Of a stretch of 61,214 nt of DNA, positions 1 to 61,214 are shown one piece after another. Location of the stretch: positions 1-61,214 of IMG/VR virus record IMGVR_UViG_3300049733_000144; one strand, 5' to 3'. A model generated the notes under the pieces. The model made no database searches. It saw nothing but the letters and a program-made list of their open reading frames with translations, and had not been told where the DNA came from. The translations under genes and the position numbers were made by a program. The number at the start of each line of letters is the position of its first letter. Positions within the stretch are counted from its first letter, which is position 1. Source of the DNA: a virus.

Positions 1-58
1 GTTTCCCAAACGCGACCCCGCGTGTTTTTTCTACCCCCCCACATAATAAAAAATTTTA
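1..58. other. Left end of window, non-coding, possible cos-flanking region
   Basis: No gene. Positions 10-23 form a 5-bp hairpin (ACGCG/CGCGT, loop ACCC) followed by six T at 25-30, which looks like a weak rightward terminator. An AT-rich stretch follows at about 42-58, where the leftward HNH gene ends. A run of seven C lies at 34-40. With 61170-61214 this forms the gap of about 100 bp between the HNH and small-terminase genes if the map is circular. In HK97-like phages cos lies in this gap; that is family knowledge, and I cannot identify the cut site here. Confidence 0.4.
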
Positions 59-838
59 TCACGCCGGCCAACCATCAAGTCCGATGCGACTATGTCTGAT
101 TATTTTTTTTTCAGTGCGCGGAGACCACACCTGCTTTGCATGGCGATACCATCGTTCGATCCCTGCTATGGCATGAGGTGTGCCGCGTGCCAGGGCTCTT
201 GTTTTACACACTTGTGGTCCTGGATCGAGTAGCACCACAGTGCCACCAAGTTTGCGGGCCCACCAACGACGCTCATTAAGGAATGGAGCAGATACCACGA
301 ACCAAGCTGCCACGCCTGCGACGGCAGGAGTGGAATGGAGGGAACCTAATCTCGAATTACGGATGCGCAAAGCAGGTTCCAATATATTCCTGCGGGTGGA
401 CTGATCACCACTCCATGGACGCCACTGTTGGGATATGCTGGCGCAGATATCATCGAGGTCTATGGTGATGTCACCAGGAGCGGCATGGTCGCGCACGTAG
501 GTGGATTTTCCTGCACCAGGCGGACCACACACGATGGTGATAGGTATTTGAGACTGGCGTAGCCATGCCGGATGAGGTGCCGACGCTTGATTGGACATAT
601 CTTCGATTACGGTTTTCCGCGCGTGACATTCATGGCAAAGGCCCTGGACATTGTCGTCGGCGTCGGTTCCTCCCATGGTGAGCGGAATGATGTGATCAAT
701 TTCGGCGGTAGGAGTGATGAATCCTTGGCGGTCGCATTCGGCGCAGATTGGGTGAATCCTGAGACGCCGAGCGCGCTGATGCACGGCGGCGCGACCTTTG
801 AGCCTCTTGTGCGCTGAATTCCGGAAATCGAAAGCCAT
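59..838 (-). CDS. HNH endonuclease fused to a P-loop kinase/ATPase-like domain
   Basis: 259 residues. The N-terminal half is a zinc-supported HNH nuclease: CAEC at 32-35, EIDHIIP at 46-52 and CHEC at 68-71. The C-terminal half has a Walker A motif, GPPGAGKST, at about 105-113, followed by an acidic DLDD near 127, as in small phage P-loop kinases. The ATG at 838 is preceded by AGGA at a suitable distance. In HK97-type phages an HNH protein beside the terminase assists cos cleavage; the small-terminase gene is the next leftward gene across the window ends, so this role is likely. The role of the P-loop half is unknown to me. Confidence 0.85.
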   Translation of the reverse strand: MAFDFRNSAHKRLKGRAAVHQRARRLRIHPICAECDRQGFITPTAEIDHIIPLTMGGTDADDNVQGLCHECHARKTVIEDMSNQASAPHPAWLRQSQIPITIVCGPPGAGKSTYVRDHAAPGDITIDLDDICASISQQWRPWSGDQSTRRNILEPALRIRNSRLGSLHSTPAVAGVAAWFVVSAPFLNERRWWARKLGGTVVLLDPGPQVCKTRALARGTPHAIAGIERWYRHAKQVWSPRTEKKIIRHSRIGLDGWPA

Positions 839-869
839 ATCATCCTGCAGCGTGCCATAGCTGACGCAG

Positions 870-887
870 CCATGGTCAAGACCATGG
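870..887. promoter_or_regulatory. 8-bp inverted repeat with 2-nt spacer (operator-like)
   Basis: CCATGGTC-AA-GACCATGG lies between the NusG-like gene (ends 928) and the HNH gene (starts 838). The two-base spacer is too short for a normal RNA hairpin loop, so a dimeric protein-binding site is more natural than a terminator. It may be chance; no partner protein is identified. Confidence 0.3.
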
Positions 888-927
888 TAGCCGAGGAGCG
901 ATTCAATCCTGGAATTTACAGAAGCCT

Positions 928-1395
928 TCAGACTTCAACCAGATCGCCCTCTAGAGCTTCGATAATCCGCTCCGATCCAAACATCTCTAACAAAACGCGA
1001 ACCCTGTTGACGCTGATCTTGTCGTAGAAAGAGCAAATCGCGTGATCCAGCCTGGACAGCTTGACTTTCTGTCCTTTCTTGAACCTGGAACGAAGCAATA
1101 CAACAATTCCGTGCTTGTTTTCCATCCTGCGAAGGCCTTCCACGAAGGAATCGGGAACATTCCTGGAAAGAACCTGGATGACGCCGAGCGTTTCTTTGAG
1201 GGCCCTGATCCCGTTGATCAGCGTTCTGACGAACACGTACTCGTAGAACAGAGGAATGATTCTTCGCTTTTTTCCATTTTTCGGCGGCTTGCTGCTCAGA
1301 ACAAGAGGCTGGTAGTGTTCGACCTCCTGATCATTGAATCTCTTGATCGCCAGTTTCATGACCCGGCGATCGATCCGAACGACCGTCCAAGACAA
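928..1395 (-). CDS. NusG/RfaH-like transcription elongation (antitermination) factor
   Basis: 155 residues. It starts with the NusG N-terminal (NGN) pattern: SWTVVRIDRR, then a Lys/Arg-rich segment, then PLFYEYVFVRT at about 48-58, which matches the family's P-L-F-x-x-Y-x-F-V strand. The C-terminal 60 residues read like a KOW domain (KKGQKVKLSR; RVRVLLEMFG). The start is TTG at 1395, because an in-frame TAG lies 15 nt upstream and GGAGAAGG lies just before the TTG. NusG paralogues (RfaH, LoaP) bind RNA polymerase and suppress termination. Being the last-but-one gene before the terminase on the same strand suggests control of the late transcript (inference). Confidence 0.78.
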   Translation of the reverse strand: MSWTVVRIDRRVMKLAIKRFNDQEVEHYQPLVLSSKPPKNGKKRRIIPLFYEYVFVRTLINGIRALKETLGVIQVLSRNVPDSFVEGLRRMENKHGIVVLLRSRFKKGQKVKLSRLDHAICSFYDKISVNRVRVLLEMFGSERIIEALEGDLVEV

Positions 1396-1746
1396 GGGCC
1401 TTCTCCACTAATCCGATCTAATCGCTTTTTGACCACAAGAAAATCGCGGATGCCAGAGTGTACCGTCGTACAACTCGCTGACCATTTTCAGGCCAGAAAA
1501 CAAAACGATGAACTGTGATCGAGAAATTTGACAATTGACAATTTTATTGTTAAAACAGGGAAGCATAGGAACGAAAGTCAAAGTCTTATATTATGACTAT
1601 TGTCTATTTTTACCCCTATTTTAACCTTTATAAAAATAAGGATATATATATAGTAGAGTTATAAAGAGTAGGAAACGCATCCCAAATTTGACAATTGTCA
1701 AAAAAAAACAAGAAAAACATAACAAAATCAACAAACCAAAAAATCT
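1396..1746. promoter_or_regulatory. AT-rich intergenic region with TTGACAATTG repeats
   Basis: This 351-bp gap between primase-helicase and the NusG-like gene is the largest non-coding stretch in the window and is far more AT-rich than its surroundings. It contains a perfect 16-bp palindrome, TTTGACAATTGTCAAA (1687-1702), and a half-matching copy, TTTGACAATTGACAATT (1527-1543). An (AT)n tract, ATATATATATAG, lies near 1641-1653. TTGACA resembles a -35 hexamer on either strand, but I found no well-spaced -10. It probably holds the promoter and operator of the NusG-HNH transcript (inference). Confidence 0.5.
1687..1702. promoter_or_regulatory. Perfect 16-bp palindrome, likely operator
   Basis: TTTGACAATTGTCAAA reads identically on both strands, and its half-site TTGACAATTG recurs at 1528-1537. 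It lies downstream of primase-helicase and upstream of the NusG-like gene. A symmetric site of this kind is typical of a dimeric repressor or activator; the cognate protein is unknown. Confidence 0.45.
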
Positions 1747-3975
1747 TCAAAATTCCATCCATTCTTTGGCGAGGGCTTCAACGTCCAAAACCCTGGTAGT
1801 TTTCAGCAGCTCCTTGATCGGAATCTCAGTCATGGATTTGCTGCTGCACAGCACCCTTCCGTGCCTCCAGGTGGCATCCACGGCTACCTGATCAGGGTGC
1901 ACGAACCATCCTTTGGCTTTGGCAACTTTCCGGATAGTAAGGGGTTTTTCCAGCCTGTCGTTCTGGCGTCCGTCGTAGATGATGGCTCTGATCAATTTTA
2001 CGAACTTGACGTCGTAGATCGCCACTCCTGGGCTCTTCCACTCTCCGTTCGTGGCGGTCTGCGGCCTGGTGTTCCTGGCGATCCAGTCCTGGTCCTGCAT
2101 GTTGTCTGCTATCTTGTCCAGGAGGCCCGAGACCAGCGATTGCCCAGGCGAATATCCTTCTTCTATGACTTCCTTCTTCTGCGTGCTCCACGGAGCCGAA
2201 GAAGACCTGTCCACGGCGTCGTTCGTCTTGAGCCAAGTCTCGGCCCAGTGCTTGATTGCCTCCAGGCCACCGCCGTCGGTCAGCCACCTGTTGAGCTCGT
2301 TCCAGTATTCCGGAGTCTTTTTCTCGTCCGTGACCTTGGGAACGAACCAGCGCCTGTCGTCGCCGGACAGCTGGATGGCCCGCATGGAGTTGCTGCAAGC
2401 GAACACGTGAAGCCAGTTGTCGATGTCGTAGTCAGCGAGATATTTCTTGCGAACAGAGCACTCCTTGTCGGTGAGCACGGACTTGAGCTTGTTGTATGCC
2501 TTGCTGCTGTGGCCGGCGTAGATCTCGTGAACGACGGCCAGCCGCTTGTGGGCCTGCCAGTAATTGAAATTGGAATCGACGATGTCCGACTCGGAAGGAA
2601 ACGACGCGTTATTGCGCCCGACCAGAGGGCACAAGATCCGCTCTCCGAGCGTTCCTTTGCCGACGCCCTGCGTCTCGCTGATGAGGAGAACGCCGTAATT
2701 CATCTTGATTTCCGGCTTCGCTATCAGCGTCGCGATCCAGCGGAGAATCTCCGTCCTGTCGGACTCGACGGGAATCAAGTTCGCCACGAATTCCAGGAAC
2801 GGTCCGGGATCACCGGCTTCTGCTTTCACCGAGCTCGGAACGTGCGTGTTGATGAATCGCCCCGAATCTCCAGAGCCGTATATTCCCGGTTTCTTCGAAG
2901 GATCGTACTTGATCACGGCAGTCTTGCTGGCTCCGTCGACGCGCATCAGCCTAGCCGTGTCTTCGACGTCGGAGAACGGCCGCACGGTGTTGTTGAACTC
3001 GCGATCCGACAGCATGCGGTCCGGCCAGTCTCGGTGGACGAACACCTCCGGCCTGACGCAGTGGAGCCACTCTTCCTTGAACGCCCTCCTGATGACGTGA
3101 TATGTCCGGCGGCCGTTCAGAAGAGTCTCCGTGGCGTGAGTCGCCGGCACCATCAAGTCGCGGAGTCTCGGTCCGATCCAGCGGTTTCTGACGAACAAAT
3201 TTTCGGGCATGTCGTCGGCCATGTCCCAGGCCAGAGGCCAGCGGCCGTCGAACCGAACTCCCTTCAGGGCTCCGCCGTACGCCTTGGAGACGATCTGGAG
3301 GGCCGCCTGGCCCTCCCAGTCGTTGTCGCAGACGTACACCACCTCCGTCGGCCTGGCCCGCCTGAGCTCGCTGTAGTCGGTCCTGTGCGGCGCCAAGGCT
3401 CCGCCGATCATTCCCCAGTGGGCGTACTGAGCCAGCTCGTCGCGCCACGGGTGCCGGTCTCCGACGCGATCAGCCGCCATGGCCGCCTTCGCGCCTTCGT
3501 GGATCATGATCCGAGGTCTGGTGACCTCTGGCTTCCAGAACGGCAGGCTGCCGTCTGGCTCCATGGCTCGCCACTCGCCGTCAGAGAACAGAGTCCAGGA
3601 AACGTACTTTTTCCTGCCGTCGCCTTCGCGTCGCTCCTGGAGCATCACGATGCCGTCGCGGGCCAGGTTCCAGAACGCGGCGACCTGAGTCATCCCGCGT
3701 CGCTGCTCCAATTCCCGCGCGTTGGCGCTTGTGGCCAGGACCGCCCGCGGCCAGTTCGCCGTCAGGACGGCCGTCCGGATCGCCGTCGCCTCGTCCTCCG
3801 TGGGCTCGAGCGATGGATCGGTTACTGTCACCGATCCATCAATTCCAATTCTTATGATGGCTTTCTCTGTGTAATAGTTCCTGTCGTGGTTGTACTCTTT
3901 CACCATGTACTTGCGAAAGTTGATTTGCTCCGCGCCGATCCTGTCCGCGTAGGCCTCGAGTGCCGGCAGTCGCAT
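1747..3975 (-). CDS. Primase-helicase (TOPRIM-like domain plus superfamily 3-type ATPase)
   Basis: 742 residues. The N-terminal half has TOPRIM-like elements: IHEGAKAA at about 158-165 and VYVCDND at about 213-219, the acidic residues that bind metal in primases. The C-terminal half is a D5/DUF5906-like helicase: Walker A SETQGVGKGT at about 433-442, Walker B-like LAVVHEI near 479, sensor VFACSNS near 524 and an arginine motif GDDRRWF near 538. It would prime and unwind at the phage fork. It is transcribed away from the divergently oriented polymerase block. There is no separate primase or replicative helicase elsewhere in the window. Confidence 0.85.
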   Translation of the reverse strand: MRLPALEAYADRIGAEQINFRKYMVKEYNHDRNYYTEKAIIRIGIDGSVTVTDPSLEPTEDEATAIRTAVLTANWPRAVLATSANARELEQRRGMTQVAAFWNLARDGIVMLQERREGDGRKKYVSWTLFSDGEWRAMEPDGSLPFWKPEVTRPRIMIHEGAKAAMAADRVGDRHPWRDELAQYAHWGMIGGALAPHRTDYSELRRARPTEVVYVCDNDWEGQAALQIVSKAYGGALKGVRFDGRWPLAWDMADDMPENLFVRNRWIGPRLRDLMVPATHATETLLNGRRTYHVIRRAFKEEWLHCVRPEVFVHRDWPDRMLSDREFNNTVRPFSDVEDTARLMRVDGASKTAVIKYDPSKKPGIYGSGDSGRFINTHVPSSVKAEAGDPGPFLEFVANLIPVESDRTEILRWIATLIAKPEIKMNYGVLLISETQGVGKGTLGERILCPLVGRNNASFPSESDIVDSNFNYWQAHKRLAVVHEIYAGHSSKAYNKLKSVLTDKECSVRKKYLADYDIDNWLHVFACSNSMRAIQLSGDDRRWFVPKVTDEKKTPEYWNELNRWLTDGGGLEAIKHWAETWLKTNDAVDRSSSAPWSTQKKEVIEEGYSPGQSLVSGLLDKIADNMQDQDWIARNTRPQTATNGEWKSPGVAIYDVKFVKLIRAIIYDGRQNDRLEKPLTIRKVAKAKGWFVHPDQVAVDATWRHGRVLCSSKSMTEIPIKELLKTTRVLDVEALAKEWMEF

Positions 3976-4111
3976 CGCGTTCTCTCCGATTTGATTTCAC
4001 TTTAATTTGACTATTTCGCCTTGAAAATAGTATTTTGACACACTACTCAAATAATTGTTTTTCTGTCTCTTTTTCTCTGGTACAGATGCCTCAGCACATC
4101 ACGGTGAACGC
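3976..4111. promoter_or_regulatory. Divergent intergenic region between primase and the early rightward block
   Basis: 136 bp of AT-rich DNA separates the leftward primase gene from the first rightward gene. TTGAC occurs twice in the rightward direction (near 4007 and 4034), but no -10 with ideal spacing follows. It should contain back-to-back promoters for both transcripts; this rests on position rather than clear boxes. Confidence 0.4.
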
Positions 4112-4657
4112 ATGACAGATCGCCTCGAAGACATAACGCGCCTCGCGTCCGCGGCCCGCGTCCTGGAAGCGGAGATCCTCCGCGACGAAATCGCTCTCTC
4201 CCACAAGAAGGCTCGACTCCAGCGCGTCCTCCATGACCAGCTGCCGAGCCTGATGTCGGCCGCCGGCGTCGACGACCTGTCGCTTCAGGCCAGCGACGAC
4301 CTGCCGGCGACTGATTTCTCCCTCGGCGGCTACTACAGGGCCTCGATTCCGGTCTCGTGGTCGGCGGAGCGGCGCCAGGAAGCATTTTCCACGCTTCGCG
4401 CCCGCGGAGCCGACGGCCTGATCAAGACCAACGTTCAAGTTCAGTTCGCCAGAGGCTCTTCCCTGGAAGCCCGCGTCCTGGCCGACTCGCTCGCGGCCAG
4501 AGGCTATGAACCGTCGCTCTCAGAGACGGTTCACTCTTCCACCTTGTCCGCGTGGCTCCGCGAGCTCTACTCCAGCGGCCTGTCGCTGACCCAGGACGAC
4601 CTGGACAGGATCGGAGGCAATGTCGGTCAGATCGTTCGCATGAAACCAAGGGAGTGA
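4112..4657 (+). CDS. Conserved phage hypothetical protein with N-terminal coiled coil
   Basis: 181 residues. Residues 1-45 are charged and helical (RLEDITRLASAARVLEAEIL), with a coiled-coil look. The remainder contains an Arg-rich stretch (SAERRQEAFSTLRARGADG) and ends in MKPRE. The ATG at 4112 is preferred over the in-frame TTG at 4055 because the extra 19 residues look untranslated and a weak GGTGA precedes 4112. It is followed after 1 nt by the next gene. I do not recognise a domain; as the first early gene it may take part in replication or recombination (inference). Confidence 0.7.
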   Translation: MTDRLEDITRLASAARVLEAEILRDEIALSHKKARLQRVLHDQLPSLMSAAGVDDLSLQASDDLPATDFSLGGYYRASIPVSWSAERRQEAFSTLRARGADGLIKTNVQVQFARGSSLEARVLADSLAARGYEPSLSETVHSSTLSAWLRELYSSGLSLTQDDLDRIGGNVGQIVRMKPRE

Positions 4658-4658
4658 C

Positions 4659-5465
4659 ATGACCAAAGAGATCAAGACGACGACGACGCCGCCGTCCGTT
4701 CCCGATTACCTCAAGGGCCACGTTCCCACCGGCGCGGGAGTTCCCACCAAGTCCAGCGACTTCCTGATTCCCATAGCCAAGGTCCTCGATCCGAAGTCAC
4801 CGGAAGTCGAGCGCAGAGGCCCGTCCTACGTCAAGGGCGCGGAGCCCGGCGACGTCCTGATCAAGTCCGGACCCATTCCCCTGATCAAGGGCGAAGTTGG
4901 TTTCCTGTTCCAGCTCTGCCACATAGAAGAGGCCGCGATCGAGTGGCTGCCCAGGACCAGGGGCGGCGGCGGCGGAGGTGGCTTCGTGGCCAGGCATCCC
5001 GTGGAAGCTCTGCGGACGGCTAAGCAGGAAACCGCGGAAGGCGGCAAGATTGTCTGGATCAACGACCGAGGCAATTTCCTGGTGCACACCCGCTACTACA
5101 CGGGATACATGCTGGCCGCCGACGCCGGGCCTCTGGCCATGGTGATACCGTTCGCGTCCACCGGCCACACGGTGGCCAAGGGCTGGAACCTCCTGATCGC
5201 CAACCAGGTCCTCAACGGCCACACCGCCGACGTCTGGATGGTGTACTACCGACTCAGGACGCGACTCCGCACCAGGGCCGACCAGGCCTGGTACGTGTTC
5301 GAAGTCTCCAACGCTGGTCCGGACCATCCCACCTACGGCACGCCGACCGCCATGTGGGCTCCGACTCCGGCCGACCTGGCCAGAGGCCAGACGCTGAACA
5401 GGGAGATGGAAGCCGGCCACAGGCAGCCCGACCCAGCCGCCGTCACCGAGGAGGCTCCGTTTTGA
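4659..5465 (+). CDS. Conserved phage hypothetical protein, early replication block
   Basis: 268 residues. No catalytic motif is recognised. Seen are a Thr/Pro-rich N-terminus, a glycine loop (RGGGGGGGF near 102-110) and a C-terminal acidic, Pro-rich tail ending in EEAPF, reminiscent of the acidic tails of single-stranded DNA-binding proteins. The central part is rich in beta-strand-forming residues (MVYYRLRTRLRTR). An ssDNA-binding role fits the position and tail but is a guess. Its stop overlaps the TTG start of the next gene by 3 nt within TTGA. Confidence 0.65.
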   Translation: MTKEIKTTTTPPSVPDYLKGHVPTGAGVPTKSSDFLIPIAKVLDPKSPEVERRGPSYVKGAEPGDVLIKSGPIPLIKGEVGFLFQLCHIEEAAIEWLPRTRGGGGGGGFVARHPVEALRTAKQETAEGGKIVWINDRGNFLVHTRYYTGYMLAADAGPLAMVIPFASTGHTVAKGWNLLIANQVLNGHTADVWMVYYRLRTRLRTRADQAWYVFEVSNAGPDHPTYGTPTAMWAPTPADLARGQTLNREMEAGHRQPDPAAVTEEAPF

Positions 5466-6427
5466 TCATCGTCGGCGCCGGCATGGCGGGCCTCCTGGCC
5501 GCCAACATGCTCAGGCACAGGGACCCGATCGTCGTCGAGTCTCAGTCGGAGTTGCCGAACAACCACTCGGCGGTTCTTCGCTTTCGCTCCTCCGTGATCG
5601 GAGACCTGCTCGGGATACCGTTCAAAAAAGTGAAAGTCCTGCGATGCGTGGCGACGTCGCAGGACAACGTCGTCGCGCACTCCCTGGCATATTCCCAGAA
5701 AACTCTCGGCGTCATCATGTCGGATCGGTCGGTCGGATCGGTGGAAGCCGTCGATCGATACATCGCTCCGCCAAATTTAGTCATGCGGATGTCGAGAGGC
5801 ATCCGCATAAAGTGCGACACGAATTTCGATTTCAAGGCCGCGAAGGAAAAAGTCATCTCCACTGTTCCGATGTCGTATCTGCATCGCGCCCTGATGCCTG
5901 AATCGAAAATCCATGATCTGGATTTTCGATACGCCCACGGCTTCAACATATCGGCGGTGATCGAGAGCTGCGACGCCTACGCGTCCGTCTACGTGCCGGA
6001 CCCGCGTCATCCGTTCAGCAGAGTCTCGATCACCGGCCACGATCTGATCATCGAGTATGCGTTTCCAGGCAAGACTTACGATCAGGTTCAGAAGCTGGCC
6101 GCGATCAAGGCCATGGGCAAGGCCGTCACCGACGACGTCGAGGCCGCGATGCTCCTCCTTGGCCTCCGCCCCGAGATCGCGACGTTTCCAGTCATCCGCC
6201 CCCAGCGGTTCGCGAAGATCCTTCCCATCGACGATCGCAAGCGGAAGGCTTTCATCTACTGGGCTTCGACGGCGAAGGGCATCGCGTACCAGCTCGGTCG
6301 ATATGCCACGTGGCGTCCGGGACTCTTGCTCGACGACCTGGTCAACGACGTTCGCACGATCGACGGCTGGATCAGCCAGGGCGAAGCCCAGGGCTACGCC
6401 ATGGACATCCACGAGGCCAGGCAGTGA
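5462..6427 (+). CDS. FAD-dependent oxidoreductase (amine oxidase / UDP-galactopyranose mutase-like)
   Basis: 321 residues starting at TTG 5462 inside TTGA; GAGGAGG at 5448-5454 decides this start. The dinucleotide-binding motif is at the very N-terminus (IIVGAGMAGLLAANML, GxGxxG at 5-10), followed by an acidic VVESQ end of strand 2. VISTVPMSYL in the middle is a pattern of the amine oxidase/protoporphyrinogen oxidase/UGM superfamily. Substrate unknown. Neighbours are an FkbM methyltransferase and, further on, ThyX. Modification of a nucleotide or sugar precursor is possible; flavin enzymes act in some phage DNA-hypermodification pathways, but no partner transferase of those pathways is recognised here. 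Confidence 0.75.
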   Translation: MIIVGAGMAGLLAANMLRHRDPIVVESQSELPNNHSAVLRFRSSVIGDLLGIPFKKVKVLRCVATSQDNVVAHSLAYSQKTLGVIMSDRSVGSVEAVDRYIAPPNLVMRMSRGIRIKCDTNFDFKAAKEKVISTVPMSYLHRALMPESKIHDLDFRYAHGFNISAVIESCDAYASVYVPDPRHPFSRVSITGHDLIIEYAFPGKTYDQVQKLAAIKAMGKAVTDDVEAAMLLLGLRPEIATFPVIRPQRFAKILPIDDRKRKAFIYWASTAKGIAYQLGRYATWRPGLLLDDLVNDVRTIDGWISQGEAQGYAMDIHEARQ

Positions 6428-7131
6428 TCACGCATTATCGCCGCGGCACGGCAGACGAGAACGCCATGCGAGAGGTGAGATCATATTTCAGAATCATGGG
6501 AGCCAACGGCCTTTCCCTGGCTGGCAAGAGAGTCCTCGACATCGGAGCCCACATCGGCTGCTTCACCAGGGCGGCCCTGGACGCCGGCGCCGACAGAGTG
6601 CTGGCTTTCGAGCCCCACCCGAAGAATTACGAGCTTCTGACCATGAACTGCCAGGACGCGAGAGCCGACCTGAGGCAGGCCGCTCTGGTGTCCGACAACA
6701 GGACTGAAACTAGTCTGGTGGTGGGCAGGAGACATAATCCCGACGTCGGAACGGAAAGGTTCTCCACGTCCAGGAGACAGAAAGGCAATCTCCACGTGGC
6801 CACAGTCGAGTGTCAGAAATTCAGCGCAGTGCTGCGAGATTTCAATCCGCAGGTGATCAAGCTCGACGCCGAGGGAGCCGAGTACGACCTGCTCAATTCT
6901 CAGCAGCTGCCTGACGACGTCGAGTTCCTGGTCGGAGAGTTCGACTGCTCCGGCAGCTTTCGCCTGCCAGACGGCGGCATGACCGGGACCGTCGGGCTCA
7001 AGAACTACGAGCCTCTGTGGGCCCTGATCACCAACTTGGAAAAGCAAAGGTTCAGGTACATCGGCAGGACTGACATGCGACTGCCGAAGAAGATTTTCCT
7101 GATCCACGTGCTGTTCATCAAAATAGCGTGA
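6424..7131 (+). CDS. FkbM-family SAM-dependent methyltransferase
   Basis: 235 residues starting at GTG 6424, overlapping the previous stop within GTGA. The SAM-binding motif I is LDIGAHIGCFTRAAL; the post-I acidic residue is in LAFEPHPKNYELL; the family hallmark VIKLDAEGAEYDLL comes later. FkbM enzymes O-methylate sugars and small molecules. A separate FkbM gene lies in the late glycan block (48562-49215); this early copy is paired with the FAD enzyme instead. The target is unknown. Confidence 0.82.
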   Translation: MITHYRRGTADENAMREVRSYFRIMGANGLSLAGKRVLDIGAHIGCFTRAALDAGADRVLAFEPHPKNYELLTMNCQDARADLRQAALVSDNRTETSLVVGRRHNPDVGTERFSTSRRQKGNLHVATVECQKFSAVLRDFNPQVIKLDAEGAEYDLLNSQQLPDDVEFLVGEFDCSGSFRLPDGGMTGTVGLKNYEPLWALITNLEKQRFRYIGRTDMRLPKKIFLIHVLFIKIA

Positions 7132-7157
7132 AATAAACATGGCCAAGCGCGGAACAA

Positions 7158-7187
7158 TTACTTACTTACAGAATTTGTGACAAAGCA
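7158..7187 (+). promoter_or_regulatory. TTACTTACTTAC box, degenerate promoter cassette
   Basis: The tandem TTAC box (7158-7169) matches the cassettes at 14.3-19.9 kb. The downstream part (TTTGTGACAAAG) has TG but only a poor -10. It lies between the FkbM gene and the first GGCNN array, so any transcript starting here carries the array in its leader. Confidence 0.4.
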
Positions 7188-7198
7188 GTGAACGCAGA

Positions 7199-7263
7199 GG
7201 CCGGGCCGGGCGTGGCTGGGCGCGGCTCGGCTGGGCTAGGCCGGGCGAGGCAAGGCAAGGCAA
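7199..7263 (+). repeat. GGCNN pentamer array 1 (13 perfect units)
   Basis: Thirteen consecutive 5-nt units all begin GGC; positions 4 and 5 vary freely (CG, CG, GT, TG, GC, TC, TG, TA, CG, GA, AA, AA, AA). The last three are GGCAA. It ends 24 nt before the ATG at 7288, so it is a 5' leader. Repeated GG every 5 nt is the spacing of a two-layer G-quadruplex, but conservation of the C suggests sequence recognition too. Confidence 0.9.
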
Positions 7264-7287
7264 GCAAGACAATGATGGAGCACGACG

Positions 7288-7906
7288 ATGCTGGACAAGA
7301 CAGTGATCGCGACCAAAGCGACGGAGATCCAGACCAGAAGCGTGATGCTTCGGGGACTGACGGATATCATGTTCGACCGCTACCCGGGAGACAACAACAC
7401 CAAGCTGGAGCCGTGGCAGAAGCTCTACCTGGAACCTGGCGGGTCACGGGTTATTGGGCTGCCGGCGCTGAACATCATGTCGTTTCTTTCGGCCCACAAC
7501 ACAAATTCCGCTCCTAAGCGGCTGCGCGACAAGCGCAAGTACAAAGACCTGGCTAACGCGATGCTGTCGTTCGTCAGCATCAGGGAGCAGTTCATTCCTC
7601 TGCTCCGCAACAACGCTCCGATCGTGTTCGGCAAGTTCGACGGAGACAGAGATGCGGTCAGCGGCGCTTACGTGGCCTATCACGTCGCGCGGCTCGACAA
7701 GGGCGTGCCCAACCCGAAGGTCCGTCCCGTGGTGCCTCTGGACTGGGCCGTTCGCTTCACGGTCGACATCTTTCCCAATCGGGGAGATCAAGGAAACCGA
7801 CATCACCAACCTGATGGAAGAAGGCGGGCGAGCCATTGGCCTCGGGACTTTCCGCGGCGTGTTCGGCAAGTTCCGCATCGAAGAGTGGAACGAGATCAAG
7901 AGCTGA
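7288..7906 (+). CDS. Conserved early phage protein, reading frame shifted by +1 near 7774
   Basis: The intact protein would be about 206 residues. Frame 1 from ATG 7288 (GGAG 7 nt upstream) reads a sensible protein to VDIFPN. From about 7774 the sensible continuation is in frame 2 (GEIKETDITNLMEEGGRAIG, then GTFRGVFGKFRIEEW) to the TGA at 7904-7906, whereas frame 1 becomes Arg/His-rich. The junction is TTT CCC AAT CGG GGA; skipping one base restores the frame. This may be a sequencing indel, a real mutation or programmed +1 frameshifting at CCC. I associate the C-terminal GTFRGxFGxF pattern with a conserved phage family of unknown role. It is flanked by GGCNN arrays on both sides. Confidence 0.7.
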
Positions 7907-7911
7907 AATTC

Positions 7912-8031
7912 GGCGTGGCCGGGCTCGGCCAGGCGCGGCGGGGCGCGGCTGGGCATGGCGTGGTGCGGCCAGGCTGGGCACGGCGTGGCACGGCAGGGCA
8001 TGGCATGGTAGGGCCGGGCAAGGCGAGGCGA
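7912..8031 (+). repeat. GGCNN pentamer array 2 (24 units)
   Basis: Twenty-four consecutive 5-nt units; 22 begin GGC and two begin GGT (units 11 and 20). Positions 4 and 5 vary. It begins 5 nt after the preceding stop and ends 11 nt before the ATG of thyX; the last units supply GGCGAGG, which doubles as the thyX ribosome-binding site. The phase is unbroken for 120 nt. Same organisation as array 1: the array fills the gap and ends at a start codon. Confidence 0.9.
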
Positions 8032-8042
8032 GGAAATAAATC

Positions 8043-8801
8043 ATGCGCGTCACACTGATCGACTACACCGGCAAGGGCTCTCCGAGCGAGCGCTGGAGGG
8101 CCGCGGACCTGATGATCTTCACCAAGAGCACCAGGGTCGCGATGTCGCCGTCTCTCCTCGACGAGATCACCGCGTGGCCAGAGGACAAGAAGCTCGCCGA
8201 GCTCCAGTACATGGCCAACACCATTCCCAGCTCGTGGGAGTTCTGCGACTACACGTTCATGGTGGAAGGAGTCACCCGCGCGCTGACGCACCAGCTGGTG
8301 CGGCACCGCCACATGTCGTTCGCCCAGCAGACCATGCAGATCCTCGACATGAGCCAAGGTCCGGGGTGGACCTATGAAGAGGGCCCTTCTCTCAGGGCTT
8401 CTTCATCTGGAAGTTCTTTGTATCAAAGGACCATGGAGAACGTGGCCAAGGGATACGCCCTGCTTGTCAAGACACCCGGCGTGCGGATAGAGGACGCCAG
8501 AGGAGTTTTACCAACCAACATCCACACCAACATCGTGGTCAAGGCCAACATGCGCTCCCTCGTGGAGCTGTTCCACAAGCGCGACAGTCCCAGGAACCTG
8601 TGGGAGATATCAGCCTTGATGGATCTCATCAAGGCCGAGGTTCTCAAGGCTCACTCGTGGATGGATTTGTTCATCAACAGAACATTCGACCAGGCGGCCA
8701 AGGACCTCGACAAGGAGCTCCGCTCGCTCGACGGCGTGGCTCCAGACAAAGTTAATCGCATGATGAAGCTGGTCGATCAGATGAGGATGAAATCGTCGTG
8801 A
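8043..8801 (+). CDS. thyX: Flavin-dependent thymidylate synthase ThyX
   Basis: 252 residues. The ThyX signature is present as RHRHMSFAQQT (87-97), corresponding to RHR-x7-S but with Thr at the last position. THQLVRHR and the C-terminal half (FHKRDSPRNLWEISALM) fit the fold. ThyX methylates dUMP using methylene-tetrahydrofolate and FAD/NADPH, giving dTMP for phage DNA synthesis. GAGG at 8030-8033, supplied by the pentamer array, is the likely ribosome-binding site. The Ser-to-Thr change is conservative; altered chemistry on dUMP cannot be excluded. Confidence 0.88.
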   Translation: MRVTLIDYTGKGSPSERWRAADLMIFTKSTRVAMSPSLLDEITAWPEDKKLAELQYMANTIPSSWEFCDYTFMVEGVTRALTHQLVRHRHMSFAQQTMQILDMSQGPGWTYEEGPSLRASSSGSSLYQRTMENVAKGYALLVKTPGVRIEDARGVLPTNIHTNIVVKANMRSLVELFHKRDSPRNLWEISALMDLIKAEVLKAHSWMDLFINRTFDQAAKDLDKELRSLDGVAPDKVNRMMKLVDQMRMKSS

Positions 8802-9232
8802 CGTTCGTTGTTCTCTGCGACCTAGACCACACCGTCAGCGACGCCTCCTGGAGGGACGCCATGATCGACGGCAAGAACTGGGACGCCTACCACCAGGCCG
8901 GCTTCGAGGACAAGCCTCTGACTAAGATCATCGCTGTCGTCAGGGCCCTTCGAAACAGCGGCGCCACCGTGATCGGGCTCACCGCGCGACCAGAAAAATG
9001 GCGACAAGAAACAATCCGTTGGTTAGTGACCAACGGATGTCCCATGGACGAGATACTGATGCGGCCCGAAGGCAACCACATGCCGTCGCCTCAGGTCAAA
9101 GTCATGCTGGCCAGGCAGCGCTTCGGAGATCTGTCTGAGATCACCGTGGTGATCGACGACAGGGAGGACGTGTGCTCGGCGTTCGTCGCCGAAGGCGTCT
9201 CGGCCTTCCGCTGCGTGGCGGTGCCGCGATGA
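8798..9232 (+). CDS. HAD-superfamily phosphatase
   Basis: 144 residues from GTG 8798 (GTGA overlap with thyX). HAD motifs in order: I = CDLDHT (nucleophile and acid/base Asp), II = GLTARPE, IV = VVIDDREDVC. It resembles the 3'-phosphatase domain of T4 polynucleotide kinase and phage nucleotidases. The likely substrate is a nucleotide or a DNA 3'-phosphate. Translational coupling to ThyX suggests nucleotide metabolism. Confidence 0.8.
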   Translation: MTFVVLCDLDHTVSDASWRDAMIDGKNWDAYHQAGFEDKPLTKIIAVVRALRNSGATVIGLTARPEKWRQETIRWLVTNGCPMDEILMRPEGNHMPSPQVKVMLARQRFGDLSEITVVIDDREDVCSAFVAEGVSAFRCVAVPR

Positions 9233-9774
9233 ACAAGACCGTGCCCGACAGGCTCGCGGCCCTGGCCGACATATATCGGAGCAGAAACACTCTCTATTCC
9301 GACAACTACAAGCGCCTCGGCGACGCGCTGATCGCGATCTGGCCGAAAGGATTGTTCCTGCGCACGCCGCAAGATTTTCTGCGCTTCAGCATGTTCAACA
9401 TGCTGATCCACAAAATTTCCAGATACGGCGTCAACGTCCTGGCAGGCGGCCACGCCGACAGCTTGGACGACCTGGCCGTGTACGCCGTGATGATCAGAGA
9501 GTTGGACGATGAGCTCAACGTTCCTGTTCGATCTAGAAACCACAGGCCTGATGGCCAACCGCACCATGGCGCTGTCGCGGCAGCCCGAGGTGATCGAAGT
9601 CTACGCGTGCCTGGCAAGCCTGGAAACAGGAGAAACGAAGGCCGAAGTCGCGAGCCTGATCAGGCCGCTGGGCAAGCTGCCGGAAAGAGTCACCAAGATA
9701 ACCGGGATAACAAACGACATGGTGTTCGCGGAAGGCGTACCGGTGCTGGCAAAGCTGATCGGAGGCCTGATTGA
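9229..9774 (+). CDS. DUF6378-like phage protein with out-of-frame-looking tail
   Basis: ATG 9229 overlaps the previous stop (ATGA). Residues 1-94 look like a known phage family (YSDNYKRLGDALIAIWPKG; HKISRYGVNVL; GHADSLDDLAVYAVMIRELD). After codon ~94 (about 9510) the frame has no stop until 9772, and the last ~87 residues are Arg/Gly-rich, as expected from reading the overlapping exonuclease gene in the wrong frame. Either a 1-nt indel removed a stop near the ATGA at 9509, or the two genes truly overlap by 266 nt. Function unknown. Confidence 0.6.
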   Translation: MNKTVPDRLAALADIYRSRNTLYSDNYKRLGDALIAIWPKGLFLRTPQDFLRFSMFNMLIHKISRYGVNVLAGGHADSLDDLAVYAVMIRELDDELNVPVRSRNHRPDGQPHHGAVAAARGDRSLRVPGKPGNRRNEGRSREPDQAAGQAAGKSHQDNRDNKRHGVRGRRTGAGKADRRPD

Positions 9775-10051
9775 CATGATCCACAGTTCCGACCTGGTGA
9801 TCAGCCACAACGCGTCGTTCGACACGGAAGTCCTCGAAGTGGAGGCCGAGCGCTGCGGCAAAAGGATCATCTGGCCCAGGGTCCTGTGCACCGTGGAGCA
9901 AACGATATCACTGAGAGGATATCGCTTGTCTCTCGGCGAGCTCCACGAGCACTGCTTCGGCGTCAAGTTCACCGGAGCCCACAGAGCCAGGGACGACGTC
10001 CAGGCCCTTCTTCGCTGCTGCGTTCACCTCAGGGCCGAGGGCGTGATATGA
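9509..10051 (+). CDS. DnaQ-like DEDDh 3'-5' exonuclease (proofreading subunit)
   Basis: 180 residues. DEDDh motifs: Exo I FDLETTGL (7-14), Exo II SHNASFD, Exo III AHRARDDVQAL. It is the size of the exonuclease domain of the bacterial epsilon subunit. The polymerase gene downstream is of the polymerase III alpha type, which lacks its own proofreading domain, so this protein probably proofreads for it. The stop overlaps the next start in ATGA. Confidence 0.87.
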   Translation: MSSTFLFDLETTGLMANRTMALSRQPEVIEVYACLASLETGETKAEVASLIRPLGKLPERVTKITGITNDMVFAEGVPVLAKLIGGLIDMIHSSDLVISHNASFDTEVLEVEAERCGKRIIWPRVLCTVEQTISLRGYRLSLGELHEHCFGVKFTGAHRARDDVQALLRCCVHLRAEGVI

Positions 10052-10524
10052 CGATGATCCTGATCGGCATGAACAACCCGCACGCCGACGAGGCCCTGGT
10101 GCCGACTCGCAGAGGAGACGCCGCGTCTCGACTCGAAGCCATAACCGGCGTCACCATCAAGGACCACTTCGATTGCCTGAACATGTGCTGCGATCGATAC
10201 TGGAACCCCGCGGCGGCTCGCAGGCGAGGCGTCATCATTCGCCAGATAGTCACCGAGGCAGGCGTCGACAAGGTGGTCGTCCTGGGCAGAGATGCCTGGC
10301 GAGCCCTGGGTTTCAAGGCCGCCGAGAGCGCGATAGTGATAGTGGCCAACAAGTGGCACCGAGTGCCTCACCCGTCGGGGAAGAACCTGTGGTACAACTC
10401 GCAAGCGAACAGAACGAAAGTCAAGAGGCTATTCGAAGCGCTCGTCAAATCGAGCGAGAGCTCATCGACGCCTTTCGTCGCGTCGGCGTCGATGTCAAGT
10501 TTGGAAGCGGAGAGTGCTTCGTAG
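10048..10524 (+). CDS. Uracil-DNA glycosylase superfamily-like protein
   Basis: 158 residues from ATG 10048. The start ILIGMNNP, the middle VVVLGRDAWRALGF and the C-terminal HPSGKNLWYN match the general plan of the uracil-DNA glycosylase fold (GxNP-type loop and H-P-S-G loop). No clear catalytic Asp/Asn of a classical family is evident, so the activity is uncertain. The last ~25 residues (Ser/Ala-rich) are probably read past the natural domain and overlap another frame. A base-repair or base-modification role fits the ThyX/HAD context. Confidence 0.62.
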   Translation: MTMILIGMNNPHADEALVPTRRGDAASRLEAITGVTIKDHFDCLNMCCDRYWNPAAARRRGVIIRQIVTEAGVDKVVVLGRDAWRALGFKAAESAIVIVANKWHRVPHPSGKNLWYNSQANRTKVKRLFEALVKSSESSSTPFVASASMSSLEAESAS

Positions 10525-10601
10525 AGCTGAGCGACGACAAGGAGCTTCGAATCTCTGACCTGGTGTCAGCCCTTACTGATCACGTCACGCCACGGAGGTG
10601 A
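10389..10601 (+). CDS. Small protein overlapping the end of the UDG-like gene
   Basis: Proposed 70 residues from GTG 10389, with GGGGAAG at 10377-10383 before it. The reading (RQIERELIDAFRRVGVDVKF, then ELSDDKELRISDLVSALTDH) is protein-like and ends 6 nt before the next ATG. It shares 136 nt with the preceding gene in a different frame. Alternatively it is the natural C-terminus of the preceding protein after a frameshift. Function unknown. Confidence 0.45.
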   Translation: MVQLASEQNESQEAIRSARQIERELIDAFRRVGVDVKFGSGECFVELSDDKELRISDLVSALTDHVTPRR

Positions 10602-10607
10602 AACGCA

Positions 10608-10958
10608 ATGACCGAGCTCAGAAACCACCGCATCATCGAGTACAGGGACAAGAAAAGCGACAGGATGATCAAGGCCCTCCTCTGCGTGTCGCGCAACGAC
10701 AAGTACAGAGACTCGGTGGCCCTGACCATCCAGACGTTCAAGGACGCCATCGCCGCCTACGGCATCGAGCAGGTCTGCGTCGAGCTCCCTGGCAACAGGA
10801 GATACCGACTCGCCCTCGATCTCGTGTGGGAGAAGATCAACAGCGCGGACCGCATCCACGTCGGCGGCGACGGCAGCGAGTTCCTGATCCTCCGCTTCGA
10901 GGACGACGACGAGTGGAACTCCGCGGAGCTCAAGCACTCCTCGAGGCACCAGCGATGA
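10608..10958 (+). CDS. Small conserved hypothetical protein upstream of the polymerase
   Basis: 116 residues. Mixed alpha/beta composition with an acidic centre (HVGGDGSEFLILRFEDDDEW). GGAGG lies a few nt before the ATG. The stop overlaps the DnaE start in ATGA, so the two are translationally coupled. No family recognised; a polymerase accessory role is only suggested by position. Confidence 0.65.
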   Translation: MTELRNHRIIEYRDKKSDRMIKALLCVSRNDKYRDSVALTIQTFKDAIAAYGIEQVCVELPGNRRYRLALDLVWEKINSADRIHVGGDGSEFLILRFEDDDEWNSAELKHSSRHQR

Positions 10959-13822
10959 GGGTCAGGACGGGCTACTCGTTCCGGGCGGCCGTAGGCCACC
11001 TCGAGGAAGTAATCAATCGCCTACAGGCGATCGATTATCCCGCAGCTCCGATCTCTGACCGCTGCTCGACGTTCGGGTTCTCGAAGTGGGACAAGCTGAC
11101 GCGGAAAGCCGGCCTCCGCCCCGTCTTCGGCGTCGAGCTGGCGGTCGTGCCAGAACTGGGACAGAAAAGACCAGTGGTAGATCACTGGTCGTTCTTCGCC
11201 AAGGAGTCTCTGCGACCCCTCCACGACTTGATCGCCAAGGCCACGTCCAACCACGGCAAGGAGCCCAGCGTCCTCTACGGCCAGGCCCTCGCCGCCGCTG
11301 GCCTGATCAAAGTGGCCGGCGCCAGGGTTCTGATCAACAAGGTGCCGACCGACTCGACAGACTTCTATGTCGCGTTGTCTCCTTCCACTCCAAAATTCCT
11401 CTACACTGCCGCCACGCGAAATGGATTTCGCATGGTCGCTTCGTCGGACAACTACCACACGCTTCGCTCCGATCTGGAATTCTACCGCGTCGCACTCGGC
11501 TCCAGGTCCAGCACGCAGACTTACCCGACCCACATATTGTCGGACCAGGAGTGGCGCGACTCGGTGGCTTGGTTCGCCGACGAAGATGTCGTGACCAGAG
11601 CTCTGGCCACGAGAAACGACCTGCTGGCCGCGTGCCGAGCCGAGATCATCAAGGCCGACCTGCTGGTGCCAGCCAAGCCCAAGTCTCTGCGGCAGATGTG
11701 CCAAGAAGGAGCCGAAATAAGAGGAATAAATTTGAGTGATCAAATTTATTCCTCTCGCCTCGACCGAGAGCTCTCGATCATAGCCGAGAAAAAATTCGAG
11801 GACTACTTCTACATCCTGGCGGACATGGTGGCGTGGGCCAGGGAGCGGATGGTCGTCGGCCCGGCGCGAGGCTCCTCTTGCGGGTCGCTCGTTTGCTACT
11901 TGATCGGCATCACGGCCATCGATCCGATCCCGTTCAAGCTGGTGTTCGAGCGGTTCATCGACGTGACCAGGGCCGACTTGCCGGACATCGACGTGGATTT
12001 CAGCGACGCCAATCGCCACCTCGTTTTCGAGTACGCGGAGCAGAAGTACGGCAAAGACAGAGTCGCAAGGCTCGGCTCCGTCGGCACGTTCCAGCCGGCA
12101 TCTGTGTTCAACCGGCTGTCCGACGCGCTCAGGATACCGTCGCATGAGATCGAAAAAGTCACCAACAGCCTGATCAAGCGATCGAGGGGAGACTCGCGCG
12201 CCAGCCAAACCATAGAAGACACGTTCAACGACACCGAGGCCGGCAAGGAGCTGGTTCGCGATCACCCGGAAGTCAAGATCGCCTTCAGGCTTGAGGACCA
12301 TCCCACCAACGCCGGCCAGCACGCCGCCGGAGTGGTGATCACGAACACTCCGGTCGCGGACCACGTCGCGGTCGACATGCGAACGGGCGCGATCATGGCC
12401 GACAAGAAAGACGCGGAAGAGCTCGGCCTGCTCAAGATCGACGCGCTCGGCCTGACTCAGCTTTCCACGTTCGAGCGGACGATGGAGCTGATAGGCAAAC
12501 GTCCCGTCTCGGGTTGGCTCGAGACTCTGCCGATCGACGACCAGTCGGCGTTCGACGTCCTCAACAGGAAGCACTTCGCCGGAGTGTTCCAGTTTATCGG
12601 CAAATCCGTCAGGTCTCTGGCAGAGGAAATTAAGATCGACCGCTTCGGAGACTTAGCCGACATAACAGCCCTGGCCAGGCCTGGCCCTATAGGCGGCGGC
12701 GGAGCCGACGACTGGGTGGCCCGCCGAACCGGAAAGAGACCAGTGACCTACGTCCACCAGGCGTTCGAGCCTTACCTCAAGGACACATACGGCGTGGTGG
12801 TGTACCAGGAGCAGGTCCTGGCCATAGGTCGCGAGATCGGAGACTTGTCGTGGGAGGAAGTAACCGGCCTTCGCAAAGCGATGTCCCGTTCCCTGGGCAA
12901 AGAATACTTCGACGCCAACGGCGGCAACAAGTGGAAGGACGTGGCCACGGCCAAGGGCATTCCCAGGGAGACCGCCGAGAAGATGTGGGACGAGATCTGC
13001 TCGTTCGGTCTGTGGGCATTCAACCTGGCGCACTCGGTGGCGTACGGCATGGTGAGCTACTGGTGCTGCTGGCTCAAGGCCCATCACCCGCTCGAGTTCG
13101 CCGCCGCCACGCTCGATGCCGAGTCGGACCCGACGCGCCAGGTCACCGTCCTCCGCGAGCTCGCCGAGGAAGGCGTCGAGTATCTACCCGTCGATCCAAA
13201 CTTGTCGACGGATAGATGGACGGTTCAGCGCGGCGACAGGCCGCGGCTGATCGGCCCGCTGACGGCGATCAAAGGCATAGGTCCGGCGAATGTCCTCACC
13301 ATCCTGGACGCCAGGAAGAACGGAGTCGAGCTGACACCTGGCCTCCGCAAGAAGCTCGAGTCGCCGAAAACCGAGATCGACAGCTTGTATCCGATCAGCA
13401 AAGCCGCGTCGCCGTTGATGGAAAAGAAAAAAATCGAGACTCCGCGCTGGGACATCAAAGACGTTCAGCCCAGCGTGGCCCAAGAAGTCATGATCGTCGG
13501 CGTCGTGACCAAGATCAACCCGTCGAACGAGAATGCTCCCATCAAAGTCGCGCGACGCAACGGCCAAAAGGTCTACCCTGAGATGGCCCTCAACATGTTC
13601 GTCAAGGACGACACGGACGAGATCTTCTGCAAAGTCCACCGCAACAGCTACGAGCGAATAGGCAAAGAGATAGCGGCCGAGAGCCGCGTTGGCAAATCGA
13701 TTTACGCCATCAAGGGCAGACCCCAGGCCGGAGATTTCCGAATGATCTGGGTCAGGGCAGTTCGCTACCTCGGAGAGATCGATGGCAAAGAGAAAAACCC
13801 GGTGCTGGAGCAGAGCGGCTGA
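10955..13822 (+). CDS. dnaE: DnaE-type DNA polymerase III alpha subunit
   Basis: 955 residues, shorter than typical cellular DnaE (about 1100-1200). The ATG at 10955 is chosen because the ~119 upstream in-frame codons are a shadow of the preceding gene. The catalytic Asp pair is in LPDIDVDFSDA (D346, D348) and the third Asp in LLKIDALGL (D496). GQHAAGVV, the palm/thumb segments and a helix-hairpin-helix (IKGIGPANV) are present, then an OB-like C-terminus. The N-terminal PHP domain is degenerate: the usual metal-binding HxH near the start is replaced by RTGYS, so PHP proofreading is lost. With the DnaQ-like protein and primase-helicase it forms a phage replisome. Confidence 0.92.
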   Translation: MRVRTGYSFRAAVGHLEEVINRLQAIDYPAAPISDRCSTFGFSKWDKLTRKAGLRPVFGVELAVVPELGQKRPVVDHWSFFAKESLRPLHDLIAKATSNHGKEPSVLYGQALAAAGLIKVAGARVLINKVPTDSTDFYVALSPSTPKFLYTAATRNGFRMVASSDNYHTLRSDLEFYRVALGSRSSTQTYPTHILSDQEWRDSVAWFADEDVVTRALATRNDLLAACRAEIIKADLLVPAKPKSLRQMCQEGAEIRGINLSDQIYSSRLDRELSIIAEKKFEDYFYILADMVAWARERMVVGPARGSSCGSLVCYLIGITAIDPIPFKLVFERFIDVTRADLPDIDVDFSDANRHLVFEYAEQKYGKDRVARLGSVGTFQPASVFNRLSDALRIPSHEIEKVTNSLIKRSRGDSRASQTIEDTFNDTEAGKELVRDHPEVKIAFRLEDHPTNAGQHAAGVVITNTPVADHVAVDMRTGAIMADKKDAEELGLLKIDALGLTQLSTFERTMELIGKRPVSGWLETLPIDDQSAFDVLNRKHFAGVFQFIGKSVRSLAEEIKIDRFGDLADITALARPGPIGGGGADDWVARRTGKRPVTYVHQAFEPYLKDTYGVVVYQEQVLAIGREIGDLSWEEVTGLRKAMSRSLGKEYFDANGGNKWKDVATAKGIPRETAEKMWDEICSFGLWAFNLAHSVAYGMVSYWCCWLKAHHPLEFAAATLDAESDPTRQVTVLRELAEEGVEYLPVDPNLSTDRWTVQRGDRPRLIGPLTAIKGIGPANVLTILDARKNGVELTPGLRKKLESPKTEIDSLYPISKAASPLMEKKKIETPRWDIKDVQPSVAQEVMIVGVVTKINPSNENAPIKVARRNGQKVYPEMALNMFVKDDTDEIFCKVHRNSYERIGKEIAAESRVGKSIYAIKGRPQAGDFRMIWVRAVRYLGEIDGKEKNPVLEQSG

Positions 13823-13849
13823 TCGAGCATTTCCCGCGGCCGCCGAACA

Positions 13850-13873
13850 GCGGGTTCGATTCCCGCGACCGGG
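13850..13873 (+). other. T-arm-like hairpin downstream of dnaE (not a full tRNA)
   Basis: GCGGG-TTCGATT-CCCGC is a perfect tRNA T-arm (5-bp stem, 7-nt TTCGATT loop), followed by GACCGGG, which pairs over 6 of 7 positions with CCCGGTG at 13798-13804. No proper D-arm or anticodon arm can be folded between them, and the 5' part lies inside dnaE. It could be a tRNA relic, a tRNA-mimicking element or chance. Confidence 0.3.
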
Positions 13874-13894
13874 GCCGAGTGATACGATCGTCGT

Positions 13895-14284
13895 GTGCGC
13901 GATGGCAATCTCAGATCGATTTTCGCCAGGAATATCACAGAGGCCCACTGGCAGCCGGTGGAGACCTGGAGCACCGGCCAGGGCGTGCCGGACACCGAGT
14001 ACTGCCTCGACGGCGCGACGGGATGGATCGAGTTCAAGAGGGTCACCGGCTGGCGCGTGGACCTGGCTCCATTCCAGGTGGCGTGGCTCCTGAGGCGGCA
14101 TCGAGCCGGTGGTACTGTCCTAGTGGCCTCCAGGAAAGACGAAACGCTGTGGCTCCACTGCGGCAGCCAGGCGGCATTCCTGGCCAAAGAAAGGGTTGAC
14201 CAGGTGCCTCCGGTCCTGGTCACCACTGGAGGGCCCGCGGCCTGGGACTGGCAAGCCGTCAAAGAGGCGATGAAAAAGAAATAA
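13895..14284 (+). CDS. PD-(D/E)XK nuclease, Holliday-junction-resolvase/VRR-NUC-like
   Basis: 129 residues from GTG 13895. The catalytic core is GVPDTEY (30-36), then WIEFKR about 10 residues later, matching PD-x(n)-E-x-K. QVAWLLRRHRAGG is the helix that often follows in VRR-NUC and resolvase-like enzymes, then TVLVASRK. It lies directly after the polymerase gene, fitting junction or recombination-intermediate resolution before packaging. It ends in a Lys run (MKKK). Confidence 0.75.
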   Translation: MRDGNLRSIFARNITEAHWQPVETWSTGQGVPDTEYCLDGATGWIEFKRVTGWRVDLAPFQVAWLLRRHRAGGTVLVASRKDETLWLHCGSQAAFLAKERVDQVPPVLVTTGGPAAWDWQAVKEAMKKK

Positions 14285-14312
14285 AATTTCGCCAAAACAA
14301 CGCGCTTTCCTA

Positions 14313-14340
14313 TTTACTTACTTACTCTTTGTGGTACAAT
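14313..14340 (+). promoter_or_regulatory. Promoter cassette P1 (TTAC box plus extended -10)
   Basis: TTACTTACTTAC at 14314-14325 is followed by an extended -10, TGG-TACAAT (14335-14340). The leader GTCTCACGATCAGGGAGAC (14342-14360) has a 5-bp inverted repeat (GTCTC/GAGAC) with the ribosome-binding site AGGGAG in its 3' part. It drives the 50-residue gene at 14366. AATAAAATTTCGCC precedes the box, as in P2, P5 and P7. Confidence 0.75.
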
Positions 14341-14365
14341 GGTCTCACGATCAGGGAGACGGAAA

Positions 14366-14518
14366 ATGAAAACCTTCATCGTGCGATATCAGGACCCCAA
14401 GAAGCCTTGGGAAGACAAAGTTGAAAAGTTCAAGGACGAGACCAAGGCGATCGCGCGGATGCGCAAGCTGATCGCGCAGAAGGTGCAGGACGTAACGATC
14501 ATGTCATATCAAGCCTGA
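14366..14518 (+). CDS. 50-residue early protein
   Basis: Lys-rich small protein beginning MKTFIVRYQDPKKPW, with KAIARMRKLIAQKVQD in the second half, so one beta hairpin and one helix are likely. It has its own P1 promoter and AGGGAG/GACGG ribosome-binding site. Function unknown; small early genes with private promoters are often host-takeover proteins (inference). Confidence 0.7.
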   Translation: MKTFIVRYQDPKKPWEDKVEKFKDETKAIARMRKLIAQKVQDVTIMSYQA

Positions 14519-14524
14519 CGGGAG

Positions 14525-14719
14525 ATGAAAATAACCAGCATGCCACTGAAATGCTCGATCTGCCGCCAGGAGATACCGCCGTACCACGGCTGGAGGCACG
14601 GCTGCAGCGCCTGGCCGATCAACCTGGGCCGCTGCTGCCACGACTGCGACCAGAAGGTGGTCCTGCCCGAGAGGATCAGGCGCCTAGCCGCCCAGATCGC
14701 CGCCGAAAAAAAGAAATAA
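14525..14719 (+). CDS. 64-residue zinc-ribbon-like protein
   Basis: Contains CSIC (9-12) and, after a His-containing loop (YHGWRHGC), CCHDC, a likely four-Cys or Cys/His zinc site, then a basic C-terminus ending in EKKK. The start is uncertain: ATG 14525 directly abuts GGAG, whereas ATG 14540 has GGAG 15 nt upstream. No family named. Cotranscribed with the gene at 14366. Confidence 0.65.
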   Translation: MKITSMPLKCSICRQEIPPYHGWRHGCSAWPINLGRCCHDCDQKVVLPERIRRLAAQIAAEKKK

Positions 14720-14736
14720 AATTTCGTCTTTTCCTA

Positions 14737-14764
14737 TTTACTTACTTACTCTTTTTGGTAAGAT
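14737..14764 (+). promoter_or_regulatory. Promoter cassette P2
   Basis: TTACTTACTTAC (14738-14749), extended -10 TGG-TAAGAT (-10 at 14759-14764), leader with GTCTC (14766-14770) and GAGAC (14780-14784). Same spacing and leader as P1. Drives the gene at 14789. Confidence 0.75.
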
Positions 14765-14788
14765 GGTCTCACGATCAGGGAGACGAAA

Positions 14789-14947
14789 ATGACCACCGAC
14801 AAGAAAATCTTTGCTGAAATCGATTCGATCCTGAAACGGGCCGAAGAATTGGAAAAAAATCCGCCCAAGAAAACGATTTCTTATGCGGAATTTTTGGCCA
14901 AGCGAGGTATCGACATCGATAAAATCATCAAGGAAACTCCCTGCTGA
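14789..14947 (+). CDS. 52-residue early protein
   Basis: Charged, mostly helical small protein (EIDSILKRAEELEKNPPKK, then YAEFLAKRGIDIDKIIKE). It has its own promoter cassette P2 and the AGGGAGACGAAA leader. Function unknown. Confidence 0.7.
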   Translation: MTTDKKIFAEIDSILKRAEELEKNPPKKTISYAEFLAKRGIDIDKIIKETPC

Positions 14948-14991
14948 TGGGATTTTCCTTTTTCCACTCACTCACATCACAGGAGCCTACC

Positions 14992-15477
14992 ATGTTCGAC
15001 GATCTCGACCACGACCTGGACTGCCAGGAAACTACCGCTGACATTCTGACTGGCAAATTCGACTGCGCCGTCAAGGTCCGCCAGTTCATGCGGGCCGGCA
15101 AGGCGGTCGTGACCCTGAAGAGCCTCAAGTCAGGCGCCAGGTTCACGTACCGGCTGACCGTGTCAGAGGACAAGCAGGCCATCTTCGTCGGCCTGATGAG
15201 CGGGCCCGACAACAATTCACACTACAAGTACATCGGCCGCGTCGCCCGCGACATCTTCTGGGCAGGCCGCAAGGTTCCCCGCCCGGGCGACATCAGCCCG
15301 GACGCGCCGGGATCGGTGGCGTTCGCCTGGGCCTGGCGCCAGCTGGCCACGGGCAACATGCCCGCCACCCTGGAAGTCTGGCACGAAGGACGATGCGGCC
15401 GCTGCGCCAGGAGGCTCACGGTTCCCGAGTCGATCGCCTCTGGCTTCGGCCCGGAGTGCGCAGGGCGGATGGGCTGA
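14992..15477 (+). CDS. DUF6011-like protein with C-terminal zinc knuckle
   Basis: 161 residues from ATG 14992; AGGAG lies 8-9 nt upstream, so the 15 extra in-frame codons before it are excluded. The C-terminus reads GRCGRCARRLTVPESIASGF followed by GPEC, the Cys-x2-Cys...GPEC pattern of DUF6011. Central residues (YKYIGRVARDIFWAGRKVP) are well ordered. Function unknown. Confidence 0.75.
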   Translation: MFDDLDHDLDCQETTADILTGKFDCAVKVRQFMRAGKAVVTLKSLKSGARFTYRLTVSEDKQAIFVGLMSGPDNNSHYKYIGRVARDIFWAGRKVPRPGDISPDAPGSVAFAWAWRQLATGNMPATLEVWHEGRCGRCARRLTVPESIASGFGPECAGRMG

Positions 15478-15483
15478 AAAATA

Positions 15484-15518
15484 AAGGGTGCCAAAATCTG
15501 TTTTGTTTTGGCACCCTT
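15484..15518 (+). terminator. 13-bp perfect stem-loop, terminator-like
   Basis: AAGGGTGCCAAAA (15484-15496) and TTTTGGCACCCTT (15506-15518) form a 13-bp perfect stem with a 9-nt loop. It comes 7 nt after a stop codon. The stem ends in T residues but lacks a long U tract, so it may work as a weak terminator or mRNA-end stabiliser. Confidence 0.65.
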
Positions 15519-15566
15519 AGCACTCAAGTTGATTCGGCGAAACACATCACCATCACGGAGGCTACC

Positions 15567-15737
15567 ATGTTGAGAAACCTGACTTCGTTCGAGCTGGCCG
15601 TGCTCGAGGGCAGCGGCCAGATGCTCCCGGACGATCCGTACGAGCGCGAGGAGGAGATCAACCGACTCGCCCGCCAAGCGCTTCGCGATTACGATCGCGC
15701 GTTCAGCTCGATCCTTGACGTTGATGACGACTACTGA
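15567..15737 (+). CDS. 56-residue acidic early protein
   Basis: Starts MLRNLTSFELAVLEGS and ends SSILDVDDDY; strongly acidic C-terminus. CGGAGG lies 6 nt before ATG 15567. The leader (TCACGGAGGCTACC) resembles that of the DUF6011-like gene (TCACAGGAGCCTACC), suggesting reuse of a leader segment. Function unknown. Confidence 0.65.
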   Translation: MLRNLTSFELAVLEGSGQMLPDDPYEREEEINRLARQALRDYDRAFSSILDVDDDY

Positions 15738-15739
15738 CA

Positions 15740-15767
15740 TTACTTACTTACCATTCTGTGGTAAGAT
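15740..15767 (+). promoter_or_regulatory. Promoter cassette P3
   Basis: TTACTTACTTAC (15740-15751) and extended -10 TGG-TAAGAT (-10 at 15762-15767), 1 nt longer than P1/P2. It lacks the GTCTC leader; AGGAGG (15773-15778) follows directly. Confidence 0.7.
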
Positions 15768-15783
15768 GAAACAGGAGGCGATG

Positions 15784-16140
15784 ATGATCACTGACAAGCA
15801 ACTCAAAGACTGGATCGCGGCCCTCAGGTCTGGCGACTATAAGCAGGGCTGCAAGGCCCTGTGCGTCGAGGACGATCACGGCCAGCGATCGTACTGCTGC
15901 CTTGGAGTCCTGGCCGACTTAGTCGATTCAACCTGGAACAAGCAGAGAGACGAAGAAGACGTCGTGACCTGGCTGTCTCGAGGCGAGCACCACGACCAGT
16001 TCCTGCCAGGAGACATGGTCGACGACGATGTCCAGGCCTTGCTAAGCGAGCTCAATGATTTCGGCTCGACATTCGAAGAAATAGCCGACAGGATCGAGCG
16101 CGACGGCATCGTTGATATCAAGCCGTGGCTCAAGCCATGA
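15784..16140 (+). CDS. Conserved hypothetical protein (phage/bacterial family)
   Basis: 118 residues. The pattern WIAALRSGDYKQG, then YCCLGVLADLVDSTW, then LSELNDFGSTFEEIADRIE belongs to a widespread family seen in phages and bacteria whose function I do not know. Of the tandem ATG codons at 15781 and 15784, the second has the better distance to AGGAGG. Stop overlaps the next start (ATGA). Confidence 0.75.
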   Translation: MITDKQLKDWIAALRSGDYKQGCKALCVEDDHGQRSYCCLGVLADLVDSTWNKQRDEEDVVTWLSRGEHHDQFLPGDMVDDDVQALLSELNDFGSTFEEIADRIERDGIVDIKPWLKP

Positions 16141-16829
16141 CCGGAAACAACCAGTTCAAGAATTTCAAGGACAAGCCAGTCGTAGAGACAGTCAAGCTGG
16201 CGATGGAATGCTATCCTGACGACAACAGGATCGCTGCCCAGAGCATCGGCATGAGCGACAAGTCGTACCGATATATCAAGAAGGCTTTGACTCTGAGAAA
16301 CAACAACGGTCTGCCGACTGAGCTCAAGGAAAAGATCGATGAGGCCATGGCCACCATCGACGAGAAAAAAGGCATGGCGGATGCCCAGCGAATGCTGGCG
16401 TTCGCCGGCATCATGTTTCCCGAGCCGTGCGTCCAGAGCAAGATATACCGGACCATAGAGAGCGCCGAGCAGCGCGCCGAACTAGTGGCCAAGAGCGAGC
16501 AGCTGCGCATCGAGCGATCACAGATGCGCGCGGTGAAGAGCTCGCTGTCGCGAGCCGACAGGATAGCAGAGAGCCGGAAAAAGTACGAGGCCAAGAGGCG
16601 GCATAAAGCCCAGGAACCCAAGCGACAGAAGCGACTGGACCAGACGCTGATCCACATCCGCGAGAGCTGCGAGAGCACCCGCGACATGGAGATGCCGACG
16701 CGACTGGACGACGCGGAGATCAGGAAGGCCGTGGCCACGCTGTCGGTCAGCATAGAGCTGATCGGCCAGCTCATGAAGCGACTGCTAGGAGAGGGAGACG
16801 ACGATGACCACATCAACGGTAAAGGCTGA
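16137..16829 (+). CDS. Basic helical protein with possible N-terminal helix-turn-helix
   Basis: 230 residues. Residues ~28-52 (RIAAQSIGMSDKSYRYIKKA) look like a helix-turn-helix; residues ~120-180 are a long Arg/Lys/Glu-rich helix, likely coiled coil. Ends in acidic GEGDDDDHINGKG. DNA binding is plausible, function unknown. ATGA overlap upstream, and overlap of the stop with the ParB-like gene downstream. Confidence 0.65.
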   Translation: MTGNNQFKNFKDKPVVETVKLAMECYPDDNRIAAQSIGMSDKSYRYIKKALTLRNNNGLPTELKEKIDEAMATIDEKKGMADAQRMLAFAGIMFPEPCVQSKIYRTIESAEQRAELVAKSEQLRIERSQMRAVKSSLSRADRIAESRKKYEAKRRHKAQEPKRQKRLDQTLIHIRESCESTRDMEMPTRLDDAEIRKAVATLSVSIELIGQLMKRLLGEGDDDDHINGKG

Positions 16830-17616
16830 CATCACTTACATTCCAGTCAAAAATCTGTCGGTGGTCTGGGTCCAGTCCCAGAGACCGTACAATCCCAAGT
16901 GGGCGAAAGCGATCGCCGACGACTTCGATCCGGACATGTTCGATCCGCTGATCGTGACCAAGCCCAACGGCCACGGCATCTATCACATCATCGAGGGCCA
17001 GCACAGGCGTCACGCCCTGGAGATGTACGCCGCCAAGCACAACGCCAGCGGCAAGGGCGACAACGAGCACGCGCCGTGCCGAATCGTGGCCGAGGCTGAC
17101 CCGGCCAGGGCCGCCGAGATCTGGCTGGGCATCAACAGTGGCCGCAAGGCCATCAAGCCGATCCACGGCTTCCTGGTCGCGGTGGTGGCAGGCCACGAGC
17201 CGCAGGTCTCGATCAACAAGCTGGTCACGACCAACAACTTCAAGATCTCCGGCGAGAAGAAACGAGACTGCATCGCTGCTGTCAAAGCCCTCGAGGTGGT
17301 CTACGTCAGGCACGGCCAGATGACGCTGAGCAGCGTCCTGCGACTGCTCCGCATGATGTGGCACGGCGATCCGGCCGCGATGTCCACGGCGCTCCTCAGG
17401 GGGTTCGGGATATTCGTCAACGAGTTCGGGCCGCACATCGACAACAAGCGACTGGTCCAGAAGGTTGCGACCAAGTGGTCGCCGTACGATCTCAGCCAGG
17501 CGGCTGAAGCCCGCAAGCAATCCAGCCTGGAGAAGCTGGACGAGGCCATCTCGGAGCTGCTGATCCGAGAGTACAACAAGGGTCTCAAGGACGGCAAGCT
17601 CAGGCACAAAGAGTGA
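16804..17616 (+). CDS. ParB/Srx-like domain protein (DUF6551-like)
   Basis: 270 residues. The N-terminal domain carries the ParB-like core: FDPLIVTKPNG, then HIIEGQHRRHALEM, the E-x-x-H-R-R box that in this fold binds or hydrolyses nucleotides. AEIWLGINSGRKAIKPI follows, as in ParB-like phage proteins. No ParA, parS or plasmid genes are present, so partition is unlikely; a DNA-binding or nuclease role is more probable. The start overlaps the previous gene by 26 nt. Confidence 0.75.
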   Translation: MTTSTVKADITYIPVKNLSVVWVQSQRPYNPKWAKAIADDFDPDMFDPLIVTKPNGHGIYHIIEGQHRRHALEMYAAKHNASGKGDNEHAPCRIVAEADPARAAEIWLGINSGRKAIKPIHGFLVAVVAGHEPQVSINKLVTTNNFKISGEKKRDCIAAVKALEVVYVRHGQMTLSSVLRLLRMMWHGDPAAMSTALLRGFGIFVNEFGPHIDNKRLVQKVATKWSPYDLSQAAEARKQSSLEKLDEAISELLIREYNKGLKDGKLRHKE

Positions 17617-17619
17617 GAT

Positions 17620-17838
17620 ATGATCATGACCAGGAGACTGGACCCGGAGCTGCTGGAGCTGCTTCGCAGCTCCGGAGCTGAGTGGCGGATCGTCGCGGGA
17701 TCGAAGCACAAGAAAATCTTGATCAACGGCAGAGTGGCATCCATCCTGCCGCTGAACGGAGGTCACGAGATCGGTCGCCGAGACATCAACATCAGGAAGC
17801 ACATCGAGCGATTTCTGCGACGAGAGAAAGGACACTGA
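17620..17838 (+). CDS. Small protein, HicA-like fold possible
   Basis: 72 residues. WRIVAGSKHKKILINGR, then ILPLNGGHEIG and RRDINIRKHIERFLRR give a beta-beta-beta-alpha pattern with G-x-K-H like the HicA/double-stranded-RNA-binding-like fold, a common form in rhizobial phages. The catalytic His of HicA would be in SKHKK, but no antitoxin gene is adjacent, so a toxin role is not supported. A second ATG at 17626 is an equally good start. Confidence 0.65.
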   Translation: MIMTRRLDPELLELLRSSGAEWRIVAGSKHKKILINGRVASILPLNGGHEIGRRDINIRKHIERFLRREKGH

Positions 17839-17840
17839 GC

Positions 17841-18272
17841 GTGACGAAAATTCCGATGCCGAGAGTTCTCACCGACAGAGGCGACGTGGTCAATCCGCCT
17901 TATCCGCCGCCTTACCCTCCGCAACCGACGACGAAGCAGATGTCAGACATAGCAGCGCGAGCGGCTCAGCACGTCTTCGATCTCGAAGAAGCCAACGAGC
18001 GCCTCGTCAGAGAGCTCGCCGAGACCAAAAACCACTTCCACCTCTCCGAGGAGCGCAACAAGGAGCTGAGCGCCGACCTGCGCTCGGTTCGTCTCGAGAT
18101 GGAATTCTACCAGCGGAGGTTCATAGAAGTTCAGACCAAGCTCAAGACAGCCGGATCGATCATCCTAGACGCCATGAAAGAACCGGCCGACAGCAGGGGA
18201 GTCGTGACCATAGCCGAGGCCCTGGCCTCCAGGAAAAGTGATATCGAAGAAATCGAGAGCGATCACAAATAA
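17841..18272 (+). CDS. Coiled-coil protein
   Basis: 143 residues from GTG 17841 (GGA 9 nt upstream). Pro-rich N-terminus (NPPYPPPYPPQP), then a long coiled coil (FDLEEANERLVRELAETKNH; SADLRSVRLEMEFYQRRFIE). Probably dimeric. Function unknown; similar proteins occur in small-gene regions of alphaproteobacterial phages. Confidence 0.65.
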   Translation: MTKIPMPRVLTDRGDVVNPPYPPPYPPQPTTKQMSDIAARAAQHVFDLEEANERLVRELAETKNHFHLSEERNKELSADLRSVRLEMEFYQRRFIEVQTKLKTAGSIILDAMKEPADSRGVVTIAEALASRKSDIEEIESDHK

Positions 18273-18285
18273 ATTTCGCCTCCTA

Positions 18286-18313
18286 TTTACTTACTTACTT
18301 TTCGTGATATGAT
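18286..18313 (+). promoter_or_regulatory. Promoter cassette P4
   Basis: TTACTTACTTAC (18287-18298) and extended -10 TGA-TATGAT (-10 at 18308-18313). Preceded by AAATAAATTTCGCC (18267-18280), as in the other cassettes. Leader CAGGGTCAACGAAACAGGAG differs from P1/P2. Drives the DUF932 gene. Confidence 0.75.
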
Positions 18314-18341
18314 GCCAGGGTCAACGAAACAGGAGAGTGCC

Positions 18342-19175
18342 ATGAAGAAATTCGAAGCTGCGGTCGACATCAGGGCCGAGGAAGGCAAGTCTTTGACCCT
18401 GGATGAGATGAAAGCCAAGCTGCCTAGCATCTTCGCCGACGGTCCGAGCGAAAACAGGAGCCCGCGATACCGCCACATCGCGACCAACAGGGTCGTGGAG
18501 AAGCTGATGGAGTGCGGCTACAAGCCGGTGGCCGCATCGGCGATCGGGACCATCGATCCAGTTCACGCTCGGCACCTGATCCGGTTCAGGACCGACAACG
18601 ACAAGCTCAGGGTCGGAGACTCGATTTTCGAGATCGTCCTCCGCAACTCCCACGACGGCTCGGCGTACTACGAGTTCCTCGGCGGCCTCTATCGCCTGGC
18701 GTGCCTCAACGGCATGACTGTCAGCCAGGGCGTCCTGGCGGACGTCAGGATCAAGCACACCGGCCGCTGGATCATGGACCGGGTCTTGGCCGGAGCGGAA
18801 CAGATCGTCAAGGCCGCTCCTCTGGCCATCGAGGCTCCCAAGCGCTGGAGCAAGATCGAGCTCACCGACCACGAGCGCGAGGCCTTCGCGGCCAGGGCTC
18901 TGGCCATCAGGTACGGCGACGACCACCACTTCCAGCCGTTCCAGGTCCTCGAGCCGCGGCGCGCCGACGACGTCGGTAACGACCTGTGGCTCACGTTCCA
19001 GCGCATCCAGGAGAACATCATCAAGGGCGGCGCCAGGGTAAAGTTCGTGGACGCCAATGGCGCGTCGCACCACAGGACCATGCGGCCGATCAAGGCCATC
19101 GACAAAGACGTCAATATCAACATGGCGATGTGGCAAGTCGCCGACGACATGGCCAAGCTGAAGGAAGCTGCCTGA
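18342..19175 (+). CDS. DUF932-family protein
   Basis: 277 residues from ATG 18342 (AGGAGAG upstream). Typical order for the family: PSENRSPRYRHIATNRVVEK, then ARHLIRFR, EIVLRNSHDGSAYYEFLGG, then RLACLNGMTVSQG, and a C-terminal region ending KEAA. DUF932 proteins are common in phages and plasmids with no settled function, sometimes near recombination genes. Own promoter (P4), so probably abundant. Confidence 0.82.
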   Translation: MKKFEAAVDIRAEEGKSLTLDEMKAKLPSIFADGPSENRSPRYRHIATNRVVEKLMECGYKPVAASAIGTIDPVHARHLIRFRTDNDKLRVGDSIFEIVLRNSHDGSAYYEFLGGLYRLACLNGMTVSQGVLADVRIKHTGRWIMDRVLAGAEQIVKAAPLAIEAPKRWSKIELTDHEREAFAARALAIRYGDDHHFQPFQVLEPRRADDVGNDLWLTFQRIQENIIKGGARVKFVDANGASHHRTMRPIKAIDKDVNINMAMWQVADDMAKLKEAA

Positions 19176-19260
19176 CCAGCTTGGCCAGGGAGGGGATCGG
19201 TCCCGCGTTCCCCTCCCGCCCCTTCAAAAAAGAAATAAAATTTCGCCGATTCGCCTGGAC

Positions 19261-19283
19261 TTACTTACTTTATCTGGTATGAT
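19261..19283 (+). promoter_or_regulatory. Promoter cassette P5
   Basis: TTACTTACTT (19261-19270) and extended -10 TGG-TATGAT (-10 at 19278-19283). The leader GTCTCACGATCAGGGAGGGG keeps the left half of the P1/P2 inverted repeat, but the right half is changed to a stronger GGGAGGGG ribosome-binding site. Confidence 0.75.
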
Positions 19284-19307
19284 GGTCTCACGATCAGGGA
19301 GGGGAAA

Positions 19308-19457
19308 ATGACCGAAGCTCGCAAACTGAAAATCAAAGCCGCAAAGCAGGCTCTCCAGCAAATGCTGGATGCAGGTCACAGCTACCAATACGCGCTGAGG
19401 GCTGTGGCGAAGAAACACGGGTTCAGTGCACGCGAACTAGACCGGTGGATCGACTGA
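19308..19457 (+). CDS. 49-residue HTH-like protein, copy 1
   Basis: Basic N-terminus (MTEARKLKIKAAKQALQQ) and a helix-turn-helix-like C-terminus (YALRAVAKKHGFSARELDRW). The identical protein is encoded again at 19771. GGGAGGGG lies 4-5 nt before the ATG. It may bind DNA; given its own TTAC cassette, a regulator of the cassette family is conceivable (speculation). Confidence 0.75.
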   Translation: MTEARKLKIKAAKQALQQMLDAGHSYQYALRAVAKKHGFSARELDRWID

Positions 19458-19459
19458 TC

Positions 19460-19483
19460 TTACTTACTTTTATGTGATACACT
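19460..19483 (+). promoter_or_regulatory. Promoter cassette P6
   Basis: TTACTTACTT (19460-19469) and extended -10 TGA-TACACT (-10 at 19478-19483), one nt longer spacing than P5. Same GTCTCACGATCAGGGAGGGG leader. Drives the gene at 19508. Confidence 0.7.
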
Positions 19484-19507
19484 GGTCTCACGATCAGGGA
19501 GGGGAAA

Positions 19508-19690
19508 ATGGAAACGAACCGGGAAAAACTACTGAAAGCCAAGTTTCTCAGGAACCTCAGGCGCCGGGCAGAAAAGTCTCAAAGCGCCCTCTGGGTTCTC
19601 ACGGAAATCAACGCCGGCCGTGTCGTCATGGACGTCGATCCGGACTACGACCTGGTGGCCCTTGACACCAGCGGAACTCTGGCACGCTAA
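19508..19690 (+). CDS. 60-residue basic/acidic small protein
   Basis: METNREKLLKAKFLRNLRRR gives a strongly basic first helix; the second half is acidic (VVMDVDPDYDLVALDTSG). Sits between the two copies of the duplicated gene and has its own cassette P6. Function unknown. Confidence 0.7.
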   Translation: METNREKLLKAKFLRNLRRRAEKSQSALWVLTEINAGRVVMDVDPDYDLVALDTSGTLAR

Positions 19691-19723
19691 AAAAGAAATA
19701 AAATTTCGCCGATTCGCCTGGAC

Positions 19724-19746
19724 TTACTTACTTTATCTAGTAAGAT
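19724..19746 (+). promoter_or_regulatory. Promoter cassette P7 (weakened copy of P5)
   Basis: TTACTTACTT (19724-19733) and -10 TAAGAT (19741-19746) with TAG instead of TGG before it, so the extended -10 is lost. Likely weaker than P5. Confidence 0.7.
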
Positions 19747-19770
19747 GGTCTCACGATCAGGGAGGGGAAA

Positions 19771-19920
19771 ATGACCGAAGCTCGCAAACTGAAAATCAAA
19801 GCCGCAAAGCAGGCTCTCCAGCAAATGCTGGATGCAGGTCACAGCTACCAATACGCGCTGAGGGCTGTGGCGAAGAAGCACGGGTTCAGCGCGCGCGAAC
19901 TAGACCGGTGGATCGACTGA
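19771..19920 (+). CDS. 49-residue HTH-like protein, copy 2
   Basis: Encodes exactly the same residues as 19308-19457 with three synonymous differences. Same leader and ribosome-binding site. Two copies may double the dose or allow different timing through P5 and P7. Confidence 0.75.
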   Translation: MTEARKLKIKAAKQALQQMLDAGHSYQYALRAVAKKHGFSARELDRWID

Positions 19921-19944
19921 TCCAGTTCAGGCTGAACAGTAGCA

Positions 19945-19960
19945 ACTTATCTGATATGAT
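19945..19960 (+). promoter_or_regulatory. Promoter cassette P8 (truncated)
   Basis: ACTTATCTGATATGATGG keeps an extended -10 TGA-TATGAT (-10 at 19955-19960), with only a remnant of the TTAC box. GGAGGGGAAA then leads straight to ATG 19971; the GTCTC leader is absent. Confidence 0.6.
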
Positions 19961-19970
19961 GGAGGGGAAA

Positions 19971-20270
19971 ATGACCACGACGATCACTCGCACCGAAATC
20001 GAAATGTCGATCAAGGCACAGGAAGTGAAGTCCGCGCACGAAGCAGGTCTCGAATGGATCGATCAGCGCATCGAGCAGTACGAGCGCGCGGTAATCGAGA
20101 TGAAGCGACGACGCGAGCAGTACGTGATCGCCACGACGAAGCCCGACCGCAACTGCACTCCGGTCAACGTGCTGGAATGGAGCGCGAACGAGATCAACAA
20201 CGTCTCGATGAACAGCAATTTGTCCGACGTCGTGCGCATCGCGGCGCGCATCGCGACATCGTCTCAGTAG
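19971..20270 (+). CDS. 99-residue helical early protein
   Basis: Starts MTTTITRTEIEMSIKAQEVK; the middle is a coiled-coil-like helix (DQRIEQYERAVIEMKRRREQ). GGAGGGG 4 nt before the ATG. Function unknown; last gene of the cassette cluster. Confidence 0.68.
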   Translation: MTTTITRTEIEMSIKAQEVKSAHEAGLEWIDQRIEQYERAVIEMKRRREQYVIATTKPDRNCTPVNVLEWSANEINNVSMNSNLSDVVRIAARIATSSQ

Positions 20271-20411
20271 GAAGGTTTGCACCCGCGAGCCTGACTAGCA
20301 ACACTGCCGCTGTGGGGGCGGGATAACCACGGGGCGGCGGGCCGGAGAATAACCGGGGCGGGTGCCGAGATGCGAAACCCCGCACCACACATCACTCAAC
20401 AGGAGAGCAAA

Positions 20412-20996
20412 ATGACCACGACTTACGAGGGCAAAACGGGACCGGAGCTGGTGTCCCTGTTCAACAAGATGGCCAACTCAGCCGAGGGCCAGGAGCTCGG
20501 CATGCGGCCGGTCACGAAATTCCAGACCATCGATGTCGGCGTCCAGCGATGCCAGAAGGCCGAGTCGTCGATCAAGGCATTCCGCAGCGGCCAAGCCGAG
20601 GCGGAGGCAGACATCGTGCCGTCCCGGCTGGTCCAGTCGGACGAAACCATCGCTACGCCTGCGAAAGCGAAGAAAGCGAAAGAGCCGAGCGTCGAGATCG
20701 TTGGTCTCGCCGAAAGGCTCGGCATCAAGCGGGCCGGTACGTTTCTCCACCGGCTGGTCGCGGAATTGGAGAAGAACCTCGACAGTCAGATGGCCATGAT
20801 CAGCCTGTGCGAGGCGGTCTACGAAGTCAAGATCGATCCGACCGACAAGAAATCGATCCTCAATTTCGAAGGCAAGCTGCTGAATGTCAGGAAAGGCGTC
20901 GACTACCACATATCCAAGCAAGGACTCAAGTATGTCACCAAAGTCGAAAAAGATCAGGAAGGAAACCCATCCCTTGGACTTCACTCTCAGGGATGA
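20412..20996 (+). CDS. Hypothetical DNA-metabolism-region protein
   Basis: 194 residues from ATG 20412 (AGGAGAG upstream). A basic hinge (AKAKKAKEPSVEIVGLAERL) separates an N-terminal helical part from a C-terminal part (GKLLNVRKGVDYHISKQGLK). No motif recognised. Overlaps the next gene by 65 nt. The 141-bp gap before it is G-rich and otherwise featureless. Confidence 0.65.
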   Translation: MTTTYEGKTGPELVSLFNKMANSAEGQELGMRPVTKFQTIDVGVQRCQKAESSIKAFRSGQAEAEADIVPSRLVQSDETIATPAKAKKAKEPSVEIVGLAERLGIKRAGTFLHRLVAELEKNLDSQMAMISLCEAVYEVKIDPTDKKSILNFEGKLLNVRKGVDYHISKQGLKYVTKVEKDQEGNPSLGLHSQG

Positions 20997-21249
20997 TCCG
21001 AAAGTCGCCTACAGCGACAGAGAGCGCAAGGTCCTTCTCCTGCTGCCGGTGGGAGAAGGATCGGCTCGCTCGACGACGCAGCTCGCCAAGATGCTGTTCG
21101 GCAAAGTCCGGCCGTGGAACAGCCAGCGCATGATGGTCGGACTGATCAACAGCATTCGCAAGAAGGCAGAGCACAACGGAGAGGAGTTCGCCGTTAGGAC
21201 CGGAGGCCGGATAGGCCCTTCGCCCATGATGGTATGGATCGAGGTTTGA
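20932..21249 (+). CDS. Winged-helix-like DNA-binding protein
   Basis: 105 residues from ATG 20932 (AAGGA 8 nt upstream). SDRERKVLLLLPVGEGSARS, then TTQLAKMLFGKVRPWNSQRM, then LINSIRKKAEHNGEEFAVRT has the layout of a winged-helix or response-regulator C-terminal domain. A transcription regulator or helicase loader is possible. Lies 4 nt before the helicase gene. Confidence 0.62.
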   Translation: MSPKSKKIRKETHPLDFTLRDDPKVAYSDRERKVLLLLPVGEGSARSTTQLAKMLFGKVRPWNSQRMMVGLINSIRKKAEHNGEEFAVRTGGRIGPSPMMVWIEV

Positions 21250-21253
21250 CGCC

Positions 21254-22714
21254 ATGCTCGACACATCACGTCACAGCTACTCTCCCAGGATGGCCGCCTT
21301 CGCCCACCAGGACGAGGCCCTGGCCAAGATGCTGGGTCGAGAGAATTTCGCCTTATTGATGGCCATGCGAACAGGCAAGACGAAAGTCATCCTGGACGAA
21401 TTCGGGACCATGGAGCTGGACGGCAGGGTCTCCGACTTGCTGGTCGTGGCTCCTGGAGGGGCATACCGGACCTGGGTCCAGGCGATGGAAGATCATTTGT
21501 CCGTCGACCTGCGGTCGCGGATAGACGTCCACGTCTGGCGGTCAGGGAAACCCGCTGGTCGCAGAGAATTCCTGGCCAGTACTGACAGGCCCAGGGCTCT
21601 CCTGATGAACGTGGAGGCCCTTTCTAGGCCGGGAGAGGCCCGCCAGACGGCCATCCAGTTCCTGGCCAGAGGCAGGAATGTCGTGGTGATCGACGAGTCG
21701 ACGGTCATCAAGAACAACAGCAAGCGGACCCAGTTCGTGCTCAGGCAGATCAGACCCCTGGCCACGTACCGCCGCGTCCTGTCCGGCCTGGCGACGCCGC
21801 GAAGCCCGCTTGACCTGTACTACCAGTTCGCTTTCCTGACGGAATACATCTTGGGCTTCAATTCCTGGCACGTGTTCAGGAGCGTGATCGCCCACGTCAA
21901 GACCGAGCACTTCGGAGGCAGGTCAGTCCAGGTCGTGAACACGGCGCTCGGCGACCGCGGGTTCAGGCGGTCCGAAGTCGAGGCCGCTCGTCGCCGGATC
22001 GAGCCTCACAGCTACCGGATCGAGTTCAGACCCAAGATGCCATCGACGTACACGTTCCGCGACGTCGACCTGACGCCTGAGCAGCAGGCTGCTTATTCGG
22101 ACATGCGAGCGATGGCGACCCACGCCCTGTCGGCAACCGAGCACGTCACGGCCACGGTAGTGATCGCCCAGCTGATTCGGATGCACCAGATACTCCTCGG
22201 CCACGTCAGAGACGAGTCGGGAGCGGAGCACGTCCTGCCGGAGAACCGGACGGCCGCGCTCCTCGAGCTCATGGAAGATTACGCTGGCAAGGCGATCGTC
22301 TGGTGCAGCTACGACCACGATGTCAGGAAAGTCTCCAAGGCTCTGGCGGAAGAGTATGGTCCTCGGTCCGTGGCTCGCTTCTGGGGCGGCAACACCGCGA
22401 CCAGAGAAGACGAGGAGAAAAAATTCGTGTCAGAGCCCGAGTGCCGCTTCATGGTGGCGACTCCGTCGGCCGGCGGCCGCGGTCGCACTTGGCACGTCGC
22501 CGACCTGGTCGTGTACTACAGCAACACAGATAACCTGGAGCACCGCGACCAGTCCGAGCAGAGAGCCATGGGCATGACCAAGTCCAGGCAAGTTGACTTC
22601 GTGGACATGATCGTCCGCGGCACGGTGGAGGAGAAAATCATAAATTCGCTGAGATCGAAAATCGACATGGCGTCGATCATCAACGGAGACAACTATAAGG
22701 AATGGCTGGTGTGA
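21254..22714 (+). CDS. SNF2/superfamily 2 DNA helicase
   Basis: 486 residues. Motif I MAMRTGKTK (~36-44), Ia VVAPGGAYRTW, II VVIDEST (DExx with Ser/Thr), III LSGLATPRSPLDLY, IV-V IVWCSYDHDVRK and MVATPSAGGRGRTW, VI DQSEQRAMGMTKSR. These are the SNF2-type helicase motifs common in phages, where the enzyme remodels DNA or fork structures or helps recombination. Last large gene of the rightward block. Confidence 0.88.
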   Translation: MLDTSRHSYSPRMAAFAHQDEALAKMLGRENFALLMAMRTGKTKVILDEFGTMELDGRVSDLLVVAPGGAYRTWVQAMEDHLSVDLRSRIDVHVWRSGKPAGRREFLASTDRPRALLMNVEALSRPGEARQTAIQFLARGRNVVVIDESTVIKNNSKRTQFVLRQIRPLATYRRVLSGLATPRSPLDLYYQFAFLTEYILGFNSWHVFRSVIAHVKTEHFGGRSVQVVNTALGDRGFRRSEVEAARRRIEPHSYRIEFRPKMPSTYTFRDVDLTPEQQAAYSDMRAMATHALSATEHVTATVVIAQLIRMHQILLGHVRDESGAEHVLPENRTAALLELMEDYAGKAIVWCSYDHDVRKVSKALAEEYGPRSVARFWGGNTATREDEEKKFVSEPECRFMVATPSAGGRGRTWHVADLVVYYSNTDNLEHRDQSEQRAMGMTKSRQVDFVDMIVRGTVEEKIINSLRSKIDMASIINGDNYKEWLV

Positions 22715-22760
22715 AAAACAAAAAGGCCTCCCGAGGGGAGGGCATTCCCCCCGAGAGGCC
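22713..22760 (-). terminator. Strong leftward rho-independent terminator (end of late transcript)
   Basis: On the minus strand a GC-rich hairpin (GGCCTC/GAGGCC outer stem, GGGG/CCCC inner stem with a symmetric CCGA internal loop) is followed by TTTTTGTTTTTC. This is a clear terminator for leftward transcription coming from the lysis genes. The same stem may also end rightward transcripts after the SNF2 helicase gene, but there is no T tract on that side. Confidence 0.78.
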
Positions 22761-22778
22761 AGTCTACAGGGAGCACAC

Positions 22779-22834
22779 GGGAGCGCTCGAGCCAGGACGC
22801 GCTCCCTCCCAGCTGGCCCGGAGGCCCGGGCCAG
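22779..22834. other. Two further GC hairpins in the gap before 22873
   Basis: GGGAGCGC (22779-22786) pairs with GCGCTCCC (22799-22806); CTGGCCC (22813-22819) pairs with GGGCCAG (22828-22834). With the terminator at 22713-22760 this makes three tandem strong hairpins in about 120 bp, probably insulating the convergent rightward and leftward transcripts. Neither has a T tract. Confidence 0.5.
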
Positions 22835-22872
22835 AGGTTCATTTGTCCCGCGACGGCGACGAGACTGAAACC

Positions 22873-23109
22873 ATGACGTGGAATTATCGCGTGGTCCGCT
22901 ACCGCGACGGTACCGGATATGGACTGCACGAGGTCCATTACGACGACGAAGGCGAGCCGTGGTCCATGACGCAGCGGCCGGCATCCTTCGCCTGCGACGC
23001 GGCCGAAGGCCCAGAAGGCATCCGTGACAGTCTGCTCGCGGCCCTAGTCGATACTAAACAGCCGGTGTTTGACGAACCAGAGCGCTGGCCAGGCAAGCGG
23101 CCGTCATGA
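22873..23109 (+). CDS. Conserved small protein (MTWNYRVVR family)
   Basis: 78 residues from ATG 22873; the 57 in-frame codons upstream run through the hairpins and are not coding. TWNYRVVRYRDGTGYGLHEV, then SFACDAAEGPEGIRDSL is a pattern I associate with small proteins of Rhizobiales genomes and phages. Function unknown. It supports an alphaproteobacterial host. Confidence 0.72.
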   Translation: MTWNYRVVRYRDGTGYGLHEVHYDDEGEPWSMTQRPASFACDAAEGPEGIRDSLLAALVDTKQPVFDEPERWPGKRPS

Positions 23110-23279
23110 ACGCATTCCCCAACTGGTCCGATCTGACAATGAGGCTCGCCGAAGCGGAGCGGGAGATCGAGCGGCTGCGGGACGAGTTACACTATGCCAA
23201 CGGCGTCGTAGAGTTGGCGATGAAGCACCGCGATATCGCTGAAGCTAGACTGAGCCTGGAGCGCTGGTGCCGCGAATAA
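23106..23279 (+). CDS. 57-residue coiled-coil protein
   Basis: ATG 23106 overlaps the previous stop (ATGA). Predominantly one helix: TMRLAEAEREIERLRDELHY, then KHRDIAEARLSLERWC. Function unknown. It converges with the leftward lysis genes 10 nt further on. Confidence 0.62.
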   Translation: MNAFPNWSDLTMRLAEAEREIERLRDELHYANGVVELAMKHRDIAEARLSLERWCRE

Positions 23280-23289
23280 TGGCCTTGGT

Positions 23290-23493
23290 TCAGAGGCGCA
23301 AAATTCCTGCGCCCGGCAGCAGAATGCGCAGGATCAGCAGCAGGGCGACCAGCACGAACACGACCCAGATGATCTTGATGACCTTGTCCGGCAGGGCCAC
23401 GCCAGCCACCGTCTGCAGCGCCCATATGATCAGATAGATCACAGCTGCCACGATCAGCAGATAGATCAATGCCATGATCAGAGATTCAAGCAT
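23290..23493 (-). CDS. Two-helix membrane protein, possible holin (Thivi_2564-like)
   Basis: 67 residues with two hydrophobic helices (ALIYLLIVAAVIYLIIWAL and IIWVVFVLVALLLILRILL) joined by a short loop with KVIK. The pattern resembles Thivi_2564-type membrane proteins. Being the last gene of the late transcript, next to the endolysin, suggests holin or lysis-timing function (inference). Confidence 0.65.
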   Translation of the reverse strand: MLESLIMALIYLLIVAAVIYLIIWALQTVAGVALPDKVIKIIWVVFVLVALLLILRILLPGAGILRL

Positions 23494-23671
23494 CGGTGCC
23501 TCCTGTCAGTTCGGCGATGATATCGCTCGGATTGCCGCGCACGACCTGCATGGCCCCGCCCAAGGTGAGATGCGTCAGTGCCGGCTTGTCGGCCGCGGCC
23601 ACCGTGCTGATGCAGGCCGGATTGACCCAAACGTCGCTACCGTCCGGCCGTTCGAACCGGACGAACTTCAC
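23486..23671 (-). CDS. 61-residue protein in the lysis cassette
   Basis: GTG 23671 overlaps the stop of the gene above within GTGA. KFVRFERPDGSDVWVNPACI, then HLTLGGAMQVVRGN suggests a small beta-rich domain. No signal peptide or lipobox, so not an obvious spanin. Function unknown. Confidence 0.6.
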   Translation of the reverse strand: MKFVRFERPDGSDVWVNPACISTVAAADKPALTHLTLGGAMQVVRGNPSDIIAELTGGTDA

Positions 23672-23901
23672 GGCTTTGGCTGCGCCGGGAAGCAGCGGAT
23701 TATCAGGTCCTGCATGCGGTTCTGATTTTCCAGCAGGTGCTTGGCGATCTCGGTCTGCTGCTCGCGCTGGCTCTTGCTGTTGTAGTAGACCGCCACGATG
23801 AAACCGGCATTGAACAGCAGCAGCACCAGCAGCAACGGCGATTGCTTGAGCGCCTCTACAACACCAAGGGCCGCCTTGCCACCGTTGGCTGGTAGATTCA
23901 T
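23668..23901 (-). CDS. Single-pass membrane lysis protein (i-spanin/holin-like)
   Basis: 77 residues: short N-terminus, one transmembrane helix (SPLLLVLLLFNAGFIVAVYY), then a charged coiled helix (SQREQQTEIAKHLLENQNRM) ending with a Cys. This membrane-anchor-plus-coil layout is typical of inner-membrane spanins and of small holins. Overlaps the endolysin stop by 4 nt. Confidence 0.65.
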   Translation of the reverse strand: MNLPANGGKAALGVVEALKQSPLLLVLLLFNAGFIVAVYYNSKSQREQQTEIAKHLLENQNRMQDLIIRCFPAQPKP

Positions 23902-25514
23902 TCCACCACCGTCTGCCCGTTGATGGTGACCTTGACCGGCCCGTTCGCCGTGAGCGTGATGTTGACCTCGGCCTGCTCGCCGGGCGGCACTGGCTCCGGA
24001 TCAGGCGGCTCGGGATCGGGCGCGCTGTCCATGATCGCCTGCACGTCCTGCAGGAGGATGTCAGCCTCATCCCGCAATTCAAGTTCTTTCCGGTTCACGG
24101 GTCCCCAGTGCTGCCGGCGCTTTCTGAGCCCGATCGCCGTGACCATGACAGCAAAGGCCGGCGAGTGCTTGGCCAGGAATTGATAGCGCGCGCCGTCCCC
24201 GGCGCCATACGAGCCGATATCGCCGGCGTTCGGACTCGCGGCGCCCTCCTTGAATTGTGGCCAGAAGCCGTTCGGGTCGCCCCAGTAGCCCGCGAGAAGC
24301 GGCGGAATGGTCGGATCAGCCGTGTTGATGTTCCACGACGTCTGGAACAGTCCGGCCTCGGCCGTATCGCTCTCGACGTTGCTTGCGGTCGTGTCGCGGC
24401 CTTCCCAGTACACTCCAGAAGACTCTCGCACGCCGAGGCCTATCATCAGCACGAACAGATGCCGCAGCGTATCGAGCCCAGCCTGCGAGTTGTCCCAGCC
24501 CTTGGCCTGCATTTCCGACCGATACCAGGTCAGCACGTCGGTATCGGCATTGTTGCGGTCGGCCTGTGCCATGGCGGCGGCACTCGCACTGCCGGTCTTG
24601 TACCAATCGAGCGCGAGCGCGAAGCTGCAGGCCATGCCCGCGAGGTAGCCGGGCGGAGCCTTGCCGCGATCCTTCCATGAGTAGTCGACCAGCGGGCTTT
24701 CGTCGACAGCTTCGATGACGTCGGCGATCATGGCGTCCGACAGTCCTGACTCGCCGTCCTTCTGCTTCTGGTCGAGCTCGTCGATCGCGGTCCACGTGTT
24801 GGGTCCAACCTGGCCGTCAGCCGGCAGGCCGGCCGCGGCCTGGAAACTCTTGACCACTGCATCCGTGGTCGGGCCGAAATCGCCATCAGCCGGAACCTGC
24901 AGGATGCGCTGCACCTCGGCGACGTCGGCGCCGCTGTCGCCCTGCGCGATTGTGCGCTCGGGCATCGGCGCGCCCTTCGGCCACACATATTTGATGACAT
25001 CGGATTTCGAATAGGTCGCCACATTGACCATATCCGATTGGTTGCCACCCCTGCACTTGTTGCTACCGTTGGTTTCACCCTCCCACAACGTCACGTGGCC
25101 GCCTCCTGAGCGCGTCATCACGACGAGGCACCCGAGGATAGGGTCGTCGATTTCAACGAACCCTGGGTCATTTGCGAAGGATTGCGCCCACAAATAGCGA
25201 TCGGTGTCGGTCGGGCCAAACGGCGGGCGGACGTCTGCAACGGCGCAGCAGAACGCGGCTGTCAGGCCGCACCAGGCGATATCGTCCCCAGTGTAGACTG
25301 CTGCATAAGAAGCCATCTCCGGATACTTGCGCGCGATGTAATCGCTCATCGCGAGGATCTTCGGATTGCTCCCGCTGCCGGGTTCCTCAGTCAGCCCTGT
25401 GATCGCGCGCATAGTGAGCAACCACGGCGGCGCACCATCGGATGATGGCGATGCTAGCGCGGCCTGCACATCGGCCTTGGTTGGTTGCCGCTTCGCCGTC
25501 TGCTTCTTAGCCAT
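23898..25514 (-). CDS. Multi-domain endolysin
   Basis: 538 residues. Residues 1-165: TIGR02594/CHAP-like cysteine peptidase or amidase, with DDIAWCGLTAAF (Cys) and GGGHVTLWEG (His). Residues ~187-246: peptidoglycan-binding domain type 1 (QGDSGADVAEVQRILQVPAD; DGDFGPTTDAVVKSFQ). Residues ~270-480: lysozyme-like region (GVRESSGVYWEGRD; AEAGLFQTSWN). The C-terminus is Pro/Glu-rich and then a short beta domain (ANGPVKVTINGQTVV). Two different cut types in one chain with a central binding domain is unusual; no signal peptide, so release depends on the membrane proteins next to it. Confidence 0.8.
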   Translation of the reverse strand: MAKKQTAKRQPTKADVQAALASPSSDGAPPWLLTMRAITGLTEEPGSGSNPKILAMSDYIARKYPEMASYAAVYTGDDIAWCGLTAAFCCAVADVRPPFGPTDTDRYLWAQSFANDPGFVEIDDPILGCLVVMTRSGGGHVTLWEGETNGSNKCRGGNQSDMVNVATYSKSDVIKYVWPKGAPMPERTIAQGDSGADVAEVQRILQVPADGDFGPTTDAVVKSFQAAAGLPADGQVGPNTWTAIDELDQKQKDGESGLSDAMIADVIEAVDESPLVDYSWKDRGKAPPGYLAGMACSFALALDWYKTGSASAAAMAQADRNNADTDVLTWYRSEMQAKGWDNSQAGLDTLRHLFVLMIGLGVRESSGVYWEGRDTTASNVESDTAEAGLFQTSWNINTADPTIPPLLAGYWGDPNGFWPQFKEGAASPNAGDIGSYGAGDGARYQFLAKHSPAFAVMVTAIGLRKRRQHWGPVNRKELELRDEADILLQDVQAIMDSAPDPEPPDPEPVPPGEQAEVNITLTANGPVKVTINGQTVVE

Positions 25515-25517
25515 ATG

Positions 25518-27950
25518 TCATCCAAAGTTACCGAACCCTGATGGCGGCGTGTGCGCGAACGCAGTCGCGCCAAAGTTCGCTGTGATCGTGTCCCCGAATG
25601 CTCCGCACGTCCAGATCACGAAATAGGGTCCGGCATCGAGGCCGCTGATGTCAAAGCCTCCGGTGTTGGTCGCTGGATTGGCAGATCCGTTGTTGTTCCA
25701 GTTGCCGTTGTTCTTGCGGAACCACACTCGCGCGTTGTCCAGATCGAGCGCCATGTCAATCAGGCTGCCCGTCGTGTATGTCGCGACCGTTCCGATGCTG
25801 CCTGAGTTTAGGAACACGTCGCCGAGCACGCTGTAGTAGCCGAAGGAGTCAGCAGCCTGTCCAGCAAAGCCGCCGCTTTCAACAACCAAGCTGGAATTCG
25901 CAGCCCCGATGAACAGATTTCCACCAACAACTAGGCTAGAAAATTCACAGTAGTATTTTCCCGACGATTTGCCGGCTACGGTGCGGACAGAATTGCTGCC
26001 ACTTAGCGCCCCAGCTGTGGCTGTCAGGTCACCGTTGCTCAGAGTGATGATCGAGGACTTGTCAGCCGAGTTCCAGGTCGTCGCTGGCACCGACAGCACG
26101 ACTGACGGGGCGGTCGCACTCAGCGTCAGGTTGGCGGCCGCAGGCAACGCGGTGACGCCGATCTGCGGCGCTGTGGCGCTCAATGTCAGGTCGCCGGCGG
26201 CTGGGTTCTTGTTGACGCTTGGTCCCTGAACTTCGATCTGCGGCGATGATGCGCTCAGCATCAAGTTGGCTGTCGTCGGATTGCGAATAAGTCCAATCTG
26301 CGTGGCAGTCGCGCTCAGTGTCAGGTTGGCGGCGGCTGGCGTGATGTTGAAGCTGACAGTCTCGACAACAACCGTTGGTGCCGCGGACGACAGAGAGACG
26401 TTGCCGGCGCTCGGCGACCGAGATTGCGCGCTGATGATGACGCTCGCCTCGTAGCCGTAGAGCGTCAGGCTGCCGCTGTCGAACGCGCTCGAGGCTCCGA
26501 AGCGGAACTGTAATCCAGTGACCACGCCGAGGTTGCGCAGCCGGCCAGAGCCTTTCGCCGAAGCCAGGCCGCCAGGCGTGTTGGCAGCGATCTGCCAGTC
26601 GAACAGGACGTATGCCGTGGCTCCGTTGGTCGGCGTGCTGAACCTGAGCCAGCCGTTCAGCGCGACATCATCGTCGGCGCTCGAGTACAGGACGATCTCG
26701 TCGTCGGCAGACGAGCCTGACGCGGTGAGAGAGAACTGAGTGCCCTCGGTTCTGTTCCAGGCGTAGTCGGAAGCGCCATCGTTGAAGCCTGGGCTGTTGC
26801 CGCTGGCAATCCTCAAGTTGAACGACTGGCCGGTGAACTGCGGCGTCAGGCTGCTGAAGCGCACCTCGTATGAGTTGAACGAACTGTCGAGGTTCTCCGT
26901 GAACTCCGCAGATGTGTCTCCGCTGTCGACGTTGACAGTTTCCAGCTTGCGGCAGCCGTTATCGTACGGAATCGGGCTTTCCCCCGGCAGGAATTCCGCG
27001 TCGATCTCTCCGCCCGTGCCAATCGGCACGTAGCGGCGAATCCTGGATGTCACGCCATCGGTCACGTCGATCCGATAAGAGCCGCCGGCGACGTGGAAAA
27101 AATACGGACCGTCGGCAGCATCGTATGGTTCTGTCGGCGGCGTAAAATTCGACGTGTGGCGCGCCGTTCCGATGGAAAGACGAAATTCGTCGATGTTCCC
27201 TGTCCACAGCTCGGTGAACTCTGTCAGGCCGCCAACGCGCACCTCGGTCGCGCCTGGGTTTACCGTTCCGGAGAAGGCAACATCGCCGCCTTGCTGAGCA
27301 CCATCGATGAAGAGCTTGAGCGTGTTGCCGGTGCGAACGAACTCTACGTGATGCCAGCCAGGGTTCAGGCCGCTGGTGTACTGAGTCGTGCCAGTGACAG
27401 TCGTCGCCGTCGCGATCGACACCACGCTGGCCGCGATGACGTTGCCGGCGGTTTTCCTTATCTGCCAGGACGAGTTGCCGTGCGCCAGCGTGCTGAACGC
27501 CACTTGATTAGCAAGGACGCGGGCCGCGCCGCCTGAGTCTTCGGCCAGGAATCTCAGGTCGATCGTGAAGTCGCCCGCGCCGAGATCGAGATCGTCGTAC
27601 TCGTCGGTCTCGATCGTGTCGTTGAACGATGTGCCCAGCAACAGCGAGGTCCCGAACGCGCCTTCGCTGTCGATCTGCGCCGCGCCGGTTGCCGTCCACG
27701 CGCGCGTGACAAGCGCGCCATCGTCCACGATTGACTGCGAGCCAATCGCGCCTTCGAAATGCAGGAGCACGTTGGTAAAAGCGTCGCTGCCGCCGGCTGG
27801 AGCAAACGGATTAGATCTGCTTACCAGTCCGTCTCGGTCGCTGAACAGGCTAGTTGAGCCACCGTCCTCGTCAGTGACCGTGACGCTGGTCGGGACGATG
27901 ACGTCTCCATCGTCGTCGAACTCGCACTCGGTGAATCGCGCCAGCGTCAC
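25518..27950 (-). CDS. Tail fibre with LamG-like, repeat and SPRY-like domains
   Basis: 810 residues from GTG 27950 (GTGA overlap). N-terminus VTLARFTECEFDDDGDV and LFSDRDG...NPF are shared with the next gene. Residues ~70-240: concanavalin/LamG-like (TNVLLHFEGAIGSQSIVDDG; WHHVEFVRTGNTLKLFIDG). Residues ~480-610: tandem short repeats of the type AAANLTLSATAPSVV. C-terminus: SPRY-like (SGKYYCEFSS; FGYYSVLGDVF; WFRKNNGNW). Likely receptor- or glycan-binding, at the distal tail. Confidence 0.75.
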   Translation of the reverse strand: MTLARFTECEFDDDGDVIVPTSVTVTDEDGGSTSLFSDRDGLVSRSNPFAPAGGSDAFTNVLLHFEGAIGSQSIVDDGALVTRAWTATGAAQIDSEGAFGTSLLLGTSFNDTIETDEYDDLDLGAGDFTIDLRFLAEDSGGAARVLANQVAFSTLAHGNSSWQIRKTAGNVIAASVVSIATATTVTGTTQYTSGLNPGWHHVEFVRTGNTLKLFIDGAQQGGDVAFSGTVNPGATEVRVGGLTEFTELWTGNIDEFRLSIGTARHTSNFTPPTEPYDAADGPYFFHVAGGSYRIDVTDGVTSRIRRYVPIGTGGEIDAEFLPGESPIPYDNGCRKLETVNVDSGDTSAEFTENLDSSFNSYEVRFSSLTPQFTGQSFNLRIASGNSPGFNDGASDYAWNRTEGTQFSLTASGSSADDEIVLYSSADDDVALNGWLRFSTPTNGATAYVLFDWQIAANTPGGLASAKGSGRLRNLGVVTGLQFRFGASSAFDSGSLTLYGYEASVIISAQSRSPSAGNVSLSSAAPTVVVETVSFNITPAAANLTLSATATQIGLIRNPTTANLMLSASSPQIEVQGPSVNKNPAAGDLTLSATAPQIGVTALPAAANLTLSATAPSVVLSVPATTWNSADKSSIITLSNGDLTATAGALSGSNSVRTVAGKSSGKYYCEFSSLVVGGNLFIGAANSSLVVESGGFAGQAADSFGYYSVLGDVFLNSGSIGTVATYTTGSLIDMALDLDNARVWFRKNNGNWNNNGSANPATNTGGFDISGLDAGPYFVIWTCGAFGDTITANFGATAFAHTPPSGFGNFG

Positions 27951-28780
27951 TTTAGGAAACCGTAAAGCGAGACCGAGCCGGAGGTGATCGTGCCGGTGCT
28001 GGGCAACAGTCGCACGGCAGTGATCGCATCGAGCGCGGCGATGTATCGGCCCGATCCGAACGTGGTCACGATCTCGGGATGCGGGCTCAGGTAGACGCCC
28101 TGCCACCCGAACATCTTGTAGATCGTCGTCGACTCTGGATTGCTGAAGAAGATGTTGAAATTGAAACTTTCTGACGCGTCGTTGCCGATCGAGTTAGCAA
28201 GCTTGATCTGGTTGTCGGCGCTGTCCCCGCTGGCCGTGATCGCCGGCGACACGGTGCCGTCGTTGAGCTGCCACGCGTAGTCAGAGGCTCCGGCTTGATA
28301 CGTCGGCCCTCCGCCGGTGCCGATTCGCAGCCAGAACGCCGCTCCGTCGCTCGACGGCCTGATGCTGCTGCCTCGCAGCTCGAACGAGTCAAAGTAGGTG
28401 TCGTAATCAGAGAGCAGGAAATCGAGCTGGGCGCTGGCGCTGGCGGTCTGCGTGTCGAGCAAATAAATCGCGGCCTGGCCGGCCGCCGCGGCCGCTGCCG
28501 TGATGTCGAACTCAGCCGCCGTGCCGATGCCCTTGTAGCGCACGACGCGACGGAAATTTCCCTTTGTCGCGATGATTCGGTAAGCGCCGCCCAGGACGTG
28601 AAACGCGAACGAGCCATCGGCGTTGCCGGTGAACGGATTGGTGATCGGCGTTGCGCCGGCCCGGTCGCTGTAGAGCGCGGCCAACGCGCCCGTGAGCTCC
28701 GAGCGCACTTCGATCGTCGGGCTGGCCTGCACGTTGCCCGACGAGTCGACCACGAAGCTCTGATAGCGCGCCAGTGCCAT
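27947..28780 (-). CDS. Tail fibre protein
   Basis: 277 residues. MALARYQSFVVDSSGNVQAS, then LYSDRAGATPITNPFTGNAD, then FHVLGGAYRIIATKG is a phage tail-fibre N-terminal module; the C-terminus (SGSVSLYGF) matches a stretch in the downstream fibre (SGSLTLYGYEA), so the two genes share parts. An Ala-rich linker (AAAAAAAGQAA) lies in between. Confidence 0.7.
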   Translation of the reverse strand: MALARYQSFVVDSSGNVQASPTIEVRSELTGALAALYSDRAGATPITNPFTGNADGSFAFHVLGGAYRIIATKGNFRRVVRYKGIGTAAEFDITAAAAAAGQAAIYLLDTQTASASAQLDFLLSDYDTYFDSFELRGSSIRPSSDGAAFWLRIGTGGGPTYQAGASDYAWQLNDGTVSPAITASGDSADNQIKLANSIGNDASESFNFNIFFSNPESTTIYKMFGWQGVYLSPHPEIVTTFGSGRYIAALDAITAVRLLPSTGTITSGSVSLYGFLK

Positions 28781-28783
28781 GGA

Positions 28784-31072
28784 TCAAACCTGCGGCCCGA
28801 TGATGTCGCCCGTGACGGTGAATGTCACGAAGGCGACTCCGTCGATCGCGTTGCCGGCGGCGCCGCCCGATCCAAAATATCCGCCGGCCAGAGCCGCACC
28901 GGTCTGGCCCGCGACCCCAGGGCCGCCGCCGTAACCGCCGTTGCAGTTGACCTCGAACCCAGGGCTGCCGCCCGTGGTGAACGTTCCGGCCTGGCCGAGA
29001 GATGTGCCGCCGCCGCCGAGGCCAGGAACTCGGCCTGCGCCGCCGCCCCCGCCGCCGACGCGACTGCCGCCAGGACCGACACCCATGCCGCCGCCGCCGC
29101 CGCCGCCCCAGATCGATCCGTTGTTTTCCAGGCTGAATGCGACCGTGGTCTTGAGTGCGGTCCCGCCGGGCTGGCCATCATTCGCGAATGCCAGACCGCC
29201 TGCACGGCCGCCGGCTCCTGCGATCATGCCGTTGTTGATCAGGACGCGTGTCACGCCGGCCGGCCAGGATCCCCAATCGAGCGACACCAATTCGCTGGAA
29301 GTCGATCCGATGTTGATCGATGTGTTCACGTAGACGGTGACAGTGTCGCCAGAGATCGGCTCCGGAAACAGCTCGTCGTGCCGAGTTCTGATGTTGACGT
29401 TGTTCTCGTCGGAATCAAAAATGATCGTGTGCTGCGTCGGGTCGACGATCGCGCCTTCGTACTCAGTGAACAGCATCTCCTCTGCCTCGACCGCGTATTC
29501 CTCGGCCTTCGGCTTGATGCGCGTGACGGTGATCGGGGTGGTCGTCTCCGCGCCGGTGTCGTCCTGGATCATCCAGCCGCCGAGCTGGTAGCCGCCGCCG
29601 AGCGTCGGATCTGTGCCAGCGTCGCGCGCCAGCGCCAGCGTGAAGCGCCGCGGCGCCGTGACGTAGCGGCTCAGATACGCATAGCCCAGGCGCTCTGCGA
29701 CCGCGCGACCGCCAGTCGCGACGCCGTCAGCCAGGATGCGCGCGATCGATGCGCCGCCAAAAGTTTCCTCGGCTTCCTCGTCGTACACCTCGACCATTGA
29801 TCGGTAATTTTCGAGCTCGTCGTAGCGCTTCAGCGGATTGACTTGCCCGAAATAGACCTGCACGCGGGTGACGCGTTTCTCGGGCTGCTCCTTGGCCTCG
29901 AGCGTTCCAGACTTGATGTTTCCGCCGTCGTAAACATCGGCTTCTGTTCCGATCGCGCGCAGCACCTGAAACCGTATCTGCTGAGTAATCTCGTCCTGCC
30001 AGACTGCAGCGCCCATCTGCTTCAACAGGCGACTGATCAGCGTGTTGACGCCGGTCGGCTCCGCGACGTTGACTGTGTAAACGTTGCCGATGAAACTCGC
30101 CGACTCGGCCTGCCATTCCGAGAGATTTATCAGACCGGCGCTCACGCCCGCGTAGTTGACCAGCCAGTCCCATATGATGTCGGCGCCGTCCTGGCCCACC
30201 GCCCGGTAGACGACCTGCACGCGGTCGCCGGCCGAATGCGCCACGGCCTCGGTATTCAGTTGAGCGCGCACGATCGTCAGCGTGTCGCTGGCGCGCGTGA
30301 ACGAGACAATTTCCTTGCCGCCAATGTTGGCATAGCCAGATGCGGGATAGGTCGCGCCGATGCCGGCCTCTGAGAGCACCAGCGATAGCGAGCCAGAGGT
30401 GATGTCAGATTGCAGAAAGCCGTTGCTCGCCGCCGGCGCCTGAGATCGATCAGAGTCAGCCAGCTTGAGAGTGTCCTTGGCAATGATCGAGAAGAAACCA
30501 GCCGGCGTTGGCCCGTCCGTGCTTTCTATGACGTAGTGCCGCGTCTCCATGTCCTCGAGCTCATCGCCCAGGACGCCTCGGATCAGGCGCAGCGCTCTGC
30601 CTCGCAAGGATGGATGACGGAAACGAAATTTGCCCCAGAACGTGCCTTGCTCGAACGGGTCGTAGTCGCGCTCGGAAAGATACTTGTCGAAGCCAACGCC
30701 GGTGTCCGAGTGCTTGCTGTCGCGCATCGTGACGCGGATTGAGCCGCGCGTGCCGAGGTCCTGCCCGAGCGATACGGTCTGCGGCGTTACGTCCACATCT
30801 TCTGGCCGCTGAATGAATGGCAGGCAGTCGATGTCGGTCGGCAGATAGGCCGTGTCCAGCGCGAAGCGCAGCGTAGTGGGGACTTGAGGACAATCACCTG
30901 GCTCATCCAGGTCGCTGTAGTTTGCCAGGTCCTGACAGGTGCCACGCGAGTTGAAGCACTTGCGCGTGCCAGTTGGTGGTGAGCTAGTCAGGGACGCTGT
31001 GCACGGCGAAACGCCATAGGTGAGCGAGCAATATGATATGTCGATTTCAACGTAGATCAGAACCTCGCTCAT
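28784..31072 (-). CDS. Tail-tip (central fibre/hub) protein with Gly-rich adhesin-like C-terminus
   Basis: 762 residues. The Cys-containing N-terminus (YCSLTYGVSPC; TRKCFNSRGTCQDLANY) is typical of tail-tip proteins of alphaproteobacterial siphophages. The central ~500 residues fit a hub or host-specificity protein. The C-terminal ~170 residues are Gly-rich (GSIWGGGGGGGMGVG), resembling the polyglycine loops of T4-like gp38 adhesins. Likely host-range determinant. Confidence 0.75.
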   Translation of the reverse strand: MSEVLIYVEIDISYCSLTYGVSPCTASLTSSPPTGTRKCFNSRGTCQDLANYSDLDEPGDCPQVPTTLRFALDTAYLPTDIDCLPFIQRPEDVDVTPQTVSLGQDLGTRGSIRVTMRDSKHSDTGVGFDKYLSERDYDPFEQGTFWGKFRFRHPSLRGRALRLIRGVLGDELEDMETRHYVIESTDGPTPAGFFSIIAKDTLKLADSDRSQAPAASNGFLQSDITSGSLSLVLSEAGIGATYPASGYANIGGKEIVSFTRASDTLTIVRAQLNTEAVAHSAGDRVQVVYRAVGQDGADIIWDWLVNYAGVSAGLINLSEWQAESASFIGNVYTVNVAEPTGVNTLISRLLKQMGAAVWQDEITQQIRFQVLRAIGTEADVYDGGNIKSGTLEAKEQPEKRVTRVQVYFGQVNPLKRYDELENYRSMVEVYDEEAEETFGGASIARILADGVATGGRAVAERLGYAYLSRYVTAPRRFTLALARDAGTDPTLGGGYQLGGWMIQDDTGAETTTPITVTRIKPKAEEYAVEAEEMLFTEYEGAIVDPTQHTIIFDSDENNVNIRTRHDELFPEPISGDTVTVYVNTSINIGSTSSELVSLDWGSWPAGVTRVLINNGMIAGAGGRAGGLAFANDGQPGGTALKTTVAFSLENNGSIWGGGGGGGMGVGPGGSRVGGGGGGAGRVPGLGGGGTSLGQAGTFTTGGSPGFEVNCNGGYGGGPGVAGQTGAALAGGYFGSGGAAGNAIDGVAFVTFTVTGDIIGPQV

Positions 31073-31075
31073 CGC

Positions 31076-31915
31076 TCACGCAATGCCTCGCATTGCCAAG
31101 GTGGTGTGCACGCGCTGCGTGATGGTGCTGGTCACGGCGTCAGGGTTGTTAGTAAGCCAAGCGTATGACGCTTCAAGCGGATATGTTTCCGGATGCCAGG
31201 CGAAGAAGAACGGTTTGGTGCGGGCGAACTGCAGGAACGGGTCCATGTAGGTACGCCACCAGTCTGGCTCGAAGTGCTCGAAGCGCGCCTCGGACTCGCG
31301 CCACTCCTGCAGCAGCGTGCGGCCCAGGAAGTTACCGGTCTCGCTCATGCCGTTGACGACGATCGAGCGGCGGCCGTACTTCATGGGAACATGGTCAGAC
31401 TCGACCGTGATGCTGCGCTGAGGCACCAGCAGCTTGCCGACGTACATCGAGCCGATCCGCGGCGTCTCGGTGCCGCCCTGGATGCGCAGGCGGATGTGGG
31501 TGAGCGGCTGAGGCTCGAAACGGAAGATCGTCGGCGAGTCGTCTGGCAGGATCATCTCGTCGATCAGCGTGACATAAGGCTGATCAGGCGAGTCCGGCGC
31601 CACATCGATCTTGCCCTCGACTGAAACCATGAACCCGCCGGTGCCCAGGTTGTGGGCGGCGATCGCCAGATAGTCGATATCGTCGCCATAGGTGATGCCG
31701 CTGACCGACACATACTCGTCGGAAGCGGTGTTGGCGCCGCCCATCCAGTACAGGTGGGTCGCAGGATTGGCAATATTGGTCACTGGGTGCGATGAATCCT
31801 CGGTGGTGCTGTCTACATTGCTGCTGGTCGCGAGCTGATGGTAGCCGATCCACGGGCATCCTGGCGGCCCTTCGTCGACCTCGGCCAGCACGAGCGAGCT
31901 GCTCATGACGATCAT
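31076..31915 (-). CDS. Distal tail protein
   Basis: 279 residues from ATG 31915 (ATGA overlap with the tape-measure stop). Beta-rich, with AAHNLGTGGFMVSVEGKID and IRLRIQGGTETPRIGSMYVG (a galactose-binding-like jelly roll look) and a C-terminus GMSETGNFLGRTLLQEWRES. Its position between tape measure and hub is where distal tail proteins lie. Confidence 0.65.
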   Translation of the reverse strand: MIVMSSSLVLAEVDEGPPGCPWIGYHQLATSSNVDSTTEDSSHPVTNIANPATHLYWMGGANTASDEYVSVSGITYGDDIDYLAIAAHNLGTGGFMVSVEGKIDVAPDSPDQPYVTLIDEMILPDDSPTIFRFEPQPLTHIRLRIQGGTETPRIGSMYVGKLLVPQRSITVESDHVPMKYGRRSIVVNGMSETGNFLGRTLLQEWRESEARFEHFEPDWWRTYMDPFLQFARTKPFFFAWHPETYPLEASYAWLTNNPDAVTSTITQRVHTTLAMRGIA

Positions 31916-33894
31916 GCGCGGCCCGCATCGAACAAGACGCGCCCTCCGCTGTCGCGCTGCCAATCTAGGATGCCGTTGACGATGTCGCGCACCACGTCGC
32001 CGCGGAAGTAGTCGCCCGACCGCACTCCAGTCACATTGAGCGTGGCGCTGTCCTGCCTCCTTGGCTTGCCGGGCGTCTCGACCGTGACCCGTTCGCCGGC
32101 CGTGGCCATGAACGAGACAGGCACGCGGTCGATGCCGGCCGGACCAGCGATGTTGAACGAACCGCCATGAGCCATGCCGATCGGCGTGCCCTTGATGGCA
32201 GCGACCAGCGACAGGCCCTTGGCGAGCACCACCGCGGCGGCGGCGAGGTTGGCAGGAAACGGACCGACCAGCGCCTCGGCGGAAGCGGCAAATGCTGAGA
32301 ACAGCGCTTGCGCGGCCATCGCTATCTTGGAAGCCCTGACCCAGTCTTTTTGATCACCGCCGATCGCCGTGAACATTTCGCCGAACGCACCGGCGATTTG
32401 CCCGGCCGCGCTGGAATAGGTCGCGGCTATCGTCATGGCGGCCTTTTGGCTCGCTGCGGCACGCACTTCTTCGGTGATCTTTCCTTTCTGGTGCAGAAGA
32501 TCAATCTGGTCCAGCTTGAGCGCGTACTGATCCCAGGGGGTCAAGAACTCCTGCGTCAGCTTCATGCCCTGCAGACCGAGCATGGCTTCATTCAATTTCT
32601 GCACGGCTGGCGGCAAAACAAGAATAGCCTTGTTGCCTTCGAAGAAGGATGCCTCGACGAGCTTCATCTGAACGGCGGTCTGCGCCAGACCTGGTGCTAA
32701 CTGACGAGAGAAAACGTTAGACGCTTCGATTGTTTCGACCCGCAGACTCTCGAGCTTCTTCCTCAGAGCCTCGGCAATCTGCGCCTGCTCTTTCGATTGC
32801 ATCTCGCGCTTGAGCTTGGCCTCAGCGTCCGCCTGCTCCAGCAGCGATTTCTTCAGGCGGTCAGTCTGATCGGTCAGTGCGGCAGTGCTGATACCGACAG
32901 ACTGCAGCAGCGCCGAGAAGTCCTTCATGAAGGTCTCGGACTCGCTCAGCTGCCCGAGCGCCTTGGCAGCAAATATGATACCGGCGGCGATCAGAGTGAA
33001 CTTGAGCAGCAGCGGAGACAGTATGGCAACGATCGCACCCATCGCGATCAAGAACGGAGTGGAGTTGTCGGCGACAAACCTGAGTGCCCTGCCTATGGCT
33101 TCTGCTGTCGATCGGAAGCCGTCAGAGTCAAGCGTGGCCTTGACTATCTTGTTGCTCAAATCCTCGAGCCGCGGCAGCACCAGGCTAGCAATGACATTGT
33201 AGAACCCCTGACTGGCGGCGGACATCCGCTTCAGGTTGTCCTGAAAATTCTCTGCCTGCTTGGCCGTGTCTTTGCTGATGACGAGGTTCAGCTTCTGCGC
33301 CTGCTCGTAGACTTCCTGAATGCCCTTGGCTCCGCTGTTCAGCAGCGGAATGAGCTGCTGACCTACGCGTGCGCCGAACGCTCCTATCGCGATGGCGGTC
33401 TTGGTAGCTCCGTCCTCGGTGCGCGCGAACTCGAACGCCAGCTTCTCGAGCTGCTTCTCCGGCGTCAAGTCCTTGAACGCTTTGGCATCGATGCCGAGAG
33501 CCTTCAAGGCTCTGGCCATCTCTCCAGTCTCTTTGTCAGCGTCGGTCATGCCCTTGGCGAGCTTGCCCATCGCCTTGGTTAACGACTCGATGCTTAGGTC
33601 AGACAGGCCAGCGGCCAGCGACAAGGCCGACATGGCTTCGGTGGTGACGCCGACTTTCTGGGCTTCCTTGCCGAGCTTGTCCATCGAGTCGATGGCTCGC
33701 CCGACGCCCTTGATCATGTCTCCGATGGCGCTGCCGACCTTGTCGAATATCTCAGCAAGTTTTATTCCGGCAGCAACAGCAGTGGCGTCGCGCGCGAAAC
33801 TCTTGAGGCCTCCGCTGGCCTTCTTGATGCCGTCCTCGAACTCGCCTGTGTCGGCGCCGAGAACGACGCGAAGTGCGCCGATGATGGCGGCCAT
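31912..33894 (-). CDS. Tail tape measure protein
   Basis: 660 residues. N-terminal VVLGADTGEFEDGIKKASGG is typical for tape measures; long Lys/Ala/Glu helical stretches; a hydrophobic region at ~285-320 (FLIAMGAIVAILSPLLLKF); C-terminal GMAHGGSFNIAGPAGIDRVP is the usual tape-measure tail. At about 0.15 nm per residue it predicts a tail near 100 nm. Start ATG overlaps the preceding stop as TGATG. Confidence 0.88.
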   Translation of the reverse strand: MAAIIGALRVVLGADTGEFEDGIKKASGGLKSFARDATAVAAGIKLAEIFDKVGSAIGDMIKGVGRAIDSMDKLGKEAQKVGVTTEAMSALSLAAGLSDLSIESLTKAMGKLAKGMTDADKETGEMARALKALGIDAKAFKDLTPEKQLEKLAFEFARTEDGATKTAIAIGAFGARVGQQLIPLLNSGAKGIQEVYEQAQKLNLVISKDTAKQAENFQDNLKRMSAASQGFYNVIASLVLPRLEDLSNKIVKATLDSDGFRSTAEAIGRALRFVADNSTPFLIAMGAIVAILSPLLLKFTLIAAGIIFAAKALGQLSESETFMKDFSALLQSVGISTAALTDQTDRLKKSLLEQADAEAKLKREMQSKEQAQIAEALRKKLESLRVETIEASNVFSRQLAPGLAQTAVQMKLVEASFFEGNKAILVLPPAVQKLNEAMLGLQGMKLTQEFLTPWDQYALKLDQIDLLHQKGKITEEVRAAASQKAAMTIAATYSSAAGQIAGAFGEMFTAIGGDQKDWVRASKIAMAAQALFSAFAASAEALVGPFPANLAAAAVVLAKGLSLVAAIKGTPIGMAHGGSFNIAGPAGIDRVPVSFMATAGERVTVETPGKPRRQDSATLNVTGVRSGDYFRGDVVRDIVNGILDWQRDSGGRVLFDAGRA

Positions 33895-34573
33895 CAGCCG
33901 ACCTTAGCTTTCCGAGCGGCCTCAACGCGCTCCATGGCCTTGACCCACTTGTTCATGATTTCGGCTTGCTCCTCCAGCGTCTGCTTGCGCTTCTTTTGCG
34001 GCGCGCCATCCTTGAGCAGGAGACGATTGAGCTTTGGCATGGCCTTCGTTCTGCTCAGCGCCGCGACGTGCCAGGCCAGCCAGGCGCGCTCGTTGTGCTC
34101 GCGCCGTCGCTTTACCTCGTGGGCTCGAAAGGTCGCGTTGATCTGGCGCGGCGTGCGACGCCAGAAGACGTCGGCGTCTAGCCCTAGAGATTCCCAGAGG
34201 GCGAGGAGTGCTTCCCATTGGGACCTTGCGTCGCCGTCTGCTGCGGAGGGCGGGCAGAACTGTCCTCCGGCTCGAACGTGGCATTCAGCGCCTTGGTGAT
34301 GATTTCGCTGGTCTCGTTCGGCAGTTGATACTTCCAGATCTCAGTCACGTCATCCATCGTCAGGCCAGGATGGTGATCCTGCAAGCCAGCCCAGAATATT
34401 TTTTGCAACGTGCTCAGGCGGAAGTTCTCTGGATCGTTCGCCAGCTTGACGATCTTGGTCGTGCTCATGTCCAGCATCTCTTCCAATTGCCGCAGCGCGT
34501 TGGTGGAAAAGTGCATGGTGTAACTGGACGCACCAGCCTTGAACTCGATATCTCCGCGCAAAGAGTTCGCCAT
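33894..34573 (-). CDS. Tail assembly chaperone, long form made by -1 frameshift (inferred)
   Basis: Downstream of the short form, the -1 frame is open from about 34330 to TGA 33894-33896 and encodes a protein-like sequence (RSQWEALLALWESLGLDADV; FWRRTPRQINATFRAHEVKR; TLEEQAEIMNKWVKAMERVE) with no ATG, GTG or TTG start. This mirrors lambda gpG/gpGT, where a -1 shift fuses a second domain to the chaperone. No canonical slippery heptamer is obvious; CCCTCCG and GGTCCCAAT near 34225-34245 are candidates. Tape measure follows immediately, as expected. Confidence 0.65.
34184..34573 (-). CDS. Tail assembly chaperone, short form (GTA gp10-like)
   Basis: 129 residues. MANSLRGDIEFKAGASSYTM, then TNALRQLEEMLDMSTTKIV and FWAGLQDHHPGLTMDDV resemble the gene-transfer-agent gp10/tail chaperone family. 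The last ~20 residues (Gln/Pro/Ser-rich) look like a run-out tail upstream of the frameshift zone. Lies between tail tube and tape measure, the standard site. Confidence 0.78.
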   Translation of the reverse strand: MANSLRGDIEFKAGASSYTMHFSTNALRQLEEMLDMSTTKIVKLANDPENFRLSTLQKIFWAGLQDHHPGLTMDDVTEIWKYQLPNETSEIITKALNATFEPEDSSARPPQQTATQGPNGKHSSPSGNL

Positions 34574-34580
34574 CGCTACC

Positions 34581-35042
34581 TCAGTAATTGGTTGTGATCA
34601 GACCGGTCACCTTGATCGTGACCGTGGCCGTCATCTTGTCGTCTACGGGCGCTTCCGGCTCGTAGCCAGTGATCTCCCCGTTGAACGTCCAAGACATGCC
34701 ATTGGAGAAGATGATCTGACAGCTGCGACGGCGACTCTCAGTGACCGGCGTGTTCATCCAGTCGAACAGGATTTGGTCAGTCTCGCTGCCTGGTATGAAG
34801 TTCATCTCGAACGAAGTCTCGCCTGGGTCGATCAACCCGCTGATGAACTCGCGGATGCGGCCTGGTGACTGCATGTGCGTGACGTCGACCTGATCCACCG
34901 TCAGCGACGGCGGAGTGATATTGCTGACTTCCGACAAGTACATGTAGTCAGTCGGCGACGAGCCGCTGTTGCCAACGCGAAAGAACGAGCCATAGCCAAG
35001 CAACGCGCTGCTTGCTTGACCTTCAGGAGGGGAGTTAGCCAT
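34581..35042 (-). CDS. Major tail tube protein
   Basis: 153 residues. GYGSFFRVGNSGSSPTDYMY, then ISGLIDPGETSFEMNFIPG and FNGEITGYEPEAPVDDKMTA are hallmarks of the lambda gpV/HK97-type tail tube family. Present between connector genes and chaperone. GGAGG precedes the ATG. Probably one of the most abundant virion proteins. Confidence 0.85.
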   Translation of the reverse strand: MANSPPEGQASSALLGYGSFFRVGNSGSSPTDYMYLSEVSNITPPSLTVDQVDVTHMQSPGRIREFISGLIDPGETSFEMNFIPGSETDQILFDWMNTPVTESRRRSCQIIFSNGMSWTFNGEITGYEPEAPVDDKMTATVTIKVTGLITTNY

Positions 35043-35060
35043 CGGGTTGCTCCTTTGTGA

Positions 35061-35510
35061 TCACTTCTTTGCAGCCAATCGAGCAGCCTTGCGCGCCGCC
35101 CGCGCCGCGGCTTTCTCTATCTCGATCCAGATATCGTCAGCCACGCTTTTCAACGCCGTCTGTTTGTTGGCGTCCCACGCTGGTCGTAGCGTCGGATGCG
35201 GCGTCATATTGACGGTTCCGAATTCTTCAGTGATTGCTTGTTTAAGCGCGCCGGGGCCGGCAAAGACTTCCACTTCGGATTCTTTTTGATGCTGCGACCG
35301 CTGACGCTTTGATAGCTTGTCGCTCACGCCAAAGGATCGTTGCAGCCGACCCGTCAATACCCGTGATGCCGCCCTGGCCTCATCGGCTATCGGTTGACCA
35401 GCCTTGATCAGTGCCCGCTTGATTACATTCTTCTGAGTGGCTCTCGGCAACTCGCCAAGCGCTTCCAGCGTATCGCTCAATCCTTCTACGATGAAAGCCT
35501 TTTTCGCCAT
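35061..35510 (-). CDS. HK97 gp10-like head-tail joining protein
   Basis: 149 residues from ATG 35510. VEGLSDTLEALGELPRATQK, then IADEARAASRVLTGRLQRS and FGTVNMTPHPTLRPAWDANK match the HK97 gp10 family (minor tail/joining protein). Very basic C-terminus (ARAARKAARLAAKK). Confidence 0.85.
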   Translation of the reverse strand: MAKKAFIVEGLSDTLEALGELPRATQKNVIKRALIKAGQPIADEARAASRVLTGRLQRSFGVSDKLSKRQRSQHQKESEVEVFAGPGALKQAITEEFGTVNMTPHPTLRPAWDANKQTALKSVADDIWIEIEKAAARAARKAARLAAKK

Positions 35511-35511
35511 A

Positions 35512-35934
35512 TCAGTATTCGGCGAACTTGAAGAAATAGTCTCTCCGGCGGGCAAACAGTTTCGCGGTCGAATCATACTCGTCGCGACCTATGTCATGGA
35601 ACACGCCATGGATGTTCACGGTTGACTGCGGCGAATTCGATCCATATGCGACCACGCCGCGAAACCCGCTCAGCGCATCAAAGCAGGCGTCTCCAAGCTG
35701 AGCCGACAAGTCGGCCGTTAGCGCCCAGCCGTCGATCTGATAGCGCGCACTGATCAGATTATCTGAGCTTCGCATGTTATAAGTCGTGTCTTCAGTCACC
35801 AGGAAATACACCACGCTTGGACTTGTGATGCCCTGCGGCAGCAATATCGGATAGACGCGCGAACCGCCGACCAGGCCGGACACAGTGGCGTTGTTGAGCA
35901 GTATCTGCCTGATTGCCGGGCGGATGTCTTTCAT
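35512..35934 (-). CDS. Tail terminator/completion protein (DUF3168-like)
   Basis: 140 residues. MKDIRPAIRQILLNNATVSG, then RVYPILLPQGITSPSVVYF and SARYQIDGWALTADLSAQLG match the DUF3168 tail-completion family that caps the tail tube at the neck. Position next to gp10-like protein fits. Confidence 0.83.
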   Translation of the reverse strand: MKDIRPAIRQILLNNATVSGLVGGSRVYPILLPQGITSPSVVYFLVTEDTTYNMRSSDNLISARYQIDGWALTADLSAQLGDACFDALSGFRGVVAYGSNSPQSTVNIHGVFHDIGRDEYDSTAKLFARRRDYFFKFAEY

Positions 35935-37947
35935 TTATGCGCCATTGCTGGAGCGAGCGATCTCGAGCCACTTGTTGAGCGCCCCACTGAAGAACAGCGT
36001 GATGGTGTCAGCTTCGTTGTCCAGGCTCATGTCGCCATTGAGTAGAAGATTGCCAGTGCCGTTCTTGACTACGACTGTGCGCGCGCTATTGATCGCGCGC
36101 AGTACCAGAAACTCACCAGCTACGCTTAGGCTAGGGTTGATCGTGTCTAGATCGTCCGAAGCGGCATCGCCCTCAGTATCAACGGTGTGAAAAGAACATG
36201 AAGCCGAGATAACACCAGATGCTATAGTTCTTTCTGTCTCACCCTGATATGCGAAGGTCGCCATTCCTATGCACAATAGTCGGCCTGAGACTATCGTATT
36301 AGTCGGCATTATGTTCAGTATCGTGCCGCCAGCCGTGAAGATGTCCATATCGCCAAGAGCCATAGTCGCCGACGGTACAGCATCATCGTAAACGCGGAAC
36401 TTACTGGTGCCGCCCTTTTTGACATTGATGTAGTCAAATGCATTATTTCCAGCGCCCGTGGCCGCAGCGGCTTCGATCAACAAAAATCCGGTTGTATTGT
36501 TTGGTGGTGGCGTCGCGCTATCGCCCGCCGCACCATCGTCGATAAACGATGGCGTTGTTGGCGTCAGGGGTGCATTGAGTAAAAACGGGTATGTGTCTTG
36601 CGCAGCAGTCCCGATCAATCCCGTGGTGTTGGTCACGGAACCGCCCGCGACAGTGCGATAAACTCTGTAGCCCCCAACCGCGCCTTCTACAGGCGTCCAG
36701 GTAACCAGGTTATTATGTTCATCTACCGACAGATCATCAAATCCGGTAGTCGTAGACATGGCGTTGGATGCTTCCGACGTGATACCGTCCGCGAGCACCG
36801 CAACCACCTTATATGTATATGTCTTGCTGCCTCCCCCCGTGCATAGGTATTGCCCAAGACACCCACTTTGAACGCTGGTGATGGTGGGCGCGGCCACGGC
36901 CCGAATGTGCACGCGACCATTGATGCCGTCGCCAAGCGTAAGGTTATCCTTAAACTGCACCACGCCATCGCCTGTACGGATGGCCATGGTGAGATTAGTG
37001 GCCTCCTGCATGTCCTTTACGTTGAGGCCGATGTTGTTGACAGTATCCGCTTCAATTTTATTTTCGGCCCATAATGCGATGGCGTTTGCGGTAATAGCCT
37101 CTACTTTAATGCAGCCCGCAACACCGACTACTGTCTTTGATGCGATGTTTGCGACTACATCTTGATTGATATAAACGCGGCCGATAACACCTGAAACACC
37201 ACCTGCCGTGTCAATCGGGTCAAATTCGTTTCCGGATGAATACCTGTTTGTAAAGACCGTAAACAGCCCACCGATGGCGCCATCGCCAACCACACCCGAG
37301 CCGCCAGGGTTGCCCATGGACGCGGTGCCCATCACCGCGCATACTGGATTGGTGCTTCCCGCAGCTCCCGTGCGATGCAGGCGATATGCGGAAAATCGCC
37401 CGCCAACTAGCCAGCCCAGAACAGTATCACTGTCTGACGATACCGTTGCGGAGACCCCGCAATACATTGAGGCATGATTGTCAACGTCGGTGCTAGGTGT
37501 GACCTCCGTATGAAACGATGGGCCAATAAATGCGATTTCCTCAGGCGTTGGGGCCGGGCCAGTATATTCCCAACGCAGGTCGAATGGAGATTTTATAATT
37601 TGGTCGCCAGCAAATTGGGTGCCCACATTGTCAAACGAGATTACATATTGAGTTGGGCTATCTTCGACATACAGCGCCCCAGTGCCGCCGTTGTCAGCTT
37701 CGGCGGAATTTCCCCAACCGGATGCAGAGCGGATCGCAAACCCGCCAGGAGTATTGCCAAGCGCCGTGTCGAGATCGGCGTCGAGATTATCGAGGCGGCC
37801 GTCGAGCGTAGTCGCCGCAGTCTCAAGAGCGCCAAGCCGATTCTCAGCATCCGAGAATCCGGCGTTGATCTTACCGCCCGCAACCCTGAGCGTGTCGCCG
37901 GTGTCGTCGTCCGGAGCCGCGCCGATGTTGATTGGATCGTAGCTCAT
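35935..37947 (-). CDS. Large structural protein with coiled coil and fibronectin-III-like domain
   Basis: 670 residues. N-terminus DTGDTLRVAGGKINAGFSDA (a module seen in phage appendage proteins), then a coiled coil (RLGALETAATTLDGRLDNLD). Residues ~390-440 look fibronectin-type-III-like (YTYKVVAVLADGITSEASNA; VTWTPVEGAVGGYRVYRT). Glycine/Thr-rich beta region in between. Inserted among neck genes, so probably a neck fibre or head decoration (inference). Confidence 0.68.
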   Translation of the reverse strand: MSYDPINIGAAPDDDTGDTLRVAGGKINAGFSDAENRLGALETAATTLDGRLDNLDADLDTALGNTPGGFAIRSASGWGNSAEADNGGTGALYVEDSPTQYVISFDNVGTQFAGDQIIKSPFDLRWEYTGPAPTPEEIAFIGPSFHTEVTPSTDVDNHASMYCGVSATVSSDSDTVLGWLVGGRFSAYRLHRTGAAGSTNPVCAVMGTASMGNPGGSGVVGDGAIGGLFTVFTNRYSSGNEFDPIDTAGGVSGVIGRVYINQDVVANIASKTVVGVAGCIKVEAITANAIALWAENKIEADTVNNIGLNVKDMQEATNLTMAIRTGDGVVQFKDNLTLGDGINGRVHIRAVAAPTITSVQSGCLGQYLCTGGGSKTYTYKVVAVLADGITSEASNAMSTTTGFDDLSVDEHNNLVTWTPVEGAVGGYRVYRTVAGGSVTNTTGLIGTAAQDTYPFLLNAPLTPTTPSFIDDGAAGDSATPPPNNTTGFLLIEAAAATGAGNNAFDYINVKKGGTSKFRVYDDAVPSATMALGDMDIFTAGGTILNIMPTNTIVSGRLLCIGMATFAYQGETERTIASGVISASCSFHTVDTEGDAASDDLDTINPSLSVAGEFLVLRAINSARTVVVKNGTGNLLLNGDMSLDNEADTITLFFSGALNKWLEIARSSNGA

Positions 37948-38360
37948 GTCTCGGCATCCATGGTTATCTCGGTGGAATCGAACGTCGTGTCTTCCGAGTC
38001 GAATGTCACAGAGGCTTCACCCTCAGCTATAGGAATTTCTCCAGCAGCATAAGCATCAACTTCGATGCCAACGCGACGGCCTATTTCACGAACGTCAGTG
38101 ATGTTAAAATAACGGCCGTCGAACAGGATGCGGTCTTCGACTGTCACGCCCTTCACTGCATTAGACCAACGGAAAGCAAACGTCTTGACCGCATAGCCGA
38201 CGTTCTGACGCGCCGCGAAACGCTCGGCCCCGGCGTTCTCGCGCTTCTCTGCCCACACTGTCGCCACATCCTCCCACGTCACGACCTCCTCGCCGCTGTC
38301 GCTGTGCGAGAGAGACTGCCCCTGGATCGTGATGCGGCGATCGAGATTCTCAAATCGCAT
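37944..38360 (-). CDS. Head-tail adaptor / head closure protein
   Basis: 138 residues. FENLDRRITIQGQSLSHSDS, then VTWEDVATVWAEKRENAGAE and GVTVEDRILFDGRYFNITDV are typical of SPP1 gp16/HK97-type head closure proteins. The C-terminus has an unusual acidic Ser/Thr extension (VTFDSEDTTFDSTEITMDAE). Confidence 0.83.
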   Translation of the reverse strand: MRFENLDRRITIQGQSLSHSDSGEEVVTWEDVATVWAEKRENAGAERFAARQNVGYAVKTFAFRWSNAVKGVTVEDRILFDGRYFNITDVREIGRRVGIEVDAYAAGEIPIAEGEASVTFDSEDTTFDSTEITMDAET

Positions 38361-38364
38361 TGGG

Positions 38365-39930
38365 CTATCCTACTCGCGGTCGACGGCCAGACTGCGTGTT
38401 GCGACGCGAGCCTGCTTGCGTGTTGCTGCGCAAGCCAGCCTGCACGTTGCTGCGCGAGCCCAGCGGTTTGTTGAAGCGAACGGAAGCCTGCTGATTGTAC
38501 CGAACAGGATTTGGATACTGCGGCCCGAGTATTGTTCCTGTTCTGCGGACTGCAATTCGTATTGTGGGCGCGAAAGTCGTGAGCGTGAGATCGGCCGCGG
38601 CTGGCGCGTAGGTCACCAGCGTCGGCGCGATAGTAGATAGCGTCAGTTGCCCAGCATCAGGCGAAACCGAAAGCGTCGCTGTTACTGACGGCGCAACCGA
38701 CGTGAGCGTGAGTTGCGACGACGCCGGGGTCTGATTGACCTTAATGTCGACTGACGGCGCAAAAGTCGAGAGCGAAAGCTGCGCCGCAACTGGCTGGAAC
38801 GTGATTGCGACGATTACTGACGGCGCAACGGAGGTAAGCGTAAGCTGCGCCGCATCGGGTGTTTGGTTAACCTTGATGTCGGCAGACGGAGCGACAGTCG
38901 AGAGTGTAAGGTTGGCAGTGGCAGGAACGATCGGCCCTGCAACAGTGGATAGCGTCAGCTGACCAGCGGCTGGCTGGATCGATATCGCCGCAGCGGCCGG
39001 CGCGCGCACCCTGATCCAGGAGACGACCGCGCGCGAGCCGGCCCCGCCCAAAACAACAACAGGCGCAGTGCCTGAGAATACAAACTGCGCCGCATCGGGA
39101 GTCTGGAAATAATCAACGTCGACGGACGGAGTGGACGGCGAGAGCACAAGATCGGCGCGCGCCGGTGACAGTAGCGTTGCGAGCACCGCGCTCGGCGCGA
39201 CTGTCGAGAGCAGGAGATCGACACGTGCAGGAGAAATTGTTTGAGCGTAAACAACGCTCGGCGCGGCCGTCGAAAGAGTGCTGTCAACTCTGGCCGGCGA
39301 GATATTTGTGTCTTGAACGAAGTTAGCTGAGACAACACGCGTGCCGGCGCCAGACGCATTGCCGACGCGCATGTTAACATCGGAATTATTGTGACCGCCT
39401 GCGCCTGTCCTTTCCCAGGCAAGCTGAATGAAAATATATTCGTTGGTAACCGAGAATGCGCCGGGATTGAATGTCGCGACCGTAGTCTGCGTCGTGCCGG
39501 TTTGCAGACTGCTGATCGACGTGCCGGCAGTCTGTTGACCTGAGGTTATCTCAGTTGCGCTGCTGCCATTTGCGTTCGCACTTCGCAGCAAACGGCATCG
39601 GATGCGGCCTGAACAGCCGGTTGCCGTAGTCGCCCGCGCAGCAAAGCGGACTTCCCAATTCGCCGACGCAAATGAGCCTGTGTATGTGTTCGCAGAACGA
39701 AAACAGTCGCCTGTCGTTGTGTCGATTGTGCCGTCAGGATCGGTTGTCGCCGTGAATGTAGCGAGCGCCTGCTCAACCTGCGAATTTAGCGGTGAGTGAT
39801 TACCAGTAGCGTTACCGGCAATCCATCCTGTTACCGGCGATGCGGTGACCTCGGTCCCCGGATCGGTTTCCGACATCTGTTGATGGACATCGGCCAAGGA
39901 CGAAGTTGCGTACCAAGTTAATGCGGCCAT
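38365..39930 (-). CDS. Repeat-rich virion surface protein
   Basis: 521 residues. N-terminal ~190 residues: globular structural domain (ALTWYATSSLADVHQQMSET). Then about ten tandem repeats of 17-33 residues with core DAxQLTLSTVAPSV, the same core as in the fibre at 25518-27950. The C-terminus is a short Arg/Asn/Gln-rich repeat (GSRSNVQAGLRSNTQAGSRR). Likely an extended surface fibre; the repeats are good targets for glycosylation by the neighbouring block (inference). Confidence 0.65.
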   Translation of the reverse strand: MAALTWYATSSLADVHQQMSETDPGTEVTASPVTGWIAGNATGNHSPLNSQVEQALATFTATTDPDGTIDTTTGDCFRSANTYTGSFASANWEVRFAARATTATGCSGRIRCRLLRSANANGSSATEITSGQQTAGTSISSLQTGTTQTTVATFNPGAFSVTNEYIFIQLAWERTGAGGHNNSDVNMRVGNASGAGTRVVSANFVQDTNISPARVDSTLSTAAPSVVYAQTISPARVDLLLSTVAPSAVLATLLSPARADLVLSPSTPSVDVDYFQTPDAAQFVFSGTAPVVVLGGAGSRAVVSWIRVRAPAAAAISIQPAAGQLTLSTVAGPIVPATANLTLSTVAPSADIKVNQTPDAAQLTLTSVAPSVIVAITFQPVAAQLSLSTFAPSVDIKVNQTPASSQLTLTSVAPSVTATLSVSPDAGQLTLSTIAPTLVTYAPAAADLTLTTFAPTIRIAVRRTGTILGPQYPNPVRYNQQASVRFNKPLGSRSNVQAGLRSNTQAGSRRNTQSGRRPRVG

Positions 39931-39933
39931 GGC

Positions 39934-40239
39934 TCATTTTTCCAACTGCCATGCCTTGGCATCCTGCGCCGCGCGCCGCCCCGCTTCCTCGAACTTCACA
40001 TGCGAAGTCCAGCGGCCGAACTTGATGCCCCACCTCCGCAACAGCGGCCCAATGTCGTGGGTCGAAATAATTTCGCCGTCGATCATGAAATAATGATCGG
40101 AACCGCAGTGCGAATTAATCGTGTCCCCAATCTTCTGGATAATGAATAGCACACCATCGCTCGGCGCGCTCTCGAACGGGCCGTCGGTCGACTCGAACGT
40201 GCGACCGTCGTCATAATAGATGCGCCACCTATCGGTCAC
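39934..40239 (-). CDS. Hypothetical protein in structural block
   Basis: 101 residues. MTDRWRIYYDDGRTFESTDG, then SHCGSDHYFMIDGEIISTHD, then DIGPLLRRWGIKFGRW suggests a small beta domain. Similar small proteins occur beside phage fibre genes. Start ATG overlaps the previous stop (ATGA). Confidence 0.65.
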   Translation of the reverse strand: MTDRWRIYYDDGRTFESTDGPFESAPSDGVLFIIQKIGDTINSHCGSDHYFMIDGEIISTHDIGPLLRRWGIKFGRWTSHVKFEEAGRRAAQDAKAWQLEK

Positions 40240-40703
40240 GGTACATCCGCCTCAATCTCGATCAGCAGATCGTCCATGTTGCCGATGGACAGGAATTCCG
40301 GCGTGGTCAAAGTATACAGTCCATCTGTGAACCCGACCGACACATTGAGATGGCTCCACGAGGCCCTGGTGTTGGTCAGCTCCTTCAGTCGGAAATAGAG
40401 ATCAATCGTGTCGGTGTTGATGTCCTTGCCATACCGATAGAATATTTCGAAAGGCTCAGTGATCGGGCCGCCGGGATTGCTCAGCGTCATCCGGCAAATA
40501 TCGTTGACCGGCGTGATGCTCGACTTGATATAGTCGAGATCGCTGGCGACCGCCTCGTCAACCGCAGCGTATAGATCCGGGCCGCCGTCCTGATCGGTCC
40601 ATCCGCCGTCGAGATCGTCGCCGTCAGGGTAAAGGTAGACGTAGAGCTGCGAGACCAGCGAGCCGCCAAGCGGAGCACCACCTAGCGGCGCAAAGCCCGG
40701 CAT
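40236..40703 (-). CDS. Hypothetical virion-associated protein
   Basis: 155 residues. Starts MPGFAPLGGAPLGGSLV; the middle (YLYPDGDDLDGGWTDQDGG) is acidic with Asp/Gly, possibly metal-binding; the rest is beta-rich. No family recognised. Between the beta-helix fibre and the repeat-rich protein, so likely structural or a fibre assembly factor. Confidence 0.62.
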   Translation of the reverse strand: MPGFAPLGGAPLGGSLVSQLYVYLYPDGDDLDGGWTDQDGGPDLYAAVDEAVASDLDYIKSSITPVNDICRMTLSNPGGPITEPFEIFYRYGKDINTDTIDLYFRLKELTNTRASWSHLNVSVGFTDGLYTLTTPEFLSIGNMDDLLIEIEADVP

Positions 40704-40718
40704 CGCCTAGAACTCCCA

Positions 40719-40988
40719 TCAGCCAACTGGACCAGGACCGCCAAGACCAGGACGCATCGGCCGACCGGCGCGCAACTGCTTGATCATCTGCAACGCCATC
40801 TGCGCCTTCATCGTGTCGGCCGGCTTCAGTTGCTTTTCGATTTCGCGAATCTGATTCTGCAACGTGTTGCGCTGCGCAACCAACGCATCGTATTGCTTCT
40901 GCAAATCCTCCGTGCCCGGCTTTGGCTCCGCGAGCGCAGCAAGATCGGCTTCAGCTTTCGCGAGGATCGCGTCAACTTCCGTGCTCAT
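40719..40988 (-). CDS. Small coiled-coil protein
   Basis: 89 residues from ATG 40988, set by a strong AGGAGGGA ribosome-binding site. A coiled coil (DLQKQYDALVAQRNTLQNQI) is followed by a Pro/Gly-rich end (RPMRPGLGGPGPVG). Resembles the 107-residue coiled-coil protein at 46076; both may be fibre-assembly helpers. Confidence 0.65.
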   Translation of the reverse strand: MSTEVDAILAKAEADLAALAEPKPGTEDLQKQYDALVAQRNTLQNQIREIEKQLKPADTMKAQMALQMIKQLRAGRPMRPGLGGPGPVG

Positions 40989-40996
40989 GTTCCCTC

Positions 40997-43900
40997 CTAA
41001 GTCAGCGCTGCGCTCTTGACCAGCGTGCCGCTTTTGTTCGCATAAAGCCTTACATCGGTCCCGTCGTCGATGACTGACCACGACCCAGGAACAAGGTCAT
41101 CAGCAATAACGGCGCCAGACTTCACCTTGGTAGCGAACATATCCATGATTCTAGAGTTTGTTCCGATAAAACTGTTTGGAATATCTATGATATCATTCAG
41201 GGGCACACCACCACCGAAATCAGTGATTGCACTATTTAGGTCACAATATGAGTCACCCTTGGTAAGTGTAAACCCATTAAGGGTGATCCCATCTAATGAC
41301 ATACCTGCAAAGGCATCTGAATAAGAATAAATCAACGGCGTTGTGTCGTCCGCCAATTCGATAGTTGAGCCACTCACAGTCAGTATTGCTTTGTACTCAG
41401 CATCAAGAATATAAGGACTACCTCCGTTCAGAATAAACTGATGGCTTTCATGGTAACTGAACGAATTAAAATAAGATACTATGCCAGCGCCACCTGATTG
41501 AACGACGCTTGTGCAATTAACCGTATACAAAAAGGACTGCGCCAATGATTTCCAGCAACCATAAGGACCAGACGCTTCCGTTTCATCAGCAGTTATTCCA
41601 AAAATTTGCCAAGCACCACCCTGCACAGAAACGACACCAGAAAGCACCGTACTAGGCGGAGTAGTAGTCGGCTTGATCACAACATCTGCCGCATTTAGCG
41701 TAGACGAGTGAATCGTGACTATAAAGGAAAATATTGGAGTTGTTTGCAAATCGGACGGAAAGCCGATGTAAGGATAGAGGACTACGAACTCATCATAAAT
41801 CCCAGGCGCGACGGATATTCTTATATTAGCGTGATACTGAATGATAATCGCGATGCAGACTTCGTTTACGGCTCGCTGGATGGTAGCGAACGCAGTACCG
41901 GTCGTGAGACCGTCGTTGCCGTCATCTCCCGTCGAGCCATCGACGTGGTAAGTGCGATCGGACGTGACGACCTCTTGTCCGATAACGCGCAGCACACCAC
42001 TATCGTTAGCGTAGAGCGCGTGGGTATCTGCACTCGTGTTATGAATGATCTGCGACGTGTTCGGAGCAATGTCACCAACCACGACCGCACCGGACTTCTG
42101 CCGAACCGTGGTCATGCCGTTGAAGTTGGAATTTTTCGTTGTCGTAATCGTGGACAGATCGACTAGATCAGCGATGAATGTTCCGGACTCCTGCGTGAAA
42201 GTAGAATTTAGATCAAGTTCCGACGCCGCCTTCGTGAGCGTGAACCCATTCAGCGTCAGACTGTTTAGCGATGCAATACAGGCTGTGTCGTAGTAATTCT
42301 CAAGCGCCTTGATCGTGGCATTGCCAGTCAGTTCCAAATCTATAAAAGCGTGCAAGATTCCACGGAACGCCGCTGAGAGCAGTACGAAGCTGCCCTCGCC
42401 GAACACAGTAACTGCCGCGTAGATGTACGAGTTGAAGTAACAGAGGAACGCATAGGCTCCGTCCGTGCGAACACGACAGGCTGTCATGTAGAGGAATGCC
42501 TGATCCTCACCTAGCACGCAGTAGAACGCAGGTGTTCCTGTCGCATCCATTGTTATAGAATCTAGATTCCATACTCCGCTCTGCGCAGTGACCACGGCAC
42601 CTAGAGTATTTATCGGAGCAGTGGTCGGCTTGATTATAACATCCGCCGCATCCAACGTGGACGAGACGATGTACACCATGTAGGTATTTTCATAGGCTGG
42701 ATAGCCCATGTACTGATAAAGAACGAGCCACTCGTCATACGTTCCTGGAGCTACGCTTATTCCCACCACGGCCGGATATCGGATCACGATTCTGGTGCAG
42801 ACTTCGTCGACCGCACGCTGAATTGTTGCAAACGCCGTGCCGGTCGTGAGGCCGTCGTTGGCGTCATCGCCAGTAGAACCATCGACATGGTAAAGGCGGT
42901 CGGACGTGACGACCTCCAGACCGATAACGCGCAGCACACCACCATCGTTAGCGTAGAGTGCATGGGTATCTGCACTTGTGTTGTGAATAATCTGCGATGT
43001 ACCCGGTGGCAGATCGCCGACAACAACAGCGCCGGCCTTAGTCCTAATGCCCTGAGCGCCGTTGAACACAGAGGTCGCATCACAATAAACCAGTGACTCG
43101 TCCAGCCCGGAAGCGTAATCCGTAACAACGCTCGACCCAATAATATAGCAAACATTGCCGGCGATCGTGTATGCTCCTGAGATTCCGGTTATTCCAACTT
43201 CTGAGGAATTTTCGCAATCAATCAGATAATCTATGGACGGCGAGTCCTCGAATGTCACGAAGCCAGTGAACAAAATTGCACACCGCGCATATGATGCAAA
43301 GATGACGTAGTGAGGACCACCATAAATTGTCGGGGCTTGAATGTTGCACAGGCTGCCGTCCTCGATGTCAATCACATAAGTGTAGTCGGCTGTGCACCGG
43401 AAGCCGGCGCTGAAATAATTCCGGGTGCGTCCAAGATTTAGCACGCAGCCGCCCTTACAGCCAACCGCAAAAGCGCCACCGCCGCCTGTCACGGGATCGA
43501 AATCAACGTTTGCGAAACTCCAGATCGTTTGACCAACGACGGTAAGAACACCCATCGTACCGGTTGGCGGCGATCCAGTAGGCTGAATGATCGGCATCGA
43601 GGTTCCCGTGCCCACAATAGAGACACCGAAACCGTCGCCTGTCGTGCCGACCGTTTCTCCGCAACTGAGATATTCGTCATAGATGTTGCCATCGCCCGCC
43701 ACGAACACTTGCAACGTTTGGCAGGACGGTTCGATGGCGATGCCGTTGACGATCAGATCGATGGCGCGATTGATGGTTGCAAATGCTGTCAGCGCCGTCA
43801 GACCGTCGTTGTCGTCATCGCCAGTCGCGGCATCGACAAAATAATCACGATTCTCAGAAAGCGTCTGTCGGAAATCTCGCGACAGGTCGGTCATCATGAC

Positions 43901-44176
43901 CTTGGGCGCGGCCGAGAAATTGACCTTGGCGTTGGCGTTCGATGAACTCGTTACGTTGCGGACGATCGTGTCGGTCCCAGTGTCCCAGACTCCAAAGCCT
44001 TCTTCGTGCTGCGTCTCGTCATCGCTGGTGGCGACATAACTATAGATGAGGCCATCAAAGACGGCCGGATTTACGCAATCAGCCGGCGCATAATATCCGG
44101 TCAGCGCCGACGCGACGACGAAATCGCCCAGACCATTGGACGTTGCGCGCCACCAGCACCTGTTGAGCAGAGGCAT
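40997..44176 (-). CDS. Giant beta-helix tailspike/fibre with three internal repeats
   Basis: 1059 residues. N-terminal SNGLGDFVVASALTGYYAPA is a virion-attachment module. Three large repeats follow, each opening like YHVDGSTGDDxNDGLTTGTA-FATIQRAVxEVC (copy 1: YFVDAATGDDDNDGLTALTA), then a pectate-lyase-like right-handed beta-helix. Each ends with KSGAVVxDxxPxTSQIIHNTSADTHALYAN-like linkers. Repeats 2 and 3 are also very similar in DNA (around 41.9-42.1 kb and 42.8-43.1 kb). Likely polysaccharide-binding or -cleaving spike; no catalytic residues assigned. Confidence 0.78.
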   Translation of the reverse strand: MPLLNRCWWRATSNGLGDFVVASALTGYYAPADCVNPAVFDGLIYSYVATSDDETQHEEGFGVWDTGTDTIVRNVTSSSNANAKVNFSAAPKVMMTDLSRDFRQTLSENRDYFVDAATGDDDNDGLTALTAFATINRAIDLIVNGIAIEPSCQTLQVFVAGDGNIYDEYLSCGETVGTTGDGFGVSIVGTGTSMPIIQPTGSPPTGTMGVLTVVGQTIWSFANVDFDPVTGGGGAFAVGCKGGCVLNLGRTRNYFSAGFRCTADYTYVIDIEDGSLCNIQAPTIYGGPHYVIFASYARCAILFTGFVTFEDSPSIDYLIDCENSSEVGITGISGAYTIAGNVCYIIGSSVVTDYASGLDESLVYCDATSVFNGAQGIRTKAGAVVVGDLPPGTSQIIHNTSADTHALYANDGGVLRVIGLEVVTSDRLYHVDGSTGDDANDGLTTGTAFATIQRAVDEVCTRIVIRYPAVVGISVAPGTYDEWLVLYQYMGYPAYENTYMVYIVSSTLDAADVIIKPTTAPINTLGAVVTAQSGVWNLDSITMDATGTPAFYCVLGEDQAFLYMTACRVRTDGAYAFLCYFNSYIYAAVTVFGEGSFVLLSAAFRGILHAFIDLELTGNATIKALENYYDTACIASLNSLTLNGFTLTKAASELDLNSTFTQESGTFIADLVDLSTITTTKNSNFNGMTTVRQKSGAVVVGDIAPNTSQIIHNTSADTHALYANDSGVLRVIGQEVVTSDRTYHVDGSTGDDGNDGLTTGTAFATIQRAVNEVCIAIIIQYHANIRISVAPGIYDEFVVLYPYIGFPSDLQTTPIFSFIVTIHSSTLNAADVVIKPTTTPPSTVLSGVVSVQGGAWQIFGITADETEASGPYGCWKSLAQSFLYTVNCTSVVQSGGAGIVSYFNSFSYHESHQFILNGGSPYILDAEYKAILTVSGSTIELADDTTPLIYSYSDAFAGMSLDGITLNGFTLTKGDSYCDLNSAITDFGGGVPLNDIIDIPNSFIGTNSRIMDMFATKVKSGAVIADDLVPGSWSVIDDGTDVRLYANKSGTLVKSAALT

Positions 44177-44185
44177 CGAGCAGCC

Positions 44186-44638
44186 TCAATTCAATTCGAA
44201 GATACCGTTGGCGCTCGGCGTGATCGTCAGCGTGTTGCCGGTCGTGATCGTGAATTGCGCCGTGGACAATTGCGATTCGACCAAGAGCTTGCGATTGGCT
44301 GATGTGCCGTCGGCGCGCCAGATCACTGCGAACTTTACGTTCGCGATGTTACCGCCAGCCGCCGTCCAAACCAGTGCCGCCGCATTGAAGCGATATTCAG
44401 ACGTTGAGGCACCGGTTGTCCAGGTGACGCTCGTCAGCGGCTTGCCGGATGACGAATAGCCGTTCGCCTCCGATACCTCATTGCTGACCGATCCTTTGAC
44501 AGTCAGGTTGCCGACTGACGCGGCATTAGATGCCGACGTGTGCAGCGACATATTGAATGTGTGACCGTTCAAGTCGATGTCGGCGCTGCCGATGTATTTC
44601 TTCGCGGTGTAGTAAAACGTCCACGCGCCCGCCGCCAT
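44186..44638 (-). CDS. Virion structural protein, beta-rich
   Basis: 150 residues. MAAGAWTFYYTAKKYIGSAD, then FNMSLHTSASNAASVGNLTV and EYRFNAAALVWTAAGGNIAN form a small Ser/Thr/Ala-rich beta sandwich of a kind common in phage virions (decoration or fibre-base protein). Directly downstream of the glycan block, upstream of the tailspike. Confidence 0.65.
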   Translation of the reverse strand: MAAGAWTFYYTAKKYIGSADIDLNGHTFNMSLHTSASNAASVGNLTVKGSVSNEVSEANGYSSSGKPLTSVTWTTGASTSEYRFNAAALVWTAAGGNIANVKFAVIWRADGTSANRKLLVESQLSTAQFTITTGNTLTITPSANGIFELN

Positions 44639-44641
44639 GAT

Positions 44642-45499
44642 TCAGTCCTCCTGCTCGATTTGCAGCTCAGCTCCGGCCTGCATGATTGCGGCGAGCAAGC
44701 CATCGCCGTGGATGCTCAACCGGAACATGTCGCCGCGCTTCCGGATCAAGTCCAGGAACGTATGCGCTTGCTTGATGTGCCAGCCCGAACACCAGAACAT
44801 CTTGGCCTTGTCATCGCGATACTCGGCATCGCGACCGCGCGGCCGCAGATAGGCTTTCAGCCTGCGATCCTTGTCATTCTCGGTCTGCTCATAGGCATGG
44901 TGCTCGTCGCCGAACCAGCACGAGTCCAGTCCGAAGATTTCCATCGAGCAGAAGCCGAGCATGCGCAGCAGCGTGATTGCGCGAATGCCGGCCGTCACGC
45001 CGATGTCGACCGCGTAGAAGTTTCCGAAATAGAATTCCCTCAACAGAGCTTCCTCGCCCTCGCAGCCGCACGCGTGCCAGATATAGAGATCACGATCCTT
45101 GCAAACCTCGAACGCCTTCGGATGGCATTGGCCGGCCAGCAAATAGCGGCAGCCCTCGACTGGCGTCGCAAAGAAGCGCGCGTTGAATTCGCGCGCATCG
45201 AGCATGATCGCGGCCGATGGCTTGATGTTCCGATCAATGCACCATTGATATGCGCCGTTGACCGCGCACACCTTACCGCCATTCCAGACTGCCTCGACCA
45301 ACTCCCGCTCGGTATGCGCGAGCGATGGGCCGCCGCACACGATGATAGCCGTTTCCTGATTCAGATCGAACGGCCTGACCTGCGGATATCCAAGCCGGAT
45401 GTTGTGGGCCACGTTGGCCAGCATGAATTCGTCGGTAACGTTGACGCCGCTCTTTGATTCGTCAAAAATGATCGGCCTGGTGTCAGTCAGATCAAGCAC
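44642..45499 (-). CDS. DUF115/MptE-like Rossmann protein, likely glycan-related
   Basis: 285 residues from GTG 45499 (overlaps previous stop). AIIVCGGPSLAHTERELVEA is the GxGPS motif of the DUF115/6-hydroxymethylpterin pyrophosphokinase-like fold, shared with motility accessory factors and glycosyltransferase-like enzymes. AVNGAYQWCIDRNIKPSAAI and LLRMLGFCSMEIFGLDSCWF continue the fold. A second, distant relative ends the block at 53055. Probably transfers or activates a sugar. Confidence 0.68.
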   Translation of the reverse strand: MLDLTDTRPIIFDESKSGVNVTDEFMLANVAHNIRLGYPQVRPFDLNQETAIIVCGGPSLAHTERELVEAVWNGGKVCAVNGAYQWCIDRNIKPSAAIMLDAREFNARFFATPVEGCRYLLAGQCHPKAFEVCKDRDLYIWHACGCEGEEALLREFYFGNFYAVDIGVTAGIRAITLLRMLGFCSMEIFGLDSCWFGDEHHAYEQTENDKDRRLKAYLRPRGRDAEYRDDKAKMFWCSGWHIKQAHTFLDLIRKRGDMFRLSIHGDGLLAAIMQAGAELQIEQED

Positions 45500-46079
45500 G
45501 CTTGCGCTCCACAACAAACAACGCGTCGTTGATCAGATCGCGCGCGTCCAGGACGTTGCCGAGCAACGCCATCCGCGTCTTCCACCAGTTGAATGGACGC
45601 ACGGTCAGATGAAGCTGCTCGCCGATCAGGGCACCCTTGGCATCTGGCCGCAGGCAGACAGAGAACCACGTCACGCGACACGCTGACAGGATGCGGTCGA
45701 TACACAACATCACGCATTCGGGCGGGATGTGCTCCATGACATCGACGCAATAGCCGTAGTGATAATCCCACTCACGCGGCCAATGATCCCAGAGCGCGGA
45801 CTGAATGAAGCGAGCGCGCGGCACCGCCGGAAACAATCCAGCATCAGTGATGTCGAGCCATGTGACATTCAGCCGAGCATCTTTTCCCAGTTTCAGTCCA
45901 GCAATTCCGCTGCCGCAGCCTAGATCGATCAACGACTGCCCGGCGCGCGGCTCTATAGTTGAGATGAACCGCTCGACATCGCGCTCGCCCGGCGAGTATT
46001 TTGCATAATCCGGCAGCGCCCATAAATCGCTGTAGCGTCGACGCTCGTCCAGCGCCAAGTCCAGGATATGCAGCGTCAA
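45492..46079 (-). CDS. Class I SAM-dependent methyltransferase
   Basis: 195 residues. Motif I SLIDLGCGSGIAGLKLGK; motif IV region YGYCVDVMEHIPPECV; typical of small-molecule or sugar methyltransferases. Part of the glycan block; the acceptor is unknown. Confidence 0.78.
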   Translation of the reverse strand: MTLHILDLALDERRRYSDLWALPDYAKYSPGERDVERFISTIEPRAGQSLIDLGCGSGIAGLKLGKDARLNVTWLDITDAGLFPAVPRARFIQSALWDHWPREWDYHYGYCVDVMEHIPPECVMLCIDRILSACRVTWFSVCLRPDAKGALIGEQLHLTVRPFNWWKTRMALLGNVLDARDLINDALFVVERKRA

Positions 46080-46399
46080 GGGCGCTCCGCTTCGCGAATC
46101 TGTTGGGACAATTCCTTGATCTTGTCGGCGGCAACATTGGATATCGCCGTCAGCTTGGTGCGATCCTTTGCCAGTTGCTCCATGGCCGCGTTCTGTTGCT
46201 CGCTGCGGTTGGCGATGACCTGCAACTCGGCGAGCCGCTTGCCCTTTTCGGCAATTACCGGCTTGAGCTCGGCGACCCTCTTGTTCAATGCGTCGCGCAT
46301 CTTGCGCAGTTCGGTTGCCGGCTTGATCTCCTTTGGGGCCTGATCGCTCGGCACAATGCCGACTACCGGCGGCCGGCCCGAGAAGCCTCCACGCGTCAT
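46076..46399 (-). CDS. Coiled-coil protein
   Basis: 107 residues. Pro-rich start (RPPVVGIVPSDQAPKEIKPA), then a long coiled coil (LRKMRDALNKRVAELKPVIA; QNAAMEQLAKDRTKLTAISN). Not an enzyme; perhaps a scaffold or fibre component within the glycan block. Confidence 0.62.
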   Translation of the reverse strand: MTRGGFSGRPPVVGIVPSDQAPKEIKPATELRKMRDALNKRVAELKPVIAEKGKRLAELQVIANRSEQQNAAMEQLAKDRTKLTAISNVAADKIKELSQQIREAERP

Positions 46400-46650
46400 T
46401 TCAGTGTGACCTCGCTCGGGATAATGATCAGGTGCGAGTTGCGGTTCTTGGAGAACTTCAGCAACTCTTTCTCAGTCTCGCGCATCATCTGCAGCGCCTT
46501 CGCGCCTGGGAATAGGCCATAAGCGATCGGCTGATCCTGCGTGTCACACATGATGATGACAAGTTCGCCGTTCGACGTGAACGCGGTCTTAACGGTGTGT
46601 GCACGCTGCGTCCGAGCCAGCGGCAACAAATCCTTGATCAGCACGCCCAT
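46396..46650 (-). CDS. Small hypothetical protein
   Basis: 84 residues from ATG 46650. VLIKDLLPLARTQRAHTVKT, then ELVIIMCDTQDQPIAYGLF and ETEKELLKFSKNRNSHLIII. A single small alpha/beta domain of unknown family. Lies 1 nt after the previous stop. Confidence 0.58.
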   Translation of the reverse strand: MGVLIKDLLPLARTQRAHTVKTAFTSNGELVIIMCDTQDQPIAYGLFPGAKALQMMRETEKELLKFSKNRNSHLIIIPSEVTLK

Positions 46651-46651
46651 T

Positions 46652-47272
46652 TCATCGCCAGTTCGCTCGCACCCATTGCACGTGGCCAAGATCGTGCATC
46701 TTCGGATTGCCGTGGAAATATACCACGCGGGCCTCGTGGATGTCGCGCTTGGCCAGATCGTGCAGCTTGTACGACCGTATCTGATTTGGCCACATGCTGT
46801 CGGTCTTGATGTGCGGCTGCCACTTCAGCCATTCCATGTCGTTCTCGCCGCGGTGCTCGTCGTAGACTCGCCGGTGACCGCGCGGCACGAACACGATCGG
46901 ATTGATCGTCACACCAGGTCGGCTCGGATGCGCCGGCAGCGCGATCCCATCTCCTTCCAGGCAGTATCTTGCCATATGATCGATGGGCTCCAGGATCAGC
47001 GTGTCGAGGCCAACGATTATCGTTGGCTCATTAAGCCGGAACGGCTCGATCATGCAGCCGTAGTCAGGCGGATCGGCAACGAGGCGCTCTTGTTCGATCG
47101 GTTCGCTGAATTCGTACTCGCGATCCGTGAAGCACACGAAGCGAAATGGAGTCGATCTCAGATTGCGTCTAAAACCGCGGTAAAGTCTCTCTACCCAGGT
47201 GACATCGTAGCACCAGCTGAAGTCAAATGACTTCTCATTCGGCTGCCACAGGCAGCAAGCCACGTGAAGCAT
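46652..47272 (-). CDS. Glycosyltransferase-like protein
   Basis: 206 residues. FRFVCFTDREYEFSEPIEQE, then TIIVGLDTLILEPIDHM (a GLD motif at the usual DxD place of GT-A folds) and WPNQIRSYKLHDLAKRDIHE, then VVYFHGNPKMHDLG. The layout is that of family 8/DUF-type GT-A transferases found in phages and capsule loci, though the second Asp of DxD is Thr. Confidence 0.68.
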   Translation of the reverse strand: MLHVACCLWQPNEKSFDFSWCYDVTWVERLYRGFRRNLRSTPFRFVCFTDREYEFSEPIEQERLVADPPDYGCMIEPFRLNEPTIIVGLDTLILEPIDHMARYCLEGDGIALPAHPSRPGVTINPIVFVPRGHRRVYDEHRGENDMEWLKWQPHIKTDSMWPNQIRSYKLHDLAKRDIHEARVVYFHGNPKMHDLGHVQWVRANWR

Positions 47273-47792
47273 GACGCATTCGCTGCTTTGTGCATTTGAT
47301 CTTCAGCACCGCGCCATCGCGGTGCAGGATGTGTCGCGCCATCAGATCGCGGGTCACGGTCGCACCGGCTGCCACTACTGCGCCCTGACCGATGCAGACG
47401 CCCGGTAGCACAATTGCGCCCGCCCCAATGCTCACGCCGGGCTCGACCACCGTGACGATGAATTCCCCGTTGATAAGCGGTTGCAAATCGAAGCCGTCTT
47501 TGCCGACCGTTGGCCAGGCATCATTGCAGAAGATGACGGCGGGTCCGATGAACACGTCATGGCCGATCAGCATGCCGGGATGGATTTGCGCGCCGGCCCC
47601 GATACAACAGCGATCGCCGATGCGCGATCCGTCGACGATGGCGTTGGCTCCGACCGAGCAACTGTTGCCGATCTCAGCCTTGCGAATGATGCTGGCGCCC
47701 TGCCAAACCTTGGTGCGCGCTCCGATGGTTGAATCCTCGACGATCGCCTGCGGATGCACGTACGCGTGCGGGTCTATGTTATGAGCCGCCAT
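47235..47792 (-). CDS. Hexapeptide-repeat (left-handed beta-helix) acyltransferase
   Basis: 185 residues. Tandem hexapeptides (AIVEDSTIGARTKVWQGASI; AEIGNSCSVGANAIVDGSRI), then NDAWPTVGKDG loop with acceptor-side residues, then more hexapeptides (VEPGVSIGAGAIVLPGVCIG). Matches WbbJ/WlbB-type sugar N- or O-acetyltransferases, which decorate nucleotide sugars in LPS synthesis. Overlaps the following gene by 38 nt. Confidence 0.85.
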   Translation of the reverse strand: MAAHNIDPHAYVHPQAIVEDSTIGARTKVWQGASIIRKAEIGNSCSVGANAIVDGSRIGDRCCIGAGAQIHPGMLIGHDVFIGPAVIFCNDAWPTVGKDGFDLQPLINGEFIVTVVEPGVSIGAGAIVLPGVCIGQGAVVAAGATVTRDLMARHILHRDGAVLKIKCTKQRMRHASRGLLPVAAE

Positions 47793-48565
47793 ACTGTCCC
47801 GTCTATGAGTTCGCGCTCATCGAATTGGGAATAGCTGATAGCATTCAGCCATGGTTGCCGATCCGGATAGATCGGAGTCTCGATCTTCTTCAAGTCGGTC
47901 TGCCCGACCAGCGCCGCCGCACTGTCTGGATGCACGAACACCGGGCAACCGAGGATCACGCTCTCGACCGCCGCGTTACTGGCGTGCGTGACTAGGCAAT
48001 GCGCACCCTTGATGTCCATCTGAATAGGCCGGCGCTTGTATTGTTCCTTGTCTCTGATCACCAATTGCCGATCGGTCACGCGCGCGAGTGCATCAATGGT
48101 GTCGGCGATCCATGTCTGGCAGTTGTGGAAACGCGCGTAGGTCCGCGTCGGCGCCGCGATGACGATGTGCCAGCCGCCTTTCTGCCAAGGCTCGATGGCG
48201 ATCTGCAGTGCGCGCCAGCGATCATCAACCATAGGACGAATGTTGCGGAGCTGATAAGCATTGCGGTGCCAGCGGTAATAACCGCCATTGTTACCAGTAG
48301 GGAGGCAAGTTGCGAAGATGCGTCTGGCATAGCCGCGGTCCCAGTAAATCCACTCCCGCTTGCGCGCGATCCATTCGTCGATGATCGGCCGGCATTCCGG
48401 CATGCAGCCGACAACCGGGATGACATCATTGGGCAGTGTGCGCAGTTCCTCGTGCTTGTAGCGGATGACGCGCCCGACATGCTTACCGATGCGCTCGAAC
48501 AGCGTGTTCTTGAATGGGCTCAGGTTCGGCGGGATGTAGAGTGCGACATTGCGCGGATCGATCAT
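47774..48565 (-). CDS. Polysaccharide-biosynthesis glycosyltransferase-like protein
   Basis: 263 residues from ATG 48565 (ATGA overlap). GRVIRYKHEELRTLPNDVIP, then WHIVIAAPTRTYARFHNCQT, then GAHCLVTHASNAAVESVILG and CPVFVHPDSAAALVGQTDL resemble the C-terminal sugar-nucleotide-binding half of GT-B or KpsC/KpsS-type capsule transferases (H-S-N-A-x-x-E loop). Acceptor unknown. Confidence 0.68.
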   Translation of the reverse strand: MIDPRNVALYIPPNLSPFKNTLFERIGKHVGRVIRYKHEELRTLPNDVIPVVGCMPECRPIIDEWIARKREWIYWDRGYARRIFATCLPTGNNGGYYRWHRNAYQLRNIRPMVDDRWRALQIAIEPWQKGGWHIVIAAPTRTYARFHNCQTWIADTIDALARVTDRQLVIRDKEQYKRRPIQMDIKGAHCLVTHASNAAVESVILGCPVFVHPDSAAALVGQTDLKKIETPIYPDRQPWLNAISYSQFDERELIDGTVWRLIT

Positions 48566-49215
48566 TGCCACGTCAGACAACAATCGCCCTTGATCTCGAA
48601 CTGCTGTCTTGCTCCCCAGGATACCAGCAGGTCGCGCGCATCATATCGCTTACGACCGTACCATTCGACCTTGCCAGGCTTTTGCTCCAAGATGATGATT
48701 GGCTTGTGCGCCTTGATGGTCTGCTCGCCACCCTGCACTACAAAATATTCGTAACCCTCGACGTCGATCTTGATGAAATCGATTGCCTCGAATTTGAAAT
48801 AGTCCAGCGGATACATTGGATATTTCGGACCGTCGTTCTCTGTGACTGCAATATGGGTACTGCCGGTACTTCCGTTTAGAATGCCGAGTCCAGTCCAGTC
48901 GTGGCGGTCGCCGAGCACACAAGCGTGCACCTCGTAGTTCTTGAAATCCTTCATGTTCAGCAGCAGACATTCACGATGCAACGCCACTGGCTCGAAGCCG
49001 CATACCCGTTCGAACATCCTTGCGAGGTGCATTGCCCACAAGCCGACGTGCATGCCGATGTCCAGTGCAAAGCGCCGCCGCTTTACATACTTCATCGCGG
49101 CCGTCAGTTTGTGATATTGATATGTTCCTTTCCCATCGATCTGCGGCGAGCCCTTGAGCATATCAACTAGATGCTTTTCATCATCTGGAAACCAGATGCC
49201 CTCGGCGCATTTCAT
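48562..49215 (-). CDS. FkbM-family methyltransferase
   Basis: 217 residues. Motif I ALDIGMHVGLWAMHLARMF, acidic VCGFEPVALHREC, and the hallmark FIKIDVEGYEYFVVQGGEQT, then IIILEQKPGKVEWYG. O-methylation of a sugar is the usual FkbM job. Overlaps its neighbours by 4 nt on both sides. Confidence 0.85.
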   Translation of the reverse strand: MKCAEGIWFPDDEKHLVDMLKGSPQIDGKGTYQYHKLTAAMKYVKRRRFALDIGMHVGLWAMHLARMFERVCGFEPVALHRECLLLNMKDFKNYEVHACVLGDRHDWTGLGILNGSTGSTHIAVTENDGPKYPMYPLDYFKFEAIDFIKIDVEGYEYFVVQGGEQTIKAHKPIIILEQKPGKVEWYGRKRYDARDLLVSWGARQQFEIKGDCCLTWQ

Positions 49216-49724
49216 GGATGCCGCCAGACCGCAGTGACTGCCGTTGGGTGCCGCGTCAGCCGAGACCAGTGAGCGAGCGTCATGCCGGTGAGAATTCCAG
49301 CGATCTCCGCGTGCTCCTCAGCCGCGCCGTTCCACGCGAACAGCGTGCTTTTCACGGCCAGCGCTTCGATCAGCTGCTCAAGCCGATCCGTCGGCATGAC
49401 GCGCTTGAGCTTGTGGTACATGCCGAGCAGCAGCACGATGTCGTAATTGGGCAGGCACCAATCGAGCGCATCCGGGTCGGCCAGGTTTTTTACGTGAAAC
49501 TCGGATTGCGCATCGACATCGTAGAACAGATAACGCGCGCACTTGATCGCTTCCGGATCGAGATCGCAGCCGTGAACCAGCACAGCGCCGAGCTTGACGA
49601 ATTCGTAACCCACGAGGCCGCGATGGCATCCGATGTCGAGCACGCGCGCCATCGGCGCATAGGCCAGCAAATCGGTCAGGCCGTCGAGCCGTTCGCGTCG
49701 TCGAAGCGCCCACTCAGCGACCAT
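49212..49724 (-). CDS. SAM-dependent methyltransferase, paralogue A
   Basis: 170 residues from ATG 49724. VLDIGCHRGLVGYEFVKLGA, then VHGCDLDPEAIKCARYLFYD and LLGMYHKLKRVMPTDRLEQL. The same sequence of motifs is found in the gene at 50956, so the two are paralogues. Start overlaps the previous gene by 49 nt. Function within the glycan block: methylation of an unknown acceptor. Confidence 0.75.
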   Translation of the reverse strand: MVAEWALRRRERLDGLTDLLAYAPMARVLDIGCHRGLVGYEFVKLGAVLVHGCDLDPEAIKCARYLFYDVDAQSEFHVKNLADPDALDWCLPNYDIVLLLGMYHKLKRVMPTDRLEQLIEALAVKSTLFAWNGAAEEHAEIAGILTGMTLAHWSRLTRHPTAVTAVWRHP

Positions 49725-50275
49725 AGCGCAAGCTGCCGCCCGCAATCATTCAGGCTATAAATGGGAAGCGGAAAGCCGAACGGCGGCCGGCACAGATTGA
49801 GCGGGCGAAAATCGCCATCCTTGTGGATGTCAGTGTTGTACAGGTTGTCATGCGATGTCGCGATCAGCCAGTCGGCTTTAGTGGCGCGGAAGTTGTCGAG
49901 CAGCTTGATGACGCGCGAATTCGGCAGGTGCTGCATGAAGTCCCGGCACAGGATCGCGTCAACACGCATCGGCAGTACGTGGCGAACCAGATCAATGCAG
50001 ACGACGCTTTTGTATTTGGGCTCGAAACCAGCAACCGAAATCTTTTCCTTGGCCAGCAGGACGTGCTCCTTGTCGTTGTCAGCGCCGAAATAGTGGCTCA
50101 GGCTGCTGAGGTCGGTGTGAGCCATCCAGTTGAAGTCGCCGCACGGCGCATCAAGCAGAACCCTGATACCGAGCTTTCGCAGGATGATGGGCAGCCACGC
50201 GCGAATTACTACTGTCGCCTTGAGCGTCGATCCTGCGCCGCATGGTGTCTCAGGCAATCCCCCGCTGAATTGCAT
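49676..50275 (-). CDS. Class I SAM-dependent methyltransferase
   Basis: 199 residues. VLLDAPCGDFNWMAHTDLSS (motif I), GADNDKEHVLLAKEKISVAG and AILCRDFMQHLPNSRVIKLL. The APCGDxxW variant is known from a methyltransferase subfamily found in phages and bacteria. Immediately follows (0 nt gap) the glycosyltransferase gene at 50276. Confidence 0.77.
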   Translation of the reverse strand: MQFSGGLPETPCGAGSTLKATVVIRAWLPIILRKLGIRVLLDAPCGDFNWMAHTDLSSLSHYFGADNDKEHVLLAKEKISVAGFEPKYKSVVCIDLVRHVLPMRVDAILCRDFMQHLPNSRVIKLLDNFRATKADWLIATSHDNLYNTDIHKDGDFRPLNLCRPPFGFPLPIYSLNDCGRQLALWSLSGRFDDANGSTA

Positions 50276-50956
50276 TCAGTGACGCCAGTGCTTCTTGATC
50301 CAGTTGAGATGCTTGAACTGCTTCGGGTCGCGCCAACCTGGAAACACAACCATGCGGGCGTCATCGGGAAGTACATTAGATTGCGGCCATCCAGGTTTCT
50401 GAAACGCGTAAATGCCAGAAGGAGAACCGACTTGCCAACCGATCGCGTTCGGTAATTTGTAAGCCAACCAACCTTGATCGTCGGGAAATTCGAAGTAAGG
50501 TATTTTGCGAGCGGCTTCCAGAGAAAAATCTTTCCACACATCTGGGCGGTAACCGGCGCGAAACATCCACACGCTGCCATTATACGGACATGGATTGACT
50601 GAATTCGCTCCTCTCAAAATCATAAAAGGTTCAGGCCGATAAAACAACGCGTCGAGTGATCCAGTGATCACCACATCAAGATCGATGCATACTATGCGAT
50701 CGCCAGAACAAGCGCCGATGTCAGACTGAATTTCTGGATCGAACAATCTCAGCCTAGCGAAACATCCCTTCACCTTCAATAAATCGAGATTACGAATCGG
50801 ACGATATTCCGTGTCTGACAATCCATGCTTGCTGTCGCTGAACACGGTGAAATAATGCTCGTCCTGAAGATGACGATCAAGGCCCGCGCGCAATTTTCTC
50901 ACGTCATCGAGCGAATACTTATTGCCCCATTTCCAGGTCGTGATCAGCAGCGCCAT
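50276..50956 (-). CDS. Glycosyltransferase (GT-A, DxD)
   Basis: 226 residues from ATG 50956 (TGATG overlap with the previous stop). MALLITTWKWGNKYSLDDVR, then RIVCIDLDVVITGSLDALFY (DLD motif for metal-sugar binding), PYNGSVWMFRAGYRPDVWKD and WPQSNVLPDDARMVVFPGWR. Family 8-like/DUF-type transferases of phages and capsule loci look like this. Confidence 0.78.
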   Translation of the reverse strand: MALLITTWKWGNKYSLDDVRKLRAGLDRHLQDEHYFTVFSDSKHGLSDTEYRPIRNLDLLKVKGCFARLRLFDPEIQSDIGACSGDRIVCIDLDVVITGSLDALFYRPEPFMILRGANSVNPCPYNGSVWMFRAGYRPDVWKDFSLEAARKIPYFEFPDDQGWLAYKLPNAIGWQVGSPSGIYAFQKPGWPQSNVLPDDARMVVFPGWRDPKQFKHLNWIKKHWRH

Positions 50957-51522
50957 CAGCGCGCCCAGATCGCAGCAACACCGAGTTGCTGCGATATGTA
51001 ACTGGTATGAATGCGCTTGAGGCCGCATTCCTTCATGTCGGCATCGACGCGCTTCATCTCGTCCTCGTTTTCTTGCAACTTTTCCGAAGTCGCGCGCCAA
51101 GCAAAATAACTGGTAGTGCGCCGGCCGATGTCCTGCATAAGAGCGCTGAGATCACCAGGTGTCATGACGCGTTTCAATTTGTGAAACGTAGCTAGCATGA
51201 CAATTATGTCATATTTGCTGTCGCCGAATTTGCCGAGCGCACCGCGCTTCGTGAGGTCAACGACCTCGAATCGGCTTTCGCAGTTGCGCAAGTCCATGAA
51301 CAGGTGGCGCGCCACCTCAATGCCATTTTCATAGTTATCGCAGCCGTGACAAGCCACCGCACCATTATTCGCGAACTCGAAAGCGACCAGGCCACGATTA
51401 CAGCCGATATCCATGATGCGGGCGCCGCGGGAGCGCAGCAACAAATCGCTAATCCCGTCCATACGAAGGTCATGGTAACCCACGACGCGCCGCATCATTT
51501 TTTCTTCAGGAGTGACGGCCAT
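50956..51522 (-). CDS. SAM-dependent methyltransferase, paralogue B
   Basis: 188 residues. IMDIGCNRGLVAFEFANNGA, then CHGCDNYENGIEVARHLFMD and LATFHKLKRVMTPGDLSALM align motif by motif with paralogue A (49212-49724). Divergent enough to act on a different acceptor. Overlaps the next gene by 17 nt. Confidence 0.77.
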   Translation of the reverse strand: MAVTPEEKMMRRVVGYHDLRMDGISDLLLRSRGARIMDIGCNRGLVAFEFANNGAVACHGCDNYENGIEVARHLFMDLRNCESRFEVVDLTKRGALGKFGDSKYDIIVMLATFHKLKRVMTPGDLSALMQDIGRRTTSYFAWRATSEKLQENEDEMKRVDADMKECGLKRIHTSYISQQLGVAAIWAR

Positions 51523-52327
51523 TACGCAAATGTTCGAGTGCGGCTGTCACCACCTCATCGACGCTGATCGCCTTCATGGCTGCTATGCAATGCTCGCAAT
51601 ACCGAAACGAACCACAGGCGAATTCGGCGCCACCAGTGAGATTGGTATGGCTATCATAACCTGTGACGGCGGGCGGAACGAAACCGCCGAACAGCACAAC
51701 GGCAGGAATATTCATGGCGGCGGCGCCGTGATGCATGCCGCCTTCGGCTCCGATATAGAGCAGCGAGTTGCCAAGCGCGCTGATTGCCTGCCGGAACGAT
51801 TTTGTCACCACCTGGCGCGCGCCGGGAATATTGTGCCTCGTTGTCATGTGGCTGAACTGCATGATCGAATAGCCTTCAATCATCAACAGTCTGGCGACGT
51901 CGTCATAGCGTTCGACCGGCCATTGCTTATTTGGCGCACAAGTTTTGAAAGACGGTACCGATGGCTCGATCACCACGTGACCAGCAGCTATCGCGCCGAA
52001 GTGCTGCTCGCTCGGAAGCAGAAACACTTCACCAGGCGTCGCGCGAAAATCATAGTTCCAGTGCCAGTTGGTCGGCCCTTGCCTGTTGTAGAGCCGATGA
52101 CCCTTGTAGTGCGGTATCCATTCCAGGTCGAAGCGCCGCCGCTCCTCCGGACGCGCTACGTTTGGGTTGCCACGGAAAATGACATCGGAATACTGATCCC
52201 AGATGATCTTCCGGCCATCACCGAACGCGATCTTCTTGCCGCGCGCGATTGCGCCGCGCGCCATGCCAGAAGCCATCAAGTTGTCCCCGATACCTATGAC
52301 GCCCACTCGCAATGCGCGGCGCGCCAC
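51506..52327 (-). CDS. Glycosyltransferase family 9-like (heptosyltransferase-like)
   Basis: 273 residues. VGVIGIGDNLMASGMARGAI (N-terminal GT-B start), then NKQWPVERYDDVARLLMIEG, then LLYIGAEGGMHHGAAAMNIP and VVLFGGFVPPAVTGYDSHTN, the ExGxxH loop of ADP-heptose transferases. Suggests transfer of a heptose-like or other nucleotide-activated sugar; Cys-containing C-terminus (FACGSFRYCEHC). Confidence 0.76.
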   Translation of the reverse strand: MARRALRVGVIGIGDNLMASGMARGAIARGKKIAFGDGRKIIWDQYSDVIFRGNPNVARPEERRRFDLEWIPHYKGHRLYNRQGPTNWHWNYDFRATPGEVFLLPSEQHFGAIAAGHVVIEPSVPSFKTCAPNKQWPVERYDDVARLLMIEGYSIMQFSHMTTRHNIPGARQVVTKSFRQAISALGNSLLYIGAEGGMHHGAAAMNIPAVVLFGGFVPPAVTGYDSHTNLTGGAEFACGSFRYCEHCIAAMKAISVDEVVTAALEHLRNGRHS

Positions 52328-53055
52328 TCGTCGGCGTAAGGCACGTGCTCATAGCCGTGCATCCACGGGCCTCCGTTCGTGAAATGCACGAGCTTCGGAT
52401 CGACGCTGCCGTTGTATTCTCCAACCAAATGATTCCACGCTATGTCCAACTCACCAATCTCATCATCGTCGAGCCAGCAAAAGCGATGCAGGTCGCGGCC
52501 CGGCAACGAGTTGACGAGTTCAGGTATGAGCGCCTTGTTGGCCGGATGATCGCAGTTGAAAAAGCAAACGCTCGACCAGTTCTTGCGGCCATATGAACTT
52601 TGGATTTGGCCATCCATCTTGCGCTCGTGCTTCGGATCGTAATTGTGCTTCACCACCAGTACGGCGTATTGCGATTGCGTGGCGGCGTACTCGAACAAGC
52701 GCGTCAAGTTGGCGCGGATCAACACGTCGCAATCCATGAACAGTGCCCAGCCCTCGCGCGCCAGGTGCGGAACTAAAAATCGACTGATGGCAAACTCGGT
52801 TGCCATGGTAAATTGCGAGATGGTATCCCACAACAGAGGTTCGCTGCTGTACCACGGGGTTCCGTCGGCTCCTTTCCACGTGCCGACTCTGATCTCTGTC
52901 GGACGGGTGTAGAGGCCTTTCTTGCGCAGCTCATCGAGCACCAGGCCGCGAATTGGTATCGGCGCAGTGAGGTGCTTGCGAGCCGAAGCCCGCGCCACCG
53001 CGAAAGCCGCGCTCTCCCGTGGATCGAAACCAATCCAGATCGATGGCTGATGCAT
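52294..53055 (-). CDS. Glycosyltransferase (GT-A, DxD)
   Basis: 253 residues from ATG 53055. SIWIGFDPRESAAFAVARAS is the start of phage/bacterial family-8-like transferases; GWALFMDCDVLIRANLTRLF carries the DCD metal motif; HRFCWLDDDEIGELDIAWNH and VHFTNGGPWMHGYE complete it. Likely membrane-independent sugar transfer to an intracellular acceptor. Confidence 0.78.
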   Translation of the reverse strand: MHQPSIWIGFDPRESAAFAVARASARKHLTAPIPIRGLVLDELRKKGLYTRPTEIRVGTWKGADGTPWYSSEPLLWDTISQFTMATEFAISRFLVPHLAREGWALFMDCDVLIRANLTRLFEYAATQSQYAVLVVKHNYDPKHERKMDGQIQSSYGRKNWSSVCFFNCDHPANKALIPELVNSLPGRDLHRFCWLDDDEIGELDIAWNHLVGEYNGSVDPKLVHFTNGGPWMHGYEHVPYADEWRAAHCEWAS

Positions 53056-53705
53056 CAAGCCGCTATCCCGATGTCGCACAGTCCGCCGAAGCGAAAGCAC
53101 TTGAGTTCTGAGCCACGCGACGCGTTGATGATGTCGAAACCAAGATCGCGGGCTCTCCCTGAAGCCTCATTCATAGCTTTTTGCCAGTCGCGAAAATTCA
53201 GCAGCATCGGATTGGACATGCCCTTGGCGTTGTTGCGACCGTACCAGTGAACGCCGCCTCGGTCGTGGAAGTCAAACCCGATGAGCAAGATCGGATTGGC
53301 GCCGAACTGCATGGCGAGATTGAGCGCCTGAAAACCTGAATTCTTGCCACTGCCGATGCGAAGCGGCCGATCGAGCAAGAAGCGGTGCTGCTTGGTGTCG
53401 ATGTCGACCTTGTGGATGTCCTTGAATTTACTCGTTGCCTTGTCGCCGTACGCCAACTTGATTCCTTTGAAATCAACGAGGCCGTTGCGCGACAACCACC
53501 ACGCGTCGTCGCAGCCGTAAACCACGTCGGCGAACGGCGCCTTGTCAACGTTCGTCTTGATGGCGAGAACTTTGACAGCGTCCCGCAGGCGTTCGACTGG
53601 AAAATTTCCTGTCGACGGTCCCGACGCGACGATCGCCGCGGGATGGCCGCGCCAATCCGGCCACCACGCAAACGTCTGCGGCCCGATCGAGGCAGCCAGA
53701 TTCAA
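53055..53705 (-). CDS. GPS-motif Rossmann protein (DUF115-related), glycan-related
   Basis: 216 residues from TTG 53705 (TTGA overlap). AAIVASGPSTGNFPVERLRD, then VVYGCDDAWWLSRNGLVDF, then GSGKNSGFQALNLAMQFGAN and ILLIGFDFHDRGGVHWYGRN. The G-P-S loop, the GCDD and GFDF stretches match proteins related to DUF115 and GT42/GT29-like folds. First gene of the glycan block in transcription order; pairs with the other GPS protein at 44642. Confidence 0.65.
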   Translation of the reverse strand: MNLAASIGPQTFAWWPDWRGHPAAIVASGPSTGNFPVERLRDAVKVLAIKTNVDKAPFADVVYGCDDAWWLSRNGLVDFKGIKLAYGDKATSKFKDIHKVDIDTKQHRFLLDRPLRIGSGKNSGFQALNLAMQFGANPILLIGFDFHDRGGVHWYGRNNAKGMSNPMLLNFRDWQKAMNEASGRARDLGFDIINASRGSELKCFRFGGLCDIGIAA

Positions 53706-54313
53706 GCCATGCCTCTCAGGACGCGATACTTGCGCAGCAGCGGCTCGACGCCTGTCGGCAAGCCCTGCATTTTGTCCAAATCCATCTCGCCGTCGTACCA
53801 GTACTTCACGCACAGCACGATTGCCTGCTTGATGCTCTCCGGAATCAGGCGCGTGAGATTTTCTGGCGATTCGGCCGCTGGCGCATAGCCGGCAACAAAC
53901 CGGATGCGCACCGCGTTGATGGCTTCCAGCGGCGTTGGCCATTCCGAGTCGATGTTCGGCACGACCCAGCCGGGTCCCTCCGCGCCGGCTGTGCCGGTCG
54001 ATGCGTCGACCGTGTAATCAGCTGAATCGATCGTGATCTCGTCGCCGATGCTGTCGATGTACTTGATGCTCTCGACCGACTGCAGCGGCGGCATCGGGAT
54101 CGCGATCTCGTGCTCCGGAAACTCGTCGAGCAGGAGCTCCCAGGTCTGCGTGACGATGGCGCGGCCCATGAATTCCTGCGCCAGATCGGTCGCCGCGTTG
54201 ATGTACGCTTCGAGGTCGTCGTCGCTGTCGCTGTGATCGATCCGCAATTTGGTCTTGACGTAATCGATGCTGACCGGCGGCACTGCGGGCGGGGTGATCA
54301 GAATTCTCGACAT
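53702..54313 (-). CDS. Head-tail connector protein (HK97 gp6-like)
   Basis: 203 residues. SIDYVKTKLRIDHSDSDDDL, then AYINAATDLAQEFMGRAIVT, then WELLLDEFPEHEIAIPMPPL matches the connector family (phiE125 gp8/HK97 gp6). Usual place after portal and capsid. The glycan block has been inserted between it and the remaining neck genes. Confidence 0.87.
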   Translation of the reverse strand: MSRILITPPAVPPVSIDYVKTKLRIDHSDSDDDLEAYINAATDLAQEFMGRAIVTQTWELLLDEFPEHEIAIPMPPLQSVESIKYIDSIGDEITIDSADYTVDASTGTAGAEGPGWVVPNIDSEWPTPLEAINAVRIRFVAGYAPAAESPENLTRLIPESIKQAIVLCVKYWYDGEMDLDKMQGLPTGVEPLLRKYRVLRGMA

Positions 54314-54316
54314 GGC

Positions 54317-55240
54317 TCACCACTTGCCGTCTCGGCCGGGCGGGCCGGCCGGACCCTGGGCGCCGTCCTTGCCGTCCTTGCCGTCCTTGCCGTTCCTTCC
54401 CCGCTTGACCATCAGAACCCAGTCCTTCGTCTCTGGCTTGGCCCGCGTGTCAGCCACGCACAAGAACGTTCCGCCGTCCCAGGTCGCCGTGTCGCCTCGC
54501 TTGTACTCTTCGCCGAACTTCCAGACGCCCCTGAAGCAGTCGGCGAAAGTCAATGGCTTTTCTTTCGGCCAGCGCCACTCGCCGACCAGCTTGCCGTCGC
54601 GCGTCATCCGAAGGCCGAAGTGCTCTGGCTCGCTGAACTGCTCCACGTCGCTGAATCCCAGGCCGTCCTTGCCCGGAGAACCCTGTTCTCCCGGCCGCCC
54701 GTCGGTTCCATCGCGGCCAGGTGTGCCATCGCGACCATCGCGTCCCGTCGCACCAGCGGAGCCTTGTGGGCCGTCTTGGCCGTCTTTACCGTCGAGCCCA
54801 TCCAAGCCGCGCTCTCCTTGGGGACCAGGAGCGCCGTCGCGACCGTCTTGACCAGGAGGGCCCTGCTGGCCGGTCGGTCCTGGCTGGCCGTCTTGACCGC
54901 TCAATCCCCGTTCGCCTTGCTGACCCATCAGACCTTGCGATCCGCGTTCGCCTGGCAAGCCGTCGGTCCCGTCCTGGCCATCTTCGCCCCGCTCGCCCTT
55001 TTCTCCCTGCTCGCCCTTTTCTCCGCGTTCGCCCTTTTCTCCGCGCTCTCCGGGTTCTCCCTGAGATCCATCCAGGCCGCGCTCTCCTGGATCGCCTTTG
55101 TCGCCCTTTTCGCCTTTCACCGGCGGCGCCCGTTCAAGTTCTTCGATCCTGGCGAGCAAAGGCCGCTGGGCAGAGTCGATGGCCTCGCGCAGGACGGGCA
55201 ATATCGCGTCCGCGAACGCCACGATCATTCGAGGATTCAT
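54317..55240 (-). CDS. Collagen-like virion protein
   Basis: 307 residues. Residues ~45-175 are uninterrupted Gly-x-y triplets rich in Glu, Asp, Lys, Arg, Gln and Pro (GEKGDKGDPGERGLDGSQGE), so a charged triple helix is expected. A non-repetitive domain (FSDVEQFSEPEHFGLRMTRD; WRWPKEKPLTFADCFRGVWK) follows, then short GKDGKDGKDGAQGPAGPPG. Such proteins form thin trimeric fibres. Closest structural neighbour of the glycosyltransferases. Confidence 0.85.
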   Translation of the reverse strand: MNPRMIVAFADAILPVLREAIDSAQRPLLARIEELERAPPVKGEKGDKGDPGERGLDGSQGEPGERGEKGERGEKGEQGEKGERGEDGQDGTDGLPGERGSQGLMGQQGERGLSGQDGQPGPTGQQGPPGQDGRDGAPGPQGERGLDGLDGKDGQDGPQGSAGATGRDGRDGTPGRDGTDGRPGEQGSPGKDGLGFSDVEQFSEPEHFGLRMTRDGKLVGEWRWPKEKPLTFADCFRGVWKFGEEYKRGDTATWDGGTFLCVADTRAKPETKDWVLMVKRGRNGKDGKDGKDGAQGPAGPPGRDGKW

Positions 55241-55259
55241 CGGATGCGTCCTTGCCGGC

Positions 55260-56675
55260 TCAGGTTGTCATCAAGAGCTGCCCGCGAACCATCCCTGCGA
55301 AGACCTTCGCCGCGGCTTCGACTTCGGCGTCGTCTTCTTCTTCTGTATTTTGTTGTTGTTCTGAATCGGCCGGTTCCTCGGCGGCTGGACTCGGCGCTGT
55401 CGCGAATGGATTTTCCTGACTGTCGCGCTTGTCGAGCGCCGCCAGGCTGTAATTTTGCTGCTGCAGGTACGGAGTGTCGCCGCCTTTGACTGGCTTGAGA
55501 TCGAATTTCTTTCGCGCCTCGTTAGGAGCAATGATACCGGCCCTGACTCCGTCGCCGGCAGTTTTCACTTTGGTCGGGGTGTCCATTCGCAGCAAATCAT
55601 CGAGATCAAACTCAGTGCCATATGTTTTGCCGACTATCGTCGTCAGACCAAGTCCCTCGTCTAGGCACAATTCAAGCGCTTCGATCATGCCTTGCAGGCA
55701 CTGAGTGTAATACTGAATTTGCAGAGCTTCGATGTTGTTGTACGTCGGCATGTCGCCTATGCCGATCATGTACGGAGGCACGTGAAAACAAGTGCAAACG
55801 GTTTCGGACGTCCATTTCAACTGATCAACGAGTTGACTGTCGACGGCGTTGACCGTCATCGACTCGTACTTGAGCCCGTCGCCGAGCACGGCGACTTTGC
55901 CGACTTTGTCTCCGCTGTAATTTTCTTCCCAGTATCTCTTCAGTCGCTCGGCGGTTTCCTCAGGAATGTTCGCTGGAGCGGTCAAGATGCCACCGGGTTG
56001 AGATCCGTTGGCAAAAAATTTCATCGAGTTGCCCTGGATGTTCAGACCTTGCAGAGCCGCGAGTGCGCAGGCGCTGATTGGACTGACGCCGCACAGCGGG
56101 TGGTAAAGCGGGCACATCACGTCGTGAATGATCTCTGACGCCGGCACCTCTATGCTTTCAAACTCTTGACCGGACAAATAGTCGCGCCCGATGGAATAAT
56201 ACACGGAACCATCCGGCGACGTGAGCACGCGCGTGCGACACGGATCCAAGACATACATACGAACGACAATGCCGCGCAAGTCGCGTTCCAGCAGCACATA
56301 GGTGTTGCCGTGCAGCAATTTCGAGACGATCCACTGCTGAAAAAATTGAAACCTGTTCTGATAGCGATTCGGCTTGCGAAGCACGGGACTGAACGCGTTC
56401 GAATAAATCTCGCTCCAGATGCCGTTGTCGTCCTGCTCGACGAGCTTGCAGCGCAATTTGGCGACATCGGACGCGATCAGCGTGACGCAGGCGTAGATCG
56501 CGTGGAAGCGCGTCAGGCCAGGCGCGCGCTCCTCCATGTTCTGCTGCCACGCGCCGGTGAACGGCTCGCGCACGGGTGGCCAGTACCAGCCAGGATAAGG
56601 TCCACCGACAACGTTGAGCGGCTGGGTCGGCACGGCCTTGCTGGCGCGCGTTATGTCGAATCCAAACAAGCGCAC
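55260..56675 (-). CDS. Portal protein (HK97 family)
   Basis: 471 residues from GTG 56675. RFHAIYACVTLIASDVAKLR, then WIVSKLLHGNTYVLLERDLR, then VSPISACALAALQGLNIQGN, FHVPPYMIGIGDMPTYNNIE and GIIAPNEARKKFDLKPVKGG are the standard HK97 portal blocks. Acidic C-terminal tail (EEEDDAEVEAAAKV). Forms the dodecameric DNA gate. Confidence 0.92.
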   Translation of the reverse strand: MRLFGFDITRASKAVPTQPLNVVGGPYPGWYWPPVREPFTGAWQQNMEERAPGLTRFHAIYACVTLIASDVAKLRCKLVEQDDNGIWSEIYSNAFSPVLRKPNRYQNRFQFFQQWIVSKLLHGNTYVLLERDLRGIVVRMYVLDPCRTRVLTSPDGSVYYSIGRDYLSGQEFESIEVPASEIIHDVMCPLYHPLCGVSPISACALAALQGLNIQGNSMKFFANGSQPGGILTAPANIPEETAERLKRYWEENYSGDKVGKVAVLGDGLKYESMTVNAVDSQLVDQLKWTSETVCTCFHVPPYMIGIGDMPTYNNIEALQIQYYTQCLQGMIEALELCLDEGLGLTTIVGKTYGTEFDLDDLLRMDTPTKVKTAGDGVRAGIIAPNEARKKFDLKPVKGGDTPYLQQQNYSLAALDKRDSQENPFATAPSPAAEEPADSEQQQNTEEEDDAEVEAAAKVFAGMVRGQLLMTT

Positions 56676-56680
56676 GCGGG

Positions 56681-56926
56681 TCAGTCCTCAGCTTTCATGT
56701 CGCGACGGCGATACTGATGCCGACGGACTGTCTCGGCGAGCGTGGCTCTTTCTTCTGGCGACGGCTCTTTCTTCGGAGGCGGCTGCGGCGCTGGCTTGTC
56801 GCGTTTTGGCTTGGTGATGCGCGCGAACAGCTTGGCTTCGGTCGGCGTGACATCGATCTCGTCGCCCTGGCCGTAGTACACGCCGCGATGCTTGAGGCGC
56901 TTCTTGCTGGTGACCACGACTTTCAT
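56681..56926 (-). CDS. Small basic protein near portal
   Basis: 81 residues. MKVVVTSKKRLKHRGVYYGQ, then TPTEAKLFARITKPKRDKPA and a Pro/Lys-rich tail. Similar small proteins (DUF7210-like) lie by portal and capsid genes in many phages. Function unknown. Confidence 0.65.
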   Translation of the reverse strand: MKVVVTSKKRLKHRGVYYGQGDEIDVTPTEAKLFARITKPKRDKPAPQPPPKKEPSPEERATLAETVRRHQYRRRDMKAED

Positions 56927-57132
56927 GGGAAAGGCTCCTCCGAGATTTTTGCCTCGCGTTCGAGATAAAACACCTCATAACGTGACCTCTGATACACGCC
57001 CTCGACCACGGCAACCGTAATCAGACGCCAGCCATCAACCGCGAAATCATTCAACACGTTGTCGGCCGAATGATAAGCGGCACCATACTCGTGCTCGCGG
57101 TAGAACGACTTGTATTCTTTGAGCGTCGACAT
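56923..57132 (-). CDS. DUF4177-like small protein
   Basis: 69 residues. LKEYKSFYREHEYGAAYHSA, then LNDFAVDGWRLITVAVVEG and RSRYEVFYLEREA match the beta-beta-alpha-beta pattern of DUF4177 (..LN..G.eGW.lv..). Role in phage unknown. Confidence 0.68.
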   Translation of the reverse strand: MSTLKEYKSFYREHEYGAAYHSADNVLNDFAVDGWRLITVAVVEGVYQRSRYEVFYLEREAKISEEPFP

Positions 57133-57150
57133 GTCACAGCACTCGTCTTA

Positions 57151-57186
57151 GAAAAAGTGGACAGCAGCGGGCTCACCGCTGTCCAC
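57151..57186 (-). terminator. Leftward rho-independent terminator after the capsid gene
   Basis: On the minus strand GTGGACAGC (57186-57178) pairs with GCTGTCCAC (57165-57157) in a 9-bp stem with a 12-nt loop, followed by TTTTTC (57156-57151). It sits 9 nt past the capsid stop, inside the late operon. Partial termination here would raise capsid mRNA over downstream genes; an antiterminator such as the NusG-like protein would modulate it (inference). Confidence 0.8.
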
Positions 57187-57194
57187 CTTCCGCA

Positions 57195-58595
57195 CTACTC
57201 GGCATATTTCGCGTTCTGGATGTAGCCGACCGCGTTGTCGCGGGCCTTCTTCCAGGTGATCCAGCGCTCGCCCTTGACCGCGACCATGTTGTGCTGCCAC
57301 AAGCTGACGAGTACAGTAGACGCGGTGGCCGGCGAATCTGGCGCCGAATCCATCTGCAGCGACGCTTCGCGCGAAACATCGATGCTGACCGTGCCGTCGT
57401 CGGCCAGCATGATCTGGTTGGCGATGGCGAAGATCAGCGGATAGCCGTCCGTCGGGCTGCCGCCGGTGGCCGGGATGTTCTCCGATGCCACCACGGGGAA
57501 ACCGTAGAACGAGCCGCCGCGCGGCGTCACTCCGGGGAACTCCGGATTACCCAGCGTGTTAACCATCATGGAGATCGCGATGGCCTGCTGCTCGGTCATG
57601 ATCCAGTGACCGGTCGACGTGGACAGGTTGTTGGACGCGATGGTCGAGAACAAAGTCTTGACGTCGGTGCGAAGCGCCGCGGCGGTCGTGCCGGTAGCGG
57701 TAACTGCCGAAACGCCGTTGGTGATCGACGCCGGGCTGACGCCGCTCTCTTCGGCCTTGGTCGGATCGATGAAATCGCGGTCCATTTTCTCCGTGATCTC
57801 GTTGACCAAGTTGTTGCGGATCAGGCCCTCGGCCGCCGGGTTGCTCAGCCGCCAGAGCTCCTCGGTCAGCGGCACGATGCCGGCGATCTTGTGGTGCTCC
57901 ATCGTGACAGTGTCGAACGCAAGCTGGCTGACAGGCTTGACTTTGCCTTCTCCGACCCAGTTCACGGTCGCGCCGCCGGTCTGCCGCGGAACTTTGACCT
58001 TGAACGGGACGCGGAGGAGCCCAGAGATGCGGCCGATGATCGACTGCGCGAACAGCAGCTCGATCAGCGCGTTCTGCATGTTCTGGTACACGACCAGCGG
58101 TCCGGCCCACGTCGAGTCAGTCGTGGTGCCCGGGTTCTGAGCCGCGCGAAGCTGAGTGACGAGCTCGATTTCAGGACAGTGCGGATACAGGAACCGAGCC
58201 TGCTCGCTGGCGGAGATGCCCTCGAGGCGAGCTCCGAACTTGGCGAGCGCGAGCCGGAACAGTCCGAGGCTCATGTCCATCGGCGGCCGTGCGGAGATGA
58301 CGCGGTTGTCGCCGTTGGATTTGCCGGAGCGCGCGTCGGAAGCCTTCTGAGCGTCGTCGACGCGACCGATCGCGATGGCTTGCTTCTTGTTGTGCTCTTC
58401 CTGGCGCCGCAGCCGCACCAGGTGCTCGTCGATCTTCTTGACATCCAGCTCGAGCGCGTCGTATTCCTGCGACTGCTCGTCGTCCAGGGTCACCTGCTCT
58501 TCGGCAGCCTTGTTCATCAGCGCGGCCATGCGCTCGGACTTCGCCAGTCGCGTGGCCTCGTAAGCCGAGATCTGCTCGGCGATCGTCTGTTTCAT
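57195..58595 (-). CDS. Major capsid protein from internal start (proposed)
   Basis: 466 residues if translation starts at ATG 58595 within the fusion (MKQTIAEQISAYEATRLAKS). This N-terminus looks like the typical start of a separate HK97-type capsid protein, and AAGAAAGG lies about 8 nt upstream. It would supply hundreds of capsid subunits with only some carrying the protease, as needed for prohead maturation. Nested starts of this sort are known from lambda C/Nu3. Confidence 0.55.
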   Translation of the reverse strand: MKQTIAEQISAYEATRLAKSERMAALMNKAAEEQVTLDDEQSQEYDALELDVKKIDEHLVRLRRQEEHNKKQAIAIGRVDDAQKASDARSGKSNGDNRVISARPPMDMSLGLFRLALAKFGARLEGISASEQARFLYPHCPEIELVTQLRAAQNPGTTTDSTWAGPLVVYQNMQNALIELLFAQSIIGRISGLLRVPFKVKVPRQTGGATVNWVGEGKVKPVSQLAFDTVTMEHHKIAGIVPLTEELWRLSNPAAEGLIRNNLVNEITEKMDRDFIDPTKAEESGVSPASITNGVSAVTATGTTAAALRTDVKTLFSTIASNNLSTSTGHWIMTEQQAIAISMMVNTLGNPEFPGVTPRGGSFYGFPVVASENIPATGGSPTDGYPLIFAIANQIMLADDGTVSIDVSREASLQMDSAPDSPATASTVLVSLWQHNMVAVKGERWITWKKARDNAVGYIQNAKYAE

Positions 58596-59225
58596 GACGA
58601 TACCTTTCTTGACAGACGGATTCGTTGATGCCGCGACGCCGGCGGATTTGGCGACACCGCGCTGCTTGCCTGACGCGGCCAGCTTGGCGTCGTGGTCAGA
58701 ACGCAAGGCAACGTAATCAAAGCCGTCGTCCTTGTCGCGCGACGCCGCGTCGACTGCTTTGAGTGCCGTTATGCTCGCGTCAGAGTTGGCTGGTATGGTG
58801 ACCAGGCTGAGCTCGAGAACTTCGGTCTCGACGAACCGGATGCCTCGGCCATCGGCCTCGTCCATGAAGTTGAACTCGATCGGCCTGAAGCCGATGGACA
58901 CGCCGCGAACCAGGCCGAGCTTGACGGACTGCCAGGCCTCGTCCAGGCGGTCTTTCAAGTTTCCGGCATCTTCGGTGTCGGCGATCCTGGCTCGAAATCT
59001 GATGCCGTCCTTCGTGGCCTTCGCGAACGTGGCGTGGCCCACCGGTTGAGTGCGGTCGTGCTGCCACAGCAGAGGGAGGGGGTTCTTGAACTGCACTCCC
59101 AGTGGTTCTATGATGTCGCCGAGGCGGTCCGGCGTCGGCGTCGTGGCCACGCCTTCGATGACTCGCTGATCTTCCTTGATCGCCTTGACTTCGAGAACGC
59201 TGTAAGCTCTGCCGATCTGTGTCAT
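57195..59225 (-). CDS. Prohead protease - major capsid protein fusion (HK97 family)
   Basis: 676 residues from ATG 59225 (TGATG overlap with TerL). Residues 1-~165 are HK97 U35-type protease: VIEGVATTPTPDRLGDIIEP, LLWQHDRTQPVGHATFAK (catalytic His), VRGVSIGFRP (Ser) and VLELSLVTIPAN. From ~211 a delta-like coiled-coil scaffold, then the HK97-fold capsid domain from ~300 (WAGPLVVYQNMQNALIELLF; HKIAGIVPLTEELWRLSNPA; FYGFPVVASENIPA). An internal ATG at 58595 with AAGAAAGG upstream could give capsid protein alone. The usual arrangement is two genes. Confidence 0.88.
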   Translation of the reverse strand: MTQIGRAYSVLEVKAIKEDQRVIEGVATTPTPDRLGDIIEPLGVQFKNPLPLLWQHDRTQPVGHATFAKATKDGIRFRARIADTEDAGNLKDRLDEAWQSVKLGLVRGVSIGFRPIEFNFMDEADGRGIRFVETEVLELSLVTIPANSDASITALKAVDAASRDKDDGFDYVALRSDHDAKLAASGKQRGVAKSAGVAASTNPSVKKGIVMKQTIAEQISAYEATRLAKSERMAALMNKAAEEQVTLDDEQSQEYDALELDVKKIDEHLVRLRRQEEHNKKQAIAIGRVDDAQKASDARSGKSNGDNRVISARPPMDMSLGLFRLALAKFGARLEGISASEQARFLYPHCPEIELVTQLRAAQNPGTTTDSTWAGPLVVYQNMQNALIELLFAQSIIGRISGLLRVPFKVKVPRQTGGATVNWVGEGKVKPVSQLAFDTVTMEHHKIAGIVPLTEELWRLSNPAAEGLIRNNLVNEITEKMDRDFIDPTKAEESGVSPASITNGVSAVTATGTTAAALRTDVKTLFSTIASNNLSTSTGHWIMTEQQAIAISMMVNTLGNPEFPGVTPRGGSFYGFPVVASENIPATGGSPTDGYPLIFAIANQIMLADDGTVSIDVSREASLQMDSAPDSPATASTVLVSLWQHNMVAVKGERWITWKKARDNAVGYIQNAKYAE

Positions 59226-60796
59226 CACAGGACCATCATTTGAAACTCGGGGACCCTCTCCGGCACAGTGGCTGGCACGGCTCCAAGAGCCATGGCCAGA
59301 GCCACCATGCCGTCTATGCTGCCGCTGGACTTGTCTTTGGCCAGCTTCCTGTTCCCTGCCGCGTCTGTGGTGACCACGCTGTTGACGGCGCACATGGTCA
59401 TGATCGGGTGGTTGCCGTGAGCGATTCTCTTGTTGAGCATCTCGGCCTCGAGGTCGCGAAGCGCCGGACTCATCGACTTGAATCCCTGGCCGAACTCCAC
59501 GAAGTGATCTTCGATCATCTTCTCCGTGAAGCCGGACATCAGGAGCCACGGCTTGAGATGCTTGAAGTTCCAGATGTCGAACGCGATCTTGTCGATCTTG
59601 TGCGAGTCGAACAGCTTCCTGAGGCACGACGCGACGAAGCTGTAGTCCACGGACTTGCCGGGAGCGAGGAGGAGGTGGCCCTCTCTGGCCCACACGTCGT
59701 ACGGAACTCTGTCGCTCCTGGCCTTGTCTGTCAGGCCCTCCGACGGCAGCCAGAACGACGGGTGAACTTGCCAGACACCTCCGACGTTGCCGATCAGAAC
59801 CAGCGCCGTCAGGTCTTTGACTGACGACAGATCGAGGCCGCCGTAGACTCTCACTTTGTCTATCGACTTCGGCGCGTCTCCGCAGGATTTCCACAGCGAC
59901 GGCGACACGAACGGCGACGTGGCGTCGACGCGCTGGTTCAGGATCAGGTTGCGATATTCTGACTCGCGGGCCGGCATGCGTTCGGCGTCTCGAGCCATGG
60001 CCATGACTTCGTCGCGGTTGAGAAAATAATCGAACGCCGGATTAGCTAGCCTGATAGAGTCCTCAGAGAACGGATCGGCGTCCTCTGGCACGGTGTCCAG
60101 CCTGAGCACAACTCTGGGATCGTGGGCGGCGGTGGCGTCGTCGATCAGGATGGAAAGAAGGTCAGCGTCGGTCGGCGCCTGAGTGGAGATGACGATCGAC
60201 AGAGGCGCCTCTTGCGCGGCCGTCGCGGTCTCGAGAGCCTCGTAGAGCTCGGATCGCGGGCCGCGGACCTGGCCCAGCTCGTCGTGAACTATCAGAGCCG
60301 GAGACAGGCCGTACGCGGTGGTGGCCTCTGCCGACAGGGCTCTGTACTGAGTGCCGAGCATGGGACAGAGGAGCTGCTTGGCCGTGTCTCTGATCTGGAT
60401 CACGTCGCTGAGGTCTTGGCTCATGCGGACGATCTTGGCCGCGAGCGCGAACAGGAGGGCCGCCTGATCTCTGGACTGGGCCGCGCTGTACAAGTTGCTG
60501 TTGGGCCTGTGCTCCGGGCCGCAGAGGTGAAGGAGAACTATGATCGCGGCCTCGAACGTCTTTGCGTTCTTGCGGGCTCGGCTTATGATGGCGCGGCGCG
60601 TGCCGGCGGGGTTGTCGTAGATCTGGCGGAAATCCTCCGCCATGTAAGGCGCCAGGACCAGTTGATTTCCGACGAAGCGCCCCTCCGGTATCCGGCAGAA
60701 TCTCTGGACCCAGCGGGCGTTGCGCTCGGATCTGGATTCACTCGTTTTCTTCTTGCCAGGGGGCTTTCTTCTTCCTGCCGCCGACCGGATGGCCAT
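59225..60796 (-). CDS. terL: Terminase large subunit
   Basis: 523 residues. Terminase_1 family: Walker A variant SRARKNAKTFEAA (~69-81), Walker B SPALIVHDELGQ, coupling motif near IVISTQAPTD, and the nuclease domain with GLDLSSVKDLTALVLIG, FDIWNFKHLKPWLL and GSIDGMVALAMAL. Packages DNA into the prohead through the portal. ATG 60796 overlaps the small subunit by 59 nt. Confidence 0.93.
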   Translation of the reverse strand: MAIRSAAGRRKPPGKKKTSESRSERNARWVQRFCRIPEGRFVGNQLVLAPYMAEDFRQIYDNPAGTRRAIISRARKNAKTFEAAIIVLLHLCGPEHRPNSNLYSAAQSRDQAALLFALAAKIVRMSQDLSDVIQIRDTAKQLLCPMLGTQYRALSAEATTAYGLSPALIVHDELGQVRGPRSELYEALETATAAQEAPLSIVISTQAPTDADLLSILIDDATAAHDPRVVLRLDTVPEDADPFSEDSIRLANPAFDYFLNRDEVMAMARDAERMPARESEYRNLILNQRVDATSPFVSPSLWKSCGDAPKSIDKVRVYGGLDLSSVKDLTALVLIGNVGGVWQVHPSFWLPSEGLTDKARSDRVPYDVWAREGHLLLAPGKSVDYSFVASCLRKLFDSHKIDKIAFDIWNFKHLKPWLLMSGFTEKMIEDHFVEFGQGFKSMSPALRDLEAEMLNKRIAHGNHPIMTMCAVNSVVTTDAAGNRKLAKDKSSGSIDGMVALAMALGAVPATVPERVPEFQMMVL

Positions 60797-61169
60797 TCAG
60801 ATTCACCAGTGACTGTTGAGTGAGCCTCATCTTCGTGGCTAACATGGCGATGGTCCTGGACTCACGCTCCTGCATGGCCAGCATGACGTTCCGCTCTTCC
60901 ATCGTCGTCGGCGGCGCGTCAGCCAGCTGTTCCGCTATCCTCCTGGCCTGGACCACGTGACGGCAGAACTGGACCAGGACGGGATAAGTTCCTGGCGTGA
61001 ACCACTCTGCCGGAGCGGCGTCAACCACCAGGTGCCACGTGTCGCGCTCTTCTCTGCTGGTGAGCTCGCGCGGCGGCTGCGGGCGCTCGATCCGCTCGAG
61101 GACGTCGGTCCGCGGGCCTCCGATCATCATGTTCAAGGCCGCCGCACTTATTCTGCCGCGCTGCTTCAC
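60738..61169 (-). CDS. terS: Terminase small subunit (P27-like)
   Basis: 143 residues from GTG 61169 with AGGGG 6 nt upstream. TDVLERIERPQPPRELTSRE, then WHLVVDAAPAEWFTPGTYPV, then FCRHVVQARRIAEQLADA resembles the P27 small-terminase family. Binds the packaging start and activates TerL. First late gene at the window edge. Confidence 0.83.
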   Translation of the reverse strand: MKQRGRISAAALNMMIGGPRTDVLERIERPQPPRELTSREERDTWHLVVDAAPAEWFTPGTYPVLVQFCRHVVQARRIAEQLADAPPTTMEERNVMLAMQERESRTIAMLATKMRLTQQSLVNLNGHPVGGRKKKAPWQEENE

Positions 61170-61214
61170 GTTAGCCCCTGATCTCGGCGGAAATGCACAT
61201 TAAAGTTTTTGTGG
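61170..61214. other. Right end of window, non-coding upstream of terS
   Basis: 45 bp holding only the ribosome-binding site of terS and an AT-rich end (CATTAAAGTTTTTGTGG). No direct repeat with the left end of the window is evident, so there is no sign here of terminal redundancy. Likely cos-side sequence. Confidence 0.35.

Follow-up and report, generated by a model that had tools for sequence, protein, structure and literature searches.

A divergent NusG paralogue beside the packaging genes of a phage and a conserved RNA element behind nusG in other phages: a putative late-gene switch

The minus-strand gene at 928-1395 of a 61,214-base phage genome (an IMG/VR virus record classed as linear, the whole of which is called the window here) encodes a NusG paralogue at the boundary between the early and late genes. 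We consider it probable that this phage-owned protein attaches to elongating host RNA polymerase and makes it read through terminators and pauses of the late operon. With a little less confidence, we favour the existence of a widespread, unnamed class of late-gene switch, composed of a NusG paralogue, a structured leader RNA and a terminator, which would replace Q in many (mostly rhizobial) phages, the window phage being a far-diverged example. In the literature searched, we found no description of a phage NusG placed before packaging genes, or of a module of NusG, structured RNA and terminator at that position.

The nusG ORF of the window encodes 155 aa from a TTG start, with GGAG positioned 7 nt upstream. 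A TAG stop codon at 1410-1408 lies four codons before the TTG, giving an open frame of 159 aa; because the upstream frame is open for these four codons only, the TTG start is forced, as the initial annotation had proposed. The protein matched the NGN domain model of Pfam (PF02357; 2.1e-6, 28.6 bits against a cut-off of 22.2) and, over residues 2-145, PHROG 6386, a family labelled 'transcription antiterminator' (2.3e-6). The C-terminal part had no KOW match in Pfam and its sequence signature is degenerate. An AlphaFold model built from an alignment with 13 viral relatives (pLDDT 88.6) comprised two domains, an RfaH-like NGN and a KOW-type barrel of five strands (residues 110-154, pLDDT about 90). 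The NGN-like and KOW-like parts first noticed in the sequence were both recovered in this way, one by a Pfam match above its cut-off and the other as a modelled barrel.

Structure comparison against NusG, RfaH and LoaP had been suggested as a check, and the top structural matches of the model were RfaH and NusG (Foldseek/VIA-align). The NGN superposed on that of RfaH with a Z of 12.4 over 93 residues (2.6 A), and the barrel on the RfaH C-terminal domain with a Z of 7.8. The mutual placement of the two domains is untrustworthy, since the pTM was 0.63 and whole-chain superpositions had a large rmsd. RfaH grips RNA polymerase through the aromatic residues F51, Y54 and F56; these align with F50, Y53 and F55 of the window protein, so that the aromatics are kept. 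The hydrophobic face associated with S10 and Rho is partly kept (the F of IFG/MFG).

The window protein scored below the cut-offs of the NCBIfam models for RfaH (TIGR01955; 39.4 bits, cut-off 144.5), UpxY (NF033644; 38.7 bits, cut-off 100) and LoaP (NF033641; 16.5 bits, cut-off 125). The housekeeping NusG model was absent from its NCBIfam matches, the genomic context is that of a phage and not secE-nusG-rplK, and neither a Q nor an N family was among its matches in Pfam, PHROGs and NCBIfam. The protein is a NusG paralogue distinct from housekeeping NusG, and the curated models do not class it as RfaH, LoaP or UpxY. Judged by bit score, it is also divergent from the other phage NusGs, a profile of which gave it 38.8 bits, against 117.6 bits for E. 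coli NusG. Single-protein searches of phages, viral contigs and genome contigs recovered no close relatives, phmmer against PDB sequences found no match, and a search with an alignment of three sequences performed hardly better than a single protein. Other viral NusGs were reached only with an alignment that included RfaH and NusG. On its own, the window gene would count as a modest addition to a known family.

The gene sits between the replication genes and the packaging genes. Plus-strand genes at 4112-23109 are devoted to replication and metabolism (DNA polymerase III alpha, ThyX, a helicase and others), and minus-strand genes running from 61169 to 23290 encode terS, terL, capsid, portal, tail and lysis functions. 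Read along the minus strand with the ends of the record joined, the order is primase-helicase (1747-3975; PHROG 1156, 7.6e-22), NusG, an HNH endonuclease fused to a P-loop kinase-like domain (59-838), the genome ends, terS (60738-61169; PHROG 12559, 6e-29), terL (59225-60643; PHROG 9, 1.9e-98), a major capsid protein with a fused protease (57195-59228; PHROG 617, 4e-143) and the portal (55260-56669). The profiles agree with the initial annotation, which had placed HNH, terS, terL and the morphogenesis genes next to nusG across the ends. The best PHROG of the HNH-kinase protein is 4581, labelled terminase small subunit, despite the presence of the separate terS. Elsewhere in the genome, the head genes include one for a sialyltransferase-like protein (PHROG 4603; 53055-53705, minus strand), and the early region encodes an FkbM methyltransferase (6424-7131, plus strand).

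The junction across the ends is backed indirectly by L029, the one relative we recovered that shares the primase (59% identical to that of the window). Joining the window ends is supported because L029 carries primase, terS and terL in this order on one strand of a single contig; its terS, terL and portal ORFs were assigned by reading translations and not by profiles. Additionally, the same phage was present, 100% identical, in three further metagenome records (L002, L003 and L004). L004 is 100% identical to 47198-61214 of the window and begins exactly at base 61214, and our scan found no contig extending past that base; both observations are as expected of fixed (cos-like) genome ends.

No NusG or HNH gene lies between the primase and the packaging genes of the partial L029 contig, which shows NusG to be apparently accessory or dispensable in that lineage. 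This absence, together with the low similarity of the window protein to other phage NusGs, would fit a passenger gene, a host nusG paralogue acquired by chance with no role in late transcription. We regard this explanation as highly improbable, as the window protein has a complete two-domain fold in a frame that has been kept open, and nusG is found at the same place in unrelated phages.

A sequence-only search for viral relatives of NusG produced 15 contigs. In 12 of the 15, a co-directional gene for TerL follows nusG at a distance of up to about 5 kb (three of the 12, L049-L051, are mutually close relatives). In L043 the co-directional TerL gene lies further downstream, at about 11 kb, and the record of L041 contains none; L042 was rejected, as the protein it encodes is an RfaH almost identical to the E. 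coli one. Isolated phages gave the same picture: nusG stands just before terS/terL in seven out of seven, namely Rhizobium PPF1, Sinorhizobium phi2LM21 and phi3LM21, Agrobacterium Rivra, Mesorhizobium vB_MseS-P1, Nsp-JY10 from a Nostoc culture and Microcystis yong2. An HNH or hypothetical gene intervenes between nusG and terS-terL in these phages, and in PPF1, Rivra and yong2 the order spans the record ends. The preceding gene is annotated as a replication initiator or HTH protein in PPF1, phi2LM21, phi3LM21, Rivra and vB_MseS-P1, and encodes an unnamed protein in Nsp-JY10. In yong2, nusG is the last gene of an operon beginning with CII, and a replication gene, O-like or of another kind, stands upstream in several of the metagenomic contigs. 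Going by gene order, many unrelated phages have NusG where lambda has Q.

Some apparent phage NusGs were discarded. Salmonella, Acinetobacter and Listeria 'phage' records proved to be host DNA by name or annotation, and the UpxY-like L034 has efflux and ABC transporter genes as neighbours. The Microcystis phage MaAM05 (MW495066.1) has a bacterial-looking secE-nusG-rplK-rplA cluster around 38134; deposited as a 274-kb phage, this record also carries ilvD and other bacterial genes, and is probably a bacterial contig. Separately, the NusGs of L049, L050, L051 and L052 have a clear NGN and a C-terminal part without recognizable KOW sequence, and are still encoded just before terL. An acyltransferase-like cargo gene is found between nusG and HNH in L039 (10502-12540) and a transposase-like gene in the corresponding gap of L038; the nusG-HNH gap may be an insertion hot spot.

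The gap behind nusG was conserved in seven of the NusG phages, and contains an element in which helix P1 (CCYUGA/UCARGG) encloses helix P2, followed by GUGC-NNNN-GCUAUG. A degenerate DNA pattern derived from this gap was scanned over all IMG/VR viral contigs without protein information, and identified at least 120 stretches of viral DNA, 80 of which were fetched; the element is present in L063-L141, L045 and L053-L060. Of the 80 fetched loci (of at least 120), 76 extend 160 nt or more upstream of the element, and in all 76 a nusG gene ends 88-150 nt before it, compared with 0.6% at random sites. All 46 loci with sufficient sequence on the downstream side have a terL start within 2.7 kb. At 90% identity, the NusGs linked to the element in the fetched loci split into 59 clusters, and at 50% still into 19; the loci are therefore not one clone.

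The predicted structure is supported by covariation in an alignment of 66 copies, in which 94% of cells in P1 and P2 are paired. Double-sided changes occupied 55 cells against 16 +/- 3 in shuffles, and pairing fell to 18-47% when the helix partner was slid. The GUGC and GCUAUG segments were fixed by the search pattern with the loop (NNNN) left free; this free loop was GNRA or UACN in 77 of the 80 fetched loci. A terminator-like hairpin and T-run followed within 110 nt of the element in 47 of the 80 (59%), compared with 5.5% of random sites. Rfam 15 gave no match in eight loci including seven copies of the element. A leader-peptide reading (GUG-CNN-NNG-CUA-UGA) was rejected, as its stop is not kept. 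Neither core motif nor element matched at the right place behind the other NusG types (L036, L038-L052 except L045, and yong2); outside the PPF1/LM21 group, the viral NusG loci are without the core motif behind nusG.

As the element lies within 1-2 kb of terS/terL, it could instead be a DNA site for packaging (cos-like) or for protein binding, or else a riboswitch, with no connection to NusG. We judge this unlikely: two helices covary, the spacing behind the nusG stop is held at 88-150 nt, terminators stand behind the element, and the record ends of Rivra, PPF1 and the window do not coincide with the element but lie further downstream.

The window itself offers a candidate for a degenerate form of the element. 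Its nusG-HNH gap (839-927, minus strand), which corresponds to the site of the RNA element in related phages, contains TGCGTCAGCTATG, one base away from the common core form TGCGTAAGCTATG, behind a CCATG/CATGG stem. The candidate RNA (850-895, minus strand; stem CCAUG/CAUGG, then UGCGUCAGCUAUG) scored 9.5 bits with our covariance model R1 and was its best match when the first 5 kb were scanned (E 0.033); over the whole window its E value of 0.4 is not significant, and it ranked second to a match elsewhere. The core motif occurs once in the window, where 0.49 occurrences are expected, and the chance of finding it in this gap and on this strand is about 4 in 10,000, a value computed after the match had been seen. 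The same bases can also form a 9-bp hairpin, and no terminator was seen behind the candidate. The weakly recognizable sequence is suggestive, and we treat it as a lead.

The nusG gene of the window is preceded by an AT-rich leader (1396-1746, minus strand), predicted to be its promoter region. The leader includes the lowest-GC stretch of the genome (1524-1747, 25% GC), which is the likely site of a putative promoter of the NusG/late unit; promoter scans near nusG detected nothing above chance. The initial annotation had put NusG at the head of the late transcript. Its location at the early-to-late boundary is well supported, whereas the primase gene upstream is co-directional, and nusG would head the transcript only given a promoter in 1524-1747. 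The most AT-rich stretch of the genome is flanked by two copies of a 16-bp palindrome, TTTGACAATTGTCAAA, one perfect (1687-1702, the only full match in the window) and the other with two mismatches (1527-1542). The palindrome is found nowhere else in the window, for which 0.09 occurrences are expected at up to three mismatches. The copies are possible operators or a possible origin; an operator shared with relatives was rejected, as the sequence was found in none of the other loci.

A general host-takeover function would be another use for such a protein. A phage NusG could compete with host NusG for RNA polymerase and disturb Rho-dependent termination or transcription-translation coupling throughout the cell; by its fold, the NusG domain would occupy the same site as host NusG, and its own AT-rich leader could provide strong expression. 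However, a general factor need not adjoin terS, yet this position recurs, and a large group of the phages has a dedicated RNA element behind nusG. We consider host takeover rather unlikely.

Within the late operon, a strong intrinsic terminator is predicted just behind the capsid gene (57151-57186, minus strand). The hairpin has a folding energy of -31.1 kcal/mol (z -4.24) and is followed by TTTTT, which upholds the internal terminator of the initial annotation. Single terminators behind the capsid gene are common in phages, and this one does not by itself demand an antiterminator. Together with the terminators that directly follow the RNA element in many relatives, it points to read-through rather than to a protein that acts mainly on translation, in which the barrel would recruit the ribosome (S10) to late mRNA in the manner of RfaH. 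We find translation coupling as the main effect quite unlikely, though the barrel fold is kept, the S10/Rho face is partly kept, and RfaH comes closest among the NCBIfam and PDB matches; one role does not rule out the other. No rival explanation covers position, element and terminator together as well as antitermination does.

Our preferred model is as follows. The NGN domain of the window NusG would bind elongating host RNA polymerase, the protein having been loaded at the late-gene leader. In the large group of phages, loading would depend on the RNA element, in the fashion of LoaP; the window phage may use the same principle with a diverged element. Polymerase carrying NusG would then pass pauses and terminators such as that at 57151-57186 along a late operon of roughly 38 kb. 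The outcome would be antitermination, the job of lambda Q carried out by the NusG-family route known from RfaH and LoaP. We infer polymerase binding, recruitment by the element and antitermination; no experiments on any of these phage NusG proteins were found in the literature searched. The initial annotation had offered a NusG paralogue as a simple alternative to Q or N. The paralogue at the early-to-late boundary supports that proposal in part, and the recurrent placement in other phages makes it considerably stronger, while antitermination is the presumed activity and the cis element of the window is weak.

In anatomy, the phage element resembles the LoaP/dfn system. LoaP of B. velezensis binds a UNCG-type leader hairpin with a terminator behind it (PMC12691694), and the two systems would share a NusG paralogue, a long operon and a small tetraloop leader hairpin followed by an intrinsic terminator. 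LoaP differs in being cellular, in serving antibiotic operons and in its UNCG loop, whereas in the phage element the loops are GNRA or UACN and two additional helices covary. The passages found in a study of phiLM21-like prophages of Sinorhizobium meliloti (PMC12429752) report a transcription antiterminator, present in all of them, and an HNH gene at the end of the early region, as in the window; NusG is nowhere named in the paper, and those passages describe no RNA element. A Helicobacter prophage paper mentions, in the part found, a NusG-like regulator (PMC11321410). In the Caulobacter gene transfer agent, GafYZ likewise bring about antitermination of a packaging and structural gene cluster in an alphaproteobacterium; GafZ works with host NusA, NusG and NusE and is not a NusG paralogue (PMC11150451). 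Lambda Q, which according to the passage found binds DNA at the late promoter (PMC6606751), is an unrelated protein. Its likeness to the window NusG is confined to the presumed outcome and to gene location, both genes closing the early region ahead of the late and packaging genes. RfaH of E. coli and plasmid PrfaH/ActX share operon-specific processivity and are the best structural and NCBIfam neighbours, but RfaH is recruited by a DNA element (ops) and not a leader RNA, and the window protein falls below the RfaH cut-off. A further comparison is with the PHROG 6386 phages (L045-like phages such as PPF1 and phi2LM21), which have the same fold family before HNH, terS and terL. In contrast to these, the window phage is a 61-kb phage with its own DNA polymerase, a much diverged NusG with its own AT-rich leader, and a barely recognizable element.

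The standard teaching examples of phage antitermination are lambda N and Q, the put RNA of HK022 and p7 of Xp10. For alphaproteobacterial phages, no late regulator of the kind proposed here was found described in the literature searched. It is notable that Rfam lacks a family for an element present in at least 120 stretches of viral DNA. With 66 aligned variants from 19 NusG clusters (50% identity), the element makes RNA recognition by NusG paralogues testable, and it serves as a marker of the early-to-late boundary in these phages. Should the modules function as their anatomy suggests, phages would have made a late-gene switch out of a universal elongation factor, in parallel to LoaP in bacilli.

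What the first reader, a model, noticed from the sequence alone, without database searches (positions are those of the whole stretch)
7199..8031. Two phased GGCNN pentamer arrays flanking one gene in the early operon
Seen directly: 13 perfect GGCNN units at 7199-7263 and 24 units (22 GGC, 2 GGT) at 7912-8031, in unbroken 5-nt phase, with the last two bases of each unit free to vary. Each array fills an intergenic gap and ends just before a start codon (7288 and 8043). Constancy of GGC with random NN is not simple tandem duplication; it implies selection on every fifth-base register. Possible roles: RNA leader bound by a multivalent protein, a two-layer G-quadruplex or R-loop former, a recombination seam, or a translation standby site. 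I know of no described element of this exact form.
Basis: seen in the sequence. Interest (0 to 1): 0.88.

Follow-up and report, generated by a model that had tools for sequence, protein, structure and literature searches.

The report
Phage guide-RNA (VIPR) repeat locus
The two odd five-base repeat arrays around one phage gene are the guide-RNA genes of a VIPR system, a recently described relative of CRISPR that phages use against competing phages, so the find is real but belongs to a kind published in 2026.

Summary
Dinucleotide shuffles of the window never exceed a run of 4. The interpretation can be replaced. The arrays are vrRNA genes, and the gene between them (7288-7906) encodes Vipr, the RAMP protein of the VIPR systems described in preprint PMC13142463 (GGY/NN guide RNAs). 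A profile built without SUSP1 finds the solved SUSP1 Vipr (PDB 36pp) at E=8e-46; the window clade alone finds it at 1e-6. The predicted fold (pLDDT 93.7) matches Csm3/Cas7 RAMPs. Of 84 relatives fetched by protein alone, 72 carry such arrays nearby, and all 168 arrays lie on the vipr strand. The window belongs to a fully supported clade far from SUSP1. In this clade the last array units are mostly AA/GA, 46% of arrays exceed the reported 16 units, and no shared accessory gene was found. Two cautions: the window's vipr frame is broken near 7780, while all 84 relatives have it whole; and no target was found for either guide, so the DNA-reading code is inherited from the paper and not shown here. 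Verdict: new member of a known, very young kind.

The parts
7199..7263 (+). vrRNA array 1: 13 GGCNN units; NN = CG CG GT TG GC TC TG TA CG GA AA AA AA
7249..7263 (+). last three units of array 1 (AA AA AA), the clade's conserved 3' end
   Evidence: second- and third-last units are AA or GA in 74-82% of clade arrays, against 22-23% inside arrays
7277..7280 (+). GGAG, Shine-Dalgarno-like, 7 bases before the vipr start
   Evidence: read from sequence
7288..7906 (+). vipr gene (RAMP protein, about 205 aa when read through); G-loop-like GRAIGLGTFRGVFGKF near the C-terminus; frame broken near 7780
7774..7785 (+). site of the one-base frame break in vipr (real mutation or assembly error not distinguishable)
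   Evidence: the frame is unbroken in all 84 relatives
7912..8031 (+). vrRNA array 2: 24 GGYNN units; NN = GT CG TC CA GC GG GC TG AT GT GC CA TG AC GT AC AG AT AT AG CG AA GA GA
8017..8031 (+). last three units of array 2 (AA GA GA), the clade's conserved 3' end
8030..8033 (+). GAGG overlapping the last unit, Shine-Dalgarno-like for thyX at 8043 (spacing 9)
   Evidence: read from sequence

Best explanation
The segment 7199-8031 is a VIPR locus of a tailed phage: two vrRNA genes flanking vipr. Inferred mechanism, by homology with SUSP1 (PMC13142463): each array is transcribed with the early operon. Vipr subunits bind the GGY triplets along the RNA. The exposed NN pairs read double-stranded DNA as NN, one skipped base, NN, and so on, and binding silences genes of a competing phage or satellite. 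Shown here: the arrays and their statistics, the protein's family and fold, the strand and neighbour rule, the conserved 3' units, and the broken vipr frame in this assembly. Not shown: transcription, RNP formation, the target, and whether this copy still works.
For:: an iterative profile seeded from window relatives, with SUSP1 held out, finds SUSP1 ALH47069.1 at E=3.9e-49, and the gaps beside that gene hold GGY arrays. PDB 36pp 'SUSP1 Vipr protein' is the only strong hit (7.7e-46 with 54 sequences, 1.1e-6 with the nine-member window clade). AlphaFold2 pLDDT 93.7, best PDB folds Csm3/Cas7 RAMPs (E 3e-6, probability 1.00); of 84 relatives found by protein alone, 72 have arrays within 1.5 kb and 168 of 168 arrays are on the vipr strand; ten of the 11 others examined show interrupted arrays in phase on the same strand; the reverse search gives 86 of 120 array loci with a vipr and 317 of 326 arrays on its strand; internal NN entropy 3.8 of 4 bits with conserved 3' units, the make-up of a guide with a handle; the paper gives the same form and a working mechanism.
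Against: The vipr frame is broken in this assembly. Array 2 has 24 units, more than the 9-16 reported. No structured 3' tail is present. No target was found, so the 1-nt skip rule is untested in this clade. Pairwise identity to SUSP1 Vipr is low, and single-sequence phmmer gives only E=0.027.
Confidence: 0.93

Rival explanations
1. A VIPR locus that is no longer functional: the vipr frame break is a real mutation and the arrays are relics or are served by another Vipr. (Compatible with the identification above, not with present function.)
For: Frame break near 7780. All 84 close relatives have the frame whole. Mycobacterium phage Gorge has a similarly broken vipr among intact sister phages, so loss happens in isolates.
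Against: The arrays are perfect in register with intact 3' units, so any loss is recent. A one-base slip in a metagenome assembly is equally possible.
Confidence: 0.35
2. Cis-acting leader or standby elements that set expression of the following genes (vipr, thyX).
For: Each array ends just before a start codon, and GAGG at the end of array 2 is well spaced for thyX. The array RNAs fold well as single strands (z -1.9 and -4.1).
Against: Arrays follow vipr and not thyX. Neighbour genes vary widely in 84 relatives, and arrays often lie in series far from a start codon.
Confidence: 0.03
3. Structural DNA element: G-quadruplex, R-loop former or recombination seam.
For: Regularly spaced GG pairs could form two-layer quadruplexes; the arrays lie at gene boundaries.
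Against: Does not need a RAMP gene at every array, a fixed strand relative to it, near-random NN inside and AA/GA units at the 3' end only.
Confidence: 0.02

Closest known systems
VIPR system of Escherichia phage SUSP1 (KT454805.2; PMC13142463; PDB 36pp)
   Same: Homologous Vipr RAMP protein; GGY/NN arrays in the gaps beside vipr, same strand; phage-borne.
   Different: Window Vipr lies in a separate 74-row clade with 100/100 support, on the far side of the tree from SUSP1. No structured 3' tail. Array 2 has 24 units. GGC rather than mostly GGT. No vap1-like neighbour.
VIPR-like loci in Cheoctovirus mycobacteriophages (Philus, DRBy19, Mattes, Saal, BobaPhett, Gorge, SwagPigglett, James)
   Same: GGCNN arrays directly upstream of an unannotated Vipr homologue (E about 1e-46); they were found because array 2 matched their arrays.
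   Different: Staggered arrays with register shifts, beside the immunity repressor and excise genes, with a conserved gp53-type gene behind vipr.
Class 1 CRISPR RAMPs (Csm3/Cas7)
   Same: Fold of the protein; backbone protein that lines a guide RNA.
   Different: No CRISPR repeats, no cas genes, far shorter repeat period, guide information in every fourth and fifth base only.

Membership tests
VIPR | Vipr RAMP-family protein homologous to SUSP1 Vipr | tested here: met
   (SUSP1 held out of the profiles)
VIPR | RRM/RAMP fold with glycine-rich loop | tested here: met
   pLDDT 93.7; best hits Csm3/Cas7; conserved G180, G184, G186, R189, G193
VIPR | vrRNA of tandem GGY/NN units with hypervariable NN | tested here: met
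VIPR | 9-16 units per vrRNA (as described for the characterised clades) | tested here: inconclusive
   array 1 has 13 (met), array 2 has 24 (not met); 68 of 147 clade arrays exceed 16. A reported range of characterised members rather than a strict definition.
VIPR | invariable 3' tail after the repeats | tested here: inconclusive
   no structured tail before the next start codon; instead the last in-register units are mostly AA/GA across the clade
VIPR | arrays transcribed and co-purifying with Vipr | not testable with these tools
   needs RNA sequencing and pull-down
VIPR | NN pairs read DNA with a 1-nt skip | tested here: inconclusive
   no target found for window guides, and no excess for any skip length among held loci; a SUSP1 guide used as control also found none in IMG/VR, so the test has little power
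VIPR | vap accessory gene (typical, not obligatory in the paper) | tested here: not met
   no neighbour family is shared by most of 84 relatives and the window has none of the recurrent ones beside vipr
VIPR | intact vipr reading frame | tested here: not met
   frame break near 7780 in this assembly; intact in all 84 relatives. Bears on present function, not on ancestry.
CRISPR-Cas class 1 | CRISPR repeat-spacer array with cas genes | tested here: not met
   5-nt period arrays only; neighbours are phage replication and nucleotide-metabolism genes

The most novel reading that the evidence does not exclude
The window's clade is a distinct long-guide form of VIPR. Its guide RNAs have no separate folded tail; the 3' handle is written in the repeat register itself as two or three AA/GA units. 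One RNA can carry 20 to more than 40 units and so read a DNA stretch far longer than any guide tested. Among 24 clade arrays of at least 24 units, the AA/GA end signature is not enriched internally (6 internal triplets against 5.5 expected), which fits single long guides and not strings of short ones.
Probability: 0.35. Interest if true: 0.65.

Novelty: new member of a known kind. Interest (0 to 1): 0.48.

Why it matters
VIPR is only months old in the literature and rests on few characterised members. This locus and its 84 relatives show an independent, far-diverged clade in which the arrays track the protein almost without exception. That is strong comparative support that GGYNN arrays and Vipr form one system. 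The clade raises a testable question about how long a guide can be and how its 3' end is defined. The finding also led to VIPR-like loci in cultured mycobacteriophages, which offers a second laboratory model.

Tried and rejected
Target search for the decoded guides. Own record and about 1.8 Mb of held loci, skip 0-3 (reversed-order controls for the window's guides): nothing above chance. IMG/VR exact patterns: array 1 units 1-10 and array 2 units 1-9 gave none; 8-unit sub-patterns gave 2, 8 and 8 hits, none extending to a convincing full guide (best 10 of 13 units), consistent with chance. SUSP1 guide as control: none in IMG/VR. Candidimonas prophage guide in 4 genomes and 269 family genomes: none. 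A first PDB search that included SUSP1 in the alignment was circular and was repeated without it. Rfam: nothing in the window, so no hammerhead at gathering thresholds. Promoter and terminator scan uninformative. No tRNA. Cultured-phage and plasmid tblastn with the single window protein: no match; the mycobacteriophage Viprs appear only with the profile. Type assignment within the paper's seven types was not possible because its supplement is not readable here; the tree shows only that the window clade lies far from SUSP1.

Full report
Observation. The two arrays are exactly as described: 13 GGC units at 7199-7263 and 24 GGY units at 7912-8031. Nothing similar occurs elsewhere in the window. 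Shuffles reach runs of at most 4 (window) or 5 (local), against 13 and 24. NN pairs are close to random (3.56 bits over 37 pairs) and the arrays share no unit run longer than one, so the pattern is conservation of a register and not recent duplication.

Identification. A literature search for pentanucleotide repeats and phages returned PMC13142463, which describes VIPR: a RAMP protein, Vipr, of about 20 kDa and guide RNAs of alternating GGY/NN units that read DNA with a one-base skip. This predicted that the gene between the arrays should be a RAMP. It ends in GRAIGLGTFRGVFGKFRIEEW, a glycine-loop-like motif. Its C-terminal part hits phrog_4652, an unnamed phage family matched by 54 of 55 family members.

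Tests of the protein. Homologues of this gene were collected from loci fetched by the array pattern. A profile that excluded SUSP1 found the characterised SUSP1 Vipr at E=3.9e-49 and its solved structure 36pp at 7.7e-46; nine window-clade sequences alone gave 1.1e-6, and no other PDB entry was a credible hit. AlphaFold2 on the read-through window protein gave pLDDT 93.7, and Foldseek ranked Csm3/Cas7 RAMP subunits first.

Tests of the association. Searching by array: 86 of 120 viral loci with eight GGCNN units encode a Vipr homologue, and 317 of 326 arrays are on its strand. Searching by protein alone, free of that bias: 72 of 84 relatives have arrays of at least seven units within 1.5 kb, and 168 of 168 are on the vipr strand. 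Of the 12 others, 11 were examined; ten show interrupted arrays in phase on the same strand and one is cut by a contig end. The twelfth, L168, was not examined; it has the same identity to the query and the same length as L167, which was.

Anatomy of this clade. The window Vipr falls in a 74-row clade with 100/100 support, separate from SUSP1 (the bootstrap had not fully settled). In 147 distinct clade arrays the internal NN pairs carry about 3.8 of 4 bits, while the second- and third-last units are AA or GA in 74-82%. Window arrays end AA AA AA and AA GA GA. There is no room for a folded tail before the next start codon, and GAGG at the end of array 2 doubles as a likely ribosome-binding site for thyX. 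Sixty-eight of 147 arrays exceed 16 units, and in arrays of 24 or more units the AA/GA end signature is no commoner inside than shuffles give. No accessory gene is shared by most of the clade; neighbours are diverse phage replication and recombination genes (assigned by eye from the representative sequences, not by a family search).

State of the locus. The window's vipr frame shifts by one base near 7780, while all 84 relatives are unbroken over the matched stretch. Whether this is real or an assembly slip cannot be told. Mycobacterium phage Gorge shows a comparable break among intact sister phages.

Function. By homology the arrays are guides and the complex silences competing phages. The decoded guides find no target in the phage itself, in held loci or in IMG/VR, and a SUSP1 guide finds none in IMG/VR either, so the code is neither supported nor contradicted in this clade.

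Verdict. Observation confirmed, mechanism identified by homology, kind already described in 2026. New member, with clade features (in-register 3' ends, long arrays, no shared accessory gene) that may amount to a variant if the paper's supplement does not already hold them.

Noticed in passing
L234-L241 (mycobacteriophages Philus, DRBy19, Mattes, Saal, BobaPhett, Gorge, SwagPigglett, James), about 3400-4900 of each locus: Temperate Cheoctovirus mycobacteriophages carry staggered GGCNN arrays directly upstream of an unannotated Vipr homologue (E about 1e-46) and a conserved gp53-type gene, between the antirepressor and excise genes. Sister phages differ by whole 5-base units in one array, keeping the register.
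   Followed up: partly
L239:3661-4878 (phage Gorge): The vipr gene is frame-shifted and fused to the next gene, unlike its sisters, a parallel to the window's frame break.
   Followed up: partly
L007:6351-6978, L072:4371-5137, L034:7742-9112: Very long GGYNN stretches of 30-130 units beside vipr.
   Followed up: no
L017:1118-1163: A 9-unit GGCNN array is readable on both strands at once (complementary arrays one base out of step), with no Vipr found in the locus.
   Followed up: no
L035 and L089: The only two loci whose arrays lie on the strand opposite to the neighbouring vipr.
   Followed up: no
L081:9715-9774: An array whose first eleven or so NN pairs are all AC, i.e. a true GGCAC-type tandem repeat, unlike the hypervariable rule.
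   Followed up: no
L199:4721-5521 and seven other relatives: A metallophosphoesterase-like gene sits next to vipr in 8 of 84 relatives, a possible accessory gene of one subgroup.
   Followed up: no
window:57195-59894: A single 899-aa frame matches both head maturation protease and major head protein families, a fused protease-capsid gene.
   Followed up: no
window:5354-7131: A phrog_4828 protein of unknown function and an FkbM methyltransferase lie directly upstream of the VIPR locus.
   Followed up: no
window:16804-17616: ParB-like partition protein, which could hint at plasmid-like maintenance.
   Followed up: no
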